From: Lysobacter sp. A03
GTDB lineage: Bacteria > Pseudomonadota > Gammaproteobacteria > Xanthomonadales > Xanthomonadaceae
Assembly (NCBI RefSeq): GCF_000855665.1
Contig: NZ_JXSS01000054.1
Coordinates: 1-64,000 of the forward strand
Reading direction: 5' to 3'
Length of the DNA stretch: 64,000 nucleotides
The position numbers were made by a program, and so were the translations under genes. Positions 1-64,000 of this stretch are shown here, piece by piece. The notes under the pieces are model-generated. The model was given only the letters and a program-made list of their open reading frames with translations. It ran no database searches and was not told where the DNA came from. How positions within the stretch are numbered: the stretch's first letter is position 1; each line of letters opens with the position of its first letter.

Positions 1-65
1 GGCTGACGGGTCAGGCCAACGGCTTCACGCTTGAACTCGTCGCTGAACTTTCTTCGCTTGGACAT
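1..65 (-). CDS. IS3-family transposase OrfA, N-terminal end only (cut by window edge)
   Basis: Reading leftwards from an ATG at 65-63, the first residues are MSKRRKFSDEFKREAVGL, the typical start of the small helix-turn-helix OrfA of IS3-family insertion sequences, which binds the IS ends and is fused to OrfB by frameshifting. An AGGAG-type ribosome site lies just upstream on the minus strand (about 70-75). The IS end probably lies near 105-122, where the sequence changes character. Only 21 residues are inside the window, so whether the element is intact cannot be judged. Confidence 0.8.
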   Translation of the reverse strand, partial: MSKRRKFSDEFKREAVGLTRQ

Positions 66-122
66 GACACTCCTTTTTGCCGATCATCGGCCTTCTTGGA
101 AGTGTCCGCGTTAACGGGGTAG

Positions 123-290
123 AACCCGGCCGAGTTGGGAGGCGCCACGACAAGTGACATCAGGAACGCGGTCTATCTGCTGGGCCAGAACCTGATTGAC
201 CAAGGCTCAGCTGGCGAAGTGGAGATGCGCCGAGCGCGTGCTGAGAGCCTGCTGAGGCCGTACAGGCGTGACATGGGGGTCGCGGCATGA
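123..290 (+). pseudogene. Unidentified 5'-truncated coding fragment next to the IS end
   Basis: After an in-frame TAG at 120-122 the frame stays open to a TGA at 288-290 and reads like protein (SDIRNAVYLLGQNLIDQG..., ending YRRDMGVAA). No good start codon or ribosome site is seen, and the open stretch begins at the presumed IS boundary. The simplest reading is the 3' end of a gene interrupted by the IS. The family is not recognised, and a short real gene starting at the TTG at 135 is possible. Confidence 0.3.
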
Positions 291-417
291 GCGCGGGCGA
301 CCGAACGCCCAAATAGACGAAAGCCGCAACGCGGGCAGCGTGCGTCCTTCTGAGTGCTTAGAGGATTAATCGAGAGCGGGCCCAGTCTAGTACTGCCCCG
401 CTGAGGAAATCAGCAAC

Positions 418-903
418 ATGACCAAAGTTAAGCGCGGTACTGCAAACAGATGGTCGGACGCGGGGAAAGATGGCGTCTTTTTCATCCCATATTCTCTCCT
501 GCGACACCCCAACTTCACCCGGCTGTCGCCATACGGCAACAAGCTAATCATGGACTTGTCACGCCAGTTCACGGGCTTCAACAACGGTTATCAGTGCGCG
601 TCATGGTCGCTAATGAAGGATGCAGGCTGGAAATCGTCGGGCACGCTCCAACTCGCTTGCCTAGAGTGTGAACACTACGGGCTGATTGTTCGCTCGCAGC
701 AAGGTGGCCTCAACCGCCCAACGCTGTATGCACTGACGTGGCGACGGGTTGACCACAAACCGGAAAAGCCGCTTGAGATTGGGCAGACCGTCAAGCCCGG
801 AAGTGACTGGACGAAAGAGGTCGGACCTTTTGATTGGAGGGGAAAGCGGGAGAGTCTGAAGCGTAAAAACTCGCGACCGGCGAAGCTGAAAATAGCTGCA
901 TAA
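418..903 (+). CDS. Small basic protein with winged-helix-like features, accompanied by downstream palindromic repeats
   Basis: 161 residues. The ATG at 418 has a GAGGAA ribosome site nine bases upstream. The N-terminal half (FFIPYSLLRHPNFTRLSPYGNKLIMDLSRQ, residues about 22-50) followed by a SWSLMKDAGW segment and a LECEHYGLI segment resembles the replication-initiator or phage winged-helix pattern in which a planned helix-turn-helix is followed by a strand. The C-terminus is rich in K/R and ends KLKIAA. From memory, close relatives occur on xanthomonad mobile elements; no function is established. Five palindromic 15-mers begin 14 bases after the stop, an arrangement like a Rep gene with iterons or an autoregulator with operators. 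The DNA-binding role is inference. Confidence 0.7.
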   Translation: MTKVKRGTANRWSDAGKDGVFFIPYSLLRHPNFTRLSPYGNKLIMDLSRQFTGFNNGYQCASWSLMKDAGWKSSGTLQLACLECEHYGLIVRSQQGGLNRPTLYALTWRRVDHKPEKPLEIGQTVKPGSDWTKEVGPFDWRGKRESLKRKNSRPAKLKIAA

Positions 904-916
904 CGGTAAATCGCCC

Positions 917-1060
917 GTTCACGCCATGAATAAGATCGGTTCACCCCATGAACTAGTCAGCACTAGCCTTATTCACCACATGAACAGGAAGCGTCTGACT
1001 CATTCACCCAATGAACTAGTCACCACTAAATTAGACCTCTGCCTTATTCACCACGTGAAC
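917..1060. repeat. Five copies of a 15-bp palindromic repeat (iteron-like)
   Basis: Copies at 917-931, 939-953, 971-985, 1002-1016 and 1046-1060 follow the pattern (G/A)TTCA-N5-TGAA(C/T); the last is ATTCACCACGTGAAC. Start-to-start spacings are 22, 32, 31 and 44 bases, so it is not a CRISPR or a simple tandem repeat. Copies 3 and 5 are also preceded by a shared context (TGAACTAGTCA then CACTA and GCCTT), which suggests duplication of larger units. The placement right after the 418-903 gene suggests binding sites for its product or a replication/transfer origin. Confidence 0.85.
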
Positions 1061-1771
1061 ACCTTATAATGGTTACCAAGCGTAGCGTCTTTTCGGGGCC
1101 GTTGTAGACCTCGATTCACCGCTCCAGATCCACCGCTTAAAAGGCCCTGGCACCACGGGGCGCAATTCGCCCGAACACGAACCCAGCGATAACCCAGTGG
1201 GTTGTGCCTGCTGCAGGCTCACGGACACTGTTAAGACCTGTCTCACGTGGTCGTCTGGTAACCGCTAGCACTGGGATGCCGCTTGCCAGTTGGTGCATGC
1301 TGCTGGCTACAAGCTCGCGAAATTTGGACGGATCCCATCAACGGACAAAACAAGAAAACACGCAGGGAAGGGTGCTTCCGAATACGGTTCGCATGTAAGT
1401 GCATGTGATCAAACTGATGTGGGTAGTCATCAGTGTTCCCAAGATCAACGCCCACTTGTGGGCGCCGGTCCCGCCTTGACACCGTGTGTAACGTGAGTAG
1501 GTGCACGGGTTTGGACGCTTTCCCTTTCGCTGGCAGAGGTGGCAATCCGTCCGCCGCTGTCACCATGCGTGCGCAATTCGTAGACCTGTACGCGCGCGAG
1601 GAACTTTGGTTTTGCTTCAGCACGGACGCCACCCGGCTCCGACGGTGACGCGTCGGTCTAAGCGACGATAGCGCCTGGCGAGCGAGGTACATCCCAATTG
1701 TCGCCAAAGGTGACTGAGACCAATCTAGCGCATGCAGTGATTTCGGTTGGGCCCAGCTACTGATCCTCTTC
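1061..1771. other. About 700 bases with no supported gene
   Basis: The stretch follows the palindromic repeats. Frames are open in places on both strands, but none has family resemblance, a ribosome site or amino-acid composition typical of protein. A possible A/T-rich promoter-like patch (ACCTTATAATGG) lies at about 1061-1072 directly after the last repeat. Nothing else is recognised. Confidence 0.5.
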
Positions 1772-2215
1772 CTAGTCACTTAGCAACTTTGCTTTTTGAG
1801 CGTCATATTCATCTTGAGTGATCGCGCCGGAGTCGAGTAGCGCCTTGAGCTTAGGCAATTGCGTATAGATATCCGGCTGGCGATTTTCGATGGGGGCCGA
1901 AACTTGGGTCGCCTGGCCACATGTGAAATGGATGGTCCCAGTGGCGCCCTGCGCGGGCCGGGCAATTAGCCCGGCTTGGCCGACGACTGCGCCAGTTCCT
2001 CGGCTGTCCGACAGGATCGCTTCGTACCCCGTCTTTTTGTGGCAGAACTGGTGAGCTTGCGCTATGAGCTTGGCCACAATCTTGTCTGTGCTTCCAAAGA
2101 TGGTGAAGTTCTGATCAGTCAACATGTACTGACCGCCGCCAAGCGACGTTGGCTCTTTTGCGTGCACTGTGCTGCTGAGGGCAAGTAGACAGATTGCGGC
2201 GCCGATTTTCATCAT
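1772..2215 (-). CDS. Secreted small protein with C-terminal SHOCT domain
   Basis: 147 residues. The N-terminus MMKIGAAICLLALSSTVHA is a Sec signal peptide with cleavage expected after the A of VHA. The middle (YMLTDQNFTIFGSTDKIVAKL) is not recognised; it carries two Cys (QFCHKK and FTCGQ) that could pair in the periplasm. The last 27 residues, LPKLKALLDSGAITQDEYDA plus QKAKLL, are a standard SHOCT motif (short C-terminal, oligomerisation-related domain). Members often sit at the ends of bacterial envelope proteins of unknown role. It stands alone, followed by no minus-strand partner. Function is unknown. Confidence 0.75.
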   Translation of the reverse strand: MMKIGAAICLLALSSTVHAKEPTSLGGGQYMLTDQNFTIFGSTDKIVAKLIAQAHQFCHKKTGYEAILSDSRGTGAVVGQAGLIARPAQGATGTIHFTCGQATQVSAPIENRQPDIYTQLPKLKALLDSGAITQDEYDAQKAKLLSD

Positions 2216-2496
2216 GAGTCGTCCAATAAATTAGGGGAGGCGCGGTCTATCTCCATCCGCGAGCTCTTGGATAATAGACCACGAGGCGGAGTGACAACTC
2301 CTTGGGCGGCGCCGACGGGAACGCTTGGCCGCTGCCTCTTCAGTGCGAAGCTCTTTAGCCTTCTCATCCATTGGCGGTCACGGATGCAGCCGGAGTCTGC
2401 CCACGTAGGCATTGGAGAGAGCAATGCCGTCCTCCATGCGAGAATCCCCGGCGGGGAAGCCCTCCACCTGGGCTGCAGTACGACGGAACCTGCTAG

Positions 2497-2949
2497 ATGA
2501 CCGCACTCAATGACCTTCTCGACTCCTTCCGCTACGCAGCCGTATCCGAGCGCGAAAAGGGCACGTACTTCGAGGAGCTGATTGTTGCCTACCTGCGCAA
2601 CGAGGCGACCTACCGCGACCTCTACGATCAAGTGTGGACGTGGGCCGATTGGGCGAAGTCTCAAGGACTCAGCGCCAAGGACGACGGCATTGACCTAGTG
2701 GCGCGAGTCGCCGGAACCGGCGAGCTCCACGCCATCCAGTGCAAGTTTTACGACCCCGATTACAAGCTGCAGCGCAGGGATACGGCTGACTTAGCTCAGA
2801 GTCCAATGACACCCCGCGCGGCAAGGGGCAGCGGGTGTCTCGACTTTATCGTGCAGGACGCGGAGTTGCCGGTAGAGAAGCGCAGCGAGTTAGCCCACAG
2901 TGCGGTAGATTCAGCGCTCATCCACCGAGGGGAATTGCCATGCGTCTAA
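2497..2949 (+). pseudogene. Truncated Type ISP restriction enzyme, N-terminal nuclease part
   Basis: Residues 1-95 match the start of the single-chain Type ISP restriction-modification family (LlaGI/LlaBIII type): MTALNDLLDSFRYAAVSERE, then GTYFEELIVAYLRNE, then DLYDQVWTWADWAKSQG, and a PD-(D/E)XK core, DDGIDLVARVAGTGELHAIQ-CK. Full-length members are around 1,500 residues with helicase, methylase and target-recognition domains, and all of that is missing. After residue about 97 the similarity stops and the frame runs through unrelated sequence (TPRAARGSGCLDF). The deletion junction is near 2790. It cannot restrict or methylate as an ISP enzyme; whether the short nuclease fragment is made is unknown. 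Confidence 0.7.
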
Positions 2950-3215
2950 TCGTTATCACTGCCGTTCTGTCGATCTTCGCCGCTCCTGCATTGGCCGCTC
3001 AGGGAGAGGTTTGCTCTTCCGCTCCCGCGTCCGTTTCCACTCCCACCCCTTTGAACAACGACGTGGTGTTTAAATGCAAATCAGCCGGCGAGGCCAGCAT
3101 TCCTGACCTGTATGCGAAGGGCTGGCGCGTCGTGTCTGTGTTCCATGAAATTGCGCCGGTGAAGGGGTCCCCCATGCCTCATGCGCAATGGACGGCTGTC
3201 ATCGAAAAGCCGTAG
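2940..3215 (+). CDS. Small secreted protein of unknown function
   Basis: 91 residues from the ATG at 2940, which has a strong GAGGGG ribosome site about eight bases before it. The first 20 residues (MRLIVITAVLSIFAAPALAA) are a clear signal peptide. The mature part is about 71 residues, with two Cys (EVCSSA and VFKCKSA) probably forming a disulfide, and ends WTAVIEKP. It overlaps the last codons of the ISP relic by ten bases. No family is recognised; small periplasmic proteins of this kind are common on xanthomonad islands. Confidence 0.7.
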   Translation: MRLIVITAVLSIFAAPALAAQGEVCSSAPASVSTPTPLNNDVVFKCKSAGEASIPDLYAKGWRVVSVFHEIAPVKGSPMPHAQWTAVIEKP

Positions 3216-3217
3216 GG

Positions 3218-4459
3218 CTACCTCACCTTGAGCAACTGGTCCCACTTAGTCGTGTAAGACGGCGACAGGTGCTCTTGGCGCATCGCCCACTGGCCCGGCT
3301 TTGGCCGGTGGGCCGACGCAAACCCCATGGAACCTCGACCAAATCGCCTATTGGTCTGGTCGAGCACCGCCATAAGCTTGGTGGATCGCGGATCGACGCT
3401 CGCGAACAAATCCGACTGCTGGGTGCCGCAAGGGCTCAAGTCCAGCAGGCCCACGCCTGCCTTTTTGTAAGCGTAGCCCTTGCGATACATCGAGCGCACC
3501 AGTGCCTGGGCCATCGCCAAGACTTCTCGCGTGTCGGCAGATGGAGTGATGAGCTGCATGGCCCGACTGGGATGGTATTGCTTGGCGCCTGACTTGAATG
3601 GGTTGGTGTCGAGCCACACCCACACGCCCCCGGCGGACAGCGATCGAGCCCGCAACTTCTCGCTGGCTCGAATGGCGAAGGTGGCCACCGCCTGGGCCAC
3701 GTCATCGAGCTCGACGACTTCCCGCCCGAATGAGCGCGACACCACGATTTGCTTGCGATCGGGCTCGCTCTCCTCAAGCTGCCCACAAGCCACGCCCTGA
3801 AGCTCCAGCTGAGTGCGTGCCAGCACAACGCCATAGCGGGCCCGAAGTGCGTCGGGGCTAGTGTTGGCGAGGTCCAGCGCGGTGAGGATGCCCTCGGCAC
3901 CCAGCTTGGCCGCCCACTTCCTGCCAACGCCCCAGACATCACCCACAGCGAAGTCCTGAAGCTGATGGTCGCCAGTGATTTCCTCCACTCCCGAGTCAGT
4001 CGTTTTCGCCCGCTTGTTGCCAAGTTTTGCCAGGGTCTTGGTGCTGCCGATGCCGACACAACAAGGAATGCCAGTCCACTTCATGATCCGCTCACGAGCT
4101 TGCCCGGCCACCCGTTCTCGCTGGTCGGCAGGAATGCCATCGAACGACACAAAGCTCTCATCGATGGAGTAGACCTCCACGGCCGGGAAGAGATCGCGAA
4201 GGACTGACACCACGCGCCCCGATAGATCCCCATACAAGGCGAAGTTGGCGGAGCGCACTTTGAGCTGCCGGCGTATGTGGGTTGGCACCTCGTGTATGGG
4301 CTGCCCCATCTTCACGCCCAAAGCCTTGCACTCGGAAGAGCGAGCGATGGCGCAGCCGTCATTGTTAGACAGCACCACCACGGGCTGGCCCCGCAAGGAG
4401 GCGTCAAACACGCGCTCACATGAGGCATAGAAGTTGTTGCCGTCGACCAGGCCCAACAT
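3218..4459 (-). CDS. umuC: DNA polymerase V catalytic subunit UmuC
   Basis: 413 residues, close to the usual 422 of E. coli UmuC. It is a Y-family translesion polymerase that copies past lesions with UmuD'2 and RecA. Visible family features are MLGLVDGNNFYASCERVFD at the start (catalytic Asp at position 6), the palm motif YSIDESFVSFDG with its D-E pair (about residues 97-108), CCVGIGSTKTLAKL-N, and a C-terminal little finger ending KWDQLLKVR. It follows umuD after 19 bases, the standard umuDC order. umuDC pairs are frequent on plasmids and integrated elements, which fits this region. No missing motif was noticed. Confidence 0.96.
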   Translation of the reverse strand: MLGLVDGNNFYASCERVFDASLRGQPVVVLSNNDGCAIARSSECKALGVKMGQPIHEVPTHIRRQLKVRSANFALYGDLSGRVVSVLRDLFPAVEVYSIDESFVSFDGIPADQRERVAGQARERIMKWTGIPCCVGIGSTKTLAKLGNKRAKTTDSGVEEITGDHQLQDFAVGDVWGVGRKWAAKLGAEGILTALDLANTSPDALRARYGVVLARTQLELQGVACGQLEESEPDRKQIVVSRSFGREVVELDDVAQAVATFAIRASEKLRARSLSAGGVWVWLDTNPFKSGAKQYHPSRAMQLITPSADTREVLAMAQALVRSMYRKGYAYKKAGVGLLDLSPCGTQQSDLFASVDPRSTKLMAVLDQTNRRFGRGSMGFASAHRPKPGQWAMRQEHLSPSYTTKWDQLLKVR

Positions 4460-4478
4460 GACTTACCCCTACCCGCCG

Positions 4479-4958
4479 TTAGCGCCGGAACTGCTTGCGA
4501 AAGGACCAAGTAACAACACCCCACACTTCCAACTCGTCTTCCGGTCCAACGTGGATGGTCGCCGTCTCTTGGTTGCCCGAGCGCAGCTGTAGCCCGTCTG
4601 CCGTAGGGCACCACTGCTTGATCATGTAGCCGCCTTGCCAGAGCACCATCACGATGTCGCCGTGCTTGGCGGTGAGCGAACGGTCCACCACCAACGCGTC
4701 TCCAGGGAAAATCCCGAAGTCGACCATCGACGTGCCAGTGTCGGCCTCGACAAAGAACGTCGCGGGCGGGTTGGTAATCACCCGCTCGTTGAGATCCAGG
4801 TCGTCGCCCTCCCCATAGAAATCTTCCGCAGGCGAGGGGAAGCCGCAGGTGGCGCGCGTGGGCAGCAGCGGCAACGGCATGCGTGACAGCGTCAGCCGGG
4901 AAGCTGCAACCAAGCCTGGTGGCACGGGTTTGCGAAGGAGGGCAGAAGTTGCGGACAT
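4479..4958 (-). CDS. umuD: UmuD, LexA-like self-cleaving accessory subunit of DNA polymerase V
   Basis: 159 residues from the ATG at 4958. The cleavage site ATC-GFPSPAEDF lies at Cys38-Gly39, the nucleophile in TGTSMVDFG is Ser77 and the general base in GYMIKQW is Lys114, matching C24-G25, S60 and K97 of E. coli. RecA-stimulated autocleavage gives UmuD', which activates UmuC. The frame stays open upstream to 5066, but those residues do not look like UmuD; an internal ATG at 4880 would leave only 11 residues before the cleavage site. Its arm is somewhat longer than in E. coli. SOS control is expected. The upstream gap has a TTAGTAAT sequence at 5041, a possible half of the xanthomonad LexA2-type site, but no convincing full box. 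Confidence 0.92.
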   Translation of the reverse strand: MSATSALLRKPVPPGLVAASRLTLSRMPLPLLPTRATCGFPSPAEDFYGEGDDLDLNERVITNPPATFFVEADTGTSMVDFGIFPGDALVVDRSLTAKHGDIVMVLWQGGYMIKQWCPTADGLQLRSGNQETATIHVGPEDELEVWGVVTWSFRKQFRR

Positions 4959-5040
4959 GTGTGGCAGGATCCTGAAAAACCATCTCACCGCGCGAGAATC
5001 GCGGGGCGCCAAGGGTAGGCAGGACCCCCAAAGCAATCCA

Positions 5041-5081
5041 TTAGTAATTGGCTGAACAACCACCAAGCGCAGCGCTGGTGG
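5041..5081. promoter_or_regulatory. Divergent umuD / SRAP promoter region with an inverted repeat
   Basis: The 171-base gap between umuD and the SRAP gene contains a near-perfect palindrome at 5060-5081 (CCACCA(A)GCGC, A, GCGCTGGTGG) and, just before it, TTAGTAATTGGCTGAA at 5041-5056, whose left half matches the TTAGTAAT of recalled xanthomonad LexA boxes while the right half does not. Either could be an operator shared by the two damage-response units. This is inference from position and symmetry. Confidence 0.35.
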
Positions 5082-5129
5082 GCTTCTTGACTTGTAAGCT
5101 GTTGCCAGACTTCAACCGGGAGATGGGCC

Positions 5130-6050
5130 ATGTGCTTCTCAGCCCAAGTGTGGGCGAGCTACCAAAATTACGTTCGGCGATTCGGTGCGAACATCGACAT
5201 CGCCGTGTTCCACGAGCTGTATGTGCGCAAGCGCAACGGAGACAAGCTGAAGACCCCCAAAGCCATGGATGTGGCGTTCGAGGCGGGCAAGAGCGCCCAA
5301 GAGGTGGAGATTGCGCGCCTGGTGAAAGAGATCCAGCGCGAGGAAATCGCGGATATGGAGCGTGAGCTGTTCAAGCAATCCAAGCGCCTGGCAGGGGCGC
5401 AGCGGACGCTCAAGACCAAGCAAACGAAGAAGGCCTTGGACGACGAACGCATTTCCACCACCAAGATCGAGCACTTCAAAGGGCGGCTGGCCAAGCTCAA
5501 GAGCTCGGAAGTCCGTCCTTCAGACAGCCGGATTTTCCCGGGCATGTATGCGCCAGTGATGGTGTGGGAAGGGGGCAAGCGGGTCATCAAGCCTATGCGC
5601 TACCAGTGCCGCCCCGCCGGCAAGCCAGCGTTTTACGACCGGAAGTATCCGGGAACCTACAACGCCCGACGCGACAGCCTGGAGGGCTTCTGGAAGGGTC
5701 AATTCGGGCACACGCACGCGCTCATGGTTGCCGACCGCTTCTATGAGAACGTCGACACACCTGACGGCAATGCTGTGTTGGAGTTCGTGCCCAGAACCCA
5801 CGAGCCGATGTTCATTGCCTGCCTCTGGTCGAATTGGACGGGGGAGGGGGAGGACCTACTGTCCTATGCCGCAATCACCGACGAGCCGGAGCCGGAAGTC
5901 GCCGCGGCAGGGCACGACCGAACGATCATCAACATCAAGCCCGAGCACATCGACGCGTGGCTCAACCCGCAAGGTCAGAGCCTGGAGGCGATGTATGCCA
6001 TCTTCGACGATAAGCAGCACCCCTATTACGAGCACAGGAAGGCCGCATGA
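5130..6050 (+). CDS. SRAP/HMCES-type abasic-site crosslinking protein (YedK family, long form)
   Basis: 306 residues. SRAP proteins use the N-terminal Cys2 to trap abasic sites in single-stranded DNA as a stable thiazolidine crosslink. Here the protein begins M-C-F-S-A-Q, so Cys2 is present. Further conserved parts are GTYNARRDSLEGFW (the Asn and Arg that line the DNA site, about residues 177-190), DRFYENV at the position of GFYEW, and FVPRTHEPMFIACLWSNW, where GLW is usual. A charged helical insert at about residues 45-130 (QEVEIARLVKEIQREEIADM onwards) makes it longer than YedK (about 220). It is divergent from umuDC, a frequent SOS pairing. The old name SOS-associated peptidase is misleading. 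Confidence 0.9.
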   Translation: MCFSAQVWASYQNYVRRFGANIDIAVFHELYVRKRNGDKLKTPKAMDVAFEAGKSAQEVEIARLVKEIQREEIADMERELFKQSKRLAGAQRTLKTKQTKKALDDERISTTKIEHFKGRLAKLKSSEVRPSDSRIFPGMYAPVMVWEGGKRVIKPMRYQCRPAGKPAFYDRKYPGTYNARRDSLEGFWKGQFGHTHALMVADRFYENVDTPDGNAVLEFVPRTHEPMFIACLWSNWTGEGEDLLSYAAITDEPEPEVAAAGHDRTIINIKPEHIDAWLNPQGQSLEAMYAIFDDKQHPYYEHRKAA

Positions 6051-6157
6051 GGCACGGATACGCCAAGAAGAAATCCACGCTCTCCCCACTGGGCAATACA
6101 CAGGCTGCTGCCACCGTGGCCTTGGCGGCGGCCGAGGGCCGGATGGACGACAAATAA
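6047..6157 (+). CDS. Putative small protein coupled to the SRAP gene
   Basis: 36 residues starting at an ATG that overlaps the SRAP stop codon as ATGA: MRHGYAKKKSTLSPLGNTQA, then AATVALAAAEGRMDDK. The coupling and sensible composition favour a real translated product, but no family is recognised and it is too short to judge by composition alone. Confidence 0.45.
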   Translation: MRHGYAKKKSTLSPLGNTQAAATVALAAAEGRMDDK

Positions 6158-6169
6158 GCCGGGGATTAC

Positions 6170-6466
6170 TTGAGTGAGCAGGTGGGGTTGCAGTGGAGCT
6201 TGATCACCACTCTCCAATATCTGACTGGGGTTGAGGTCATGACCGCGGCTCACGCGCTGCCCGATGGGTCGGCGGGAGAGGACGGCCTGACGAAGGAGCG
6301 GGTCAAACACGCCATGCTGCTGGCCACCCACTTCTGCGCCAACGCTCACCCCGCGGGGTCGATGATGAGCGCGGGCTTGCTGGTGCCTGCGGCGAAAAAG
6401 GCAAAGGATGACCGCGAGCAAAACTGTGACCTGCCGGTCGGTGAGGGCGCGGTAACCACCCTCTGA
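6170..6466 (+). CDS. Hypothetical protein, about 98 residues
   Basis: Opens with TTG at 6170, preceded by GGGGA six bases upstream, 12 bases after the small coupled gene. It reads SEQVGLQWSLITTLQYLTG, ALPDGSAGEDGLTKERVKHA and ends PVGEGAVTTL, with a plausible helical middle. It is the last gene in the same direction as SRAP and may share its transcript. No family is recognised; the alternative frame on the other strand is less protein-like. Treat as tentative. Confidence 0.4.
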   Translation: MSEQVGLQWSLITTLQYLTGVEVMTAAHALPDGSAGEDGLTKERVKHAMLLATHFCANAHPAGSMMSAGLLVPAAKKAKDDREQNCDLPVGEGAVTTL

Positions 6467-6684
6467 CGACCCAGGCAATCTGGCCATGTCGTCTAGGCCA
6501 CCGCACCTCGCAACCGAATGAGAGTGGAGGACCTCTACCCACGGAAAGTCTGGTGGCGCCGCGAAGGGGACTGGAGAGTCGGGTCTCTCCACCAAGCGCC
6601 GATGACCTGGGCCCGTGCGCCGGGGCCATTTTTAATGGGGAGATTGAATCGCTCCGGCTTCTGTCGATACCTAGCAGCCACCCT

Positions 6685-6801
6685 TCACGGCAGACGAGGG
6701 TTGTCGAGGAATACGCGGGAGAGTTGAAGGTCGTGGTAGTCCAGAAGTTCGCTGATCCGATCGAACAGCTTTTCAGTGGTAAGGTTCGTAGCGCTCATCA
6801 T
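6685..6801 (-). CDS. Putative 38-residue protein with strong ribosome site
   Basis: From ATG-ATG at 6801-6796 the product is MMSATNLTTEKLFDRISELL followed by DYHDLQLSRVFLDNPRLP. An AGGAG sits six bases before the first ATG, which is the main argument for it. Composition is amphipathic and acidic, like a small regulatory or antitoxin-like peptide, or the preserved 5' end of a lost larger gene. It precedes no minus-strand partner; it lies between the SRAP cluster and vsr. Function unknown. Confidence 0.45.
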   Translation of the reverse strand: MMSATNLTTEKLFDRISELLDYHDLQLSRVFLDNPRLP

Positions 6802-6892
6802 CACTCCTGCGACTGTACCGAGATCGCACCATGAGACGCCGTTGACTGAAGAGTGGGAGTGGCCCAGAGGCGCGCGAGTAGGCATGAAGTGT

Positions 6893-7384
6893 TCAGGGGA
6901 TTAGTGTCGGTGTCTCAAGTTGGCTGCATTGAACCGAGTCTGCTCGGGCCCTTAGCTCGGTGCTACCGAGACCGTGCCGTATCCATGTGGCGAGCCGTTG
7001 CCCCACGACTTCGGCATCAAGCCGCACCGCGCATTCCCACACAATGGCGACGCGCCAACCACCGGCGGCCAGCGCCACAATGGTGGTTGTATCCCGTTCC
7101 TGATTCCGGCGCAGTTTCTCGTCCCAAAAGGACGTTCGGGTCTTGGGCAGCCGAAAGAGGGGGCAGTTGTTATGCCGATGCCAGAAGCAGCCCTTGACGA
7201 AAACCACCGCGCGCCGCTTGGCGAAGACCAAGTCCGGCTTTCCGGGGAGCGCCTTGGCATGAAGCCGGTATCTGAGTCCCGCACGCCAGAGGAGCTTCCT
7301 AACCTTGATCTCGGGGGCGGTGTCTTTACCGCGGATGCGGGACATCAGGAGCGAACGCTCCTTGGCGCTCATCACATCAACCAT
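6893..7384 (-). CDS. vsr: Vsr-type very-short-patch repair endonuclease, His64 replaced by Lys
   Basis: 163 residues from the ATG at 7384 (MVDVMSAKERSLLMSRIRG). Vsr enzymes nick 5' of T in the T:G mismatches that arise when 5-methylcytosine deaminates, and are normally paired with a Dcm methylase, as here: dcm starts 16 bases away in the opposite direction. With this start the numbering coincides with E. coli Vsr: the metal-binding Asp51 is in LPGKPDLVF and His69 in GCFWHRH, but the catalytic His64 position is Lys (VFVKGCFWH). RTSFWDEKL and WRVAIVWECA are also family features. The substitution may change or abolish the canonical activity, or adapt the enzyme to the defence module beside it. 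Confidence 0.93.
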   Translation of the reverse strand: MVDVMSAKERSLLMSRIRGKDTAPEIKVRKLLWRAGLRYRLHAKALPGKPDLVFAKRRAVVFVKGCFWHRHNNCPLFRLPKTRTSFWDEKLRRNQERDTTTIVALAAGGWRVAIVWECAVRLDAEVVGQRLATWIRHGLGSTELRARADSVQCSQLETPTLIP

Positions 7385-7400
7385 TTCGTAGAGTCCAGTC

Positions 7401-9038
7401 TTGTCCGCAGCACGTAAGAACAATCAAAGCAGAGTAGGCGTGATCGACATCTTTGCCGGCCCCGGTGGGCTGGGTGAAGGGTTCAGCAGTTTTGAGACCT
7501 CCCCAGGCTCTGGTCGCCATCCTTTCGAGCTGGCTGTCTCAGCAGAGATGGAGCCGGCCGCCCATTCGACGCTTCGCCTTCGGGCCTTCTATCGGCTGCT
7601 GACGCGGCTAGAGGGCCAAGTCCCGCCCGAGTATCTCGCATACTTGGAACTGGTCGCGAGAGGTGACGGCGAGCCTCCGTCCGTCCATTTCAGCAAGGGG
7701 AAGTGGAGGGCGCTCTGGGACGAGGCTGAAAGAGAAGCACTGAACCTCACATTGGGTGAAGAGCAGCACAACCGCATTCTGAACGACAGGATTGCAGCAG
7801 AGAGAAGCAAGTATGACGAGCTGATACTGATCGGCGGTCCGCCGTGCCAAGCCTATTCATTGGTGGGGCGAGCGCGGCAGAAGAACGTGAAAGGTTTTAG
7901 AACGAAAGGAGACACTAGGCACTTTCTGTACAGGCAGTACCTTGGCATCTTGGCCGAGTTCTCGCCTGCGTTGTTCATCATGGAGAACGTCAAGGGTATT
8001 CTAACTTCGAAGGTTGGAAGCCGCGAGATGTTCGGCGCCATCATGCGCGATCTCGAACATCCGTCGGCCACGCTGGCATCATCGGCCCCCCATGGCGCGA
8101 GTAGTGAACGCTACGTGCTGCTTCCCATCCATGTCGGTGAAGGGAAGGAGCGGACCTCCGATCTCGTCCTTCACGATCCGAATGGCTTCATTATCCGTAG
8201 CGAAAGTCACGGAGTGCCGCAGGCTCGCCACCGCGTCATCATCATGGGCGTTCGCGAGGACTTGATGCATCCAGGAATCGCGACGATGCCTGGACTGCCC
8301 GTCGCAGACCAAATGGCCTCCATCGCTACGGCACTCGCAGGTCTTCCGAAGCTCCGCAGCGGGCTCAGTCGCCAAGCAGATGATGCCGAAAAGTGGCGAA
8401 AAGCAATGGAGTCCGAGCGGGATCGTGTCGCGAAGGTCGTGCGTACCAGCCATCCTGAAGTGTCCGGACGCCTTGAGCGGATGATTCCAGCGTATACCTT
8501 GCCTCGACGCTCCATCCGATACGCCGATGGAACAAGTGCGCTTCCTGAAGGCGTGAAATCACCGGCGCAGACCGTCGTGCTCAACCACGAGACACGGGGT
8601 CACATGCAGTCGGATCTGGGGCGCTACATGTTCTGCGCAGCCTTTGCGGAGCAATTTAACCGGTCGCCGATGAGTAGCGAGTTCCCGAAACGCTTGGCAC
8701 CGGACCACCTGAACTGGGACACGGGAGCCTTTTCTGACCGTTTTCGTGTACAGGTATATGACAGGCCATCCAATACGGTGACCAGTCACCTCTCAAAGGA
8801 TGGGCACGCATTCATTCACTGGGATCCAGCTCAATGTCGCAGCCTGACTGTTCGTGAGGCGGCGAGACTGCAGACGTTCCCAGACGACTATCTGTTCCTT
8901 GGCAACAGGACTCAGCAGTATGTACAGGTTGGAAACGCAGTTCCCCCCGTGATCGCACGGCAGATCGCGGGGGTTGTGTGGAATATTCTTTCGAGTGATC
9001 CCGTAGGGGGCGGGCCGCATGGTGAATCAAGAACGTGA
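7401..9038 (+). CDS. dcm: DNA (cytosine-5) methyltransferase of a MORC/Z1 defence cluster
   Basis: 545 residues from a TTG start; a later GTG near 7440 is possible. C5-methylase motifs are visible in order: I, VGVIDIFAGPGGLGEGF (12-28); IV, GGPPCQAYS with catalytic Cys149; VI, FIMENVKGI (about 194); VIII, GVPQARHRVIIMG; IX, LTVREAARLQTFPDDY; X, YVQVGNAVPPVIARQIA. The gap between motifs I and IV is unusually long, about 120 residues rather than 60-70. Its target sequence cannot be deduced. It overlaps the next gene by 20 bases, so the island is probably one transcript. It is the expected self-marking arm of the system. Confidence 0.95.
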   Translation: MSAARKNNQSRVGVIDIFAGPGGLGEGFSSFETSPGSGRHPFELAVSAEMEPAAHSTLRLRAFYRLLTRLEGQVPPEYLAYLELVARGDGEPPSVHFSKGKWRALWDEAEREALNLTLGEEQHNRILNDRIAAERSKYDELILIGGPPCQAYSLVGRARQKNVKGFRTKGDTRHFLYRQYLGILAEFSPALFIMENVKGILTSKVGSREMFGAIMRDLEHPSATLASSAPHGASSERYVLLPIHVGEGKERTSDLVLHDPNGFIIRSESHGVPQARHRVIIMGVREDLMHPGIATMPGLPVADQMASIATALAGLPKLRSGLSRQADDAEKWRKAMESERDRVAKVVRTSHPEVSGRLERMIPAYTLPRRSIRYADGTSALPEGVKSPAQTVVLNHETRGHMQSDLGRYMFCAAFAEQFNRSPMSSEFPKRLAPDHLNWDTGAFSDRFRVQVYDRPSNTVTSHLSKDGHAFIHWDPAQCRSLTVREAARLQTFPDDYLFLGNRTQQYVQVGNAVPPVIARQIAGVVWNILSSDPVGGGPHGESRT

Positions 9039-10524
9039 ACTAGTACTGCGGCCGAGCGCGGGAACACTGTTAGAGTCGATGCGCGACATCGGCTATTCAT
9101 TCGACAGCGCACTTGCGGACATCCTCGACAACAGCGTCTCCGCTCGCGCGCGCAAAGTTGAGATCCTAAATGGATTGGATGACAGGGATAAGCCGTATGT
9201 GGCCATAGTGGATGATGGCCATGGCATGAATAGTGACGAGCTAACGGGCGCGATGCGACATGGAAGCAGAAGTCCGCTGGCCACCCGGACAGAGGGGGAT
9301 CTGGGGCGCTTTGGTCTCGGCCTGAAGACCGCATCGTTCTCCCAGTGCAGGCGACTCACGGTAGTCAGTCGCAAGGGTGGAGAGACGCATGGGCGCCGAT
9401 GGGACCTCGATCGTGTTGTCGAGACTGACGAATGGCTTCTCCGAAGACTTGATATCCACGAAATCGGTGATTTGCCATGTATCGACTTCCTACCAGCAAC
9501 CGGAACGCTGGTTCTGTGGCAAGCGCTAGATCGCCTCGACGCCGAGGACCTCTCCCCGGGCAAATTGTCAGAAGCGCTGAATGAGCTTTTCGCGGGCGCG
9601 CGCCGCCATCTGGCCCTTACCTTCCATAGATACATTCGCCCCGAGCCTTCTGATAGCGATTTGCTACCGGTTGAGATCTCGATTAACGGATTCCCCATCG
9701 AGGCCGCAGACCCGTTCGCGCTTCATATGTCGCCAACGTCTGACAGCCACGAAATCGCGTGCCTAACAGCCGGCGATTCGCAGATCACGGCCCAAGCGTT
9801 CACATTGCCGCACCACTCCAGGTTGACACCCACCCAGCTGGAGAATTTGGCGCTTGGTACGAGTCTGGCAGAAGCCCAAGGTCTCTACATCTATCGGGCA
9901 AAGAGATTGATCAACGGCGGCACTTGGCTCGGACTTTGCAAGCGATCGGAGATGTCCAAACTACTCCGTGTACGTGTGGATGTACCGACGTCGCTTGACG
10001 CCTTTTGGGGTGTTGATGTTCGCAAGTCTCGGATTCGTCCGCCGGCGGCTGTGCGGTCCAGATTGAGGCCGCTCGTCGAACGGATGACGCAGAGTGCCAA
10101 ACGTCCATACACCTACCGCGGCCGACGGCAGGTCCAAGAGGCGACTCTTCCTATGTGGGATCGGGTCGAGGAGCGTGGGCACATCCGCTATTTGATTAAT
10201 CGTGCCCATCCACTGATTGAAGGATTCAAGCTGGTCGATGAGGACTTCTCGAGAATCGAATCGATCCTTGCGGTGATCGAGGCCAGCCTTCCACTCGAAG
10301 CCATGTTCTCGGATGTTGGATCCCATCCACAAAATGTGCGTCAGAGCGATTTCGACGAGGCGCAGCTGGAGCAGTTGTTGCTTACTTACGTGGGGATCAT
10401 GGCGCCAAACAGCGACCGGCTGCCGGCAGCCGTCTACAAGCAGATCAAGAGCGCTGCGCCGTTCAAGGACGATAGCCGAGTGCATCGCATTCTTGAGAAG
10501 CACCGAATGATCGAAGACCAGTGA
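9019..10524 (+). CDS. GHKL ATPase of the MutL/MORC-like defence family
   Basis: 501 residues. The Bergerat ATP-binding fold shows its three signatures near the N-terminus: ALADILDNSVSAR (DxxN at 34-37), VDDGHGM (65-70) and LGRFGLGLKTAS (95-106). The rest resembles the S5-like transducer region, with conserved Lys (SKLLRVRVDVP...) and no recognisable nuclease. Iyer, Abhiman and Aravind (2008, Biology Direct) described such MutL-like ATPases next to cytosine methylases, Vsr and Z1 proteins in bacterial restriction-type operons and linked them to eukaryotic MORC proteins. It probably acts as an ATP-driven DNA clamp that recruits the partner enzymes. It begins inside dcm and is eight bases before the Z1 gene. 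Confidence 0.88.
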   Translation: MVNQERELVLRPSAGTLLESMRDIGYSFDSALADILDNSVSARARKVEILNGLDDRDKPYVAIVDDGHGMNSDELTGAMRHGSRSPLATRTEGDLGRFGLGLKTASFSQCRRLTVVSRKGGETHGRRWDLDRVVETDEWLLRRLDIHEIGDLPCIDFLPATGTLVLWQALDRLDAEDLSPGKLSEALNELFAGARRHLALTFHRYIRPEPSDSDLLPVEISINGFPIEAADPFALHMSPTSDSHEIACLTAGDSQITAQAFTLPHHSRLTPTQLENLALGTSLAEAQGLYIYRAKRLINGGTWLGLCKRSEMSKLLRVRVDVPTSLDAFWGVDVRKSRIRPPAAVRSRLRPLVERMTQSAKRPYTYRGRRQVQEATLPMWDRVEERGHIRYLINRAHPLIEGFKLVDEDFSRIESILAVIEASLPLEAMFSDVGSHPQNVRQSDFDEAQLEQLLLTYVGIMAPNSDRLPAAVYKQIKSAAPFKDDSRVHRILEKHRMIEDQ

Positions 10525-10531
10525 GGGCAGC

Positions 10532-13264
10532 ATGACCCAAGATTTACTCCTTGCGTATGCGCGGACCGGCATGTCCAAAAGCAATATCAAGTCCCGCGAT
10601 GAAGTCCGGGACCTGGTTCTGCGCCTTGCGACGTTGCCATTGCTTCCAGAGACGCTTTCGAAAGACCAAATTGATGCAGTCATCGAGCAGCTTGAACACG
10701 ATTTCATGGTTAGGTTGGGCCCGGCCCATACCATCACGGGCCGTGGCCACAAGCCATGGCTTGATGGCCGGCGCCACGAGATCAACTTCAAGTACTGGCG
10801 TCGATACAATGACCTACTAAGACTCCATCTTGGGTTTCCGAAGCTCGTTGTAGATGGTCTCGATGAGATCTCGGACAGGATTCTTGACTTGGCGGGAGAT
10901 CCCAATGAGGAAGGAACATGGACTCGCCGAGGATTGGTGGTAGGACATGTCCAGAGTGGAAAGACTGCCAACTACATCGGGTTGATCAACAAAGCCGCCG
11001 ATGCGGGCTACAAGCTCATCATCCTCATTGCGGGGCTCCACACCAATCTACGGTCACAGACGCAGGAGCGCATTGACGAAGGATTCGTGGGTCGTGACTC
11101 TGATCAGCTTCTTGGCCGAAACAGCAACGCAACATGGTTGGGGGTCGGCGATATCGACCAGTCTTTCAGTGCGGTTGCCTTCACGAGCCGCGCCTACGAC
11201 TTCACCAAGCCTCGTGCTGATGGGCTGAACATCTCGATAGGCAGCCTTTCGCAGCCGGCAATCTTCGTCATCAAGAAGAACAAGTCCATTCTCACCAATC
11301 TGATTGACTGGTTGCGCAGCACGAGCTCTGCAGGCGATGTCCTTACCATTCCGATCCTTCTCATCGACGACGAGGCGGACAATGCCTCTATTAATACGTC
11401 CAAGGATCCAAGCCTTCCGAATACGATCAACTCGCTCATCCGGAAATTGCTCGCTAGCTCAACCAGGAACACCTACATCGGATATACCGCGACCCCGTTC
11501 GCAAACATCTTTGTGGATCCGGAGAACGACGATGAGCTCCACAAGGAGGACCTATTTCCCCGGGACTTCATTATTGGGCTTGATGCGCCCTCCAACTATG
11601 TCGGGGCGAGCGATTATTTTCTAGATGACAGGGAGACTGGGCAGAATCTTTCCGTTCTCCTTGAGGATGCGGAAGAGTGGCTTCCGGTAAAGCACAAAAT
11701 CGATGTCCAGATTGACTCGCTTCCTGAAAGTCTCGAAGACGCAATCAATTGTTTCCTCGTTTCCAAGGCAATCCGGATCCTGCGAGGACAAGGAGCCAAG
11801 CATCATTCGATGCTTGTGAATGTGTCACGCTTCACCGGAGTTCAAGGCCGCGTCGCATCGCTGATCAGCGAGCGCACCCAAACTGTGGCGGTTGCGATCG
11901 AGAACCGGCACCGCCTCTCAGCGGCTGTCGCGTTGCGTGATCCGATCATGATGTCCCTTCACGACACTTGGTTGAAGCATTACGAATCGTCAACTCCGGA
12001 ATCTTGGGACGACATCCAAAGAAGCCTGTACCAGGCCTCGGCCAGCGTGCACGTGATCGAGGTAAACGCCCGGTCCGGTCCGGGTGTTTTAGACTACCGG
12101 AAGTACGCGGATAGTGGGTTGAATGTTATCGCTGTAGGCGGAAACTCGCTTTCGCGAGGATTCACGCTTGAAGGACTCACGATCAGCTATTTCCTCCGCA
12201 ACACCCAGATGTACGACACACTTTTGCAGATGGGGCGTTGGTTTGGCTATCGCGATGGCTACAAGGATCTTTGCAGGCTGTTCATCAAGCCCGATGCATT
12301 TGACTGGTATGCCTATATTGCCTCCGCTAGTGACGAGCTTCGGGCAGAGATAGCGAAGATGGAGCGCTATGGGCTACGGCCAATCGACTTTGGGCTTGCC
12401 GTGCGTTCCCACCCGGGGTCGCTGCTGGTGACAGCGCGCAACAAAATGCGTACGGCCCGGGAAATCGTCCGGAAGGTCGGATTGGCTGCTCGCCTGGTAG
12501 AATCGTCGCTCGTGGTCGCACGCGGTGATGCGGTGGACGACAACTGGCAGCGTTCCGAAGCACTCGTCAAGCGCCTCGTCAATTCGGATATTTCACGTGT
12601 AACCCTTCGGGAGGATCCGAGTCTGAAGGCATCCGTGGTATTCCAAAATGTAGCCCAGGAACAGGTGCTGGAGTTCGTCGGAAGGTTCGTGTTGCCGTCC
12701 GGGAATCCGGAGATGGCTGCTCCGCCCATCATCGACTACGCGACGAAGCGCGGATTTGAATTCTGGGATGTGTTGGTGGCTTCCAACACTCGAGCCGTAG
12801 ATGCAAACACGCTTGATATCGGTGGACTCAAGATTGGTCTGCAGACACGCGCAGCGACCCTGCGCGGCACCGGAGCGCACGCGGCGCTGTCGGTATCAAA
12901 GAACAAGCGCCGCGTCGCGTCTCGCGGCCAAGAGGCCGCGGGGTTGACGGCCTCTCAGCGGAAAGCGGTCGAAGCGACGTGGCGTGCCGAGAAGGGCGAT
13001 GCAAGTATTCCCGACCGCTTGTATCGAGATGTTCGTGAGCGTCCCTTGCTGATGCTCCATTTTTTGGACATGCAAGTGGAACAGTCCGAGCCGGGCAAAA
13101 CGAAGTCGGAACGACATGCTGCTTACGGGATCAGTTTCCCGGGGTTGAAGGAGGGCGAGGTAGAGCAGAAAGTTGTCTACACGGCGAATGTGATCGCTTT
13201 CCGTGAGTTGTATGGCGACCCGGATGCGGAAGGGGACGATGATGACGACGAAAGCCAAGACTGA
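10532..13264 (+). CDS. Z1-domain superfamily II ATPase/helicase-like protein
   Basis: 910 residues. P-loop GHVQSGKT at 138-145, Walker B DDEAD at 279-283 and the motif III-like YIGYTATPFANIF near 318-330 identify an SF2 motor. The hallmark Z1 core GGNSLSRGFTLEGL followed by LLQMGRWFGYR lies near 540-575. Z1 proteins occur with MORC-like ATPases and methylases in restriction-type operons; a nuclease role has been proposed but no active site is seen here, so cleavage may come from the next gene. The C-terminus is very acidic (GDPDAEGDDDDDESQD). The stop lies inside the next gene. Confidence 0.92.
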   Translation: MTQDLLLAYARTGMSKSNIKSRDEVRDLVLRLATLPLLPETLSKDQIDAVIEQLEHDFMVRLGPAHTITGRGHKPWLDGRRHEINFKYWRRYNDLLRLHLGFPKLVVDGLDEISDRILDLAGDPNEEGTWTRRGLVVGHVQSGKTANYIGLINKAADAGYKLIILIAGLHTNLRSQTQERIDEGFVGRDSDQLLGRNSNATWLGVGDIDQSFSAVAFTSRAYDFTKPRADGLNISIGSLSQPAIFVIKKNKSILTNLIDWLRSTSSAGDVLTIPILLIDDEADNASINTSKDPSLPNTINSLIRKLLASSTRNTYIGYTATPFANIFVDPENDDELHKEDLFPRDFIIGLDAPSNYVGASDYFLDDRETGQNLSVLLEDAEEWLPVKHKIDVQIDSLPESLEDAINCFLVSKAIRILRGQGAKHHSMLVNVSRFTGVQGRVASLISERTQTVAVAIENRHRLSAAVALRDPIMMSLHDTWLKHYESSTPESWDDIQRSLYQASASVHVIEVNARSGPGVLDYRKYADSGLNVIAVGGNSLSRGFTLEGLTISYFLRNTQMYDTLLQMGRWFGYRDGYKDLCRLFIKPDAFDWYAYIASASDELRAEIAKMERYGLRPIDFGLAVRSHPGSLLVTARNKMRTAREIVRKVGLAARLVESSLVVARGDAVDDNWQRSEALVKRLVNSDISRVTLREDPSLKASVVFQNVAQEQVLEFVGRFVLPSGNPEMAAPPIIDYATKRGFEFWDVLVASNTRAVDANTLDIGGLKIGLQTRAATLRGTGAHAALSVSKNKRRVASRGQEAAGLTASQRKAVEATWRAEKGDASIPDRLYRDVRERPLLMLHFLDMQVEQSEPGKTKSERHAAYGISFPGLKEGEVEQKVVYTANVIAFRELYGDPDAEGDDDDDESQD

Positions 13265-14210
13265 TCCCTGGAGCAGCCTGTCATCTCAGAGTGGTGAATG
13301 GGTAGGTCGGCGTGCTGTGGTGGGTCATCCGCTGACTACGTTCTGGATGATCCATCCAGACGGCTCTCCAGCATTGCTTGTAAAGCAGGTCCCCCTAGGC
13401 AGTTTGCCGGTTGAACTTCCAAAGCTCCGGGGGATGGGAATATCCGTTCGTGAAGAACAGGACCAAACCGTCGCGGTCTCAATGCACTTACGAGTTCCAG
13501 AGGATCGCGACGTATTCCTCCGGTTATGTGAGGATGTGCTGGCTTACTCCGGAGACTCGGACAACGCTGGCGACTCGGCCCTGAAGCTGTTTAATCGCCT
13601 GCGTCGTTGGCAGTCGCTTCTTGGCTTAGCGCGGGGAGATGAGCTTTCCGATGAGGAGATGCGCGGTCTGATTGGCGAGCTTGCTTTACTGTGCGGGCCC
13701 CTTGTTAGTCGGTACGGGCTTGAAGGTGCACTTGCAGCGTGGGTCGCGCCAATGCGGCACCCGCAGGATTTCGTGCTCGATGGCTGCGCGATCGAGGTCA
13801 AGAGTCGCGTAGCCGGCTCCAGAAACCAAGTGCGGATTTCGTCGCTCGATCAGCTGGAAGTTCAGAGTGGAGACTTGGGGCTCGTTGTGATCGAGCTGCT
13901 TCCAGCCAGTGAAGAGGATGGCGGGAAGTCGCTGAATGACCTCGTAGTCGACCTGCTGGATGAAGCCCAAAAATGCGGCGGGAAAGTCCTGGATCAGGCC
14001 CAGCGTGCTCTTTCGGAATGGGGCTACGTAGCCTCACGCAGCTATGATCGCCACAGATTCGTAATCCATTCGATTTCAGCGTTTACCGTAACCGATGGCT
14101 TTCCACGTTTCACCCGCTCTGGGACCGATCCAAGAATCATCGAGGGCAACTACCTTCTGGGGTTGCAGTCGCTTGGGCCGTTCGCGGTGGATTTGGAGAT
14201 GCTGGTATAG
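13239..14210 (+). CDS. PD-(D/E)XK motif protein (DUF4420 type), probable nuclease of the island
   Basis: 323 residues from the first of two ATGs after a GGAAGGGG ribosome site inside the Z1 gene. The nuclease core is LIGELALLCG (helix Glu, about residue 147), then DFVLDGCAIEVKSR, giving the D...ExK triad, followed by a beta-strand GLVVIELL. Members of this family are typical neighbours of Z1 and AIPR genes. Overlap with Z1 by 26 bases implies coupled translation. It is the best candidate for the DNA-cutting subunit; specificity is presumably set by methylation state or the MORC/Z1 machinery (inference). Confidence 0.88.
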   Translation: MMTTKAKTDPWSSLSSQSGEWVGRRAVVGHPLTTFWMIHPDGSPALLVKQVPLGSLPVELPKLRGMGISVREEQDQTVAVSMHLRVPEDRDVFLRLCEDVLAYSGDSDNAGDSALKLFNRLRRWQSLLGLARGDELSDEEMRGLIGELALLCGPLVSRYGLEGALAAWVAPMRHPQDFVLDGCAIEVKSRVAGSRNQVRISSLDQLEVQSGDLGLVVIELLPASEEDGGKSLNDLVVDLLDEAQKCGGKVLDQAQRALSEWGYVASRSYDRHRFVIHSISAFTVTDGFPRFTRSGTDPRIIEGNYLLGLQSLGPFAVDLEMLV

Positions 14211-14229
14211 CCGCTAGGGGGGCGAGTTG

Positions 14230-16266
14230 ATGGAAGAAGAAATTCAGCGTTACCGGGCAGACCTTCTCGTTGAGATTCAGGCAGGGGCCGTTTCAGCTTC
14301 GGACTACGAGCGCACCCGCTTTATCGAGCGGGCGTGCGAGATTCTTCAAACGGGTGAGGAATTCACCGACTACGGTCTTTGCCGGGCACATGCTCAGTGG
14401 AAGCGGATCGAGGTGAGGATAGATGGCTACAGCCTATCCGAGTCAGATGGGATCCTCAGTCTGATCGTTGCCAGCTTTTCCGGCACGGAGGATCCGGAGC
14501 CACTGAAGACAGATGAAGTAAGAAGTCTGGTCGAACAAGCTCACAACTTCCTTCAGGGGAGTGTGTACGGGGACGTTGCTTCCCTTTGGGACGAGAGCCA
14601 CGAGGCACACGCTCTCTCTCGGGAGGTCTTCAGCTTTTCCAATGACCTCCTTACCAAAGTTCGAATATACGTTGTCTCTGACCGCCCGGCCGGAACCAAA
14701 CTCGGACGAATCCAGACACTCCGGCTCGGAACAAAGGATGTCGAAGTTCAACTGTGGGATATCGGACGACTTGCCCGCGCGGACATGTCCAATTCTGGGC
14801 GTGAAGCAATCACAATCGACTTCACCAGCGAGTATGGAAGAGGAATCCCCGCTTTGCCGGCATTGTCCGAAGGGACTGACTACAAATCATTCCTTTGCGT
14901 CATGCCGGGGGACGTGTTGGCAAGTCTTTACGATCGCTTTGGCGGGCGAATCCTCGAACAGAACGTTCGCGCATTTCTAGGAGAGGGGCGGAAGGTCAAC
15001 AAGGGCATACGCCAGACGCTCCGTGAGAACCCTTCCATGTTCTTCGCTTACAACAATGGTCTCACGGCGACGGTCTCCGACCTAGTTCTAGAGTCGAACG
15101 ACTCAGGGGTGGCCACGATCACATCGGTGACAGACTTCCAGGTCGTCAACGGAGGGCAGACCACCGCCTCGCTTTACTGGGCACGAAAGGCGGGGTATGC
15201 CCTCGACCAAGTCTCTGTGCAGATGAAGCTGTCCCAACTGCCAGAAGAAGGCTTTGAAGAAGCAGTCCACGATATCGCACGTTTTGCCAACGCGCAGAAC
15301 ACCGTGTCGGCGTCGGACCTTTTCGCCGGCCATCCGTACTTCAAGCGAATCGAGACGATCTCCCGGCAGACACTCGCGCCTGCGGCCAAGGCTGGCGATG
15401 TCGGAAGTTACTGGTTCTTCGAACGCACCCAAGGAAGCTACAACGTCGACTTGAAGCGGAGGAAAGGTGTAGCCGCCAAGGCATGGGAGATGCTTCATCC
15501 ACGCAAGCAGCGAATCACGAAGACGGACATCGCGCGTTATGAAGTGACTTGGCGCTCCGTTCCTCACAGTGTCTGCGCAGGCGCGCAGAAGAATACGGCG
15601 GCCTTCGCAAAGCTCATCAGTGATCAGTGGGCCAAGAGTCCGGAAACTTTCGACAGTGAGTACTACAAGGCAGTTGTCGGCAAGGCCATCCTCACTCGGA
15701 TGCTAGACAGTGCTGTTCCGGGACAGGACTGGTACCCCGGGTCCATGCTTCGGCAAGTCGTGACTTACACCATCGCCTTGATCGCCGATCGGCTTAGAAA
15801 GGTGGGCCGCGTGATGGATTTCGAGGCGGTTTGGAAGTCCCAAGTAGCCCCTGTCTACTATGTCGAAGAGGCCCTGCGTATTGCAGAAGAGGTCGTACCC
15901 TACCTCCAAGACATCCCCGTCGAGCAGGTTCGAAACAGACTTGTTACGGAATGGGCCAAGAGGGAGGTGTGCTGGCTTAGGTTGCAGGAGTCGGACATCC
16001 TGCTCTCAGATGAGTTTTTGGCTCATTCCAAGAAGCAGATTCAAAGTGGGATAAAGACTCCGTGGCCACAACGGGCGCGTGCTTTATGGGCCGACGGAAC
16101 TTGGAAGCGTCTGCATGCTTGGGAGGCCAAGCAAAATGCGCTCTCGCCCGGAGAAAAGGATCTAGTGGAGCGCGCTTCGATCGCGCACAGCTTCGGGTTT
16201 AAAGGTTTCCGCCTGCAAAAGCTTCAGGAGGCTTGGGACAGGGCTGTGGAAAGCGGATTTGTTTGA
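14230..16266 (+). CDS. AIPR (abortive-infection phage-resistance) family protein
   Basis: 678 residues from the ATG at 14230; a TTG three bases earlier is also possible, and the GGGGG ribosome site serves either. The family core FFAYNNGLTATVSDL followed by VTDFQVVNGGQTTASLY (about residues 275-318) is unmistakable. AIPR proteins were named from a lactococcal abortive-infection gene and are recurrent partners of DUF4420 and Z1. Their biochemical role is not settled. It follows the PD-(D/E)XK gene by 19 bases and closes the five-gene unit. A GC-rich hairpin lies about 70 bases downstream. Confidence 0.92.
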   Translation: MEEEIQRYRADLLVEIQAGAVSASDYERTRFIERACEILQTGEEFTDYGLCRAHAQWKRIEVRIDGYSLSESDGILSLIVASFSGTEDPEPLKTDEVRSLVEQAHNFLQGSVYGDVASLWDESHEAHALSREVFSFSNDLLTKVRIYVVSDRPAGTKLGRIQTLRLGTKDVEVQLWDIGRLARADMSNSGREAITIDFTSEYGRGIPALPALSEGTDYKSFLCVMPGDVLASLYDRFGGRILEQNVRAFLGEGRKVNKGIRQTLRENPSMFFAYNNGLTATVSDLVLESNDSGVATITSVTDFQVVNGGQTTASLYWARKAGYALDQVSVQMKLSQLPEEGFEEAVHDIARFANAQNTVSASDLFAGHPYFKRIETISRQTLAPAAKAGDVGSYWFFERTQGSYNVDLKRRKGVAAKAWEMLHPRKQRITKTDIARYEVTWRSVPHSVCAGAQKNTAAFAKLISDQWAKSPETFDSEYYKAVVGKAILTRMLDSAVPGQDWYPGSMLRQVVTYTIALIADRLRKVGRVMDFEAVWKSQVAPVYYVEEALRIAEEVVPYLQDIPVEQVRNRLVTEWAKREVCWLRLQESDILLSDEFLAHSKKQIQSGIKTPWPQRARALWADGTWKRLHAWEAKQNALSPGEKDLVERASIAHSFGFKGFRLQKLQEAWDRAVESGFV

Positions 16267-16338
16267 GCTGACCTCACACTTCTTGCTCCCATGACTTTCA
16301 GATAGCAACGATCACTTGCGCCCGCTTACGACCCATTT

Positions 16339-16358
16339 CAGCCGTTCACGAACGGCTG
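16339..16358. repeat. 20-bp perfect palindrome after the AIPR gene
   Basis: CAGCCGTTC-AC-GAACGGCTG is a nine-base inverted repeat with a two-base centre. There is no U-run after it, so it is not a classical terminator. It may mark the end of the defence island or be part of the adjoining transposon relic. Confidence 0.5.
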
Positions 16359-16442
16359 CTTTGCGGCGGCTCGACGGCACGAGTAGCCGGGTATTTACAG
16401 TACTCAGGCAGGCCAGAAAGCGTAGCCGACCAGAATCAGTGA

Positions 16443-17177
16443 CGTGGCGGCGGTTTCTCGCTGCATGCGGGCGTCGCGGCCGAGGCGCACGAGGGCCAGA
16501 AGCTCGAGCGCCTGTGCCGGTACATTGCACGCCCGGCAATCAGCGAGAAGCGCCTGTCGCTCTCGCCACGGGGCAGGGTGCGTTACCAGCTCAAGACGCC
16601 GTGGAAGAACGGCACGACGCACGTGGAGTTTGAGCCGGTGGAGTTCATCGCCAAACTGGTGGCGCTGGTGCCGCCACCGCGCGCCCACCTCACCCGCTTC
16701 CACGGCGTCTTTGCGCCAAACGTGAAGTTGCGCACGCAGCTGAAGCCATCGGTTCACGGCAAATGTCTTCCGACGGACGAGGAGTCGACTGCGGCCAACA
16801 GCGACCACCGCAGCCCCGACGAAAAGCGCCGCTCGATGACCTGGGCGCAACGCCTCAAGCGCGTGTTGAACATCAACGTGAGCACCTGCGGCCACTGTGG
16901 CGGCGCGGTGCGGATCGTGGCCAGCATCGAAGAACCCACTTCCATCCGCGTCATCCTTGCCCACTTCCCAAAGCACCGCGCGCTGGAGAAAGCGCACTAC
17001 CGACCTGCAGCGCGCGCACCGCCCGCTGTGGCCGCGTGGCACTCTGCCGGCCACGACGCCGAAGGAGAAACCAGGAAGACAACACGAAGCGGCAACCAAC
17101 CGGCAGGGCCGTGCTCGGCCCGCTGCCGGAAATCAGCGAGAAATGGCTACGGACGGCAAGGCGCCGCGCCCCCGTGA
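16443..17177 (+). pseudogene. IS91-family transposase, C-terminal remnant
   Basis: The frame opens after a TGA at 16440-16442 and at once reads GFSLHAGVAAEAHEGQKLER, then LCRYIARPAISEKRLSLSP, RYQLKTPWKNGTTHVEFEP, LTRFHGVFAPN and WAQRLKRVLNINVSTCGHCG. These are consecutive blocks of the rolling-circle (HUH, Y2) transposases of IS91-type elements, including the late zinc-binding CxxC. The N-terminal two thirds with the HUH motif and the catalytic tyrosines are missing, so it is dead. It lies directly after the defence operon, marking the junction with the next accessory block. Confidence 0.85.
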
Positions 17178-17292
17178 TGCCAAAATCCCACCCGCAAACA
17201 TCCGATCCGCGCCCAAACCGGCGCTTGCGCGACCATCGCCTACTCGCCAGACTGTTCCAAAAGGGCGTTTGAATTTCCTATACTTCTCCGTC

Positions 17293-17415
17293 ACCGGCGA
17301 CGGTACCAGCTTCCCGCCCAGCGCCACCTTTTGCCACAAGTGCTGCACCAAGGCGCTGGTGATCATGGGCGGGTGTGCTACTTGTTCGAATTGTGGGTAT
17401 TCGAAGTGCGGGTGA
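17293..17415 (+). pseudogene. Stray 3' end of a ribonucleotide reductase gene (nrdJ-like)
   Basis: In the frame ending at the TGA 17413-17415 the last residues are CHKCCTKALVIMGGCATCSN followed by CGYSKCG. This matches, from memory, the Cys-rich extreme C-terminus of xanthomonad B12-dependent ribonucleotide reductases (CHKCxTKALVLMDGCxTCLNCG pattern), which re-reduces the active site. Nothing of the catalytic barrel precedes it: upstream is transposase remnant. It is therefore a displaced gene end, possibly carried by a one-ended IS91-type transposition. Confidence 0.65.
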
Positions 17416-17440
17416 GGTAGTTGGTACGAGGTTGATACGA

Positions 17441-17473
17441 GGGTCAGGTGCAGAGAGCGACCTGACCCTTTTT
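17441..17473 (+). terminator. GGGTCAGGT hairpin followed by T-run
   Basis: GGGTCAGGT (17441-17449), a ten-base loop and ACCTGACCC (17460-17468) form a nine-base stem followed by TTTTT. It can act as a rho-independent terminator, but the same AAAAAGGGTCAGGT box recurs in the opposite sense at 18576, so it may instead be a mobile-cassette end. Confidence 0.6.
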
Positions 17474-17500
17474 CTTGCCGCTTAGGGGGGGTAAATTGCG

Positions 17501-18562
17501 ATGCAAGAAGACAGGATCGAAAGGCCCGCAAGGCCCGCACTCCGGATGAACCGACGGGTGTCCGAGCTGGGCGGCACGGTGGCCTTGAGTAGCTTTCTGG
17601 CTGCCACAGGCGACTTCTTTGCGCCCAAAGGCGGATGGATGGCGCTGCTGCTGGCGGGCTTCGCAGGTGTCGGCCTGGTGATTGCCATTTGGATCTCGAA
17701 TGGCAGTCTGTTCGCGTTGCTGGAGAAGATCGATCGGCCGTTCTTCGCTTCCTGGTGGCGCGGGCGTCCGGTCTGGGCACAGCACGGCTTTCATGTGGTG
17801 ATGATCTTCGTGGTGTCGTGCTTTTTCACCGGTTTTGCTGCTTACCGCGAAAAGGACGCTGGAGGGTTGCTCGCCAGCCGATCTGCGATCGTCTCAGACA
17901 TGCAGGTGGCCGCTGGCATCATGGAGGAACAGCGCAAAACCACGGCGGCGGTAGAGGCGCTCACCGACGTAACCCGGCAGGTCGAGCGCAACACGGCTGC
18001 GGCGAAACTTGAGGACAGCGAAGATCCGCGCAAAGAGATCGCCAATCTCGGCTTGAGCTGGAACCAATCCGCCTTCAGTGAAGCGATCCGGCGCGAGGAT
18101 CTGCCAGTGATCCGGCTGTTCGCTGAGGGCGGCATGCAGATCCAGAAAAATCAGTTCTTTGGGGTCATTCTGGAGAAGCTGAACATCGTGGAGGCGTTCC
18201 AAGGGGTCGATTACACGCTCGATCCACGCGCCTGCCATTTCGCACTGGCCTATGTCCACGCGTTTGCCGAAGAAAACGACTGGAGAAAGAGCTCCGACAT
18301 CAAGGCTTCCGAGATCCGCTTATCGGAGACAGCAGTGCGCAACTATTCGTATTTCTGCAGTGACTATGCGGAACTCAGTCAAACGCTGGCCGAGAAGTAC
18401 GAGTGCCGCCTACAGCCACAGCGCGCCATCTGCGAGAAGCTTCGCACTGTTCTATGCGAGTACGGCAAAGGCAATCGCTGCCCGGGCCTCTCCGCCGAGA
18501 TCAAGCCCGAGTTAGCGAGAGATCGAACGCAACAGCTGGTGGATGACGTGATGGGTCAGTGA
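17501..18562 (+). CDS. Orphan inner-membrane protein with coiled coil and ankyrin-like segment
   Basis: 353 residues from ATG 17501, with a G-rich ribosome site about ten bases before. Two hydrophobic helices are clear: WMALLLAGFAGVGLVIAIWI (about 46-65) and VVMIFVVSCFFTGFAAY (about 98-114). After these come a charged, probably coiled stretch (MEEQRKTTAAVEALTDVTRQ, about 140-165), an ankyrin-repeat-like segment (AIRREDLPVIRLFAEGGMQI, about 190-210) and a Cys-containing tail with six Cys that may form disulfides if periplasmic. No family is recognised. It is bracketed by inverted GGGTCAGGT boxes, suggesting it arrived as a unit. A role as membrane effector is only a guess. Confidence 0.75.
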   Translation: MQEDRIERPARPALRMNRRVSELGGTVALSSFLAATGDFFAPKGGWMALLLAGFAGVGLVIAIWISNGSLFALLEKIDRPFFASWWRGRPVWAQHGFHVVMIFVVSCFFTGFAAYREKDAGGLLASRSAIVSDMQVAAGIMEEQRKTTAAVEALTDVTRQVERNTAAAKLEDSEDPRKEIANLGLSWNQSAFSEAIRREDLPVIRLFAEGGMQIQKNQFFGVILEKLNIVEAFQGVDYTLDPRACHFALAYVHAFAEENDWRKSSDIKASEIRLSETAVRNYSYFCSDYAELSQTLAEKYECRLQPQRAICEKLRTVLCEYGKGNRCPGLSAEIKPELARDRTQQLVDDVMGQ

Positions 18563-18572
18563 AAGTCGGTCT

Positions 18573-18590
18573 AAAAAAAGGGTCAGGTTG
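18573..18590. repeat. Second GGGTCAGGT box, inverted relative to 17460-17473
   Basis: AAAAAAAGGGTCAGGTTGG repeats the box found in reverse on the left of the preceding gene. The A-runs face the gene on both sides. The following bases (GGACTACCCCTGATTTCTCG, about 18589-18608) look like an IS3-type element end, but no transposase follows. Confidence 0.55.
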
Positions 18591-18782
18591 GACTACCCCT
18601 GATTTCTCGGACACCACAGAGCGAGGACAATCCTCGCACGGAGGTGTTCGATGGAGAAGGTAACCGCCATTCTGACCGTCGAGACATTTCCGAGCGGCGC
18701 TTTATACTTGTGCATTGGCGGCTTATATGGCGAAGTGCTCTAGAGTCGCGAAAGTGCGCTCACAATCAAAGGAAAATGGCAC

Positions 18783-19946
18783 ATGTCGACACACGCAGGG
18801 TGCGCGGACAGCACGCAGCAAGATGTCCTTGGAAGGGCGAAGCAGAAAGCACTTCGCCTTGCTCTCCAGCACGCAAATGCAGAGGTCGTCGAATTCAAGG
18901 CGTTAGCACTTGTTGACCTTCAAGGCATCTATCTGCGACTCCACGAGGTGCTAATTGGAATCGACTTCCCAATTGATAGTGGCGTCATTATTGGGAGGCT
19001 AGGCGCGCTTCAAATTAATGACGTTTTCGTAGAAATCCAGCAAGCCATCAAACAAAAGCTTGGTAACCGCGTTGGGGTACTCCAGGAAATCTACGATGAG
19101 ATCGAAGTTGAGATGGTTGAGGGGAAGGCGTACTTGGCGCAAGCGCCAAGGGTCGTCCAGGACGGCAAGTATTTACATGTAGAGCCTGCTTTCGAGGTGT
19201 TCTATGCCACGCCTCCCTTGGCGGAACTTAAATGGCCTTTGGCGCAAGAAGAAAAAAAGGGAAGTTTGCAGGCGCGAGAACAGCTGCGGCTACTGAAGGC
19301 TGGGAAGATCCGCCACCGCAATTTCGAGCGCGATTACCGATTCTTCTCAGAATTTGTCGACGCGGTAAAAGGGCATCCACGCTGTAGTGGTTACGTGGAA
19401 GGATTTTTCTCGTGGCGTGTCGGTCCAAAGGGACTTCAGTATTTGGACGAAAAATGTGTCGACACGAGCATCGTGATCAGAGCGATGGAGGCGCTTTACG
19501 AGAAGCACGCCGACGTGCTTTGCATCATTTCCTCGGACCAGGATTTCATCCCTGTGAAAGAGAAGTGCGAGAAGTTCGACGTTCAGTTTTTCCAGAAGGA
19601 CGCAGCCAAGTTCTTCTCCGGCACCTACGTCGGAAAAGAGATCGCAAACCTTGGGGACAAATACATTGCCGGCACATTTAAGCCAGAGTGGCCTATTGAG
19701 ATCCTTACCGAGCACCTAAGGCCCGGTAGTGATAGAGGTTTTCTGCTAGACGGAATAACCGAAAGGGAGGCGCTTGCCCTTGTGAGCTTCCACAACGCGA
19801 TAAATGACTTCAAGGTCAACCTTGCTCAGCTGCATGACGGGAGCTTTCAAATCATCATTACGCGGCCGGATGGGACCGAAGTTGAGCATCGCAATGACCC
19901 GAAAAGCAATATGAGGCAGGTCAAGATCACGACCCTGGAGTATTAG
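18783..19946 (+). CDS. NYN/PIN-like (LabA-type) RNase-fold protein with unusual insert
   Basis: 387 residues from ATG 18783, with AAAGGA about eight bases upstream. The NYN signature is in the middle: KCVDTSIVIRAMEALYEK (Asp227), then ADVLCIISSDQDFIPVKEKC (Asp252, Asp254), the acidic residues that bind Mg2+ in this nuclease family. A first strand-like ALVDLQGIYLRL at 42-53 fits the opening Asp (D45) of the domain, which would leave about 170 extra residues between strand 1 and the second motif; canonical members have far fewer. The C-terminal 100 residues are unrecognised. It stands alone in the island. NYN proteins often cleave tRNA or other RNA, so an RNase effector role is plausible but unproven. 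Confidence 0.75.
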   Translation: MSTHAGCADSTQQDVLGRAKQKALRLALQHANAEVVEFKALALVDLQGIYLRLHEVLIGIDFPIDSGVIIGRLGALQINDVFVEIQQAIKQKLGNRVGVLQEIYDEIEVEMVEGKAYLAQAPRVVQDGKYLHVEPAFEVFYATPPLAELKWPLAQEEKKGSLQAREQLRLLKAGKIRHRNFERDYRFFSEFVDAVKGHPRCSGYVEGFFSWRVGPKGLQYLDEKCVDTSIVIRAMEALYEKHADVLCIISSDQDFIPVKEKCEKFDVQFFQKDAAKFFSGTYVGKEIANLGDKYIAGTFKPEWPIEILTEHLRPGSDRGFLLDGITEREALALVSFHNAINDFKVNLAQLHDGSFQIIITRPDGTEVEHRNDPKSNMRQVKITTLEY

Positions 19947-20061
19947 GAAGGTCCATGCAGGTGTCTCCCGGAGACAGGCGGAAACACTGTGCGTGCGCCG
20001 GTCGGACTACGTCGTTGTTTCAGCAGAGGCTGGGCAGCGCGCTCGCGGTGACCATGTGACA

Positions 20062-20085
20062 TCTCCTTTCGACCCGAAGCAGACA
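20062..20085. repeat. Dispersed palindrome, copy 1
   Basis: TCTCCTTTCGACCCGAAG then CAGACA: a degenerate copy of the GTCCGCTTT...AAAGCGGAC palindrome, in the gap between the NYN gene and the 808-residue gene. Confidence 0.6.
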
Positions 20086-20179
20086 TCGGCTGAATAGACT
20101 CGTTTTCTGCAAATCGCAGAGAATGCAGGAACTACACGGCGACCACCTATTGCAGCGCTCACTGAGTCGACGGAGCTCG

Positions 20180-22606
20180 TCAGTATCGTACCCACTCCTC
20201 ACTAGGTCTCGCGGTAAGACGATCTTTCTGTGGCGCGCAATCGCTGAAGCGGGGATCGCTGCAGCATTCGCACTTCGGGCAAATGAGTCGGCCGCAGGCA
20301 CAAGTTTTCTCACGAGCATATACAAGCGGTCGGAAGCCGCACTCCGCTTGATTTCTTAGAACGTCTCTTCCCCCGCAGTGCGCCAGCAATGTCCTCCGCT
20401 TTCCGTCAGGGAAGGTGCCCACAAGCACGCCATTTTCGAAGATGCTAAGGTCAGACAGTTTCAGGAAAGTCGACTGTGATAACTTAGTTTCTAGTGCGGT
20501 TAAAGCTTGTAGCAATGTCCCAATAGTGTCAGTTGGGTCAACGATCCCGACCGATGCCGCCAGCGACACAGGCTCCCACCGTGATGCATGGGTCGTCGAT
20601 GACTTAGGCGCAGTCGATGCTGAATCTTCGGATCGTGGACTGTGCTTGGACACCGTGAACCCCCATTGAAATAGGCTGGTAAGTTCCGAGGTATTGATAT
20701 CTTTTTTTTGTGCGCGCCAATGAAGCCAGAAGTGAAGCACGAATAGATAGAGTTGCGGAAGCCTGAGTAGATAACGCTCCGCGCCAGTTCCTCTGTTACC
20801 GGGCACAGTTGCCATCAGCATTTCGAGAAATGCATTTTGTTGCTCCGAGCGCTCACTATTGGCTAGAAACGCCGGGGTGTTGCAAAGCACTAAAAGCACC
20901 GGTGGAAAAGCCTCGCGAATTTTCTTTGGTATCGAATTTTGTCGAGACTTGGTTAGCCAATCCCTGAGTTCGCGCAGAGCGATATTTCTAGCTCGATAAT
21001 GAGCGGTTGGATAGTCCCAAGACCAAGCTGGTAGCTCGACAAGTTTGGTTGTACTGTGCACGTGCAAGCGATAGATGTGATCGAACTTATTCAGCAAACT
21101 CCTAGTTTCGCTCGCAGTAGTAACGCCGAGAACGCTCATCTCCTCGAAAGTATCGCAAGTAAGGCGTCCATCCCGATCTAGTTTCGTGTAGGGACTGCTC
21201 ACTCCACAAAGAAGGACATCGGCACCGCGGGCGTCAGTTTTGAAGGCTTTCACCTTCCAACGGCTGGAGTGCATTCCCCCGTTAAGGGTACGCCGGAGAT
21301 TTTTCACGTCGACCCCGTAGCGGTGCTCAACTTTCAAGTCCATTAGTCGCCACTCGTCAGTACTACCGTTTAGTTGCAGTTGCGCGACATCGTCAACATG
21401 CAGTCCGAGTGACCGGAAATACTGTGCCGCGCAACGCTCGGCAGCTCTCGCAGTGAGCATCTGGGCGGACACTGACGTGTCCATCTTAGCGTTGCCACTC
21501 GATGTACCCCAAAGGGCGGCCAGTTCAATGTCTGTGTGATCTAGTGCGTCAATCTGATCACGGGCACGGTAGTTAGAGGGGCAGAGATTCGGCGTTCCGA
21601 GGTCGCAGATCGCAATGAGAGCGCTATCTAGAGCCGGAAACCTGTAGCGGTAGACGCGTTCAAGAAAATGCTCTGGCGCATAAGAAAAACCAACCCAATG
21701 TGTCGGAATAGCGTCAAATGCAGCTGAGTCAGCCTTCAGTTGCTCCTCCAACGCGTCCCATAGACCTAACGGATGTGACGTGTAAAAATGTTCATCATCA
21801 GATTCTTGTGCCAGCCATAACCACCGATTGATCCAATCTAGGGCGCAGATTGCGCCATGGTCAGCTAGCGCCAAAGAGGTAGCCATCTCAATTAAGCTGA
21901 TCCGAGCATCTGGTACCGTCTCCCAGAGGGACTCAAGCCACGCGCCCTTGATTACGGCTCTGTTGGGAACGCGTTTAATGATCGACAGCGCGGTGCTCGG
22001 GTCTTGCAGAATCAGCGGAGCTACTACGGACGATGTGATTGCTGCAGGTGCTAAATGAATTGCCCGGGAGAGAATCGGGCTCATCCACGCGTCGGCTGGG
22101 GCATGTAAATTGGACTTGCGAACAAATTGGTCGAGCTTTGGGCTTTTGACTGACGCTAAGACCAAAAGAGCGATTGCAGCTGGTTGTGAGGTCTGAATAG
22201 CTTTGAGCCTCTCAAGTTCATCAAGCGGGTGTTTCGTAATCTGTGCGGCAGTCCACAGCAAGTCTGCGGACTCCTTTGAGGTTATATCCAAACTAGACGC
22301 CGAAGTTGCTGCGTACCTACCGTCCGGCTTCCTCACGACGTCCATGCCAATCACGGCTCCCCGGAAACAGTCCTCTGATGTAGCGAGAGCAGCAAGACGC
22401 CCTGCATTCAGGAAGATGGATTCAGGGCGCGGCGTCGTAAGGCTCCTCGCGAAGCCGAATCCTTCTGGTCGAAGCTCATCGATAACCCCAATTTCCTTCG
22501 TCTGTTTCAGTCGAGGGTTGTCGCGCTGATCTGAGGGGCGTTGGTGCCTACCTATTGGCGATTCCATTGCGGCCGTTTTCCGTTGAGATGTCGTTAGCTT
22601 ATGCAT
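20180..22606 (-). CDS. Large orphan: cold-shock-like N-terminus, helical middle, PD-(D/E)XK-like core, Cys-rich tail
   Basis: 808 residues; GC is visibly lower than in the core half. Residues 38-105 (GVIDELRPEGFGFA, SIFLN, GRYAATSAS) have the strand and aromatic pattern of a cold-shock/OB domain. Residues 115-370 are helical and Trp-rich, without known motif. Residues 385-475 look like a PD-(D/E)XK nuclease: ARAAERCAAQYFRSLG (Glu390), WRLMDLKVEHRYGVDVKN (Asp423 and the DVK triad ending at Lys435) and GADVLLCGVSSPY. The end carries CACGRLICPKCECC (769-782) plus Cys790, a probable zinc site. The start may be ATG 22606 or 22567 (MESPIGRHQ); neither has a strong ribosome site. No family is recognised as a whole. 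A nucleic-acid-recognising defence nuclease is the favoured guess. Confidence 0.8.
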   Translation of the reverse strand: MHKLTTSQRKTAAMESPIGRHQRPSDQRDNPRLKQTKEIGVIDELRPEGFGFARSLTTPRPESIFLNAGRLAALATSEDCFRGAVIGMDVVRKPDGRYAATSASSLDITSKESADLLWTAAQITKHPLDELERLKAIQTSQPAAIALLVLASVKSPKLDQFVRKSNLHAPADAWMSPILSRAIHLAPAAITSSVVAPLILQDPSTALSIIKRVPNRAVIKGAWLESLWETVPDARISLIEMATSLALADHGAICALDWINRWLWLAQESDDEHFYTSHPLGLWDALEEQLKADSAAFDAIPTHWVGFSYAPEHFLERVYRYRFPALDSALIAICDLGTPNLCPSNYRARDQIDALDHTDIELAALWGTSSGNAKMDTSVSAQMLTARAAERCAAQYFRSLGLHVDDVAQLQLNGSTDEWRLMDLKVEHRYGVDVKNLRRTLNGGMHSSRWKVKAFKTDARGADVLLCGVSSPYTKLDRDGRLTCDTFEEMSVLGVTTASETRSLLNKFDHIYRLHVHSTTKLVELPAWSWDYPTAHYRARNIALRELRDWLTKSRQNSIPKKIREAFPPVLLVLCNTPAFLANSERSEQQNAFLEMLMATVPGNRGTGAERYLLRLPQLYLFVLHFWLHWRAQKKDINTSELTSLFQWGFTVSKHSPRSEDSASTAPKSSTTHASRWEPVSLAASVGIVDPTDTIGTLLQALTALETKLSQSTFLKLSDLSIFENGVLVGTFPDGKRRTLLAHCGGRDVLRNQAECGFRPLVYAREKTCACGRLICPKCECCSDPRFSDCAPQKDRLTARPSEEWVRY

Positions 22607-23015
22607 TAGGTGTCACAGTCTACGTTTTGGCCGACAGCGAACGGCCTGGCGGTCTCGATTCGACCAGAGCCCGCCCTCAGGTAGCCATACCGAGTAGACA
22701 CGTGAAACACCGGTCAGAGGCGGATTCTCGCTTCTTCAACTCTTTCAGCGTCCGCTTCTGGCCGGAAGCCGACATCCTCTCGCGGGACGAGAGCGCCGCC
22801 CGCAATTATCGTGCGTACCTGACAGGAGTTGAAACGTGGATCCAGTGGACTGCTCCCATTAGTTGGGGCTCGCGAGAAGCGAGAGAAGGAGGTGGAAGGC
22901 AGCTGACTTGCGTACAGGTCGGTTGGCGTCCGCCCGAATGTGGTGTGTCGATCCCTTGCACTATCGATACATCACCGGCGGGTATTGGAACGACTACTGC
23001 CCCGTCTAGCGGCGT
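22607..23015. other. Intergenic stretch, one palindromic repeat, no gene seen
   Basis: It contains copy 2 of the dispersed palindrome. A 154-codon open frame crosses it on the plus strand but runs through that palindrome and into the neighbouring gene, and does not read like protein. The promoter of the 808-residue gene must lie in its left part. Confidence 0.5.
22749..22775. repeat. Dispersed palindrome, copy 2
   Basis: CGTCCGCTTCTGGCCGGAAG then CCGACAT: arms GTCCGCTTC and GGAAGCCGAC around a GGCC-like centre. It lies upstream of the 808-residue gene. Confidence 0.65.
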
Positions 23016-24500
23016 CTAGTAGACGCGCTGCGCACGCGCGGCGCTACCGCACAGGTCATCCGGCGCCAGGCGACCAGCGATCGGGCCACCCGCACGGACC
23101 TTGCCCATGAGCTTGTCGTCGACGATCCACCACAAGGCCGTCCCGCGCTCGCGCGCCACGACTCCAATCTCCAGGGTGTGCTTCTCGGCCGAAGCGAGTC
23201 GACCTACGACGTCAATTGGAAGCTCAAACAGATGCGTGGCCCCGCCGTCGACCTCATAGCCGAGGTAGGTGGTAGCCCCGCATTGGAAGATGCGCGCGTT
23301 CCTATAGACCGGCTGAGCGCCCAGCACCGGGTGCACCACGTCGTAGATGGGAAGTTGGTCCCATAAGGTGCCGCCCGCGATCCTGAAGCCGGGCGTTACG
23401 TGCGCGGTCTGCCCCCAGCCCGAGTGTTGTTCAGTGTGTCCGGCCAAGAGCTCGTCTCGCCTGGACGCCCATTCCTCGCGGCGGGTCAGTGACAGCTGTG
23501 GGATCGTGAGTTCGAAAGACCGGCGCTCCTTGGCGCCATCAGCGCGGGCAACCGATTGGCCGAGCAGCCGGTCAATGGGCCAGAGCGAATCATTGCCGCC
23601 CTGAAGCGCATAGTCGATCGGAACAACGACGTCGGTTCGGCTCGAAAGCCCCATCTTCGCCAGCAGCAAGTCGACGTGCGCGGTGAGCTCCGCGCCGACG
23701 CCCTCTCGATACGAATCGCCAGCATCGCTGTGCACCCCGGGGACGGGCACGGTCTGTACGCGGTCCGTGTCCGATCGTTCGTCGTAATCGGATCCGAAAG
23801 CAATGCGGCGCTCGTCCATCGAGACGAAATGTATGACGTGATCCGCCGAGGGGGGAATGTTCAGAAGCAGGTTGCCACGCTGGCCCGTGGCAACGGTGTC
23901 GAAAAGCAATGCGTAAAAGTGTACATGGGGATCAGCGACGTCGGCTTTGGCCGTGCAATTGCGTTCCACGAGATTCATGAAGTGCCGCGCGGATGCCGCA
24001 CCGCGGGAGAAGCCGGCGACTAAGATTCGGATGTCCGCGTCAGGCGCTTCTGCCCGTACGCGTTTGATGTCCGTTAGGGCCATTTGGCACGCGTCCTCTG
24101 CCCTCGTGGCTGTGCTGAAGCCTTTGGCGGCATCGAATTGCCTATATAGCTTCGAGCCGGTAGTGCCTACGCCGGTGTAATACTGGGCGCCCACTTTGAC
24201 TCGCCCTCCTTCTTTGATGACCCCGAGCATGTGGGCAATGACTGTGGGGCGCTCAGGCGCCTGTGCGTTGTCTTTGTCGTTGCGGGTGCCATCGAACAGA
24301 TAGGCCAGCACCACCGGCGGTCGCCCACGGTAGGGCTGTGTAAGTGACCACGGACGCGCGCCGTATCGCGCATCGACGAGTGCCTGCCGGTCACGGATGG
24401 TGAGCGGTAGCGGCTCCTTCGCCGCCCCCGAGGGCACGCCTGCGCATGCAAGGGAGATGAGTGCAGCGGCGCTCAGTGAGCCGAACGTTTTCTTCGTCAC
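23016..24500 (-). CDS. Secreted DUF2235 alpha/beta-hydrolase (Tle1-phospholipase-like)
   Basis: 494 residues from a GTG start with AAGGA upstream. The N-terminus (MTKKTFGSLSAAALISLACA) is a signal peptide. DUF2235 features are YLFDGTRNDKDN (69-78), the nucleophile elbow VAGFSRGAASAR (Ser165), LLFDTVAT (candidate acid Asp201) and VPGVHSDAGDSY (candidate catalytic His257). Type VI phospholipase effectors Tle1 share this fold, but they lack signal peptides and travel with VgrG, which is not present here. The periplasmic export and the C-terminal 200 residues are unlike standard Tle1. Substrate unknown; lipid or ester hydrolysis in the envelope is the likely chemistry. No immunity-like partner is adjacent. 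Confidence 0.85.
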   Translation of the reverse strand: MTKKTFGSLSAAALISLACAGVPSGAAKEPLPLTIRDRQALVDARYGARPWSLTQPYRGRPPVVLAYLFDGTRNDKDNAQAPERPTVIAHMLGVIKEGGRVKVGAQYYTGVGTTGSKLYRQFDAAKGFSTATRAEDACQMALTDIKRVRAEAPDADIRILVAGFSRGAASARHFMNLVERNCTAKADVADPHVHFYALLFDTVATGQRGNLLLNIPPSADHVIHFVSMDERRIAFGSDYDERSDTDRVQTVPVPGVHSDAGDSYREGVGAELTAHVDLLLAKMGLSSRTDVVVPIDYALQGGNDSLWPIDRLLGQSVARADGAKERRSFELTIPQLSLTRREEWASRRDELLAGHTEQHSGWGQTAHVTPGFRIAGGTLWDQLPIYDVVHPVLGAQPVYRNARIFQCGATTYLGYEVDGGATHLFELPIDVVGRLASAEKHTLEIGVVARERGTALWWIVDDKLMGKVRAGGPIAGRLAPDDLCGSAARAQRVY

Positions 24501-25159
24501 GACGTATCCAGTCCTTTAAGTCCCATATGCCCAAAACGTTTGGTCCGACGGTTTGGACATCACCCGAAACCGACTGACCGCTCGATTGCGGTCCTATTGC
24601 TTTGCCCATCGCTTCCACGAGGCAAGCAAGCTTCCAGATGAATCCGGCAAAACTGGCGGAGTGCGAATCCATACGGGCTTCAGCATTCGCCAATTACCGA
24701 TATTCACATATTGATGCCCCGTAGAACCGACTGCGTCCGCCGCCGTGATTCAACGAGCGTGCGTAGCGGCGTGAACTCATGTGTCTAGGAAAGCCTTGGC
24801 TCTTTCCGTCGCGCCGCCGGGTCCAAGGGGAGAGAGGTCGCAGTGCCATGGTCCACGGCCCACCTTTCGCGCACGACATCGGCATCGTCGAGCAGGGAAA
24901 CCTCGAGTCCCTCGCCGTCCGCCGCCCAACATTCAGCCAAACCGCACCTCGATGCAGTGGCTAACCTTGTGTGCTAGTGACGGCGCGTCACCGCTCTCGT
25001 TGGGCTTGGCCCGGCTGCGCATGCTGTCAACCACGGGATGTCCACTTTCGACCCGAAGCGGACACCCCGACAGCGGCAGCTCGTCGCCGAGGTGCTCGTT
25101 GTAGATCCGCAGTTCCGTCGACCCGTTTCTGCTCGCGCCGTCAGGCGTATCATTTCCGC
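24501..25159. other. About 660 bases without a supported gene
   Basis: It contains copy 3 of the dispersed palindrome near its right end. Several open frames on both strands look like noise and lack ribosome sites. Degenerated accessory DNA. Confidence 0.5.
25039..25064. repeat. Dispersed palindrome, copy 3 (best preserved)
   Basis: TGTCCACTTTCGACCCGAAG then CGGACA: the arms TGTCC(A/G)CTTTCG and CGAAGCGGACA are nearly complementary. Confidence 0.7.
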
Positions 25160-25885
25160 ATGGTAAACGTTCCCTCTGCCGTCCCCGCTAACAGCGTCAT
25201 CGTGAGTGTGGAGAGGGTCGGAGATCTAGCCCCAGCGCTCCGCGCGGCAAACGTCACGGTGCCAGGCCGGGCGAACGGGCGGACGCATGACCTAGTCGAG
25301 ATCTACTCGCTGATCCGGGTGCTGGCGTCGAGGCCCTACCGCCTTGCCGACTTCCCGCTGAAGCTCGTCAAGCGCGAGCGACCAGACTTTTTGCTCTCGG
25401 CGAACGGAGTGGCGATCGGCATCGAGCACACTGAAGCGGTTCCCCAGAACGCCGCGAAGGAAGCCTTCCTACGCGACCGCGGCATCGGTCCTGAGACCTA
25501 CTACGCGCAGCCTGCCGCCATCGGCGAGCGAGCGAAGAGCTCCAAGGAAATCCGTGCCGAAATCGAAGCGGACCAAATGGGCGAAGGATGGATGGGCGAT
25601 TCGGCCGAGCGCAGGTGGGTCGAGGCGATGACCCAGTTCGTCAGCGACAAGACCCAGTCCGCCCAGTCCCCCGACTACGCTCGCTGCGATCGCACTTGGC
25701 TCGTGATTTACGTCAACTGGCCGGCGCCGATCCTCAACCACGCGAAGGCGGTGCCGCTGCTGACCGCCGAACTGGCCAAGCTCGCGACCTGGTCGGTCTT
25801 CGAGCGCGTCTTCATCCTCGACGAGTCTGTGCTAGTCGAGATAGAACATACCGCGGTTCACGTCCATTGCGTCAACCATTGCTGA
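25160..25885 (+). CDS. Small protein with a PD-(D/E)XK-like core
   Basis: 241 residues from ATG 25160. An upstream extension is open but runs through the palindrome. RERPDFLLSANGVAIGIEHT (72-91) has the D...E-x-T pattern of restriction-fold proteins that use an IEHT or IEIT variant, Asp76 and Glu89. Charged helices follow (AERRWVEAMTQFVSDK), then a beta-strand CDRTWLVIYVNW. Similar small orphan proteins are met in islands, usually as uncharacterised nuclease-fold proteins. The last of the usual Lys/Gln ligands was not identified, so activity is uncertain. The end is convergent with the DUF4238 gene, 125 bases away. Confidence 0.65.
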   Translation: MVNVPSAVPANSVIVSVERVGDLAPALRAANVTVPGRANGRTHDLVEIYSLIRVLASRPYRLADFPLKLVKRERPDFLLSANGVAIGIEHTEAVPQNAAKEAFLRDRGIGPETYYAQPAAIGERAKSSKEIRAEIEADQMGEGWMGDSAERRWVEAMTQFVSDKTQSAQSPDYARCDRTWLVIYVNWPAPILNHAKAVPLLTAELAKLATWSVFERVFILDESVLVEIEHTAVHVHCVNHC

Positions 25886-26010
25886 GGTTGCGCTGCCGAT
25901 CTAGTGGCTGCCGGCGCCTTTCTGCTCTTCTTCGCTGAATGCGACCTCGATGCGCGAGGGCGATATCGATGTCCACCCAGGTGCACCCTTCTAAGGCATC
26001 CGGCGCGTGC

Positions 26011-27108
26011 TCAGAACTTGATCGCATCGAGGCGGATCTTTCGGAATGGCTTCGACCACGTCGAATCCGCATGCGCGCGGCGAACGTACCCAACGCCCGT
26101 TCCGTTGGAGTACGCCGCGGCGCCGGCGCGTATCCGGATGAAGTTGGGCCAGCCACTCGGCCGCGGGTACATCTTCTCCGAGTGGATCAGCGCATCCTGC
26201 CCACGAGCTTCGTCAGCGGTCGTGACGCGAAATCGCTTTGTCACTCCGTCATCCCAATCCAGGACCGCGTGATTAATGCGGTGCTTGGAGGGAAGACGCC
26301 TCGCCGTCGCCTCGCCATATTCGCGGCTGACCGAGGTGGCCTCAGAAGCTTCGCGAAAATAGACGTTCGCCGTCGCGGTAAGCAGTTGTTGCTCGTTGAG
26401 CATGCGCACGTCGTTATCGCTCTTGACGTCGATCCAACCGTTGGCGAGCGGCAGCGAGTAGACGTCCCCGTCGTATGCCAAAAAAAGATGCCGTGGCGTG
26501 AGCGGCAGCAGGCAGATAGTCCCGGACGTTGCCAAGCCAGGCGCGCCGAGTCGTTCGTGTCCTGGACGCAAGTACCAGCGGTTCGTGTAAATAGCCGGGT
26601 CGTCGCTCGTGAAGAAATTGACGGCCGACCGATTGCGCAACAGGCATACCTTTAGGTCCTCCACAGCAGAAACCATTTCGGGGACCGCTGGCATCACCAG
26701 CTGGACGGCTTCCGCGATCGACGTTCGGAACTCCTCGGGCGCTCCTGTCGTGTCAACGATCTCGTCGGACATCGTCGCGAACGCCCGCGAAGCAGCTTCG
26801 GTTCTCAAGTGCTGCAGCACCCAGAACGCACGAAAGACCTCCCGATCAGCGCTAGTCAATATGTAACCTGGGACGGAGATCCGCGAAATTGCTGCGGAAT
26901 ACAGCCCTTCGATCACCTGCATCTTCTTTTCGTAGTGGAGGTCCTTGCCGTAGAAGTAGTCCGCGGAACATTGATTCTTCACCGGCGCATTCAGCACGGT
27001 GCGGCGGCGCGCGAAATTGAACAGGTTGATTGCCAAGCCTTCGCCGTCGAGCGTGAAGGGCCGCAGGTGGCAGCGCGGCACGAAATGCTGGTTCTTGAGT
27101 GCAGGCAT
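26011..27108 (-). CDS. DUF4238-domain protein
   Basis: 365 residues. The start MPALKNQHFVPRCHLRPFT is the diagnostic N-terminus of DUF4238 (QHYVPRFYLKxF in most members), and the mid-protein FFTSDDPAIYTNR is the second conserved block (TSDxP). The family is widespread on mobile elements and phage-defence regions and its biochemical role is not known to me. The C-terminal 90 residues (FRVTTADEARGQDALIHSEK) are not recognised. A promoter must lie in 27109-27497. Convergent with the small PD-(D/E)XK gene. Confidence 0.85.
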   Translation of the reverse strand: MPALKNQHFVPRCHLRPFTLDGEGLAINLFNFARRRTVLNAPVKNQCSADYFYGKDLHYEKKMQVIEGLYSAAISRISVPGYILTSADREVFRAFWVLQHLRTEAASRAFATMSDEIVDTTGAPEEFRTSIAEAVQLVMPAVPEMVSAVEDLKVCLLRNRSAVNFFTSDDPAIYTNRWYLRPGHERLGAPGLATSGTICLLPLTPRHLFLAYDGDVYSLPLANGWIDVKSDNDVRMLNEQQLLTATANVYFREASEATSVSREYGEATARRLPSKHRINHAVLDWDDGVTKRFRVTTADEARGQDALIHSEKMYPRPSGWPNFIRIRAGAAAYSNGTGVGYVRRAHADSTWSKPFRKIRLDAIKF

Positions 27109-27497
27109 GGGTCCCGAAGTCTGCCGTCAGGGGTTTTCCGGAGCAAGCCTTACGCCGCGAGGCGCGCCGCTCGTCAAGAGGCAACCATGGGGCAACTGCT
27201 ACCGGCCGAAGCTGCGACCCGAGCAGATAGTCGAGTCATCGGTCATCTCCGGAATGCCGACACTGCGAGGCATTAGGTCCGCTTTTGGCCGAAAGCAGAC
27301 GTAGGTCTCTTATCGAACCTTCATGCCACCTAGGGGCACATACAAGTGGCAAGTCCCGATGCAGTCGTCGCCAGCGTCCGGTTGTGTGCTGAATGAACTA
27401 GTGCGGCCCTTGTCGAGTGTCAGCTGGTGAGGACTTCGTCAAAGTCTTATGACAGCGCATAGATGCGACGTCACCCCGCTTTCGGTAGCGGTCTGAT
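27109..27497. other. Intergenic stretch, one palindromic repeat, no gene seen
   Basis: Copy 4 of the palindrome lies at 27277-27300. To its right the sequence runs without open frames up to the truncated IS3 element. Confidence 0.5.
27277..27300. repeat. Dispersed palindrome, copy 4
   Basis: GTCCGCTTTTGGCCGAAAG then CAGAC: arms GTCCGCTTT and AAAGCAGAC around TGGCCG. Confidence 0.65.
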
Positions 27498-27846
27498 CTA
27501 GAGCCAATGATTTCTGTAGCTGGCCTCGGCCAAGTCGTTTGCGTAGGCGGGCGGCCACCCGCCGAGTACGTTCTTCGGCCTCTCCTCGTTGTATTCGCGT
27601 CGCCAAGTTTCGATGAGGGTCCGCTCAGGCGACAGGCTCGTGAACCAATGCTCTTTGAGGCACTCGTCGCGGAACCGGCCGTTGAAGGGCTCGATGTAAC
27701 CGTTCTGGTTGGGCTCGCCAGGCTCGAACAAGCGCAGCTGCACGCCCGGCGGCGCTCATCTGCACCACCGCGAAGGCACGTCGTTCGCTCGAGCCTTCGC
27801 CAACCATGAATCGCACCTGCTCACGACGAGCCGGAGCGCTCACCAC
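27498..27846 (-). pseudogene. IS3-family OrfB, both ends kept with a large internal deletion
   Basis: The C-terminal part reads GEPNQNGYIEPFNGRFRDEC then LKEHWFTSLSPERTLIETWR, the end of an IS3 integrase (rve) domain after its last Glu. In another frame further right, SAPARREQVRFMVGEGSSER is the N-terminus of the same OrfB. The DDE core between them is deleted, with the junction near 27745. The element cannot transpose by itself. Confidence 0.85.
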
Positions 27847-28080
27847 TGTTTTTGAAGGACGTACTTAATCCCCTCGTTTTCAAGCACCTGCTCGGCCAGC
27901 AGCTTCTTCAGCCGTCAGTTCTCCGTCTCCAGCTCCTTCAGACGCTTGGCGTCGGGCACACTCATGCCGCCGAACTTCCCCGCCACGTCGTAGTACGACG
28001 CCGCGGAAGCCGTGCTTGCGGCACAGCTCCTGACCCGCATGCCGGCCTCGGGCCCGATGCCCCCCGGTTTTAAGTAGCAC
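27840..28080 (-). pseudogene. IS3-family OrfA remnant with frameshift and in-frame stop
   Basis: Pieces GQELCRKHGF (one frame), KFGGMSVPDAKRLKELETEN (another) and RLKKLLAEQVLENEGIKYVL form the usual OrfA order, but a frameshift and a TGA after LETEN break it. The OrfA stop lies at 27840-27842, overlapping OrfB by a few bases as in intact IS3 elements of the IS407 type. Together with OrfB this is a dead copy. Confidence 0.85.
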
Positions 28081-28400
28081 GTCGATCTGGAGGCCGATCC
28101 CAAGAGCCAGAATGCAACGTCAGTCGCAGCGAACGTTAAATGTGTGCTTGCAACTAGAGCCGTTCGCTCTCGAACGACTCGCAGTAACGAATCGCCGAAC
28201 TGCGCACAAGTGGCACACCCGTTCGTAAACTCGCAAACGATACTGTAGAACGCCAGATTGTTTACGGTGCAATGAGGGGAGTAGGCCTCGTTTGTGTTCA
28301 ACCTTGCGAGCAAGACGGTGCAACTATCTCCGTCTGTCGCAGATCATCCGCATCCTCCCATCCGGCATGATGCTGCTGGGTCTACCACTGAATACCGAGT
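28081..28400. other. No gene seen
   Basis: About 320 bases between the IS3 relic and the phage relic. An open frame on the minus strand is an extension of the OrfA remnant and does not look coding. Confidence 0.45.
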
Positions 28401-28802
28401 TCCGGGCGAGATTGCCGCCATCGCGGAGGGCTAGACCCGCACGCCATCGCGTATGACCGCTGGCGCATCGACCTGCTGAACGAGGAGTTCGACAACATAG
28501 GTCTATCGCTGCCGATGGTTCCGTGGGGGAAGGGCTTCACGGACATGGGGCCGGCGCTGGACGTGTTGGAAGCGGAGCTGTTTAACGCCCGCCTTGCACA
28601 CGGGATGGACCCAGTTCTAATCCTGTGCGCCGCTAACGCCTGCGTCACCAAAGACCCGGCAGGCAGTCGGAAATTGGACAAGAGCCGCACGACGGGCCGC
28701 ATAGACGGGATGGTGAGCCTGGCGATGGCTATCGGTGTTGCGCAGTCCGCCGAGGCACCCGCCGTCGATCTCTATGCCGAACGTGGCCTGATTTTCATCT
28801 AA
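28401..28802 (+). pseudogene. Phage terminase large subunit, C-terminal remnant
   Basis: HAIAYDRWRIDLLNEEFDN, then GPALDVLEAELFNARLAHGM, then RKLDKSRTTGRIDGMVSLAM, ending at TAA 28800-28802, correspond to the RNase H-like C-terminal end of terminase large subunits. The preceding EIAAIAEG-like sequence is in a different frame (shift near 28430). The ATPase and most of the nuclease are missing. Ten bases later comes a head-tail gene in the usual phage direction, so it is a decayed prophage edge. Confidence 0.75.
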
Positions 28803-28811
28803 GGAGCTGAC

Positions 28812-29129
28812 ATGTCGTTCATCACCCAAGAGTTGAACCACAAGATTGAGTTCCAGCGGTATGAGACGACCCAGAACGACGACGGCGACATCGTGACGGC
28901 GTGGGCTACCTACGCCAGTGCGTTTGCCAAGGTCGAGCCGCTGGGGCCGCGAATACTTCAGCGGGATTACTTCAGCGCGATGGCTGAGCAGGCAGAGGAC
29001 AGCATCAAGGTGACGATCCGCTACTAGGCAGGCATCAAGCCCGCCGGCCATCTGTTGGCGGCCGGTGAGCCGTGGGACTTCAAGTCGGGGCAGAACTTCA
29101 AGTTCCGCAACTGCGAATTGCTGCTGTAA
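28812..29129 (+). pseudogene. Phage head-tail closure protein gene broken by an amber stop
   Basis: Starts with a good AAGGAG site and ATG at 28812, MSFITQELNHKIEFQRYETT. After KVTIRY a TAG (29025-29027) interrupts, and the same frame continues AGIKPAGHLLAAGEPWDFKS...RNCELLL to TAA 29127-29129. The whole 105-codon reading matches the head-closure/adaptor size and pattern (VTIRYRxGI is the usual text at the stop). Apart from the stop the gene looks intact, so the mutation may be recent. Confidence 0.75.
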
Positions 29130-29264
29130 TGCAAACGAATCTAGCGCGTGGGGATGGGGGGTACGGGGCCCGCGCGTGACTTCAAGAACCTCGCCACCGT
29201 CAGCGTGCCGAGGTGGCTGAGGAAATCGCCAACCCGCCTACCAGAGTGATTCTCGGACAGCACC

Positions 29265-29300
29265 GACCCCCGCCACGGGCGATCCTGGCGGGGGTCTTTT
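29265..29300 (+). terminator. Strong rho-independent terminator of the phage remnant
   Basis: GACCCCCGCC, a 12-base loop and GGCGGGGGTC form a perfect ten-base stem followed by TTTT. Confidence 0.85.
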
Positions 29301-29368
29301 ATTGCTGGCGTTCGCTTAAGTGCACGCTGGACGCGGATTGCACTTACACCGCACTTAAGGGCGGGCAC

Positions 29369-29392
29369 AAAAAAGCCGACTCAAGGCCGGCT
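29369..29392 (-). terminator. Terminator of the tRNA-Pro transcript
   Basis: Read on the minus strand, AGCCG, a nine-base loop and CGGCT are followed by TTTTTT, placed 36 bases after the 3' end of the tRNA. Confidence 0.75.
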
Positions 29393-29427
29393 GTTTGTTG
29401 AAACGCTTGCTATATAAGGCCTGCAAG

Positions 29428-29504
<77 letters not shown>

Positions 29505-29639
29505 ACTGCAGAGCCGGTGATTGTAAGCACCGTCACGGGACTGCGCAAGGGGCGGGGGCCGTGCGCGGTCCGGCATTGAGTGGGCTGGGCCGCTAAACTG
29601 TGCGCCATCTATTGCGACGTTCTGTCACTGGAGTCCTGC

Positions 29640-31022
29640 TTGATCAAGCCGCGTACGCCTCCCGGGATCATGGAGCTGCTGCCCCGTGACCAGATTGCCT
29701 TCCAGCGCATGCTCGATGTCATCCGCCGCAACTACGAGCGCTTCGGGTTCCTGCCGGTGGAAACGCCGGTCATGGAGCTCTCGGACGTGCTGCTTACCAA
29801 ATCGGGCGGCGAGACCGAGCGCCAGGTCTACTTCGTCCAGTCCACCGGTGCGCTGGAGAAGGCCGCGGCGGGCGGGGAGGGCGTCCCGGAGCTGGCCCTG
29901 CGCTTTGACCTGACGGTACCGTTGGCGCGCTATGTGGCCGAACACGAGCACGACCTGACCTTCCCGTTCCGTCGCTATCAGATGCAGCGGGTGTACCGCG
30001 GCGAGCGCGCGCAGCGCGGCCGTTTCCGCGAGTTCTACCAGTGCGACATCGACGTCATTGGCAAGGATGCGCTGTCGGTGCGCTACGACGCCGAGATCCC
30101 CGCGGTCATCCACGCGGTGTTTTCCGAGCTGGCGATCGGCAAGTTCACCATCCAGCTCAACAACCGCAAGCTGCTGCGCGGCTTCTTCGAGGCGCAGGGC
30201 GTGGCGGATGGCGAGCTGCAGGCGCGGGTACTGCGCGAGGTCGACAAGATCGACAAGCGCGGTCCGGATTACGTCCGCGAGACCCTGACCGGTCCGGAAT
30301 TTTGCCTGCCGGCAGCTGCCGTCGACAGGATCCTGACCTTCGTCCAGGTCCGCTCGACCTCGCACTCGGACGCGCTGGCGCGTCTTGATGCGCTGGGTGA
30401 GGGCAACGAGGCGTTGCGCGAAGGCATTGCCGAACTGCGCGAGGTGCTGGAGCTGGTCCGGGCGATGGGCGTTCCCGAGTCCGACTACGCGCTCAACTTC
30501 TCCATCGCGCGCGGCCTGGATTACTACACCGGCACCGTTTACGAGACCACCTTGGATGACTACCCGCAGATCGGTTCGATCTGTTCCGGCGGCCGCTATG
30601 AGGATCTCGCCAGCCATTACACCAAGTCGAAATTGCCCGGCGTCGGCATCTCCATCGGCCTAACCCGGTTGTTCTGGCAGCTGCGAGAGGCCGGTCTGGT
30701 GGAAACCGCCGCCAGCTCGGTGCAGGTGTTGGTGACGCAGATGGACAGCGGCTCGCTGCCGGAGTGCCTGGCGATCGCCAACGATCTGCGCCATGCCGGC
30801 ATCAACACCGAAGTGGTGATGGAGTCGTCCAAGCTGGCGCGCCAGTTCAAGTATGCCGACCGTGCCGGGATCCGCTTCGTGGTCGTGTTGGGCGAGGACG
30901 AGATGGCCAAAGGCACTGTCACGGTCAAGGACCTGCGGCGCGCTGACCAGTTTGAGGTCGAAAGGTCAGAGTTGGCGCGCGCGCTGCGGGTCGAGCTGGC
31001 CCAGCCGGAGGTACAGCGATGA
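29640..31022 (+). CDS. hisS: Histidine--tRNA ligase (HisRS)
   Basis: 460 residues from a TTG start at 29640 ([20 protein letters not shown]), with GGAG nine bases before; the longer open frame from 29580 adds residues unlike HisRS. Class II synthetase features are motif 2-like [20 protein letters not shown], then [12 protein letters not shown], the HisA signature [13 protein letters not shown] and motif 3 [12 protein letters not shown]. The C-terminal anticodon-binding domain ([20 protein letters not shown]) is complete. It charges tRNA-His. The stop overlaps the next gene (ATGA), so the HAL-like enzyme is translationally coupled. Confidence 0.96.
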
Positions 31023-32905
31023 AGCCGGTTCGTCTGGACGGGCGCTCGCTGACCCGCCGCGGACTGGTCGCGGTTGCCCATGGCGCTCACGTCGAGCTCG
31101 CTGCAGAGCAGTTGCCTGCCGTCGCGCGCGCCGCCGACTTCCTCGCCGAGCAGGTGCGACGCGAGGAGCCAATCTACGGCGTCTCCACCGGCTTTGGCAG
31201 CAATGCCGACCGCCTTCTGGGCGGTCGTCGTGTGCGCGAGGCGCTGCCCGGTGAGGAGCCGACCGGCGAGAGCCTGCATGCGGAGCTGCAACGCAACCTG
31301 ATCGTCACCCACGCGGTCTGCGTGGGCGAACCATTTCCCGCGGATGTGGTGCGCGCGATGCTCTGCATCCGCATCAATACCCTGATGCGTGGCCACTCCG
31401 GCGTGCGGGTGGAGACCTTGCAGGCGCTGGTGGCGATGCTCAACGCGGGCATCGTTCCCGTGGTGCCGCAGCTCGGTTCGGTTGGCGCCTCCGGGGATCT
31501 GGCACCGTTGTCGCATCTGGCGATTGTGCTGCTCGGTGGCGGCGAGGCGTTCTACCAGGGCGAGCGCATAAGTGGCGCCGACGCGTTGGAGCGTGCAGGC
31601 CTGGCGCCGGTCACCCTCTCCTACAAGGAAGGACTGGCGCTCAACAACGGCACCGCGCAGATGCTGGCCTGCGGCGTGCTGGCGCTGTCCAAGCTGGAGG
31701 ATCTGCTGGACACCGCCGACCTTGCCGCGGCGATGACCATCGATGCCTTCGCCGGCCGCCTGGGGGCGTTTGCGGAGAAGGTCCACGCCTTGCGGCCGCA
31801 CCCGGGCCAGGTCGAGGTTGCCGCCCACCTGCGCAAGCTGCTGGAAGGCTCCACGCTGTCGGATATTCCCTATCACCTGGTCCCCACGTTCAAGCCGTGG
31901 ACGGCAGAGAGCTGGGAGACACCGGATGCGCAGGCGCTGCGTTTCGACATCGGCTGGAACTGGGTCCCGCTGGACCAGCGCCACGGGCGGGAGAAGTTCT
32001 ACACCCGTTTCCGCCCGTTCAAGGGCGGCAAGAAGCACCAGCCGCAGGACAGCTATTCGCTGCGCTGCATCCCGCAGGTGCATGGCGCGGTCCGCGACGC
32101 GGTTGCACAGGCTGCGCGCGTGCTGGACATCGAACTCAACGCGCTGACCGACAACCCGATCATTTTCCCCGACGCGGATGCCGAGCACGTCGAGCAGCAG
32201 GTGATTTCCGCCGGCCACTTCCACGGCATGCCGCTGGCGCTGGCGATGAGCTACGTCAAGGCCGCCATTCCGGTGCTGGCGAGCATCTCCGAGCGCCGCC
32301 TCAACAAGCTGGTCGATCCGGCCACCAACGACGGCCTGCCGGCCTTCCTGATCGGCAACGAGGACGCGACCGAATCGGGCTTCATGATCGTGCAGTACAC
32401 CGCCGCGGCGATCGTCAACGACCTCACCAGCCGGGCGATGCCGGCCTCGGTGTATTCCATTCCCACCAGTGCCAACGCCGAGGACCACGTGTCGATGGGC
32501 GCCAACGAGGCACGACACGTGCTGGCCATGGCCGACGACCTGGGCAAGGTGCTGGGCCTGGAGCTGTACACCGCCGCCCAGGCGCTGGACCTGCGCACCG
32601 ACATGATCAACGCCGCCCGCGAGCTGGCCCGACAGGGCGACGTGGAAGCACTGGCGCAGAAGATCCAGGGCGTTCCGCGCAATGCGAACGACCATGCGAC
32701 GTTCCTGGCCGAGGTGGACGCCCTGCGCGCTGAACTGGCAGAGGCAGAGGCCTTCCATCCGGGCGATGCGGTGGCCGCCGCGCATGCGGCGATCCGGGCG
32801 CGGATCCCGTTCCTGGAGCGCGACCGCGCCCTGGATCGCGATGTCGCGGCTGCGGTGCAGCTGGTCGTTGACGGCGACGTGCTCGCGGCTGCGCGCAGCA
32901 GCTGA
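31019..32905 (+). CDS. hutH: Histidine ammonia-lyase family enzyme, long form with insert
   Basis: 628 residues against about 510 for typical HutH. HAL-family features are Tyr53 ([10 protein letters not shown]), the MIO cofactor tripeptide Ala157-Ser158-Gly159 ([15 protein letters not shown]), HPGQ (262-265), [15 protein letters not shown] (344-358), and [14 protein letters not shown]. The substrate-selectivity pair is Thr97-His98 ([12 protein letters not shown]), near the SH of histidine lyases and unlike the FL or HL of phenylalanine or tyrosine lyases. An aromatic-rich insert of about 45-50 residues ([18 protein letters not shown] onwards, about 280-340) and a C-terminal extension are unusual. 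It deaminates histidine to urocanate if HAL; no other hut gene lies in the window. Coupled to hisS by a four-base overlap. Confidence 0.85.
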
Positions 32906-32950
32906 TCGCGGGTACGTCCGCCGCAGCGCTGCTCGAATGCAGCGCGCGGC

Positions 32951-34825
32951 TCAGCTCGTCGGGGCGGGCTGATCGACGTCCCAGCGTACGCAATTGCGCC
33001 CTTCCGCCTTCGCCCGGTACAGCGCGTCGTCGGCCTGTTGCAGGGCGCCCGCCACCTGAGTGCTGCCGTCCAGGTGAAGCTGGTGCACGCCGATGCTGGC
33101 GGTGAGGTGGATCGTCAGTCCGGCCGTTTCGCACGGCGCTTGATCCAGCCCGCGGCGCAGACCCTCCGCGACGCGCATGGCTGCCTCGCGGTCCTTGCCG
33201 GGCAGGGCGACGACGAACTCCTCGCCGCCGAATCGCGCGAACAACGCACTGTGCTCGCGCAAGGCCTGGCTAAGGATGTGTGCGCTGAAACGCAGGCACT
33301 CATCGCCAACCAGATGGCCGTGCCGGTCATTGATGTCCTTGAAGTGGTCAAGGTCGATCATCAGCAGTGACAGCGGCTGGTGCAGGCGGTGCGCCTCGTT
33401 CATCAGTTGCTGGAACCGATCCATGAAATGGGCGCGCGTGTGCAGTCCGGTGAGGCTGTCGCGTTGGCTGGACTCGCGCAGACGGGCGTGTGCGTGACCC
33501 AATTGGTCGAGCGCCAGCCGCAGCTCGGAGGTACGCTGCTCGACCTTCTGTGCCAGTTCTTCGCGGCCGGCGCGGATGATGCGCTCGTTCTCGTGCCGCA
33601 GTGCGGAGTAGCGGTAGCTGAGTGCGATCGACAGCAGCAGCATCTCGGTGGCAGAGCCGATCTGCACGCCGTATTCGGTGATGAAGGTTTTCGGCAACAC
33701 GCCAAATGCGAGCGCGGCGAACATTCCCGTGCCAACGAGGAACAAACCCCACGCGAGCAGGAAGATACGCCCCGGTTTGTAGCCGCGCGCGGTCACCACG
33801 ATCGACTCAATGGCGATCCAGGCGATGCTGACAAACACGGCGGCCGAGACGACCGGCGTCGCTATCCGGTAGGGGAGCCAGATGGACGCGATCCCCCAGG
33901 CCACAAAGAACGCGATCATTGCCAGGCCGATCAGATCCCCGAGCCGCCAGCGGGTGCGCAGCTCCAGGAAGTAGCGCGCGAACTGCTGCATGCCGATCTG
34001 GGCCAGGCAGATCGAGAGGGGCACGGCCTTGTCCGCCAGCCACGGAGATTTCGGCCACAGGTATTCAAAGCCCAGGCCGTTGAGCGTGAACAGCACCAGC
34101 CCGAACGCGGAGATGTGCAGCAGGTACCAGAAGTAGCTGGGGTCGCGCAGCCGTAACCACAGCACCAGGTTGTAGAAAAACAGCGCGAGCAGGATGCCGT
34201 AGTACAGCCCGATTCCGAACTGGGCGTCGCGCGACACCTCAGCGAAGGCGCCCGGGGTGTACAGCCATAGCGGTACCTGCATCGAGCTCTGACTGCTGAC
34301 GCGCACCAGCAGGTCGACCGGCGGTCCCGGTGGCACGTTGACCCAGAAATTCGGCATCCGGTAGCGGATGCTGCGCGCCTCGAAGGGCAGGGCGTCTCCA
34401 CCGACGTGGGTATCGATGCGGCCATCGGCATGCAGCGTGTGCACCTCGATGTGGTCGCTCAGCGCATATTTCTGGACGAGCAGCCAGCGTGGCTCGCGCG
34501 CGTTGGAATTCACGATGCGCGTGTGGAACCAGAGCGCGCCGGGCTGGAAGCCAAACGCGGTCTTGTTGCCCGGCAGCGGCACGAAGCCGCCGGAGTCCAG
34601 CACCTTGCGCGCGGCAGCGAGGTCGTCCTGGCCTTCCACATCGTGGTACACGCTGACGTAGGGCGTGAGTTCAAGGCGCGAGGTCTGGATGTCCAGCTGC
34701 AGCACCGGGCGCGTCTCGACGGGATCGATCGTGGCAGAGGGGCCGGCATGCAAAGCCGCGGACACGCTCGCGAGCGCCAGCCACGCCAGCACGCCGCGCC
34801 ATCCCGACAGCTTCCTGCCCTTCAT
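32951..34825 (-). CDS. 7TMR-DISM diguanylate cyclase
   Basis: 624 residues. An N-terminal signal (WRGVLAWLALASVSAALHAG) precedes an extracellular 7TMR-DISMED2-type ligand domain (about 40-180, with FGFQPGALWFHTRIVNS), seven membrane helices (about 205-405, from FGIGLYYGILLALFFYNLVL), a short coiled linker and a GGDEF domain (about 460-615). The active site is ARFGGEEFVVALPG and the entry motif RDSLTGLHTRAHFMD is normal, so cyclic-di-GMP synthesis is expected. The RxxD inhibitory I-site expected just before GGEEF is not seen, so product inhibition may be absent. It is divergent from the his regulator. It senses an unknown small carbohydrate-type ligand by analogy. Confidence 0.92.
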   Translation of the reverse strand: MKGRKLSGWRGVLAWLALASVSAALHAGPSATIDPVETRPVLQLDIQTSRLELTPYVSVYHDVEGQDDLAAARKVLDSGGFVPLPGNKTAFGFQPGALWFHTRIVNSNAREPRWLLVQKYALSDHIEVHTLHADGRIDTHVGGDALPFEARSIRYRMPNFWVNVPPGPPVDLLVRVSSQSSMQVPLWLYTPGAFAEVSRDAQFGIGLYYGILLALFFYNLVLWLRLRDPSYFWYLLHISAFGLVLFTLNGLGFEYLWPKSPWLADKAVPLSICLAQIGMQQFARYFLELRTRWRLGDLIGLAMIAFFVAWGIASIWLPYRIATPVVSAAVFVSIAWIAIESIVVTARGYKPGRIFLLAWGLFLVGTGMFAALAFGVLPKTFITEYGVQIGSATEMLLLSIALSYRYSALRHENERIIRAGREELAQKVEQRTSELRLALDQLGHAHARLRESSQRDSLTGLHTRAHFMDRFQQLMNEAHRLHQPLSLLMIDLDHFKDINDRHGHLVGDECLRFSAHILSQALREHSALFARFGGEEFVVALPGKDREAAMRVAEGLRRGLDQAPCETAGLTIHLTASIGVHQLHLDGSTQVAGALQQADDALYRAKAEGRNCVRWDVDQPAPTS

Positions 34826-34935
34826 CGGATATCCCCGTTTCTGCCTTTGCGATCTCCTGCTCGCCGACCCGCACGCTTGCCGCGATTCCTACAGGCGGTG
34901 CTTGTCCCCAACAGAATCCTACCCCTGCAACACCC

Positions 34936-34978
34936 TTGACGGAATCAGGAGCGTGCAATAACGTAACAGCACGTTATT
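34936..34978 (+). promoter_or_regulatory. Promoter and operator of the TrpR-like gene / his operon
   Basis: A TTGACG -35 box (34936-34941) is 17 bases from TAACGT (34959-34964), a weak -10. An inverted repeat AATAACGT-N6-ACGTTATT (34957-34964 and 34971-34978) overlaps it, and GTTATTAC/ATTATTAC follow as further half-sites. This is the layout expected for an autoregulated TrpR-family repressor; the gene starts 18 bases later. Confidence 0.7.
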
Positions 34979-34995
34979 ACATTATTACACTCTTC

Positions 34996-35319
34996 ATGAA
35001 GCGACAAGCAAGCAATTCGCACAACCCCGCAGACGATCTGGACGCACTTTCCGAGGCGCTTGGCGCCCTGCAAAGCCGCGAAGACGTGCGCGCGTTTCTG
35101 CTCGATCTGTGCACCCCGGCTGAGCTGGAAGCGATGACGGGTCGCTGGCGGGTCGTGCCGCTGCTGTTGCAGGGCATCCCCTATCGCGAGATCCATTCGC
35201 GCACGCAGGTCAGCGTCACCACCATCGGGCGGGTGGCCCGGACCATTGACCATGGCGCCGGTGGCTATGCCGCGGCGATCCGCCATACCGACCCGGAACT
35301 GCATCCAGGCGACGCCTGA
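34996..35319 (+). CDS. TrpR/YerC-family repressor, probable regulator of histidine biosynthesis
   Basis: 107 residues from ATG 34996; the open frame upstream runs through the operator. The TrpR-like helix-turn-helix is [18 protein letters not shown], then [20 protein letters not shown] (about residues 35-80), with no tryptophan-specific context. From memory, xanthomonad and firmicute YerC-type members (called HisR in regulon reconstructions) are predicted to control the his operon, and it is here the first gene before hisG. A palindrome overlaps its promoter, suggesting autoregulation. Its ligand is unknown, presumably histidine or a pathway product. Confidence 0.88.
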
Positions 35320-35413
35320 ACTGCCAGCCGCTTCACCCTCGATTCCTCGCTCCTCCCCCATTTCCCCATTGCGTCGCTGCCCACCGGCACGATGCACGCT
35401 TCCGGATTTCCCC

Positions 35414-36325
35414 ATGACGCCACAAGTTCCTGCCGGCCGCGATCGACTGCGTATCGCCATCCAGAAAAACGGCCGCCTCGCCGAGCCCGCGCGGGCCTTG
35501 CTTGCCTCCTGCGGCATGAGTTGGCGGGAAAGCCGCGACCGGCTGTTCTGCTACGGCGAATCGCTGCCGGTCGACCTGCTTCTGGTGCGCGACGACGACA
35601 TTCCCGGATTGATCGCCGACGGTGTCTGCGACCTGGGCATCGTCGGGCGCAATGTGATGGCCGAGCAGGATGGCGCGCGGCGGGCGTCCGGAGCGGCCCC
35701 GGCATTCCGCGAGTGGCGGGCGCTGGGTTTCGGTGATTGCCACCTGGCGCTGGCGATACCCGAAGGCGAGCAGTGGACGTCGCCGGCGCAGCTGGCCGGC
35801 AAGCGTATTGCCACCAGCTATCCGGCGCTTCTGTCCGAGTGGCTGGCGCGTGAGGGTGTCCAGGCCGAGGTGGTGCTGCTGTCCGGCTCGGTCGAGATCG
35901 CACCTCGGCTGGGGCAGGCGGACGCCATTTGCGATCTGGTATCCAGCGGCGCGACCTTGGCGGCGAACCAGTTGAAACCGGTGGTCACTCTGTTCGAAAG
36001 CGAAGCGGTGCTCGCCGGTCCGATGCACGATCTGGACGCCGCTCGTGGTGAGCTGGTGGAGCTGTTGCTGCGGCGCCTGGATGGCGCACTGCGGATCCGC
36101 AACAGCAAGCTGCTGCTGTTCCAGGCCACGCGTGAAAGCCTCCCGGAGCTGCTGCCATTGCTGCCCGATGCCGAGGCGCCGACGGTTCTGCAGGTGGACG
36201 GTGCGGATCGCTTGGCGCTGCAGGCCCTGTGCCATGGCCACTTGACCTGGCAGCGGCTGGAGGATCTCAAGCGCGCCGGGGCGATGGGCCTGATGGTGTT
36301 GCCGGTGGAAGGGATGCTGGCATGA
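35414..36325 (+). CDS. hisG: ATP phosphoribosyltransferase, long (HisG_L) form
   Basis: 303 residues from ATG 35414 ([20 protein letters not shown]). It couples ATP and PRPP, the committed and feedback-inhibited step. The long form with C-terminal regulatory domain ([19 protein letters not shown] and after) needs no HisZ, and no hisZ is present. [18 protein letters not shown] is the PRPP-binding loop region. It follows the regulator gene by 94 bases with no histidine-rich leader peptide, so attenuation of the E. coli kind is not supported. The stop overlaps hisD (ATGA). Confidence 0.96.
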
Positions 36326-37650
36326 GCGGGGCATCCATCGCGGCGATCAGTGCGCAGAATCGCCTGCAGTGGAACGCGCTGGATCCGGCAGCACGCGCAA
36401 TGGCGCTGAGGCGGCCGGCACAGGTCGATGGTGGGAAGACGGCAGCCGCGGTTGCGGCGCTGATCGAGGAAGTGCGGGTGGGCGACGACGCTGCGCTGCG
36501 CGCGCTGACGGCCCGTTTTGACGGCGTCGACATTGATAGTTTCACGGTGTCCGCGGACGAATTTGCGGCGGCACAGGCGCAGGTCGCGCCGGCACTGCGT
36601 AACGCAATCATCGAAGCAGCGGCCCGGATCAAGCAGTTCCACGCCGCCGGCATGACCCAGCCCTACGCGGTGGATACCGCACCGGGGGTGCGCTGCGAGC
36701 GCGTGCTGCGGCCGATCCAGCGGGTCGGTCTGTACGTGCCGGCCGGCTCTGCACCGCTGCCCTCGACCGCGCTGATGCTGGGTATCCCGGCGCGCCTTGC
36801 CGGCTGCCGCGATATCGTGCTGTGCACGCCGCCACGCGCCGACGGCAGCGTGGATCCCGCCGTTCTGGTAGCGGCGGCAACCTGCGGCATCGACCGGGTG
36901 TTCAAGCTCGGCGGCGTGCAGGCGATCGCAGCAATGGCGCTCGGCACCGCGAGCGTGCCGGCGTGCGACAAGCTGTTCGGCCCTGGCAATGCGTACGTGA
37001 CCGAGGCCAAGCGTCAGGTTGCGCAACTGGAGCGGGGCGTGGGCATCGATATGCCGGCAGGTCCCTCCGAGGTGCTGGTGATCGCCGATGCCGGTGCCAA
37101 CCCCGATTTCGTCGCCGCCGACCTGCTGTCCCAGGCCGAGCATGGACCCGACTCGCAGGTGATCCTGATCAGCGATGACGCCGATCTGATCGAGCGGGTC
37201 ATTGACCGGATCGGGATCCAGTTGCTGGAACTGCCGCGTCACGAGACCGCGCGCAGGGCATTGCAGTCGGCCCGGATGATCCAGGTCGCCACGCTGGAGG
37301 ATGCCTTCGCGATCAGCAATGACTACGCGCCCGAACATCTGATCCTCGCCCTGCGCGACGCCCGCCGCTGGTTGCCCTCGGTGAGCGTTGCGGGATCGGT
37401 CTTTCTGGGTGACTGGGCGCCCGAGGCGCTGGGCGATTACTGCAGCGGCACCAACCATGTGCTGCCGACCAGCGGCGCGGCGCGGTTCGTTGGCGGGCTC
37501 AATGTCGCCAGTTTCCAGCTTGCGATTACCGTGCAGGAAGTGGACCAGCAGGGCCTGCGCGCGATTGGTCCCTGCGCGGTCGAGCTGGCCAGCGCGGAGG
37601 GCCTGGACGCCCATCGCCTGGCCGTGTCGCGCCGGTTGGATGCATCGTGA
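36322..37650 (+). CDS. hisD: Histidinol dehydrogenase
   Basis: 442 residues. It oxidises L-histidinol to histidine in two NAD+-dependent steps. Family blocks seen: [50 protein letters not shown], the zinc-ligand stretch [16 protein letters not shown] and [17 protein letters not shown]. It starts four bases inside hisG and its stop overlaps the GTG of hisC, so translation is coupled on both sides. Confidence 0.97.
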
Positions 37651-38762
37651 ACGCGTCCCTTCGCGAAGGTGACCCGGTGCGACTGGTGCGAGCCGACCTC
37701 GCGGGTTTCGGGGGTTATGCGTCCGCCCGCACCGCCGGGTTGGACGGTGACACCTGGCTCAACGCCAACGAATCCCCGTGGCCCAGTGCCGCCGATGCCG
37801 ACGGTGCCCTGCGTCGCTATCCCGAGCCTCAGCCCGCCGCATTGCGCGCACTGTTGGCTGAACTCTACGGCTGCGACGCCGATCGCCTTCTGGTTGGGCG
37901 CGGCAGTGACGAGGCCATCGACCTGCTGGTTCGCGCGCTGTGCCGGCCCGGCGGCGACGCGGTGCTGATCACCCCGCCCACTTTCGGCATGTATGCGGTG
38001 AGTGCGCGCCTGCATGGCACGGCGGTGATCGAGGTTCCCTTGCTGGACGCCGAAGCGTCGCGCAGGGAAGATGGGTTTGAAGCCGACTTTGCGGCGATCA
38101 GGCGCGCGGCAATCGCCGGTCCGGTGAAGATCGTGTTCCTCTGCTCGCCTGGCAATCCGACCGGCGCGGCACTGCCGTTGTCAGAGGTGGAAGCGCTCGC
38201 GCAATCATTGCAGGACCGCGCGCTGGTCGTGGTCGATGAGGCCTATGGCGAGTTCAGCGAGGTCGCCTCGGCGGCGTCCTTGATCGACCGCCAACCCAAT
38301 ATTGCCGTCCTGCGCACTCTGTCCAAGGCGCATGCGCTGGCGGGCGCCCGTATTGGCAGTGTGATCGCGGACGCCGGCCTGATCGCGGTGCTCCGGCGCT
38401 GCCAGGCCCCGTATCCCTTGCCGGCGCCCTGCATCGAGGTGGCCTGCCGGACGCTCGAAGCCGAGGCTCGCGCGCGCACCGATGCCGGCGTCGCCGTGGT
38501 CCTCGCCGAGCGCGAGCGTCTGCACGCGGCGCTGGCGCAAAGCGCGGCCGTCCGGCGGGCATATCCCTCACAGGCCAACTTCCTGCTGGTGCGGTTCCAT
38601 GATCCCGACGCGGCGATGGATCGCCTGCTCGACGCCGGCATTGTGGTCCGCGACCAACGCGCAGCCGCCGGGCTGGACGATGCGCTGCGGATCACCGTTG
38701 GAACCCCCGAACAGAACAACCGCGTCATTGACGCCATCAACGACTTGGAGAGTACGCAATGA
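37647..38762 (+). CDS. hisC: Histidinol-phosphate aminotransferase
   Basis: 371 residues from a GTG start overlapping the hisD stop (GTGA). A fold-type I PLP enzyme: [10 protein letters not shown] at the substrate end, CSPGNPTG (Asn), VVDEAYGEF (Asp and Tyr of the PLP site) and [13 protein letters not shown] with the Schiff-base Lys. Ends [12 protein letters not shown], with ATGA overlap to hisB. It makes L-histidinol phosphate from imidazole-acetol phosphate. Confidence 0.96.
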
Positions 38763-39841
38763 GTGGTCTGACGCCGATCCTGTTCGTGGACCGTGACGGT
38801 ACCCTGGTCGAGGAGCCGGAAGATTTCCAGCTCGACAGCCTCGGCAAGCTGCGTCTGGTGGCGGACGTGGTGCCGGCGATGCTGAAGTTGCGCGATGCGG
38901 GCTACCAGTTCGTCATGGTCACCAATCAGGACGGTCTGGGCTCCGAGGCATTCCCGCAGGAGGCGTTCGACGGTCCGCAGCAGCTGATGATGCAGATCCT
39001 GGAGAGCCAGGGAATCACCTTCCGCGAGGTACTGATCGACACGAGCTGGCCGGCCGACAACGCGCCCACGCGCAAGCCCGGAATCGGCCTCGCCCAGCAC
39101 TTGTTGAAGGACCGCGACATCGACTGGAAACGATCGGCGATGGTCGGGGATCGCGAAACCGACAACGGCTTCGCCCACAACATGGGCATCCGCGCATTCC
39201 AGCTGCGCACCGAACAGTTCGGTGGCGAGTGGGATTGGCCCGGCATCGCCCATGAGCTGGCCGATGCGCCACGCCGTGCCGTGGTCACCCGCGACACCCG
39301 CGAGACACGCATCCGCGTCGAGGTTGACCTGGACCGGGTTGCCGAGCCGCAGGTCTCGACCGGCCTGGGGTTCTTCGACCACATGCTCGAGCAGATCGGC
39401 AAGCACGGCGGTTTCGCGCTGCAGCTGGAGTGTGAGGGCGATCTGCATGTGGATGAACATCACACCATCGAGGACAGTGCGCTGGCGCTGGGCCAGGCGC
39501 TGCGCGAGGCGCTCGGCGACAAGCGTGGGATCGGCCGCTATGGATTCACCCTGCCGATGGACGAGACGCTGGCGAGCGCTGCGTTGGACTTCTCGGGCCG
39601 ACCCTATTTCGTATTCCAAGGTGATTTCCAGCGAGAGATGATCGGAGACATGCCGACCGAACTGGTGCCGCATTTCTTCCGCTCGCTGTGCGAAGGCGGC
39701 GGGATCAACCTCAACCTCTCGGTCAAGGGCGACAACGACCACCACAAGGTTGAGGCCAGCTTCAAGGCGCTGGCGCGCACGCTGCGCCAGGCAATTCGCC
39801 GCGAGGGCCGCGAACTGCCGAGCACCAAGGGCCGACTGTGA
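38759..39841 (+). CDS. hisB: Bifunctional histidinol-phosphatase / imidazoleglycerol-phosphate dehydratase
   Basis: 360 residues. The N-terminal HAD phosphatase shows FVDRDGTL (nucleophile Asp) and [16 protein letters not shown]; the C-terminal dehydratase, from about residue 170, shows the metal-binding [15 protein letters not shown] and [20 protein letters not shown]. This fusion is typical of gammaproteobacteria. It serves steps six and eight of the pathway. Coupled to hisC and hisH by four-base overlaps. Confidence 0.97.
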
Positions 39842-40455
39842 GCGCGACGGTTCTGGTCGATGCGGGTGGTGCCAACCTGGGGTCGGTACGTTACGCGCTC
39901 GAACGGCTGGGCGCGGACGTGCGGGTCAGCCGCGATGCGGCGGAAATTGCCGCCGCGAGCCGGGTGATCCTGCCCGGTGTCGGTGCCGCGGCGTCGGGCA
40001 TGGCGCTGCTTCGCGAGCGTGATCTCAACAAGGTATTGCGCGAGCTGACCCAGCCGCTGCTGGGCATCTGCCTGGGCATGCAGCTGCTTTACGAGGGCTC
40101 CGAGGAGGGCGGCGTCGAGTGTCTCGGGCTGATTCCAGGCAGCGTGCGCAAGCTGGCGGCTGAGCCTGCCCGCGACGGCAAGCCCGCCATCCGGGTGCCG
40201 CACATGGGCTGGAACACCCTTCAGCTGCGCCAATCTGATCCGCTCCTGGAGGGCATCGGTGACGGCGCGCATGTGTATTTCGTCCACAGCTACGCCGCGC
40301 CCGTCGATGAGCGGACCCTGGCCACCTGCCAGCACGGCAGCCCCTTCGCCGCGGTGGTACGCAGCGGCAACCGCTACGGGGCGCAGTTTCATCCCGAGCG
40401 CTCGTCAACGGTGGGCATGCGCCTGCTGGCCAATTTCCTGAAGATTCCTGCGTGA
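39838..40455 (+). CDS. hisH: Imidazole glycerol phosphate synthase, glutaminase subunit
   Basis: 205 residues from a GTG overlapping the hisB stop. Class I glutamine amidotransferase: nucleophile Cys in [17 protein letters not shown], and the His-Glu pair in [11 protein letters not shown]. It supplies ammonia to HisF, which is encoded two genes later. YFVHSYAAP is the conserved interface block. Confidence 0.96.
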
Positions 40456-40531
40456 GTGTGCGCGTGCCTTCTGTGGGCATCGTCGCTGCAGCTCACCGTT
40501 GCTGATATCCACGATTTCCGGAGTTGATTCC

Positions 40532-41335
40532 ATGCCTTCGCCCGATCCCCGTCCTCCAGCCGACCGCGCCATGACCCGGCCCGGCGCGGACGCCTTCGTC
40601 GTCTATCCCGCCATCGACGTTCGCGACGGCCGTGTGGTCCGTCTGCAGCAGGGCGATTACGACCGCGAAACCCGCTATCCCGACCAGCCCGCAATTGTTG
40701 CCGCCCGCTATTCCGGGGCCGCAGCGACCTGGCTGCATCTGGTCGATCTTGACGCGGCGCGCGCCGGTGGCTACACCCTGCAGCCGCTGTTGCGCGAGCT
40801 GAAGCGGACCACGAACCTGCAGATCCAGACCGGTGGCGGCGTCCGCGCCGAGTCGGATGTCGAGGCGATCCTGGAGGCCGGCGCCGATCGCGTCGTGGTG
40901 GGTTCATTGGCCGTGCGCGAACCGGAACAAGTGATCCGCTGGGTCCACCGCTTCGGCAACGAGCGCATCACCGTGGCGTTGGACGCACGCCAGGACGAAG
41001 CAGGGCGCTGGCAATTGCCGACGGCCGGCTGGACCCAAGCCAGCGATGTTTCGCTGGAATCATTGCTGGCGCGCTACGCCGGCGAAGGTCTGCGCCACCT
41101 GCTGTGCACCGACATCGCCCGTGACGGGATGATGGCCGGCCCCAACCTGGACTTCTATCGCCATCTGCTCGCGCTGGCACCGGACATGCAGTTGCAGGCT
41201 TCCGGCGGTGTGCGCGACACCGCCGACATCGTTGCCGCGCGCGAGGCTGGCTGCAGCGGTGCGATCCTGGGCAAGGCGTTGCTGGACGGTCGGCTCGACC
41301 TGACCGCAGCACTGGCCGAGGAACGCCCGTGCTGA
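40532..41335 (+). CDS. hisA: ProFAR isomerase (HisA)
   Basis: 267 residues from ATG 40532, with GGAG nine bases before; a second ATG at 40571 is an alternative, since HisA proper begins at [20 protein letters not shown]. The (beta/alpha)8 phosphate-binding ends are [13 protein letters not shown] and [13 protein letters not shown], and the catalytic Asp pair lies in AIDVRDG and [14 protein letters not shown]. The 76-base gap before it is the only sizeable gap in the operon, with no terminator seen. Confidence 0.95.
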
Positions 41336-42108
41336 GCCGGCGCATCATCCCCTGCCTTGACGTCGCCGACGGCCGGGTGGTCAAAGGCGTGCAGTTCCGC
41401 GGCCACGTCGATGTCGGCGATATCGTTGAGCTGGCCATGCGCTACCGCGACGCCGGGGCGGATGAGCTGGTGTTCTACGACATCACCGCCAGTCCGCAAG
41501 GACGGCACGTGGACAAAGAGTGGGTCGAGCGCATCGCGCGGGTCATCGATATCCCGTTCTGCGTCGCCGGTGGCATCCGCAGCGTGGCTGACGCGCGCGA
41601 GGTGCTGCACGCCGGCGCGGACAAGATCTCGATCAACACCCCGGCCCTGCAGCGGCCCGAACTGGTGGCCGAGCTGGCCGATGCATTCGGGGTCCAGTGC
41701 GTGGTCGTCGGCGTGGACAGCCTTCGCGATGAGGACGGCCAGTGGCGTGTGCGCCAGTTCACCGGCGATGTGGAGCGCACCCAGGCGCTGGCGAAGACCA
41801 CCCTGGAGTGGGTCGCACAGGTACAGGACCTGGGTGCGGGAGAGATCGTGCTCAACTGCATGGGCAGCGACGGCGTACGCGAAGGCTATGACATCGAACA
41901 GTTGCAGCGCGTGCGCGAGGTCTGCGCGGTGCCACTGATCGCGTCCGGCGGCGCCGGGGCCATGGAGCACTTCCTCGACCTTTTCCGTCGCGTGGATGTT
42001 GACGGCGCGCTTGCCGCCAGCGTGTTCCACTCCGGTGCCATCGCCATTCCCCAACTCAAGCAGTACCTGCACGCGCAGGGCATCGAGGTGCGTCATGCCG
42101 TTTCCTGA
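41329..42108 (+). CDS. hisF: Imidazole glycerol phosphate synthase, cyclase subunit
   Basis: 259 residues from a GTG seven bases inside his[21 protein letters not shown] holds the catalytic Asp of strand 1; [19 protein letters not shown] has the second; [11 protein letters not shown] and [13 protein letters not shown] are the phosphate loops. It acts with HisH to make IGP and AICAR. Confidence 0.97.
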
Positions 42109-42703
42109 TCCCGACTCGCTCGCCTGGGACGCTTCCAGCGGTTTGTTGCCAGCGATCGTGCAGGACGCCGACACGCTGCGGGTGCTGATGCTGGGCTACA
42201 TGGATCGCGCGGCGCTGCAGACCACCCGCGAGACCGGCAAGGTCAGCTTTTACAGCCGTAGCCGTCAGCAGGCGTGGACCAAGGGCGAGACCTCGGGCAA
42301 TTTCCTCACCCTGGTCTCGATGCAGGCCGATTGCGACGATGACACCCTGCTGGTGCTGGCGCGGCCGCAGGGGCCGACCTGTCATCTGGACCGCACCAGT
42401 TGTTTCGCCGACGCCCCCGGCAGCTTCCTCGCCGATCTCGACCAGCTCGTCCAGAGGCGCGACCTTGAGCGCCCCGCGGGGAGTTATACGACCAGCCTGT
42501 TTGAAGGCGGCATCCGGCGGATCGCGCAGAAAGTCGGCGAGGAAGGCGTGGAGACGGCGCTGGCCGCGGTAGCCGAGGGCGACGATGCGCTTTCGGGTGA
42601 GGCGGCCGACCTGATCTTCCATCTGCTGGTGTTGCTGCGCGCGCGAGGTCTCTCTCTGGAAGCTGCACTGAGCGTTCTGCGCGAGCGCCACCGCACCGAT
42701 TGA
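42095..42703 (+). CDS. hisI: Fused phosphoribosyl-AMP cyclohydrolase / phosphoribosyl-ATP pyrophosphatase
   Basis: 202 residues (HisIE) from ATG 42095, inside the end of hisF. The cyclohydrolase half has [34 protein letters not shown] and the zinc Cys in [11 protein letters not shown] and [12 protein letters not shown]. The pyrophosphatase half has [17 protein letters not shown] and [13 protein letters not shown], a MazG-like helical pattern. Last gene of the operon; no hairpin terminator is obvious in the next 74 bases. Confidence 0.96.
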
Positions 42704-42777
42704 TCGCGTCGGTGGGTTCGCGTCGCCGGCGCCGCTGCTAGGCTTCCCTTCCTGTCTCTGCAACGGAACGGCCCGGC

Positions 42778-44460
42778 ATGTGCGCACCCCTCCCAACGTC
42801 AGCGTGTTCGCCCCGTCCGGGCGCACCGGTCAGTCGGCCGGCGTTCGTGGCTCTGGTTCTGGTTGCGGCGCTGGCCTGCTCGTCGCTGCTGGCAACCCCT
42901 CAGGCGGCCGCAGCCACCCAGGGCAAGGCGGAGTTCTCCGGCGTGGTGTACGCCGACACCAACGAAAACGGCCGGCGAGACCCGGATGAGCCCGGCGTGT
43001 CCGGGGTCAAGCTCTCCAACGGCCGCGACATCGTCCTCACCGACGCCGATGGCAGCTACCGGATCCCCGTCCGTCCGGGCGACACGGTGTTCGCGGTTAA
43101 ACCGGCGGACCGGGCGTTTGCCACCGGCGCTGACGGATTGCCTGCGTTCTGGCAGCACTACTTTCCCGCCGGCTCGCCCGCCCTGGAGTACGGCGGCATC
43201 CCCGCCGACAACCGGCTGAGCATGGACGTGGCGCTGCATGCGGGCGAGCCCCTCGCGGGCGATCTGGAGGTGCTGCTGATGGCCGACCCGCAGGTCAAAT
43301 CGCTGGTTGACGTGGACTACTACGACCGCGACATCCTCGACTCGATCCGCAAGGACGCCCCCGCGCAGCTCGGTCTGAGCCTGGGCGACATCGTCGATGA
43401 CGACCTCTCGCTGTATCCGGCGATCAACGCACGCACCGCGGCCCTGGGCGTGCCCTGGCTGCACGCGCCGGGCAACCACGACATGGATCTGGACGCCGCC
43501 TCCGACGCGGAATCCACGCTCACCTTCCGCCGGTATTTCGGCCCGGACACCGTGGCGTGGGAAGAGCAGGGCACGGCGATCGTCCTGCTGGATGACGTCA
43601 TCCACCTGCCGGGCGACGGCTACGTGGGCGGACTGCGTGAGGACCAGTTCGCCTTCCTCGAGTCCTATCTGCCCACGCTGGCTGATGACACGCGGCTGGT
43701 GGTGGGCGCACACATCCCGTTTTTCAACACCGCGACCGCACCCGGGGCGGAGACCTTCCGCGTGGCCGATCGCCAGCGGCTGTTCCAGCTGCTGCAACGC
43801 TTCGATAACGTGCTGTTGCTCAGTGGCCACACCCACGTCCAGCAGCACTTCCACCACGGTGCTGCCGAAGGCTGGAACGGGCGACATCCCCTGCACGAGT
43901 ACAACGTCGGGGCGGCTTGCGGCGCATTCTGGTCCGGGGTCAAGGACGAGGCCGGCATCCCAGATGCGACGATGGCCGACGGCACGCCCAACGGTTACGC
44001 GCGGCTGAAGATCGGTCGGTCCGGCGACTACGCCCTGAGCTGGCATCCTGCGCGCCTGCCGGCGAACCACGCCGAAATCACGAACGCCATGGCGCTGCAC
44101 GCACCCCGCGTCTTGCGGCGCGGCGCCTATCCGGCCTGGGGTGTGTACGCCAACGTGTTCATGGGCATGGACGACAGTAAGGTCGAGTACCGCATTGACG
44201 GCGGCGAATGGAAGCCGATGCGCAAGGTGGTGCAGGCCGATCCCCGGCTGCTGGCCGAGAATGTCCGCGACGACGAGGCGGACATGCTGCGCGGCTTCGA
44301 CCGCTCGCCCGAAGCCAAGCCCAGTCGCCACCTGTGGCGTGGGGCGCTGCCGACCGATCTGGCCGCCGGCGAGCATAACGTCGAGGTGCGCACGACCGAT
44401 CGCTGGATCGGCGAGCAGGCAGCACGCACCACCTACCGGCTGCAGGACGGGAGCGAATGA
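42778..44460 (+). CDS. Secreted calcineurin-like phosphoesterase with SdrD-B-like N-terminus
   Basis: 560 residues. The hydrophobic segment FVALVLVAALACSSLLATPQ (about 23-42) is a signal or anchor. DTNENGRRDPDEPGVSGVKL (about 60-79) is the SdrD/Cna-B-like calcium-loop start of an Ig-type domain. The metallophosphatase motifs follow in order: LMADPQ (Gln in place of the usual His), LSLGDIVDDD, PGNHDMD, VGAHIPFF and LSGHTHVQ. A beta-rich C-terminal domain follows (VEYRIDGGEWKPM). It hydrolyses a phosphoester in the periplasm or outside; substrate unknown. It stands 74 bases after the his operon and may share its readthrough. Confidence 0.9.
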   Translation: MCAPLPTSACSPRPGAPVSRPAFVALVLVAALACSSLLATPQAAAATQGKAEFSGVVYADTNENGRRDPDEPGVSGVKLSNGRDIVLTDADGSYRIPVRPGDTVFAVKPADRAFATGADGLPAFWQHYFPAGSPALEYGGIPADNRLSMDVALHAGEPLAGDLEVLLMADPQVKSLVDVDYYDRDILDSIRKDAPAQLGLSLGDIVDDDLSLYPAINARTAALGVPWLHAPGNHDMDLDAASDAESTLTFRRYFGPDTVAWEEQGTAIVLLDDVIHLPGDGYVGGLREDQFAFLESYLPTLADDTRLVVGAHIPFFNTATAPGAETFRVADRQRLFQLLQRFDNVLLLSGHTHVQQHFHHGAAEGWNGRHPLHEYNVGAACGAFWSGVKDEAGIPDATMADGTPNGYARLKIGRSGDYALSWHPARLPANHAEITNAMALHAPRVLRRGAYPAWGVYANVFMGMDDSKVEYRIDGGEWKPMRKVVQADPRLLAENVRDDEADMLRGFDRSPEAKPSRHLWRGALPTDLAAGEHNVEVRTTDRWIGEQAARTTYRLQDGSE

Positions 44461-44478
44461 GCAGCCAGGCTGCGCGGC

Positions 44479-45186
44479 TCAGAACGCCGGGTCGATACCC
44501 TCGAAGGACTCCAACCGGCGATGGCCATTGGCGGCCTGGGTGTCGCGCGGTTCCGGGTAGTCCTCCAGGCGATCGATGAGCACGGTGTTCATGCCCGCTT
44601 CGCGCGCGGCGTCCAGTTCCTCGACGACGTCGGACAGGAAGAGGACATGCGCCGCTGGTATATCGAGCTCGGATGCGATGCGGTCGTAGCTCCTGAAATC
44701 CCGCTTGCCGCCAATCTCGGTGTCGAACCACCCCGAGAACAGTCGGGTCAGGTCACCCTCATCGCTGTGGCCAAAAAACAGCCGTTGCGCCGGCACGCTG
44801 CCTGACGAGTACACGTACAACGGGATGCCGTCTGCATGCCAGCGTTGCAGCGCCTGCGCCGCATCCGGGTAGATGTGCGCGGTGAAGTCGCCGTTGCGGT
44901 AGCCGTCGGCCCAGATCATTCCCTGAAGGGCCTTCAGGGCGGTGTGCTTGCGGTCCTCGTCGATCCAGCCTTGCATGACCTCGGCGATCATGGCGTCCTG
45001 ACACATGCCACCCAACTCGGTGGCGACCATGTCCAGCCACTTGCGAACCGCCGGCTCGTGCCCGCGGACCTTGACGAAAGCGGGCAGGGCGCGACGGGCA
45101 AACGGGAACAGCACGTCCTTGACGAAGGAGATGCTGCTGGTCGTGCCCTCGATATCGGTGAGGATCGCCCGGATTGGATTGGTCAT
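44479..45186 (-). CDS. mtnC: Enolase-phosphatase (methionine salvage)
   Basis: 235 residues from ATG 45186 ([20 protein letters not shown]). A HAD enzyme that converts 2,3-diketo-5-methylthiopentyl-1-phosphate to acireductone. DIEGT carries the nucleophile, [12 protein letters not shown] motif II, and [19 protein letters not shown] motif III. Start overlaps the stop of mtnD by four bases; it is the last gene of mtnBDC. Confidence 0.96.
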
Positions 45187-45740
45187 GACGACTGGACGGA
45201 TTCGTGACGCGGAAAGCGGGCAGCGATATCGGTGCCGGTGAAATGGCCGACCCAGCCGTCGGGTTGCTTGAAGAAGCGGATGGCGACGAAGTCCGGCTCC
45301 GCGCCCATGTCGAACCAGTGCGGCGTGCCATCGGGTACCGATATCAGGTCGCCCTTCTCGCACAGCACCTCGTACACCTTGTCATCCACATGCAGGGTAA
45401 ACAGCCCCGACCCGGCGACGAAGAACCGCACCTCGTCCTCCTGGTGGAAGTGCTCATCCAGGAAGGTCTTGCGGATGTCGGCGCGCTTGGGGTTGTCGGG
45501 GCCAACGCTGGCGACATCGACGCTCTGGAAGCCGTGCTCGGCAACGAGCCGGTCGATATCGGTCTTGTACGCAGCAAGGATCTTCTCGGGAGCATCGCCG
45601 CCGCTGACCTCGGCGCTGGTTTCCCAGCGCTCGAAGCTCACCCCGATGGCAGCCAGCTCGCGGGCAATCGCGGCGTGGTCGCTGGTGGATGACACCGCTG
45701 TGGCGGGGTCGCGGTCAGTGAAAATACGCAGGCGGCTCAT
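45183..45740 (-). CDS. mtnD: Acireductone dioxygenase
   Basis: 185 residues from ATG 45740 ([16 protein letters not shown]). A metal cupin: [17 protein letters not shown] gives the HxH...E ligands, and GTPHWFDMG the last His. It makes the methionine precursor 2-keto-4-methylthiobutyrate (Fe) or the off-pathway products (Ni). Overlaps mtnB and mtnC by four bases each. Confidence 0.96.
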
Positions 45741-46372
45741 CGTTGCAGTTTCCTCAGTTCCAGTTCGCATCCCAGCAGGAAATCAAACGCTTCCAGGTGG
45801 CGTCGCGCTTCAACCATGTCACGACCCCAGGCATACAGGCCGTGACCATCGATCAGGTAGCCCCACATGGTCTGCCGGTCCAGCAGCGCATCGACCTGGT
45901 CGGCGAGGGTGGGCATGTGTTGGCTGTTGGGCAGCACGGGCAGCTCGATCGCCGCTTCGTGGGTGGTGTTACCGTGGAACGCCTTGAGCATCTCATAGCC
46001 TTCCAGCCGCACCTTGCCGGACCGGGCGTACAGGCGCGAGGCGACGGTCTGGTTCTGCGAGTGCGTATGCAGCACGCAACCGACCTCGGCAAATCGGCGG
46101 TACAGGCGGGTATGCAGAAGCGTCTCGGCTGAGGAGCGGCGTCCGGTTGCCACCGGATTTCCCTCCAGGTCGACCACCATGATGCCGTCCGCGGTCAACT
46201 GGCCCTTGTTGCCACCGGACACGGTGATGGCGACATGGTGCGCATCCAGGCGCTGGGAGAAGTTGCTGCTGGTGGCCGGCGTCCAGCCCGCCGAGGCTAT
46301 CTCGCGGACGTTGCGCGCCAGCTCATCGGCGCGCGCGGAAAACAGCTGCGGATCGTAGGGGTGTGGCTTCAT
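45737..46372 (-). CDS. mtnB: Methylthioribulose-1-phosphate dehydratase
   Basis: 211 residues. Class II aldolase-like: [20 protein letters not shown] at the substrate site, [15 protein letters not shown] with the zinc HxH, and [13 protein letters not shown] with the third His. First gene of mtnBDC; mtnA and mtnP are not in the window. It lies 52 bases after the NSS transporter gene, so cotranscription is possible. Confidence 0.94.
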
Positions 46373-46424
46373 CCAGTCAGTTTATCGGATGCCCAGGTGA
46401 GCAGCGCCTGGTGCCCACGTTCCG

Positions 46425-47777
46425 TCAGAGCACGACGTTCAGCAGCACGATGAACACCAACAGCGGCGCCACGATCCGCACCACCCAGCGCCAGGCGGTG
46501 AACACTGCAGGGGAGATGCCGGCAAGCTGCTCGCGCAGCACGGTCTCCTTGAGCGCCCAGCCGGTGAACAGCGCAATCAACAACCCGCCCAGCGGCAGCA
46601 TGATGTCGTTGGCAAGCAGTTCGATCAGCCCCATCAGGTCGCGATCGAGCATCCGCACGTTGGACCAGATATTGAACGAGAACACCGTCGCCAGCCCAAT
46701 CAGCCAGCACACCCCGGCGACCATCAGAGAGCCGCGCTTGCGTGGCACGCTGCGACGCTCGACCAGGAACGCGGTGGCCGGCTCCAGCAGCGAGATCGAC
46801 GAGGTCCACGCAGCCACGAACAGCAGGCCGAAGAACATCAGGCCGTAGATGACGCCGCCGGTCATGACATCGAAGGCCAGCGGCAAGGATGTGAAGATCA
46901 GCCCGGGGCCGCCGCCGTGCGGATCGATGCCGAAGCCGATCACGATCGGGAAGATCGCCAGGCCCGCAAGCAGGGCGATCGCGGTATCCGCCAGGGCGAC
47001 GATAGCCCCGGTCTTGGGGATCGAGATGTCCTTGGGCAGGTAGGCGCCGTAGGTCATCATCGTGCACATGCCCAGGCTCAGCGAGAAGAACGCCTGGCCC
47101 ATCGCCGACATCATCATGCTGGCATTGACCTTGGAGAAGTCCGGCTCGAACAGGAAGCTCGCCGCCTTGCCCAGATGGCCGGTCGTGGCGCCGTAGCCCA
47201 CCAGCGCGATCAGGGTCAGCAACAGGGCAGGCATCAGGAAACGCACCGCGCGCTCAAGTCCCTTCTCCACGCCCAACCCGACCACGCCCACCGTCAGGCC
47301 CATGAACACGGCATGCCATCCGGCCAGCTCCCACGGGTTGGCCAACAGGTCGGAGAAGGTCGCGGCCGGGTCGGTGATGTGGGCACCGCCGAAGGCCTGC
47401 ATCAGGTACAGCCAGCTGTAGTGCAGCGTCCAGCCGCCAACCACACTGTAGAAACTCAAAATCAGGATGCCGGCGACGATGCCGATCCAGCCGATGCTGA
47501 TCCAGCCCTTGGCCGCCCCGGTTTCCCTGGTCAGCGCGACCAGCGTGGTGATCGGGCTGCGTCGGCCGTGGCGGCCGATCAGGATTTCCGCGATCAGGAT
47601 CGGCAGGCCGACCAGCGCGATGCACATCAGGTAGACCAGCACGAACGCGCCGCCGCCGTTGTCGGAGGCCAGGTACGGGAACCGCCAGATGTTGCCAAGA
47701 CCGACGGCCGAGCCGGTGGCTGCGAGGATGAACGCGGTTCGCGAGGACCACATACCGTGGATCGAGGTCTTTTCCAT
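46425..47777 (-). CDS. Sodium-dependent transporter, NSS/SNF family
   Basis: 450 residues. The unwound helix-1 sequence ATGSAVGLGNIWRFPYLASD is diagnostic of the LeuT-type fold, and a further block is WTSSISLLEPATAFLVERR. About 11-12 membrane helices, the length of bacterial members. Substrate is probably an amino acid, co-transported with Na+; the neighbour 26 bases upstream is a Na+/H+ antiporter, which could balance the sodium. Confidence 0.93.
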   Translation of the reverse strand: MEKTSIHGMWSSRTAFILAATGSAVGLGNIWRFPYLASDNGGGAFVLVYLMCIALVGLPILIAEILIGRHGRRSPITTLVALTRETGAAKGWISIGWIGIVAGILILSFYSVVGGWTLHYSWLYLMQAFGGAHITDPAATFSDLLANPWELAGWHAVFMGLTVGVVGLGVEKGLERAVRFLMPALLLTLIALVGYGATTGHLGKAASFLFEPDFSKVNASMMMSAMGQAFFSLSLGMCTMMTYGAYLPKDISIPKTGAIVALADTAIALLAGLAIFPIVIGFGIDPHGGGPGLIFTSLPLAFDVMTGGVIYGLMFFGLLFVAAWTSSISLLEPATAFLVERRSVPRKRGSLMVAGVCWLIGLATVFSFNIWSNVRMLDRDLMGLIELLANDIMLPLGGLLIALFTGWALKETVLREQLAGISPAVFTAWRWVVRIVAPLLVFIVLLNVVL

Positions 47778-47803
47778 TCAAGCAGTACCTTGTTGGGGAG
47801 CGT

Positions 47804-49288
47804 TTAGCGGGCCGGCGACGGAGCAGGCGCAGGGCCTGCGGCACGCGGCAGCATCAGGATCTTGAAGCCGGCGTAAGCGGAGACGACCGCAACCAGCGGG
47901 CCGACGAGGTTGAAGAACGCGTAGGGCAGGTAGTCCATGGTCGCAACGCCCAGGGTGGCAGCCATGTAGGCGCCACAGGTGTTCCATGGCACCAGCGGCG
48001 AGGTGATCGTGCCGCCGTCCTCCAGCGCACGCGACAGGTTGACCGGAGCTAGGCCGCGGCGCTTGTATTCCGGCGCGAACAGCCGGCCGGTGAGGACGAT
48101 CGCCATGTACTGGTCGGCGGCGACGATGTTCGCCCCGATGGCGGTGGCCAGGGTCGAGGCGATCAGTGAGCCAGCGGATTTGGCCGCCTTGAGCACGCTG
48201 CGGATCATGCGTTCCAGCAAGCCGGCCCGTTCCATCACCGCGCCAAAGCCCATCGCGCAGATGATCAGCCAGATGGTGTTGAGCATGCTGATCATGCCGC
48301 CGCGGCTGAGCAGGTCATCCACGGGGCCCACGCCGGTCTGGCCGTGGTAGCCGTCGAACATCGCCGTCCAGGCACCGGCCAGCAGCGCCATCGGCCGTGA
48401 CAGGGCCTCGTTATCCGCCAGCTGCAGCACCACGTCGGGCTGGAAGATCACCGCGAACACCGCACCCAGCAGCGCGCCGATCAGGATCGACGGGTAGGCG
48501 GGGAAGCCGGTGATGGCCAGGGCGAACACCACCACCATCGGTATCAAAAGATGCGCGCCGAGAGAGAATTGCTGACCCAATACCTGCGGCAGGTTGCCGA
48601 AGGCCTGGTCGGTGGCCAGTTCGCGCGCCTCGCCCAGGCCGATGATGGTGAACAGGATCAGGGCGATGACGATGCTCGGCACCGTGGTCCACAGCATGTG
48701 GCGGATGTGCGAGAACAACTCGCTGCCGGCCGCGGCGGGCGCGATATTGGGGGTGTCCGAAAGCGGGGAGATCTTGTCGCCGAAATAGCCGCCTGAGATC
48801 ACCGCGCCTGCCGTCACCGCCGGTGACATGTCCAGGCCTTGGGCGACGCCGATCAGGGCCACGCCCAGGGTTCCGGCCACCGTCCAGGAGCTGCCGATCA
48901 CCAGTCCGACGATGGCGCAGATCAGGCACGCGGCGGGATAGAAATACGAGGGATGGAGCAGCTTGAGGCCGTAGACGATCATCGTCGGCACGGTGCCGCT
49001 GAGGATCCACGTGCCGATCAGCGCGCCCACCGCCAACAGGATGAAGATCGGTCCGATTGCCAGCGAGATGCCGTGGACCATGCCTTCCTGGATGTCGTCC
49101 CACTTCAGCCCGTTGCGGATGCCGATGATCGCGGCGACACCGCCGGCCAGCATCAGTGATACCTGGTTGGCGCCCGAAGAGGCGTTGTCGGAGAACAGGT
49201 AGACGCCGGTCGCCAGCGCGATGGCAAGACACAGCAGCGGCAACAGCGCCTGGAACAGCGATGGCTGGCGAACCGGTCGTGGGCTCAT
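47804..49288 (-). CDS. nhaC: Na+/H+ antiporter, NhaC family
   Basis: 494 residues with about 11-12 membrane helices. NhaC features are SSWTVAGTLGVALIGV and the GGYFGDKISPLSDTPNIAPA block (about 160-185), and VPWNTCGAYMAATLGV near the C-terminus. It exchanges Na+ for protons across the inner membrane; some relatives also exchange malate/lactate. First gene of a probable two-gene unit with the NSS transporter; divergent from the NUDIX gene. Confidence 0.92.
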   Translation of the reverse strand: MSPRPVRQPSLFQALLPLLCLAIALATGVYLFSDNASSGANQVSLMLAGGVAAIIGIRNGLKWDDIQEGMVHGISLAIGPIFILLAVGALIGTWILSGTVPTMIVYGLKLLHPSYFYPAACLICAIVGLVIGSSWTVAGTLGVALIGVAQGLDMSPAVTAGAVISGGYFGDKISPLSDTPNIAPAAAGSELFSHIRHMLWTTVPSIVIALILFTIIGLGEARELATDQAFGNLPQVLGQQFSLGAHLLIPMVVVFALAITGFPAYPSILIGALLGAVFAVIFQPDVVLQLADNEALSRPMALLAGAWTAMFDGYHGQTGVGPVDDLLSRGGMISMLNTIWLIICAMGFGAVMERAGLLERMIRSVLKAAKSAGSLIASTLATAIGANIVAADQYMAIVLTGRLFAPEYKRRGLAPVNLSRALEDGGTITSPLVPWNTCGAYMAATLGVATMDYLPYAFFNLVGPLVAVVSAYAGFKILMLPRAAGPAPAPSPAR

Positions 49289-49505
49289 GCAGCCGACCTG
49301 ATCAACAAGCGAGTCTTTGACATGGATTCCCCAACGGCTGTTCAGTGGCGACGGTGGCTGCGTTCTGTCACGTCGCGCGAGCAGCGTGCGGGCCAGTGGC
49401 GGATCACCTTACCCCAGTGGTGAAACGGGCGGCAAGCCGCGCTCGAAAGCGGACGCGACGGGCATACTCAGGTCTCCCCGGACCACTGAACACGTACGCA
49501 AAGGT

Positions 49506-50099
49506 ATGGAAAATCCTCCCGCAATCGAGCTCGTCGCATTCCACCGTGAGCTGGAGGAGTACCGGCAGCGATGGCCCGGGGAGGGCGAGGTGGTTGCGCA
49601 CTTCCAGGACTTGTCGGCAGACACCCAGGACCCGTTTTCACGCTCTCGCCTGGCAGGCCATTTCACCGCTTCGGCGTGGCTGGTGGATCGCAGCGGCACG
49701 CGCGTGTTGCTGACCCACCACCGCAAGCTGGAGCGCTGGCTGCAACTGGGTGGCCATGCCGACGGCGACCGTGACCTGGCGGCCGTCGCACTGCTGGAAG
49801 CGCAGGAGGAATCGGGCCTGCCGGACCTGCGCCTTGAGCGCGAACTGTTCGATCTGGACCGGCACTGGATACCCGCGCGCGGTGAGGTTCCAGGCCACTG
49901 GCATTACGACGCCCGCTACGTCATCCAGGCCGGCGCCGATGAGCGGTACGTGGTCAGCGCCGAGTCACTGGACCTGGCGTGGCGGGACATCCGGCAGGTC
50001 GCCAACGGCGGTGATGGCGCCACCGTCGGAAGCTACGACGCCGCGTTGCAGCGCATGGCGCGCAAATGGCTGCAACGCCCCGGGCGCAGCGATCAGTAG
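49506..50099 (+). CDS. NUDIX hydrolase
   Basis: 197 residues from ATG 49506 (MENPPAIELVAFHRELEEYR); the frame is open further up without support. The Nudix box is GGHADGDRDLAAVALLEAQE then ESGL: the REUxEE core is LLEAQEE, so the usual Arg is absent while the metal-binding Glu residues are kept. It may cleave a nucleoside-diphosphate-type substrate, unknown. Convergent with serA and overlapping its stop by a few bases. Confidence 0.9.
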   Translation: MENPPAIELVAFHRELEEYRQRWPGEGEVVAHFQDLSADTQDPFSRSRLAGHFTASAWLVDRSGTRVLLTHHRKLERWLQLGGHADGDRDLAAVALLEAQEESGLPDLRLERELFDLDRHWIPARGEVPGHWHYDARYVIQAGADERYVVSAESLDLAWRDIRQVANGGDGATVGSYDAALQRMARKWLQRPGRSDQ

Positions 50100-51331
50100 A
50101 GGATGCGCGTGCGCAGTGTGCCCGGGATCGCCTTCAGCAGGCTCTTCAGCTCGTCGCCTTGCGCGCCCGTCGCGCTCACATCGATCACCACGTAGCCAAC
50201 CTCGGGATTGGTACGCAGGTACTGCCCGTCGATGTTGAGCCCGAGCTGGGAGAAGATCTCGTTGATCCGCGACAGCACGCCGGGAACGTTGCGGTGGATA
50301 TGCAGCAACCGCAGGCTGCCTTCGTGCCCGGGCAGGGTGACTTCGGGGAAGTTCACTGCCGACAGGGTGGTGCCGTTGTCGCTGTAACGGATCAGTTTTG
50401 CCGCCACCTCCAGGCCGATGTTGTCCTGCGCCTCCAGTGTGCTGCCACCGACGTGCGGGGTCAGGATGACGTTGTCGATGCCCACCAGCGGACTGCTGAA
50501 CAGGTCCTGGTTGCTGCCCGGCTCGATCGGGAATACATCCACCGCCGCTCCACCGAGGCGGCCGTCCTTCAGTGCGGCGGCGAGCGCGTCCACGTCGACC
50601 ACGGTGCCGCGCGCGGCGTTGATCAGGTGCGCGCCCGGCCGCATCCGTGCAATCTGCCCTGCGCCCATCATGTTGCGCGTGGCCGGCGTCTCCGGCACGT
50701 GGAGCGTTACCACGTCGCTTCGTTCCAGCAGGTCCTCCAGGCTGGCCGTCGGGTGCGCGTTGCCCAGCGTCAGCTTGTCCTCGATGTCGTAGAACAGGAC
50801 GTGCATTCCCAGCGCCTCGGCGATCACCCCGACCTGGGTGCCGATGTGGCCGTAGCCGACGATGCCGATGGTCTTGCCGCGCGCCTCGTGGCTGCCAGCG
50901 GCGCTTTTGGTCCAGCCGCCGCGATGGCAGGCGGCGTTCTTCTGCGGGATCCCGCGCAGCAGCATGATGGTCTCGGCGATCACCAGCTCGGCGACGCTGC
51001 GGGTGTTGGAGTAGGGCGCGTTGAACACCGGGATGCCGGCCAGCTCGGCGGCCTCCAGGTCGACCTGGCTGGTACCGATGCAGAAGCAGCCAATCGCGAT
51101 CAGGCGCTGCGCGTGGGCTAGGACGTCGGCCGTCAGGTGCGTGCGCGAGCGGATGCCGACGATGTGCGCCTCGGCGATCTCGCGCTTGAGCTGATCTTCC
51201 GGCAGCGCCTTGTCGTGCAGCACGATCTGCGAGTATCCGGCTTCGCGGAATCGATCCACGGCATTCTGGCTGACGCCCTCGAGCAACAGGACGCGGATGT
51301 CGGTTTTGGGGTAGGACGTCTTCTTGGTCAC
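50093..51331 (-). CDS. serA: D-3-phosphoglycerate dehydrogenase
   Basis: 412 residues from a GTG at 51331 (TKKTSYPKTDIRVLLLEGVS); the longer open frame upstream is not SerA-like. The nucleotide-binding stretch is TIGIVGYGHIGTQVGVIAEA, the catalytic parts are GCFCIGTSQVDL, HLINAARGTVVDVDAL and LTPHVGGSTLEAQ, and a C-terminal ACT domain (LLHIHRNVPGVLSRINEIFS) allows serine feedback. The E. coli-type enzyme also reduces 2-ketoglutarate to D-2-hydroxyglutarate, which explains the neighbour. Divergent from the flavoprotein gene, 129 bases apart. Confidence 0.95.
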   Translation of the reverse strand: MTKKTSYPKTDIRVLLLEGVSQNAVDRFREAGYSQIVLHDKALPEDQLKREIAEAHIVGIRSRTHLTADVLAHAQRLIAIGCFCIGTSQVDLEAAELAGIPVFNAPYSNTRSVAELVIAETIMLLRGIPQKNAACHRGGWTKSAAGSHEARGKTIGIVGYGHIGTQVGVIAEALGMHVLFYDIEDKLTLGNAHPTASLEDLLERSDVVTLHVPETPATRNMMGAGQIARMRPGAHLINAARGTVVDVDALAAALKDGRLGGAAVDVFPIEPGSNQDLFSSPLVGIDNVILTPHVGGSTLEAQDNIGLEVAAKLIRYSDNGTTLSAVNFPEVTLPGHEGSLRLLHIHRNVPGVLSRINEIFSQLGLNIDGQYLRTNPEVGYVVIDVSATGAQGDELKSLLKAIPGTLRTRILY

Positions 51332-51460
51332 GGCGGCTGCAGGGGTGGAAAGTGGACTCCGAATATCGCAGAAACGGCGTGCGTTTGCTGCGACGCAGCA
51401 CTGGACGCGGCAGACGGGCTGCTGGCACGCTGCATGGGTCCTCCTTGAAGGCTCGCCACA

Positions 51461-52861
51461 ATGCGTTCTGCAGTCACCGATTCCCTGCTTGCGGCCGTGC
51501 CCGGCCTGATGCTGAAAACCGATCCCGCGGACCTGGAGCATTACGGCCGTGACTGGACGCGGCGCTGGACGCCGGCGCCGATGGCGATTGCGTTTCCCGA
51601 ATCCGCGCAGCAGGTGCAGGCGATCGTGCGCTGGGCGCGTGCCGGGGGCGTGGCAATCGTGCCCTCGGGCGGGCGGACCGGGCTGTCGGGCGGTGCCGTC
51701 GCCGCCCACGGCGAGCTGGTCCTCAGCCTGGAGCGGATGGCGCGGGTGCTCGGCTTCGACGCGGTGGACCGCACGCTGACGGTGCAGGCCGGTATCCCGT
51801 TGGAGGCGGTGCACAACGCAGCGCGCGAGCAGGATCTGGCGTACCCCGTTGACTTCGCCTCGCGCGGTTCATGCTCGATCGGCGGCACCATCGCGACCAA
51901 TGCCGGCGGGATCCGGGTGATCCGCTATGGCAATACGCGCGAGTGGATCGCCGGCCTGAAGGTGGTCACCGGCGCCGGCGACCTGCTCGAGTTGAATCGC
52001 TCGCTGATCAAGAATTCCAGTGGTTATGACCTGCGCCATCTGTTCATCGGCTCCGAAGGCACGCTGGGCATCGTGGTCGAGGCCACCCTGCGGCTGACCG
52101 CGCCGCCCGCGCCCACCAATGTCATGCTGCTCGCGCTGCCGTCCTTCGACGTGCTGATGCAGGTGTTTGCAATCCTGCGCAGCCACCTCGCGCTGGAGGC
52201 CTTCGAATTCTTCACCGACCGCGCACTGGCGCATGTCCTGGCCCATGGCGCGCAGGCACCGTTCGCCGAAGTCCATCCGTATTACGTGGTGGCCGAGTTC
52301 GAGGCGGCCGACGAGGCGCAGGAGGCCGCCGCACTGGCTGCGTTCGAACTCTGCGCGGAGGCGGATCTGGTAAGCGATGCCGTACTGAGCAGCAGTGATG
52401 CCCAGGCCGCTCAGCTGTGGCGACTGCGCGAGGGCATCACCGAAAGCCTGGCCGCGTTCCGCCCCTACAAGAACGATGTCTCGGTGCGCATCTCGGCGAT
52501 GCCGGCATTCCTCGCCGAGGCCCAGGCGCTGCTGGGTGCGGGCTACCCCGACTTCGAGGTGGTCTGGTTCGGCCATATCGGTGACGGCAACCTGCACATC
52601 AACGTGCTCACGCCCAAGGGCATGGAGGAGGCGGAGTTCGTCGCCCGTTGCAGTGAGGTCACCGACACGCTGGCCGACATCTTGAAGCGCCATGGCGGCA
52701 GTATCTCCGCCGAGCACGGCATCGGGCTGGTCAAGAAGCCGTGGCTCGAAAGCACGCGCAGCGCCGAAGAAATCACGGTGATGCGCGGCATCCGCCAGGT
52801 TCTGGATCCTTCCGGGATCATGAATCCGGGCAAGGTTTTCGACGCCATCCCAAACGCGTAG
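51461..52861 (+). CDS. FAD-linked oxidase, probable D-2-hydroxyglutarate dehydrogenase
   Basis: 466 residues. The FAD-binding PCMH block VPSGGRTGLSGGAVAAHGEL (about 67-86) and GGTIATNAGGIRVIRYG, the C-terminal block WFGHIGDGNLHINVLTPKG (metal-binding His) and SAEHGIGLVKKPWLESTRS place it with GlcD/D2HGDH/D-lactate dehydrogenases. Next to serA, the likely job is reoxidising the D-2-hydroxyglutarate made by SerA, as shown in Pseudomonas. Glycolate or D-lactate are alternatives. Confidence 0.88.
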   Translation: MRSAVTDSLLAAVPGLMLKTDPADLEHYGRDWTRRWTPAPMAIAFPESAQQVQAIVRWARAGGVAIVPSGGRTGLSGGAVAAHGELVLSLERMARVLGFDAVDRTLTVQAGIPLEAVHNAAREQDLAYPVDFASRGSCSIGGTIATNAGGIRVIRYGNTREWIAGLKVVTGAGDLLELNRSLIKNSSGYDLRHLFIGSEGTLGIVVEATLRLTAPPAPTNVMLLALPSFDVLMQVFAILRSHLALEAFEFFTDRALAHVLAHGAQAPFAEVHPYYVVAEFEAADEAQEAAALAAFELCAEADLVSDAVLSSSDAQAAQLWRLREGITESLAAFRPYKNDVSVRISAMPAFLAEAQALLGAGYPDFEVVWFGHIGDGNLHINVLTPKGMEEAEFVARCSEVTDTLADILKRHGGSISAEHGIGLVKKPWLESTRSAEEITVMRGIRQVLDPSGIMNPGKVFDAIPNA

Positions 52862-52954
52862 GCGGGCTTGCTGCGCGCGTCGGGCATGCGGAAAAGGCGC
52901 CGCAGCGGTACTCTCTGCGCGCGTCGCCCATTTTCCGCCACAGGTCTGCTGCCA

Positions 52955-53275
52955 ATGATCCGATTCCGCCTTCTCGTCGCCGTGGTGCTCTGCGCTGCCT
53001 CCGCCGGCGCGTTTGCGTCCGCCACGTCCACGACCTCCGACGCGATCAGCGGCGCGGTGAAGGGCACGTCCAACGGCGTGTCGGCCAGCAGCGGGTCTTT
53101 CAGCGACGACCGCGTGGTGCTGGCTGCCCGCGATGATGCCGCCAGCTTTGTCGCCAGCGAAGGCGCGATCCGTGGCGTCCAGCTTGAGGCGGCACTGGCG
53201 CTGCTGCGCGCCGAACTGCCCAAGGCGGACGGGGCCAGTGACCTTGCGCTGGCACGGGCGATCCTCGCGCTCTGA
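52955..53275 (+). CDS. DUF2388-family secreted protein
   Basis: 106 residues from ATG 52955. Signal peptide MIRFRLLVAVVLCAASAGAF with cleavage near AFA-S. Mature sequence has the family pattern SATSTTSDAISGAVKGTS...SF then DDRVVLAARDDAASFVASEG and AIRGVQLEAALALLR. Role unknown; family members in pseudomonads are, from memory, next to DUF4105 genes as here, suggesting a shared envelope process. Confidence 0.85.
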   Translation: MIRFRLLVAVVLCAASAGAFASATSTTSDAISGAVKGTSNGVSASSGSFSDDRVVLAARDDAASFVASEGAIRGVQLEAALALLRAELPKADGASDLALARAILAL

Positions 53276-53300
53276 GTGGCGCTTCAGGTGACTTGGATCC

Positions 53301-55310
53301 GTGGCGGCCGTGCGCGGCCACGACCTGCCTGTGTTTCTGTCAGGCCCGGATGCTTGGGCCGCTGAGTCAGCCGGCTTGAACCAGCTCAGTCCGCCGGCGT
53401 CTCGTCTGTGCAGCGGTCTGCTGGCGGTGGGATTGCTGTGGTCTTGTGCCTCCGCCCACGCCGGGTTGCGGCTGCAGCTGGAAACCGACAGCCTCACCGC
53501 TCGGGAGGTGGCCGCCACCGCGAGCGTGCTGGACGCCGCGCTTGCCCGTTTGCCTCCCTCGCTGGTGGCGGAGACGGACCAGACCATCACCGTGCAGTGG
53601 AGCGACACGTTGCCGCACTCGGCGACCGGTCGGGCGCGGTCCCGGACGCTCCTGCTCAATCGGCGACTGCTTTCGCTTCTGGCGGCGGAACCTGCTGGTC
53701 CGTCCCACGCGGTGGAGGCCGAACCGCTCAGTGCTACTCACGGCGCCGACCCAGCACAGCACACAGCTCAGGCGGCGGGCCGCGCGCACAGCGAAGTATT
53801 GGCGACGTTGCTGCACGAGGTGGCGCATTTCCACGACCGCAGCACGGGGCTTTCCGCGGATCCCCGTTTGCTGGATCTCGCCGGTTGGCAGGTCAAGGTC
53901 AAGCGGCCACGCGCACGCGCCTCGGAGAACCCTTTCGTTGATCGCACGCCCGACCCGTACGAGCTGACCAGCCCACGGGAGTTTGTTGCGGTCAACCTGG
54001 AATATTTTCTCCTTGACCCGGAGTACGCGTGCCGCCGCCCGGCGCTGCACCGCTATTTCAGCGCGCACTTCGGCTGGACGCCGCCGCGCGCCGACTGCAG
54101 GCAGGGCTTCACCTACGTCGCGGTTGACTCGGACGGCGACATTGCGCGCGATGGGGACTCCGCACTGGCCACGCTGGACCCGGCCCGGGTGACCTCGGTC
54201 GAATACCTGCTGGCCGAGGGCAACAGCGAACCGATGAGCCGCTGGGGCCACAGCATGCTGCGCCTGGTGGTGTGCGCGCCCGGACGTGCCCCGGGACCGG
54301 AGTGCCGGTTGGATCTGCAACACCACCTCGTGCTGTCCTTCCGCGCTTTTGTCGATGACGTGCAGCTGTCCAGCTGGCGCGGCCTGACGGGGTCGTATCC
54401 CTCGCGCCTGTTCGTGCTGCCGCTGGCGCAGGTGGTGGACGAGTACACGCGCGACCAGCTGCGTGGACTGCAGTCCATTCCGTTGCAACTGGAGCGCAAC
54501 GAGATCGCCGCGCTGCTGGAACGCGCCGCGCGTCTGCACTGGAGCTACGACGGACGCTACTACTTCATCAGCAACAACTGCGCGGTGGAGACCTTCAAGC
54601 TGCTGCACGACGGCGTCCCGCGACTGGCGCAGGCACGTATCGATGCCATCACCCCAACCGGTCTGCTGCGCAAGCTCGAACGAGCCGATATCGCCGATGC
54701 GGATGTGTTGGACGACGTCGCGGAAGCGCGCCGTCTCGGCTACCGGTTCGACTCCTTGCGCGAGCGCTACCACGCCATGTTCGAGATCGCGCGCAGCGAA
54801 CTGGCGTTGCCGCAACCCAGGGTGGAAGACTGGTTTGCGCTTGGTGCCTCCGCCCGCCGCGTACCTTTTGAGCACGCCGGTATCCGCGCGACCGCGGCGC
54901 TGCTGTTGCTGGAGGAGGCAGCGCGGCGTCGGCAGCTGGTGTTGGCCAGGCAGGAGTTGAAGCGCCGCTTCCTGGGATCGCGCGGTGACGCGGCCGCGTT
55001 CGCGGACGTCGACGCCACACTGCAGCAGATCCTTGCTGACAGCGGGTTCCTCAGCCGTCCGGCAACGCTTTTCGCCGGTGAGCCCGGCTATGGTCTGCCG
55101 CAGCCGGCGGAAATCGATGCGCTGCAAAGCGACGCCGCCACCCGAACCCGGCGCCTGGCGGCATTGGGCAATCAACTGAGCTCAGGGGTGGAGGCGCTGC
55201 TGGATCCCGCCATGCGCGACGAACTTGCGGCGACAGAGATAAACCTGCGGTCGCTGCGTACGCAGATGGGTCGACTCAACCGCGAGGCCGGTGGGCTGGA
55301 ACTACCGTAA
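53301..55310 (+). CDS. DUF4105 envelope protein with HEXXH-like motif
   Basis: 669 residues from a GTG at 53301; an internal TTG at 53379 is possible, just before the signal-like RLCSGLLAVGLLWSCASAHA (35-54). An N-terminal domain contains LLHEVAHFHDR (zinc-peptidase-like HEVAH at 172-176), and the DUF4105 part includes LSFRAFVDDVQLSSWRGLTG, then YYFISNNCAVETFKLLHDGV (NC pair). Probably periplasmic or outer-membrane associated. It follows the DUF2388 gene by 25 bases. Metal-dependent proteolysis is inference only; no glutamate ligand was located. Confidence 0.82.
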   Translation: MAAVRGHDLPVFLSGPDAWAAESAGLNQLSPPASRLCSGLLAVGLLWSCASAHAGLRLQLETDSLTAREVAATASVLDAALARLPPSLVAETDQTITVQWSDTLPHSATGRARSRTLLLNRRLLSLLAAEPAGPSHAVEAEPLSATHGADPAQHTAQAAGRAHSEVLATLLHEVAHFHDRSTGLSADPRLLDLAGWQVKVKRPRARASENPFVDRTPDPYELTSPREFVAVNLEYFLLDPEYACRRPALHRYFSAHFGWTPPRADCRQGFTYVAVDSDGDIARDGDSALATLDPARVTSVEYLLAEGNSEPMSRWGHSMLRLVVCAPGRAPGPECRLDLQHHLVLSFRAFVDDVQLSSWRGLTGSYPSRLFVLPLAQVVDEYTRDQLRGLQSIPLQLERNEIAALLERAARLHWSYDGRYYFISNNCAVETFKLLHDGVPRLAQARIDAITPTGLLRKLERADIADADVLDDVAEARRLGYRFDSLRERYHAMFEIARSELALPQPRVEDWFALGASARRVPFEHAGIRATAALLLLEEAARRRQLVLARQELKRRFLGSRGDAAAFADVDATLQQILADSGFLSRPATLFAGEPGYGLPQPAEIDALQSDAATRTRRLAALGNQLSSGVEALLDPAMRDELAATEINLRSLRTQMGRLNREAGGLELP

Positions 55311-55398
55311 GCCGTGCGGTCACGGCGGCTTTGCAAGACGGAGGTATCGATCCGTCACCTGCCGCAGCCGACGTCAGGTGACGAATGGAGGGCTCCGA

Positions 55399-55965
55399 TC
55401 AGTCGGCGCGGCCGGCGAACTCACCGTTGCTGGTGCTGACCAGCACGCGCTCGCCGGTGGCGATGTACTCGGGAACCATGATCTCCAGGCCGGTCGACAG
55501 GCGCGCCGGCTTGGGCCGCTTGGTCGCGGTGCCGCCCTTGAGCTCGGGCGGCGTCTCGATGACTTCCATTGCCACGCTCGCCGGCAGCTGCAGCCCAACG
55601 GGCAGGTCGTCGATGATCTGCACGTAGCAGCCGGACAGGTCGTCAACGATGTAGCCGGCGTCATCGCCGACCGTTGCCGCGTCCAGCGTGTAGGGCGTGT
55701 AGTCCTCGTCATCCAGGAACACGAACGCGTCGCCGTCCCTGTAGGAGTAGGTGACCTGGCGCCGGCTGAGCTCGACTTCCTTGAGCTCGTCGTCGCCGCC
55801 CAGGCTGAGGTCGAACTTGTTGCCGCCGGGCACCGAGTACATGGTGAAGCGGAACTTGACGTTGCCGCCGCGGCCTTGGGCGGCGCTGCGCTCGATGTCA
55901 CGCACCTGGTAGACGGTGCCGTTGTGCTCGACCACGTTTCCTTTCTTTACATCGTAGGCTTTCAT
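55399..55965 (-). CDS. efpL: Elongation factor P-like protein EfpL (YeiP)
   Basis: 188 residues ([20 protein letters not shown]). The tip region reads [18 protein letters not shown], with Arg at the position of the modified Lys of EF-P, as in YeiP/EfpL, and the rest ([20 protein letters not shown]) is the OB-like C-terminal domain. It binds ribosomes stalled at proline-rich motifs. Start overlaps the stop of the small membrane protein gene by four bases. Confidence 0.93.
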
Positions 55966-56258
55966 CTTGGTTTTTCTGCCGGTGGAAGCGCACCGTAGAT
56001 GCGCTCATTCAGTACCCATGTGATCGCGGCCCAGACCGTGCCGCCAAAAGCGCACAGCACCGCGGCCACGCCGATCAACAGTTCAAAGCGGGGGTTGCCG
56101 AAGCCGAATTTCGACCACATCAGCACGGCCATGAGGGCGAACATGCCGCCGCCGTAGAGCAGCAGACCGCGGACCACCACGAATCGGCGCATGCCGCGCG
56201 CGCGGATGGCCGGCCAGCGCCGCGCCAGTCGGGACGTGCGCTGGCCGCCGGGCATCAC
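55962..56258 (-). CDS. Small inner-membrane protein, two helices
   Basis: 98 residues. Helices [18 protein letters not shown] and [20 protein letters not shown], with an Arg-rich N-terminus ([20 protein letters not shown]). Start overlaps the SDR stop by four bases and the end overlaps efpL, so it is translated within the same unit. Family not recognised. Confidence 0.75.
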
Positions 56259-57025
56259 TTGGGCGCCAGACGGGTCGCCCCATCCAGGCGGATCGTCTCG
56301 CCGTTGAGGTAGGTGTTGCCGAGGATGTAGGCGACCAGGTCGGCGAACTCCTCCGGCTTGCCCAGGCGCGACGGGAAGGGGATCGTCGCGGCCAGCGATT
56401 CCTGCACCGCCTCTGGCATGCCGTCCACCATCGGGGTCCAGAACACGCCCGGGGCGATGGTCATCACGCGGATGCCGAAGCGCGAGAGCTCGCGCGCCAT
56501 TGGCAAGGTCATGCCGACCACGCCACCCTTGGACGCGGAATAGGCCGCCTGGCCGATCTGGCCCTCGTAGGCGGCCACCGAGGCGGTGTTGACGATCACG
56601 CCGCGCTCGCCGTCAACTCCCGGCTCGTTGTTCTGCATCACGTCAGCGGCCGCCTTGGCGACGTTGAAGCTGCCGACCAGGTTGACCATCACCGTGGTCT
56701 GGAAGCGCGACAAGGGCATCGGTCCGTCGCGGCCGAGCACGCGACCGGCGCCCAGAATGCCGGCGCAGTTCACGGCGACGTTGAGGCCACCAAGAAAGTC
56801 GCGCGCACTGGCGACGTTGTCCACCACAGCCGACTCGTCGGACACATCGGTGGCGAAGAAGCGGGCGTTGGCCTCACCCAGTTCGGCGACGGCCTCCGCG
56901 CCCTTGTCGGCGTTGACGTCAAACAGCGCAACCTTGGCGCCCTGACCGACCAGATGACGGGCAACGGCGAGGCCGAGGCCGGAAACGCCACCGGTGACGA
57001 TGGCGCGGGTATCGGAAAGCTTCAT
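56255..57025 (-). CDS. SDR, 3-hydroxyacyl-CoA dehydrogenase type 2-like (HSD10 family)
   Basis: 256 residues from ATG 57025. Cofactor site VTGGVSGLGLAVARHL, NCAGILG, catalytic Ser in NTASVAAYEGQIGQ and Tyr-Lys in AAYSASKGGVVGM, then IAPGVFWTPM and the C-terminal YLNGETIRLDGATRLAP block, as in HSD10 and bacterial 3-hydroxy-2-methylbutyryl-CoA dehydrogenases. It likely serves isoleucine or fatty-acid breakdown, fitting the leucine-catabolism genes upstream. It follows liuE after 98 bases. Confidence 0.9.
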   Translation of the reverse strand: MKLSDTRAIVTGGVSGLGLAVARHLVGQGAKVALFDVNADKGAEAVAELGEANARFFATDVSDESAVVDNVASARDFLGGLNVAVNCAGILGAGRVLGRDGPMPLSRFQTTVMVNLVGSFNVAKAAADVMQNNEPGVDGERGVIVNTASVAAYEGQIGQAAYSASKGGVVGMTLPMARELSRFGIRVMTIAPGVFWTPMVDGMPEAVQESLAATIPFPSRLGKPEEFADLVAYILGNTYLNGETIRLDGATRLAPK

Positions 57026-57123
57026 GGGGGGATCCTGCGGACGAAAGTCCCTGATTCTAGGCCATCCAAACGAGGACATCCCCGCCAGTCCGCCCGCCAC
57101 GCTCACCCCGATGGCCGTGCCCG

Positions 57124-58010
57124 CTAGAACGACAGCGCGCGGCCGACCTTGCTGCCGGTTTCCCGGCCCAGCAAGTTGGACAGCCACCGCCCGGTCTCCA
57201 CCAGCAACGCCAGGTCGATACCGGTCTGGACGCCCAGGCCATGCAGCATGTAGACGACGTCCTCGCTGGCAACGTTGCCGCTCGCACCCTTGGCGTACGG
57301 GCATCCGCCCACGCCCGACACGGCGGAGTCCACCACGCCGACGCCTTCCTCCAGACAGGCCAGGATGTTCGGCAGCGCCTGCCCGTAGGTGTCATGGAAA
57401 TGCACCGCGAGGGCATCCAGCGGCACCTCGGCGGCGACCGCACGCAGCATCGCGCGGGCCTTGCCCGGCGTGCCGATGCCGATGGTGTCACCCAGCGATA
57501 CCTCGTAGCAGCCCATCGCGTAGAGCTCGCGGGCGACGCGGACCACCTCGGCAACCGGCACCTCGCCCTGGTAGGGACAGCCAAGCACCGTGGACACGTA
57601 GCCGCGGACCTTGATGCCATCGGCCTTCGCGCGGGCCATCAACGGCTCGAAACGGGCCAGCGACTCGGCGATGGAGGCATTGATGTTCTTCTGGTTGAAC
57701 GCCTCGGAGGCGGCGCTGAACACCGCGATCTCTTCCACACCGACGGCCAGTGCGCGCTCGTAGCCGCGCTCGTTGGGCACCAGCACCGGATAGTGGACGC
57801 CGGGCTTGCGGGTGATGCCGGCAAACACCTCGGCGGCGTCGGCCAGTTGCGGCACCCATTTGGGGCTGACGAAGCTGGTCGCCTCAATGCTCCGCAGGCC
57901 GGTCGCCGAAAGCCGGTCGATCAGCGCGATCTTGTCGGCGGTGGCGATGATCGCCTTCTCGTTTTGCAGGCCGTCGCGCGCGCCGACCTCGACGATGCGG
58001 ACCGCGGACT

Positions 58011-58014
<4 letters not shown>
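57124..58014 (-). CDS. liuE: Hydroxymethylglutaryl-CoA lyase
   Basis: 296 residues. TIM-barrel lyase: RIVEVGARDGLQNEKA (catalytic Arg, Asp), VHFHDTYGQALPN (metal His), and the signature VSGVGGCPYAKGASGNVASE with the catalytic Cys loop. Splits HMG-CoA to acetyl-CoA and acetoacetate, the last step of leucine degradation. Overlaps liuD by four bases. Confidence 0.96.
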
Positions 58015-60014
<2,000 letters not shown>

Positions 60015-60055
60015 GGCGGGCCTCGTGGCGGCGGCTGTCTGGTGGGTCGAGGCGC

Positions 60056-60838
60056 TCACTGGCACCACGCCGGCTTGCGCTTGTCCAGGAACGCGGTAAG
60101 ACCCTCCTGGCCCTCGGGCGATACCCGCAGGCGGGCGATCAGGTCGGCGTTATCCCCGTCGTGGGTGGCGCCGTCGGTGTGCGAGGCGACCTGGCGCACC
60201 AGCGCCTTGGCCTGCGCCGACGCGATCGGTCCCGCCTTCAGCAGCAGGCCGACCTGGCGCTCCACCGCAGCGTCCAGCTCGGCGGCTTCCACGATCTCGT
60301 GCAGCAACCCCATCCGCCATGCCTGCTGTGCGCCGAAAATCTCCGCCGACGCGAACCAGCGCCTTGCCTGGCGGGTGCCGATGGCGTCGATCACGTACGG
60401 CGATATCACCGCTGGCAACAGGCCCAGCTTGCTTTCGGTAAGGCCAAACTTCGCGTCGTTGGTGCCGATGGCGATGTCGCAGCACGCGACCAGCCCGACG
60501 CCTCCACCGAACGCCGCGCCGTGGACCCGGGCAATGGTCGGCTTCGGCAGCTCGTTCAAGGTCCGCATCAGGCGCGCCAGCGCCAGCGAATCCTCCCGGT
60601 TCTCCGCCTCGCTCGCCGCCGCCATGCTGCGCATCCAGTTGAGGTCCGCGCCGGCGGAAAACGAGGCACCGGCGCCCTCCAGCACAACGACCCGGACGCT
60701 GTCATCGGCGGATAGCGCTTCGAGCGCGCCGGTGAGCGCCGCAACCAGCATCGCGTGGAATGCGTTGTGGACGTCCGGGCGATTCATGCGCAGGCGCGCC
60801 ACCGGGCCTTGGCGAACATTCAGCAACGGATTGGTCAT
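60056..60838 (-). CDS. liuC: Enoyl-CoA hydratase family, methylglutaconyl-CoA hydratase
   Basis: 260 residues. Crotonase fold: GAGASFSAGADLNWMRSM (oxyanion-hole block), ARVHGAAFGGGVGLVACCDI (second oxyanion residue and catalytic region), KFGLTESKLGLLPAVISPYV. The gene context (liuD, liuE) assigns methylglutaconyl-CoA as substrate. Starts the unit that runs leftwards to the SDR; its promoter is shared with the divergent FTR1 gene. Confidence 0.93.
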   Translation of the reverse strand: MTNPLLNVRQGPVARLRMNRPDVHNAFHAMLVAALTGALEALSADDSVRVVVLEGAGASFSAGADLNWMRSMAAASEAENREDSLALARLMRTLNELPKPTIARVHGAAFGGGVGLVACCDIAIGTNDAKFGLTESKLGLLPAVISPYVIDAIGTRQARRWFASAEIFGAQQAWRMGLLHEIVEAAELDAAVERQVGLLLKAGPIASAQAKALVRQVASHTDGATHDGDNADLIARLRVSPEGQEGLTAFLDKRKPAWCQ

Positions 60839-60962
60839 CGGAATTCGCGTGTTCGGGAAGCCGTCAATGATAGCGGGCGCGACTCCGGGACGTTGTTGGA
60901 GATGCGACCCGTTCTCATTTCTGCAGTAGAATCAAGTCTTGCCCGCCACGCGTTGCCGCCCG

Positions 60963-62885
60963 ATGCCCACTGTCCTGCGTTGCCTGCTCATCCCCTTGCT
61001 GCTGTGCCTGTCGCTGCAAGTCCATGCGTCCACCACGGATGCGCAGACTGCGTGGCGACTGCTGGATTACATCGCCGTGGATTATGCCGAGGCGGTGGCG
61101 GATGGCGAGGTCGTCGATCCGGCCGAGTTCCAGGAGATGGTGGAATTCTCCGCATCGGCGCGCGAGCGGATCCAGTCCCTCGATGCCTCGGTCGAGCAGC
61201 CGGGACTGCTGGAGCAGGCGGATCGTCTGCAGGCGGCCATCGCGGCCCACGAATCGCCCGAGCTCGTCGCCAGACTGTCACGCGGGCTCGCCAGCGATCT
61301 CATTGCCGCCTACCCGGTCCCTTTGGCACCGAAAGATCCGCCCGACATGGCCGTCGCGGCGGCCCTGTACCAGCAGCAATGCGCCAGTTGCCACGGCGAC
61401 ACCGGGGGTGGTGACGGCCCCGCCAGCGTGGGTCTTGATCCCCCGGCGATCGATTTCACCGACCGTGGCCGCGCGCGCGAGCGCAGCGTGTTCGCGCTCT
61501 ACCAGGTGATCGAGCAGGGGCTGGAAGGCACCAGCATGGTCAGTTACGCGCATCTGCCCGCGGATGAGCGCTGGGCGCTGTCGTTCTACATCGGCCAGTT
61601 CGCCTACCCCGAACCGCAGGCCGCAGCGGGGGAGAAGCTCTGGAACACGGACCTGGCGTTGCGGGCCGCGATCCCCGACCTGGCGGCACTGACCCAGGTC
61701 ACCCCGGCGGCACTGGCGCAGGAAGTGGGCGAGGAGACCGCCCAGGCCATCACCGCGTATCTTCGCCGCCATCCGGAAGCGGTGGAGGCGCCGGTCGCCG
61801 CCGAGGGACAGCTGGCATTTGCCCGCAGCCGCCTTGCCGAAAGCGTCGCCGCCTATGCCGCGGGCGACCACGCCAAGGCCCGTGACCTCGCCCTGTCGGC
61901 GTACCTGGACGGGTTCGAACCGGTCGAACCGCTTTTGGCCGCGCGCGACCGGGCGTTGATGGCGCGCATCGAGGCGGCCATGGGCGAGCTGCGCTCACGC
62001 ATCGGCTCGTCGGCCAGCGTGGAAGCGCTGCAGGAGCAGGTGCAGGTTGTCGACGCCCTGTTTGCAGAAGCCGAGCACGCGCTCGAACCGGAAATGGGCA
62101 ACAACGCGTCGGCATTCGTCGGCGCGTTCACCATCCTGTTGCGCGAAGGACTTGAGGCGCTGCTGATCCTGATTGCGATGGTCGCGTTCCTGCGCAAGGC
62201 GAACCGGACCGAGGTCATGTCCTACGTGCATGCTGGCTGGGTCAGCGCGCTGGTGGCCGGTGGCGTTACCTGGTTCGTGGCCACCTATGTGGTCAGCATC
62301 AGCGGGGCAGGTCGCGAGCTGACCGAAGGATTCGCAGCATTGTTTGCCGCCGTGGTGCTGCTGTTCGTCGGCATCTGGATGCACGGGAAGAGCCAGACCG
62401 GCGCGTGGCAGCGCTACATCAACGACAAGCTCTCGCACGCGTTGTCCAGGCGCTCGGCGTGGTTCCTGTTCGTGCTCTCGTTCGTCGTCGTTTATCGCGA
62501 GGTCTTCGAGACGGTCTTGTTCTACATCGCGCTGTGGAGCCAGGGCAATGGCATGGCGATCTTCGCAGGCGGCGGCTTGGGTGCGGTCGTGCTGGCGGTG
62601 ATCGCCGTGGCCATGCTGCGCTTCAGCCAACGGCTTCCGATCGGCCAGTTCTTCTCGATCAGCTCGATCCTGATCGCGGTCGTGGCCGTGGTCCTGGCCG
62701 GCAAGGGCATTGCGGCCCTGCAGGAAGCGGGCTGGGTGTCGGTGTCGACCCTTTCAATACCGCGCGTGGCCTTGCTGGGTATCTACCCAACCCTGCAAAG
62801 CGTGCTCGCGCAACTGGCGACGCTGGCGGTGCTGGTGGCGGGGTTCTGGTTCAACCGGCGCGCCGCAGCGTCCAGTGCCGCGTGA
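60963..62885 (+). CDS. FTR1-family iron permease fused to a c-type cytochrome
   Basis: 640 residues from ATG 60963; a TTG 24 bases earlier is possible, and the signal peptide MPTVLRCLLIPLLLCLSLQV follows the ATG. A periplasmic cytochrome c domain carries CASCH (140-144). A charged alpha-helical region follows, then the FTR1 membrane domain with ILLREGLEALLIL (REGLEA, 394-399) and a second YREVFETVLF, the two glutamate motifs that carry ferrous iron. It takes up Fe2+ coupled to oxidation by the haem domain. A Fur site was looked for; only the weak GTTCTCATTTCTGCAG at 60911 was seen. Confidence 0.93.
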   Translation: MPTVLRCLLIPLLLCLSLQVHASTTDAQTAWRLLDYIAVDYAEAVADGEVVDPAEFQEMVEFSASARERIQSLDASVEQPGLLEQADRLQAAIAAHESPELVARLSRGLASDLIAAYPVPLAPKDPPDMAVAAALYQQQCASCHGDTGGGDGPASVGLDPPAIDFTDRGRARERSVFALYQVIEQGLEGTSMVSYAHLPADERWALSFYIGQFAYPEPQAAAGEKLWNTDLALRAAIPDLAALTQVTPAALAQEVGEETAQAITAYLRRHPEAVEAPVAAEGQLAFARSRLAESVAAYAAGDHAKARDLALSAYLDGFEPVEPLLAARDRALMARIEAAMGELRSRIGSSASVEALQEQVQVVDALFAEAEHALEPEMGNNASAFVGAFTILLREGLEALLILIAMVAFLRKANRTEVMSYVHAGWVSALVAGGVTWFVATYVVSISGAGRELTEGFAALFAAVVLLFVGIWMHGKSQTGAWQRYINDKLSHALSRRSAWFLFVLSFVVVYREVFETVLFYIALWSQGNGMAIFAGGGLGAVVLAVIAVAMLRFSQRLPIGQFFSISSILIAVVAVVLAGKGIAALQEAGWVSVSTLSIPRVALLGIYPTLQSVLAQLATLAVLVAGFWFNRRAAASSAA

Positions 62886-62901
62886 ACAAGCTGCAGTATC
62901 G

Positions 62902-64000
62902 TCACGAACGTTCGGGCACGTGAGCAAGCATTCGCTTCTTTGCGTTCACCGTGTGCGGATCGTCTTCGCCCCGCGCCTTCCGCAGGGCGGTGTAGCCCGC
63001 ATCAAGCAGGCCCGACGCGGCATCAAGCTTGCCCTGCCGGGCAAGCGCGGCGCCCAACAGGCTTCGCGCCTCGGCCAGTTCCCAGTGATCTTCGGGAAGG
63101 ATTTTTTCGCGGATGCGTACTGCCTCGCCAAGTGAGTCCTCGGCCGCAGCGGGCCTGCCGGCGCGCAGATACATCTGGCCCAGGTTGAGGATCATCGATG
63201 CGGTCCATGGATGCTCCGGGCCCGCGCCCTCGCGGCAGATGGCGATCGCCTCGTGGTACAGCGGCTCGGCGCGGGTGTAATCCTCCTGTTCGCGGTAGAG
63301 GCTGGCCAGGTTGTTGAGGTTGGTGGCGATGTACGGATGGCCCGGCTTGAGGGACTTGCGACGCATGGCGAGCGCTTCCAGGTACATCGGTTCTGCCTCG
63401 CCATAGCGCTTCTGCTTGGTGAGGACAGTGGCCAGCTGGGCCATTGCGAGCGCGATCGACGGGTGCCCGCTGTCGTCATACAGCTTGCGCTTCATCGCCA
63501 GCGATTCGCGCAGCAGTGCCTCGGCTTCCGCAAAACGCTGCGTCTTGCTCAGCAGGACGCCGAGGTTGTTCAGCAGATTGGCAAGATCGGGATGGACAGG
63601 CCCCTGCAGCTCGCGCCGCTGCGCCAGCACATCACGATAGTGTTCTTCGGCCTCGTCGAATTTCCCCTGGCCCACCAGCAGCACAGCCAGGTTGTTGCGG
63701 GCGGTCATCTGCGCTTCGGGTGCGGTGGCTGCCGTCCGGGTCGCGAATGCAAGCGCTGCGCGATGCACCGACTCGGCCTCTTCCCGTTTGCCTTGACGGA
63801 CCAGGGCCGCGCCCAGGTCGTTGCGCGTGGCTGCCACCAACATCGGGTCTGGCTGCGGCTGTGCCAGTCGTTGCTCAAGCACTTGCCGAAGGAGGGTCTC
63901 AGCCTCGTCGTTCTTCCCGCGGCGCATGGCCAGCGTGGCAATCGCCTGCATCGTTTCCAGCGTTTCGGGATGACCGGTTCCGTAGCGGGTGTGTTGCACG
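62902..64000 (-). CDS. Tetratricopeptide-repeat protein, C-terminal part (5' end beyond window)
   Basis: At least 365 residues of consecutive kinesin-light-chain-type TPRs with the period of about 42 (e.g. GHPETLETMQAIATLAMRRG, PDLANLLNNLGVLLSKTQRF, GHPYIATNLNNLASLYREQE, EHPWTASMILNLGQMYLRAG). The reading frame is open to the window edge, so the N-terminus, often a protein kinase or receptor domain in xanthomonads, is not visible. Protein-protein scaffold; partner unknown. Confidence 0.9.
   Translation of the reverse strand, partial: VQHTRYGTGHPETLETMQAIATLAMRRGKNDEAETLLRQVLEQRLAQPQPDPMLVAATRNDLGAALVRQGKREEAESVHRAALAFATRTAATAPEAQMTARNNLAVLLVGQGKFDEAEEHYRDVLAQRRELQGPVHPDLANLLNNLGVLLSKTQRFAEAEALLRESLAMKRKLYDDSGHPSIALAMAQLATVLTKQKRYGEAEPMYLEALAMRRKSLKPGHPYIATNLNNLASLYREQEDYTRAEPLYHEAIAICREGAGPEHPWTASMILNLGQMYLRAGRPAAAEDSLGEAVRIREKILPEDHWELAEARSLLGAALARQGKLDAASGLLDAGYTALRKARGEDDPHTVNAKKRMLAHVPERS

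Follow-up and report, generated by a model that had tools for sequence, protein, structure and literature searches.

A candidate stand-alone defence nuclease combining a cold-shock domain, a PD-(D/E)XK-like core and a cysteine-rich tail

The 64,000-nucleotide stretch of Lysobacter sp. A03 DNA analysed here (the window) carries on its minus strand an 808-codon open reading frame, P0001 (20180..22606; ATG start, whole gene), which is a real gene and probably encodes a stand-alone defence nuclease. On balance we lean towards P0001 belonging to a new family of horizontally spreading, stand-alone PD-(D/E)XK nucleases, one that is unnamed yet built from known kinds of parts. An earlier note on this sequence had divided the protein into a cold-shock-like N-terminus, a nuclease-like core and a cysteine-rich tail, and this three-part anatomy was upheld. 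The note had also recognised no family for it, consistent with the lack of a meaningful match in Pfam, NCBIfam, PADLOC 2023 or PHROGs: P0001 and six relatives (L002-L007) matched no family in Pfam or the PADLOC 2023 HMMs, and gave only weak, sub-threshold rows in NCBIfam and PHROGs. Literature searches on cold-shock domains with defence or nucleases, and on the accessions of five relatives, found no paper on the P0001 family. The alignment suggests M14 (22567, minus strand) as the probable true start, since it coincides with the start of a Lysobacter relative (L011).

The putative catalytic part of P0001 is a PD-(D/E)XK-like core spanning residues 355-510 (21077..21544, minus strand), supported by a model of the core and fold searches. 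It contains the pattern singled out in the earlier note, comprising an acidic helix residue, E390 (21437..21439), the motif D, D423 (21338..21340), and the (D/E)xK motif D433-V434-K435 (21302..21310), all on the minus strand. The positions proved right and are invariant in the family, while the spacing pattern by itself turned out to be insignificant: such a string can arise by chance, since 842 of 1000 shuffles of P0001 hold one (mean 3.1). E390, D423, D433 and K435 are conserved in 10/10 aligned sequences, five of which are only 19-21% identical to P0001, and the same E, D, D and K can be read in the Belnapia and Synechocystis pieces and in the protein of a locus found later (L080, genome G989). 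Of the 46 invariant columns in the 10-sequence alignment, six are acidic, with four falling within 390-433, and two are lysines, K435 among them.

Because the model of the whole protein had low confidence at residues 351-500 (pLDDT 28-66 by blocks), the core was modelled separately, using residues 349-545 from six sequences. This gave a pTM of 0.69 and a mean pLDDT of 66.8, with blocks of 76-89 over model residues 1-90. The predicted topology is that of a restriction nuclease, in which E390 lies within model helix 25-51, D423 just ahead of model strand 76-78 and the DxK motif within model strand 82-90, so that, in the predicted order of helices and strands, the E, D and DxK each fall where a nuclease of this kind would have them. 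A structure check of residues 380-480, as proposed in the earlier note, thus predicts the restriction-nuclease fold, with modest fold-search scores. The best VIA match to the core model had a Z of 6.6, in the range below 8 for which the tool advises caution. By title, the 50 matches listed were influenza PA endonuclease/polymerase (46), NhoI (2), SPARDA (1) and I-Ssp6803I (1), all of them PD-(D/E)XK proteins. Foldseek against the PDB gave a best E of 0.013 and none at E<=0.001; among the 50 matches listed, 17 are by title PD-(D/E)XK proteins (Holliday-junction enzyme, DdmD, PA, SPARDA, HincII, EcoRV, NhoI, LHK-Exo and Eco15I), seven are tRNA-splicing endonucleases and the other 26 are mostly unrelated, Rep15 taking five of the top eight places. 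Two BFVD matches reached E<=0.001, both unnamed or uncharacterised, and lower matches were named as restriction endonucleases, Holliday resolvases and one PD-(D/E)XK protein. No PA-, SPARDA- or NhoI-like function is claimed for P0001, since fold matches do not show function.

The core thus resembles the PD-(D/E)XK superfamily in predicted secondary structure order and in the placement of its E, D and DxK residues, but it has no significant sequence or profile match and lies outside every Pfam family, NOV_C/DUF3883 being the profile lead. PDB profile and sequence searches returned no significant match for the core, and the sensitive profile search suggested in the earlier note likewise failed to connect it to a known PD-(D/E)XK family. 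With hhalign the core scored 20.2 against NOV_C (Prob 3.9; 1/100 shuffles as high) and 15.5 against Mrr_cat (Prob 0.8; 2/100 shuffles as high), both profiles being members of the superfamily; this test is weak, because NOV_C against Mrr_cat itself scores only 22.7. A profile comparison with the DUF4420 protein of the window found nothing (Prob 0.4). Overall, the modelled PD-(D/E)XK-like fold and the catalytic residues of the P0001 core are supported.

The modest fold scores would also suit a toxin acting as a nuclease, or a scaffold that binds nucleic acid but is inactive and in which the conserved residues are structural or regulatory, and the nuclease activity of P0001 is a prediction. We regard this alternative as quite unlikely, given that the four residues at catalytic positions stay invariant down to 19-21% identity to P0001 and that no partner is common to most loci among ORFs of at least 80 aa, a size that smaller antitoxins would not reach.

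Ahead of the predicted nuclease, residues 34-106 (22289..22507, minus strand) are modelled as a cold-shock (OB-fold) domain with a pLDDT of 64-84 by blocks in the full-length model. VIA matched this segment to CspA (2l15) with a Z of 9.6 and an rmsd of 2.2 over 67 residues, a match in keeping with a five-strand OB fold, followed by Lin28, Unr, YB-1 and other cold-shock domains. Foldseek also ranked cold-shock domains first (prob 1.00; none at E<=0.001), so that model and fold searches agree on the OB-type N-terminus that the earlier note had read from the letters. Cold-shock domains are defined by the aromatic RNP1 and RNP2 motifs, the latter typically with a His. P0001 has an RNP1-like EGFGFA and an RNP2-like SIFLN, with Asn at the His position, and GFxFA and FLN are retained in all five members of the long clade described below. 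Pfam gave no cold-shock match above its cut-off for the N-terminus; OB_RNB appeared below the cut-off (E 0.005-0.055) in 3/5 long-clade members and was absent from the window's own protein. In fold and RNP-like motifs the domain resembles those of CspA and RNase II/R (OB_RNB), but in P0001 it is joined to a nuclease whose fold is a different one.

A helical region follows at residues 111-340 (21587..22276, minus strand), predicted to be helical when the whole protein is modelled (pLDDT 35-84 by blocks) and found in the long clade only. The cold-shock domain, too, is seen in the long clade only. Short-clade proteins have about 150 different residues in place of the long-clade N-terminus, for which PDB sequences offered no good match (best E 0.07). 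At the other end of P0001 lies a cysteine-rich module (residues 687-790; 20237..20548, minus strand) with seven Cys invariant in 10/10 sequences (C744, C756, C769, C771, C776, C779 and C782). The seven-Cys tail of the earlier note fits the interval C769-C790; counted from C744 on there are nine Cys, of which seven are the invariant ones. The module is probably zinc-binding. Its matches were weak and treble-clef-like only (FYVE, DUF2116), seen in relatives or with the profile, and its best E against PDB sequences was 0.24.

P0001 is not the orphan it had been taken for, as 12 related loci exist besides the window, spread over Proteobacteria and a single cyanobacterium; 10 of them consist of one open frame and two are broken. 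Six were found on plasmids by tblastn, in Variovorax (L002), Microvirga (L003), Sinorhizobium (L004), two Roseomonas (L005 and L006) and, as a fragment, Synechocystis (L007), and plasmid searches with other family members as query turned up nothing more. Scanning genome contigs under the guidance of a profile brought in two Solimonas loci (L009 and L010), Lysobacter (L011, whose protein is 59% identical to P0001), Roseomonas ponticola (L012) and Belnapia (L013), and a genome search contributed L080; a row from G953 was left out of the count, its coordinates being identical to those of the R. gilardii copy. The Belnapia copy is broken by an interruption of about 2.6 kb, that of Synechocystis by being divided among frames. 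These two and the later-found L080 are omitted from the 10-row alignment (A2), which includes the window. An 11-row tree resolves a long clade (window, Lysobacter, two Solimonas and Variovorax) and a short clade (Microvirga, Sinorhizobium, three Roseomonas and Belnapia), the window pairing with Lysobacter with support of 97/95.

Nei-Gojobori estimates, obtained with a custom script for four family pairs, gave dN 0.285, dS 2.49 (near saturation) and dN/dS 0.11 for window-Lysobacter; dN 0.199, dS 1.37 and dN/dS 0.15 for Microvirga-Sinorhizobium; dN 0.066, dS 0.269 and dN/dS 0.25 for R. gilardii-Belnapia, where the Belnapia copy is broken; and dN 0.460, dS 1.04 and dN/dS 0.44 for the Solimonas pair. 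Because dN is below dS in all four pairs, the family is, on these sequence estimates, under purifying selection and kept as a protein.

The gene is sporadic. It was absent from 99/99 sampled relatives of the source (nine of its genus), from 368 others of the class and from 397 others in the phylum sample, so that with the source included its prevalence is 1/100, 1/369 and 1/398 in these three overlapping samples; in samples of two other taxonomic families it occurred in 4/249 and 1/246 genomes, source genomes again included. Genome alignment searches scored two to four candidates per genome, and the rarity of the family may therefore be overstated. The absence from the 99 sampled relatives suggests that P0001 was acquired by horizontal transfer. 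Scanning genome and viral contigs for P0001 peptide patterns, scanning viral contigs with A1 or A5 as query and searching phage records with P0001 or L012 brought no relatives to light; the absence from viral contigs is weak evidence, because the scans need short conserved stretches.

The setting of P0001 in the window is low in GC as the earlier note had stated, the gene having 53.0% GC vs 65-69% from about 30 kb rightwards. A tRNA-Pro (29428-29504, minus strand) lies near this GC step; no second copy of its 3' end (24 bases, <=2 mismatches) was found in the source genome. Hairpin-like repeats of the type GTCCGCTT..AAGCGGAC flank P0001 at 20051-20085, 22747-22766 (minus strand) and 25030-25064, and are perhaps REP-like or cassette-like; in another genome of the same taxonomic family (G047), 15 same-strand copies of the hairpin repeat lie between small ORFs over about 36 kb. 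The left part of the window holds a umuC-like polymerase gene and a SRAP gene (3218-6050), followed by a C5 methyltransferase gene and MzaB-, MzaC-, MzaD- and MzaE-like genes (7401-16266, plus strand), which end 3.9 kb from P0001. In PMC9523054 mzaA is given as a sigma factor, so the set in the window would be an Mza variant that begins with a methyltransferase instead. A 353-aa ORF (17501-18562, plus strand) with no Pfam or PADLOC match lies between these Mza-like genes and one with a NYN domain. The protein adjoining P0001 on the other side (23016-24500, minus strand) has a Tle1-like phospholipase domain and, by reading, a signal-peptide-like start. The statement that P0001 sits between defence genes therefore holds on the left, with the Mza-like and NYN-domain genes, and does not hold on the right, where the Tle1-like hydrolase and DUF4238 genes are found.

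PADLOC identified defence genes (Mza, Gabija, Ssp, Dpd or DUF262) near the family gene in 5/11 loci, six others (L002, L005, L006, L010, L012 and L013) having been scanned in a 119-ORF pool whose hits are not assignable per locus. In Sinorhizobium, GajA begins 134 bp downstream of the family gene and is followed by GajB. In Microvirga, an annotated phosphorothioation-associated methyltransferase gene, itself with no PADLOC match, is 0.1 kb away, SspH about 2.9 kb and SspG about 8.3 kb. The family gene of Solimonas SE-A11 (L009) is 4.3 kb from DpdD and 6.5 kb from DpdK; an HNH gene and a DndB-like gene occupy the interval (14622-19453 of that locus). In Lysobacter (L011) the distance from the family gene to a DUF262 (GmrSD_N) gene is 168 bp, and next to this neighbour is a RelA/SpoT-domain gene (7776-8777 of the locus, minus strand). 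Annotated DUF262, HEPN-like and methyltransferase genes are near the family gene in Roseomonas OT10, and C5 methyltransferase genes in the window and in L006.

Some of these neighbours prompt the alternative that P0001 is a modification-dependent (type IV-like) restriction enzyme, its N-terminal and cysteine-rich parts reading modified DNA that the core cuts. The Ssp genes of L003, the Dpd genes of L009 and the C5 methyltransferases of the window and L006 fit such an enzyme, but modification neighbours of this kind would mark host DNA, Pfam shows no modified-base reader domain in P0001 and six relatives, and the loci are too few for a test. We hold this to be decidedly improbable.

In keeping with the earlier description of P0001 as sitting alone, an ORF comparison (>=80 aa) across the 11 loci found no neighbour common to most of them, and beyond the family itself only four similar pairs, including two methyltransferases and two DUF262 genes. 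ORFs for this comparison and for the controls were called by custom scripts, which can be expected to miss or misplace some genes. In a pooled PADLOC scan (E<=1e-20), a mode whose output names 25 families and is not broken down by locus, the 119 neighbour ORFs of the 11 loci matched 66 families, compared with 35 and 47 families for two control pools, which together held 194 ORFs taken from 17 randomly chosen 20-kb stretches on nine of the replicons that carry the loci. The control stretches had strong matches to BREX, pAgo, AbiLi, Druantia-like and PglW models, and for this reason no local defence enrichment is claimed: the replicons carrying the family are defence-rich, and its closeness to defence genes may reflect only that.

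A non-immune role on mobile DNA has also to be weighed, in which P0001 is an accessory DNA/RNA repair or plasmid-upkeep nuclease whose cold-shock domain and cysteine-rich tail load onto the element's own single-stranded intermediates. Five intact copies of the family are on plasmid records, a cold-shock fold suits single-stranded nucleic acid, and the umuC-like and SRAP genes are in the low-GC part of the window. The sporadic distribution argues against this role, as do the direct adjacency of some copies to defence genes and the lack of a repair or replication neighbour (>=80 aa) common to most loci, and we consider it unlikely.

Returning to the preferred reading of P0001 as a stand-alone defence nuclease, its parts are similar to ones found combined in the CnuC proteins of CoCoNuT and in TALON, as described in PMC11090510 and PMC12458937; DUF2357 and NERD are defining features of those systems. 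According to the former, CnuC/McrC proteins have DUF2357 and a McrB-type GTPase as partner; P0001 and six relatives gave no Pfam match to DUF2357 (McrC N-terminal), and no McrB-like GTPase gene was among the window genes scanned. In TALON and TOTE, as presented in PMC12458937, a cold-shock domain is joined to helical repeats beside a PD-(D/E)xK nuclease in defence, and TALON has separate genes for a YprA-like helicase, a NERD nuclease, TPR-CSD and TBP. On that account the cold-shock, helical and nuclease parts are spread over several genes in TALON and contained in one gene in P0001. P0001 and six relatives did not match the NERD nuclease, and no YprA-like helicase or TBP gene was named among the window genes scanned.

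We infer the substrate, trigger, zinc and defence role of P0001 from these features. The cold-shock domain would bind single-stranded DNA or RNA from phages or plasmids entering the cell, the cysteine-rich module and helical region would have a regulatory role or aid in binding, and the metal-dependent core would cut nucleic acid, so that the invader is blocked or the infected cell stopped. The sensing part would have been swapped between clades; as expected from this, the short clade keeps the nuclease and tail and differs at the N-terminus. It is possible, and we propose it tentatively, that the family as a whole comprises single-gene immune nucleases with an exchangeable sensing N-terminus, either a cold-shock domain for invader ssRNA or ssDNA or another module, on the same PD-(D/E)XK core and seven-Cys tail, working with no ATPase, helicase or partner. 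If so, an unnamed family would join the repertoire of defence nucleases, a single gene would hold the cold-shock, nuclease and zinc parts of systems like CoCoNuT and TALON, and P0001 would offer a small protein open to direct testing, in which four specified residues can be mutated.
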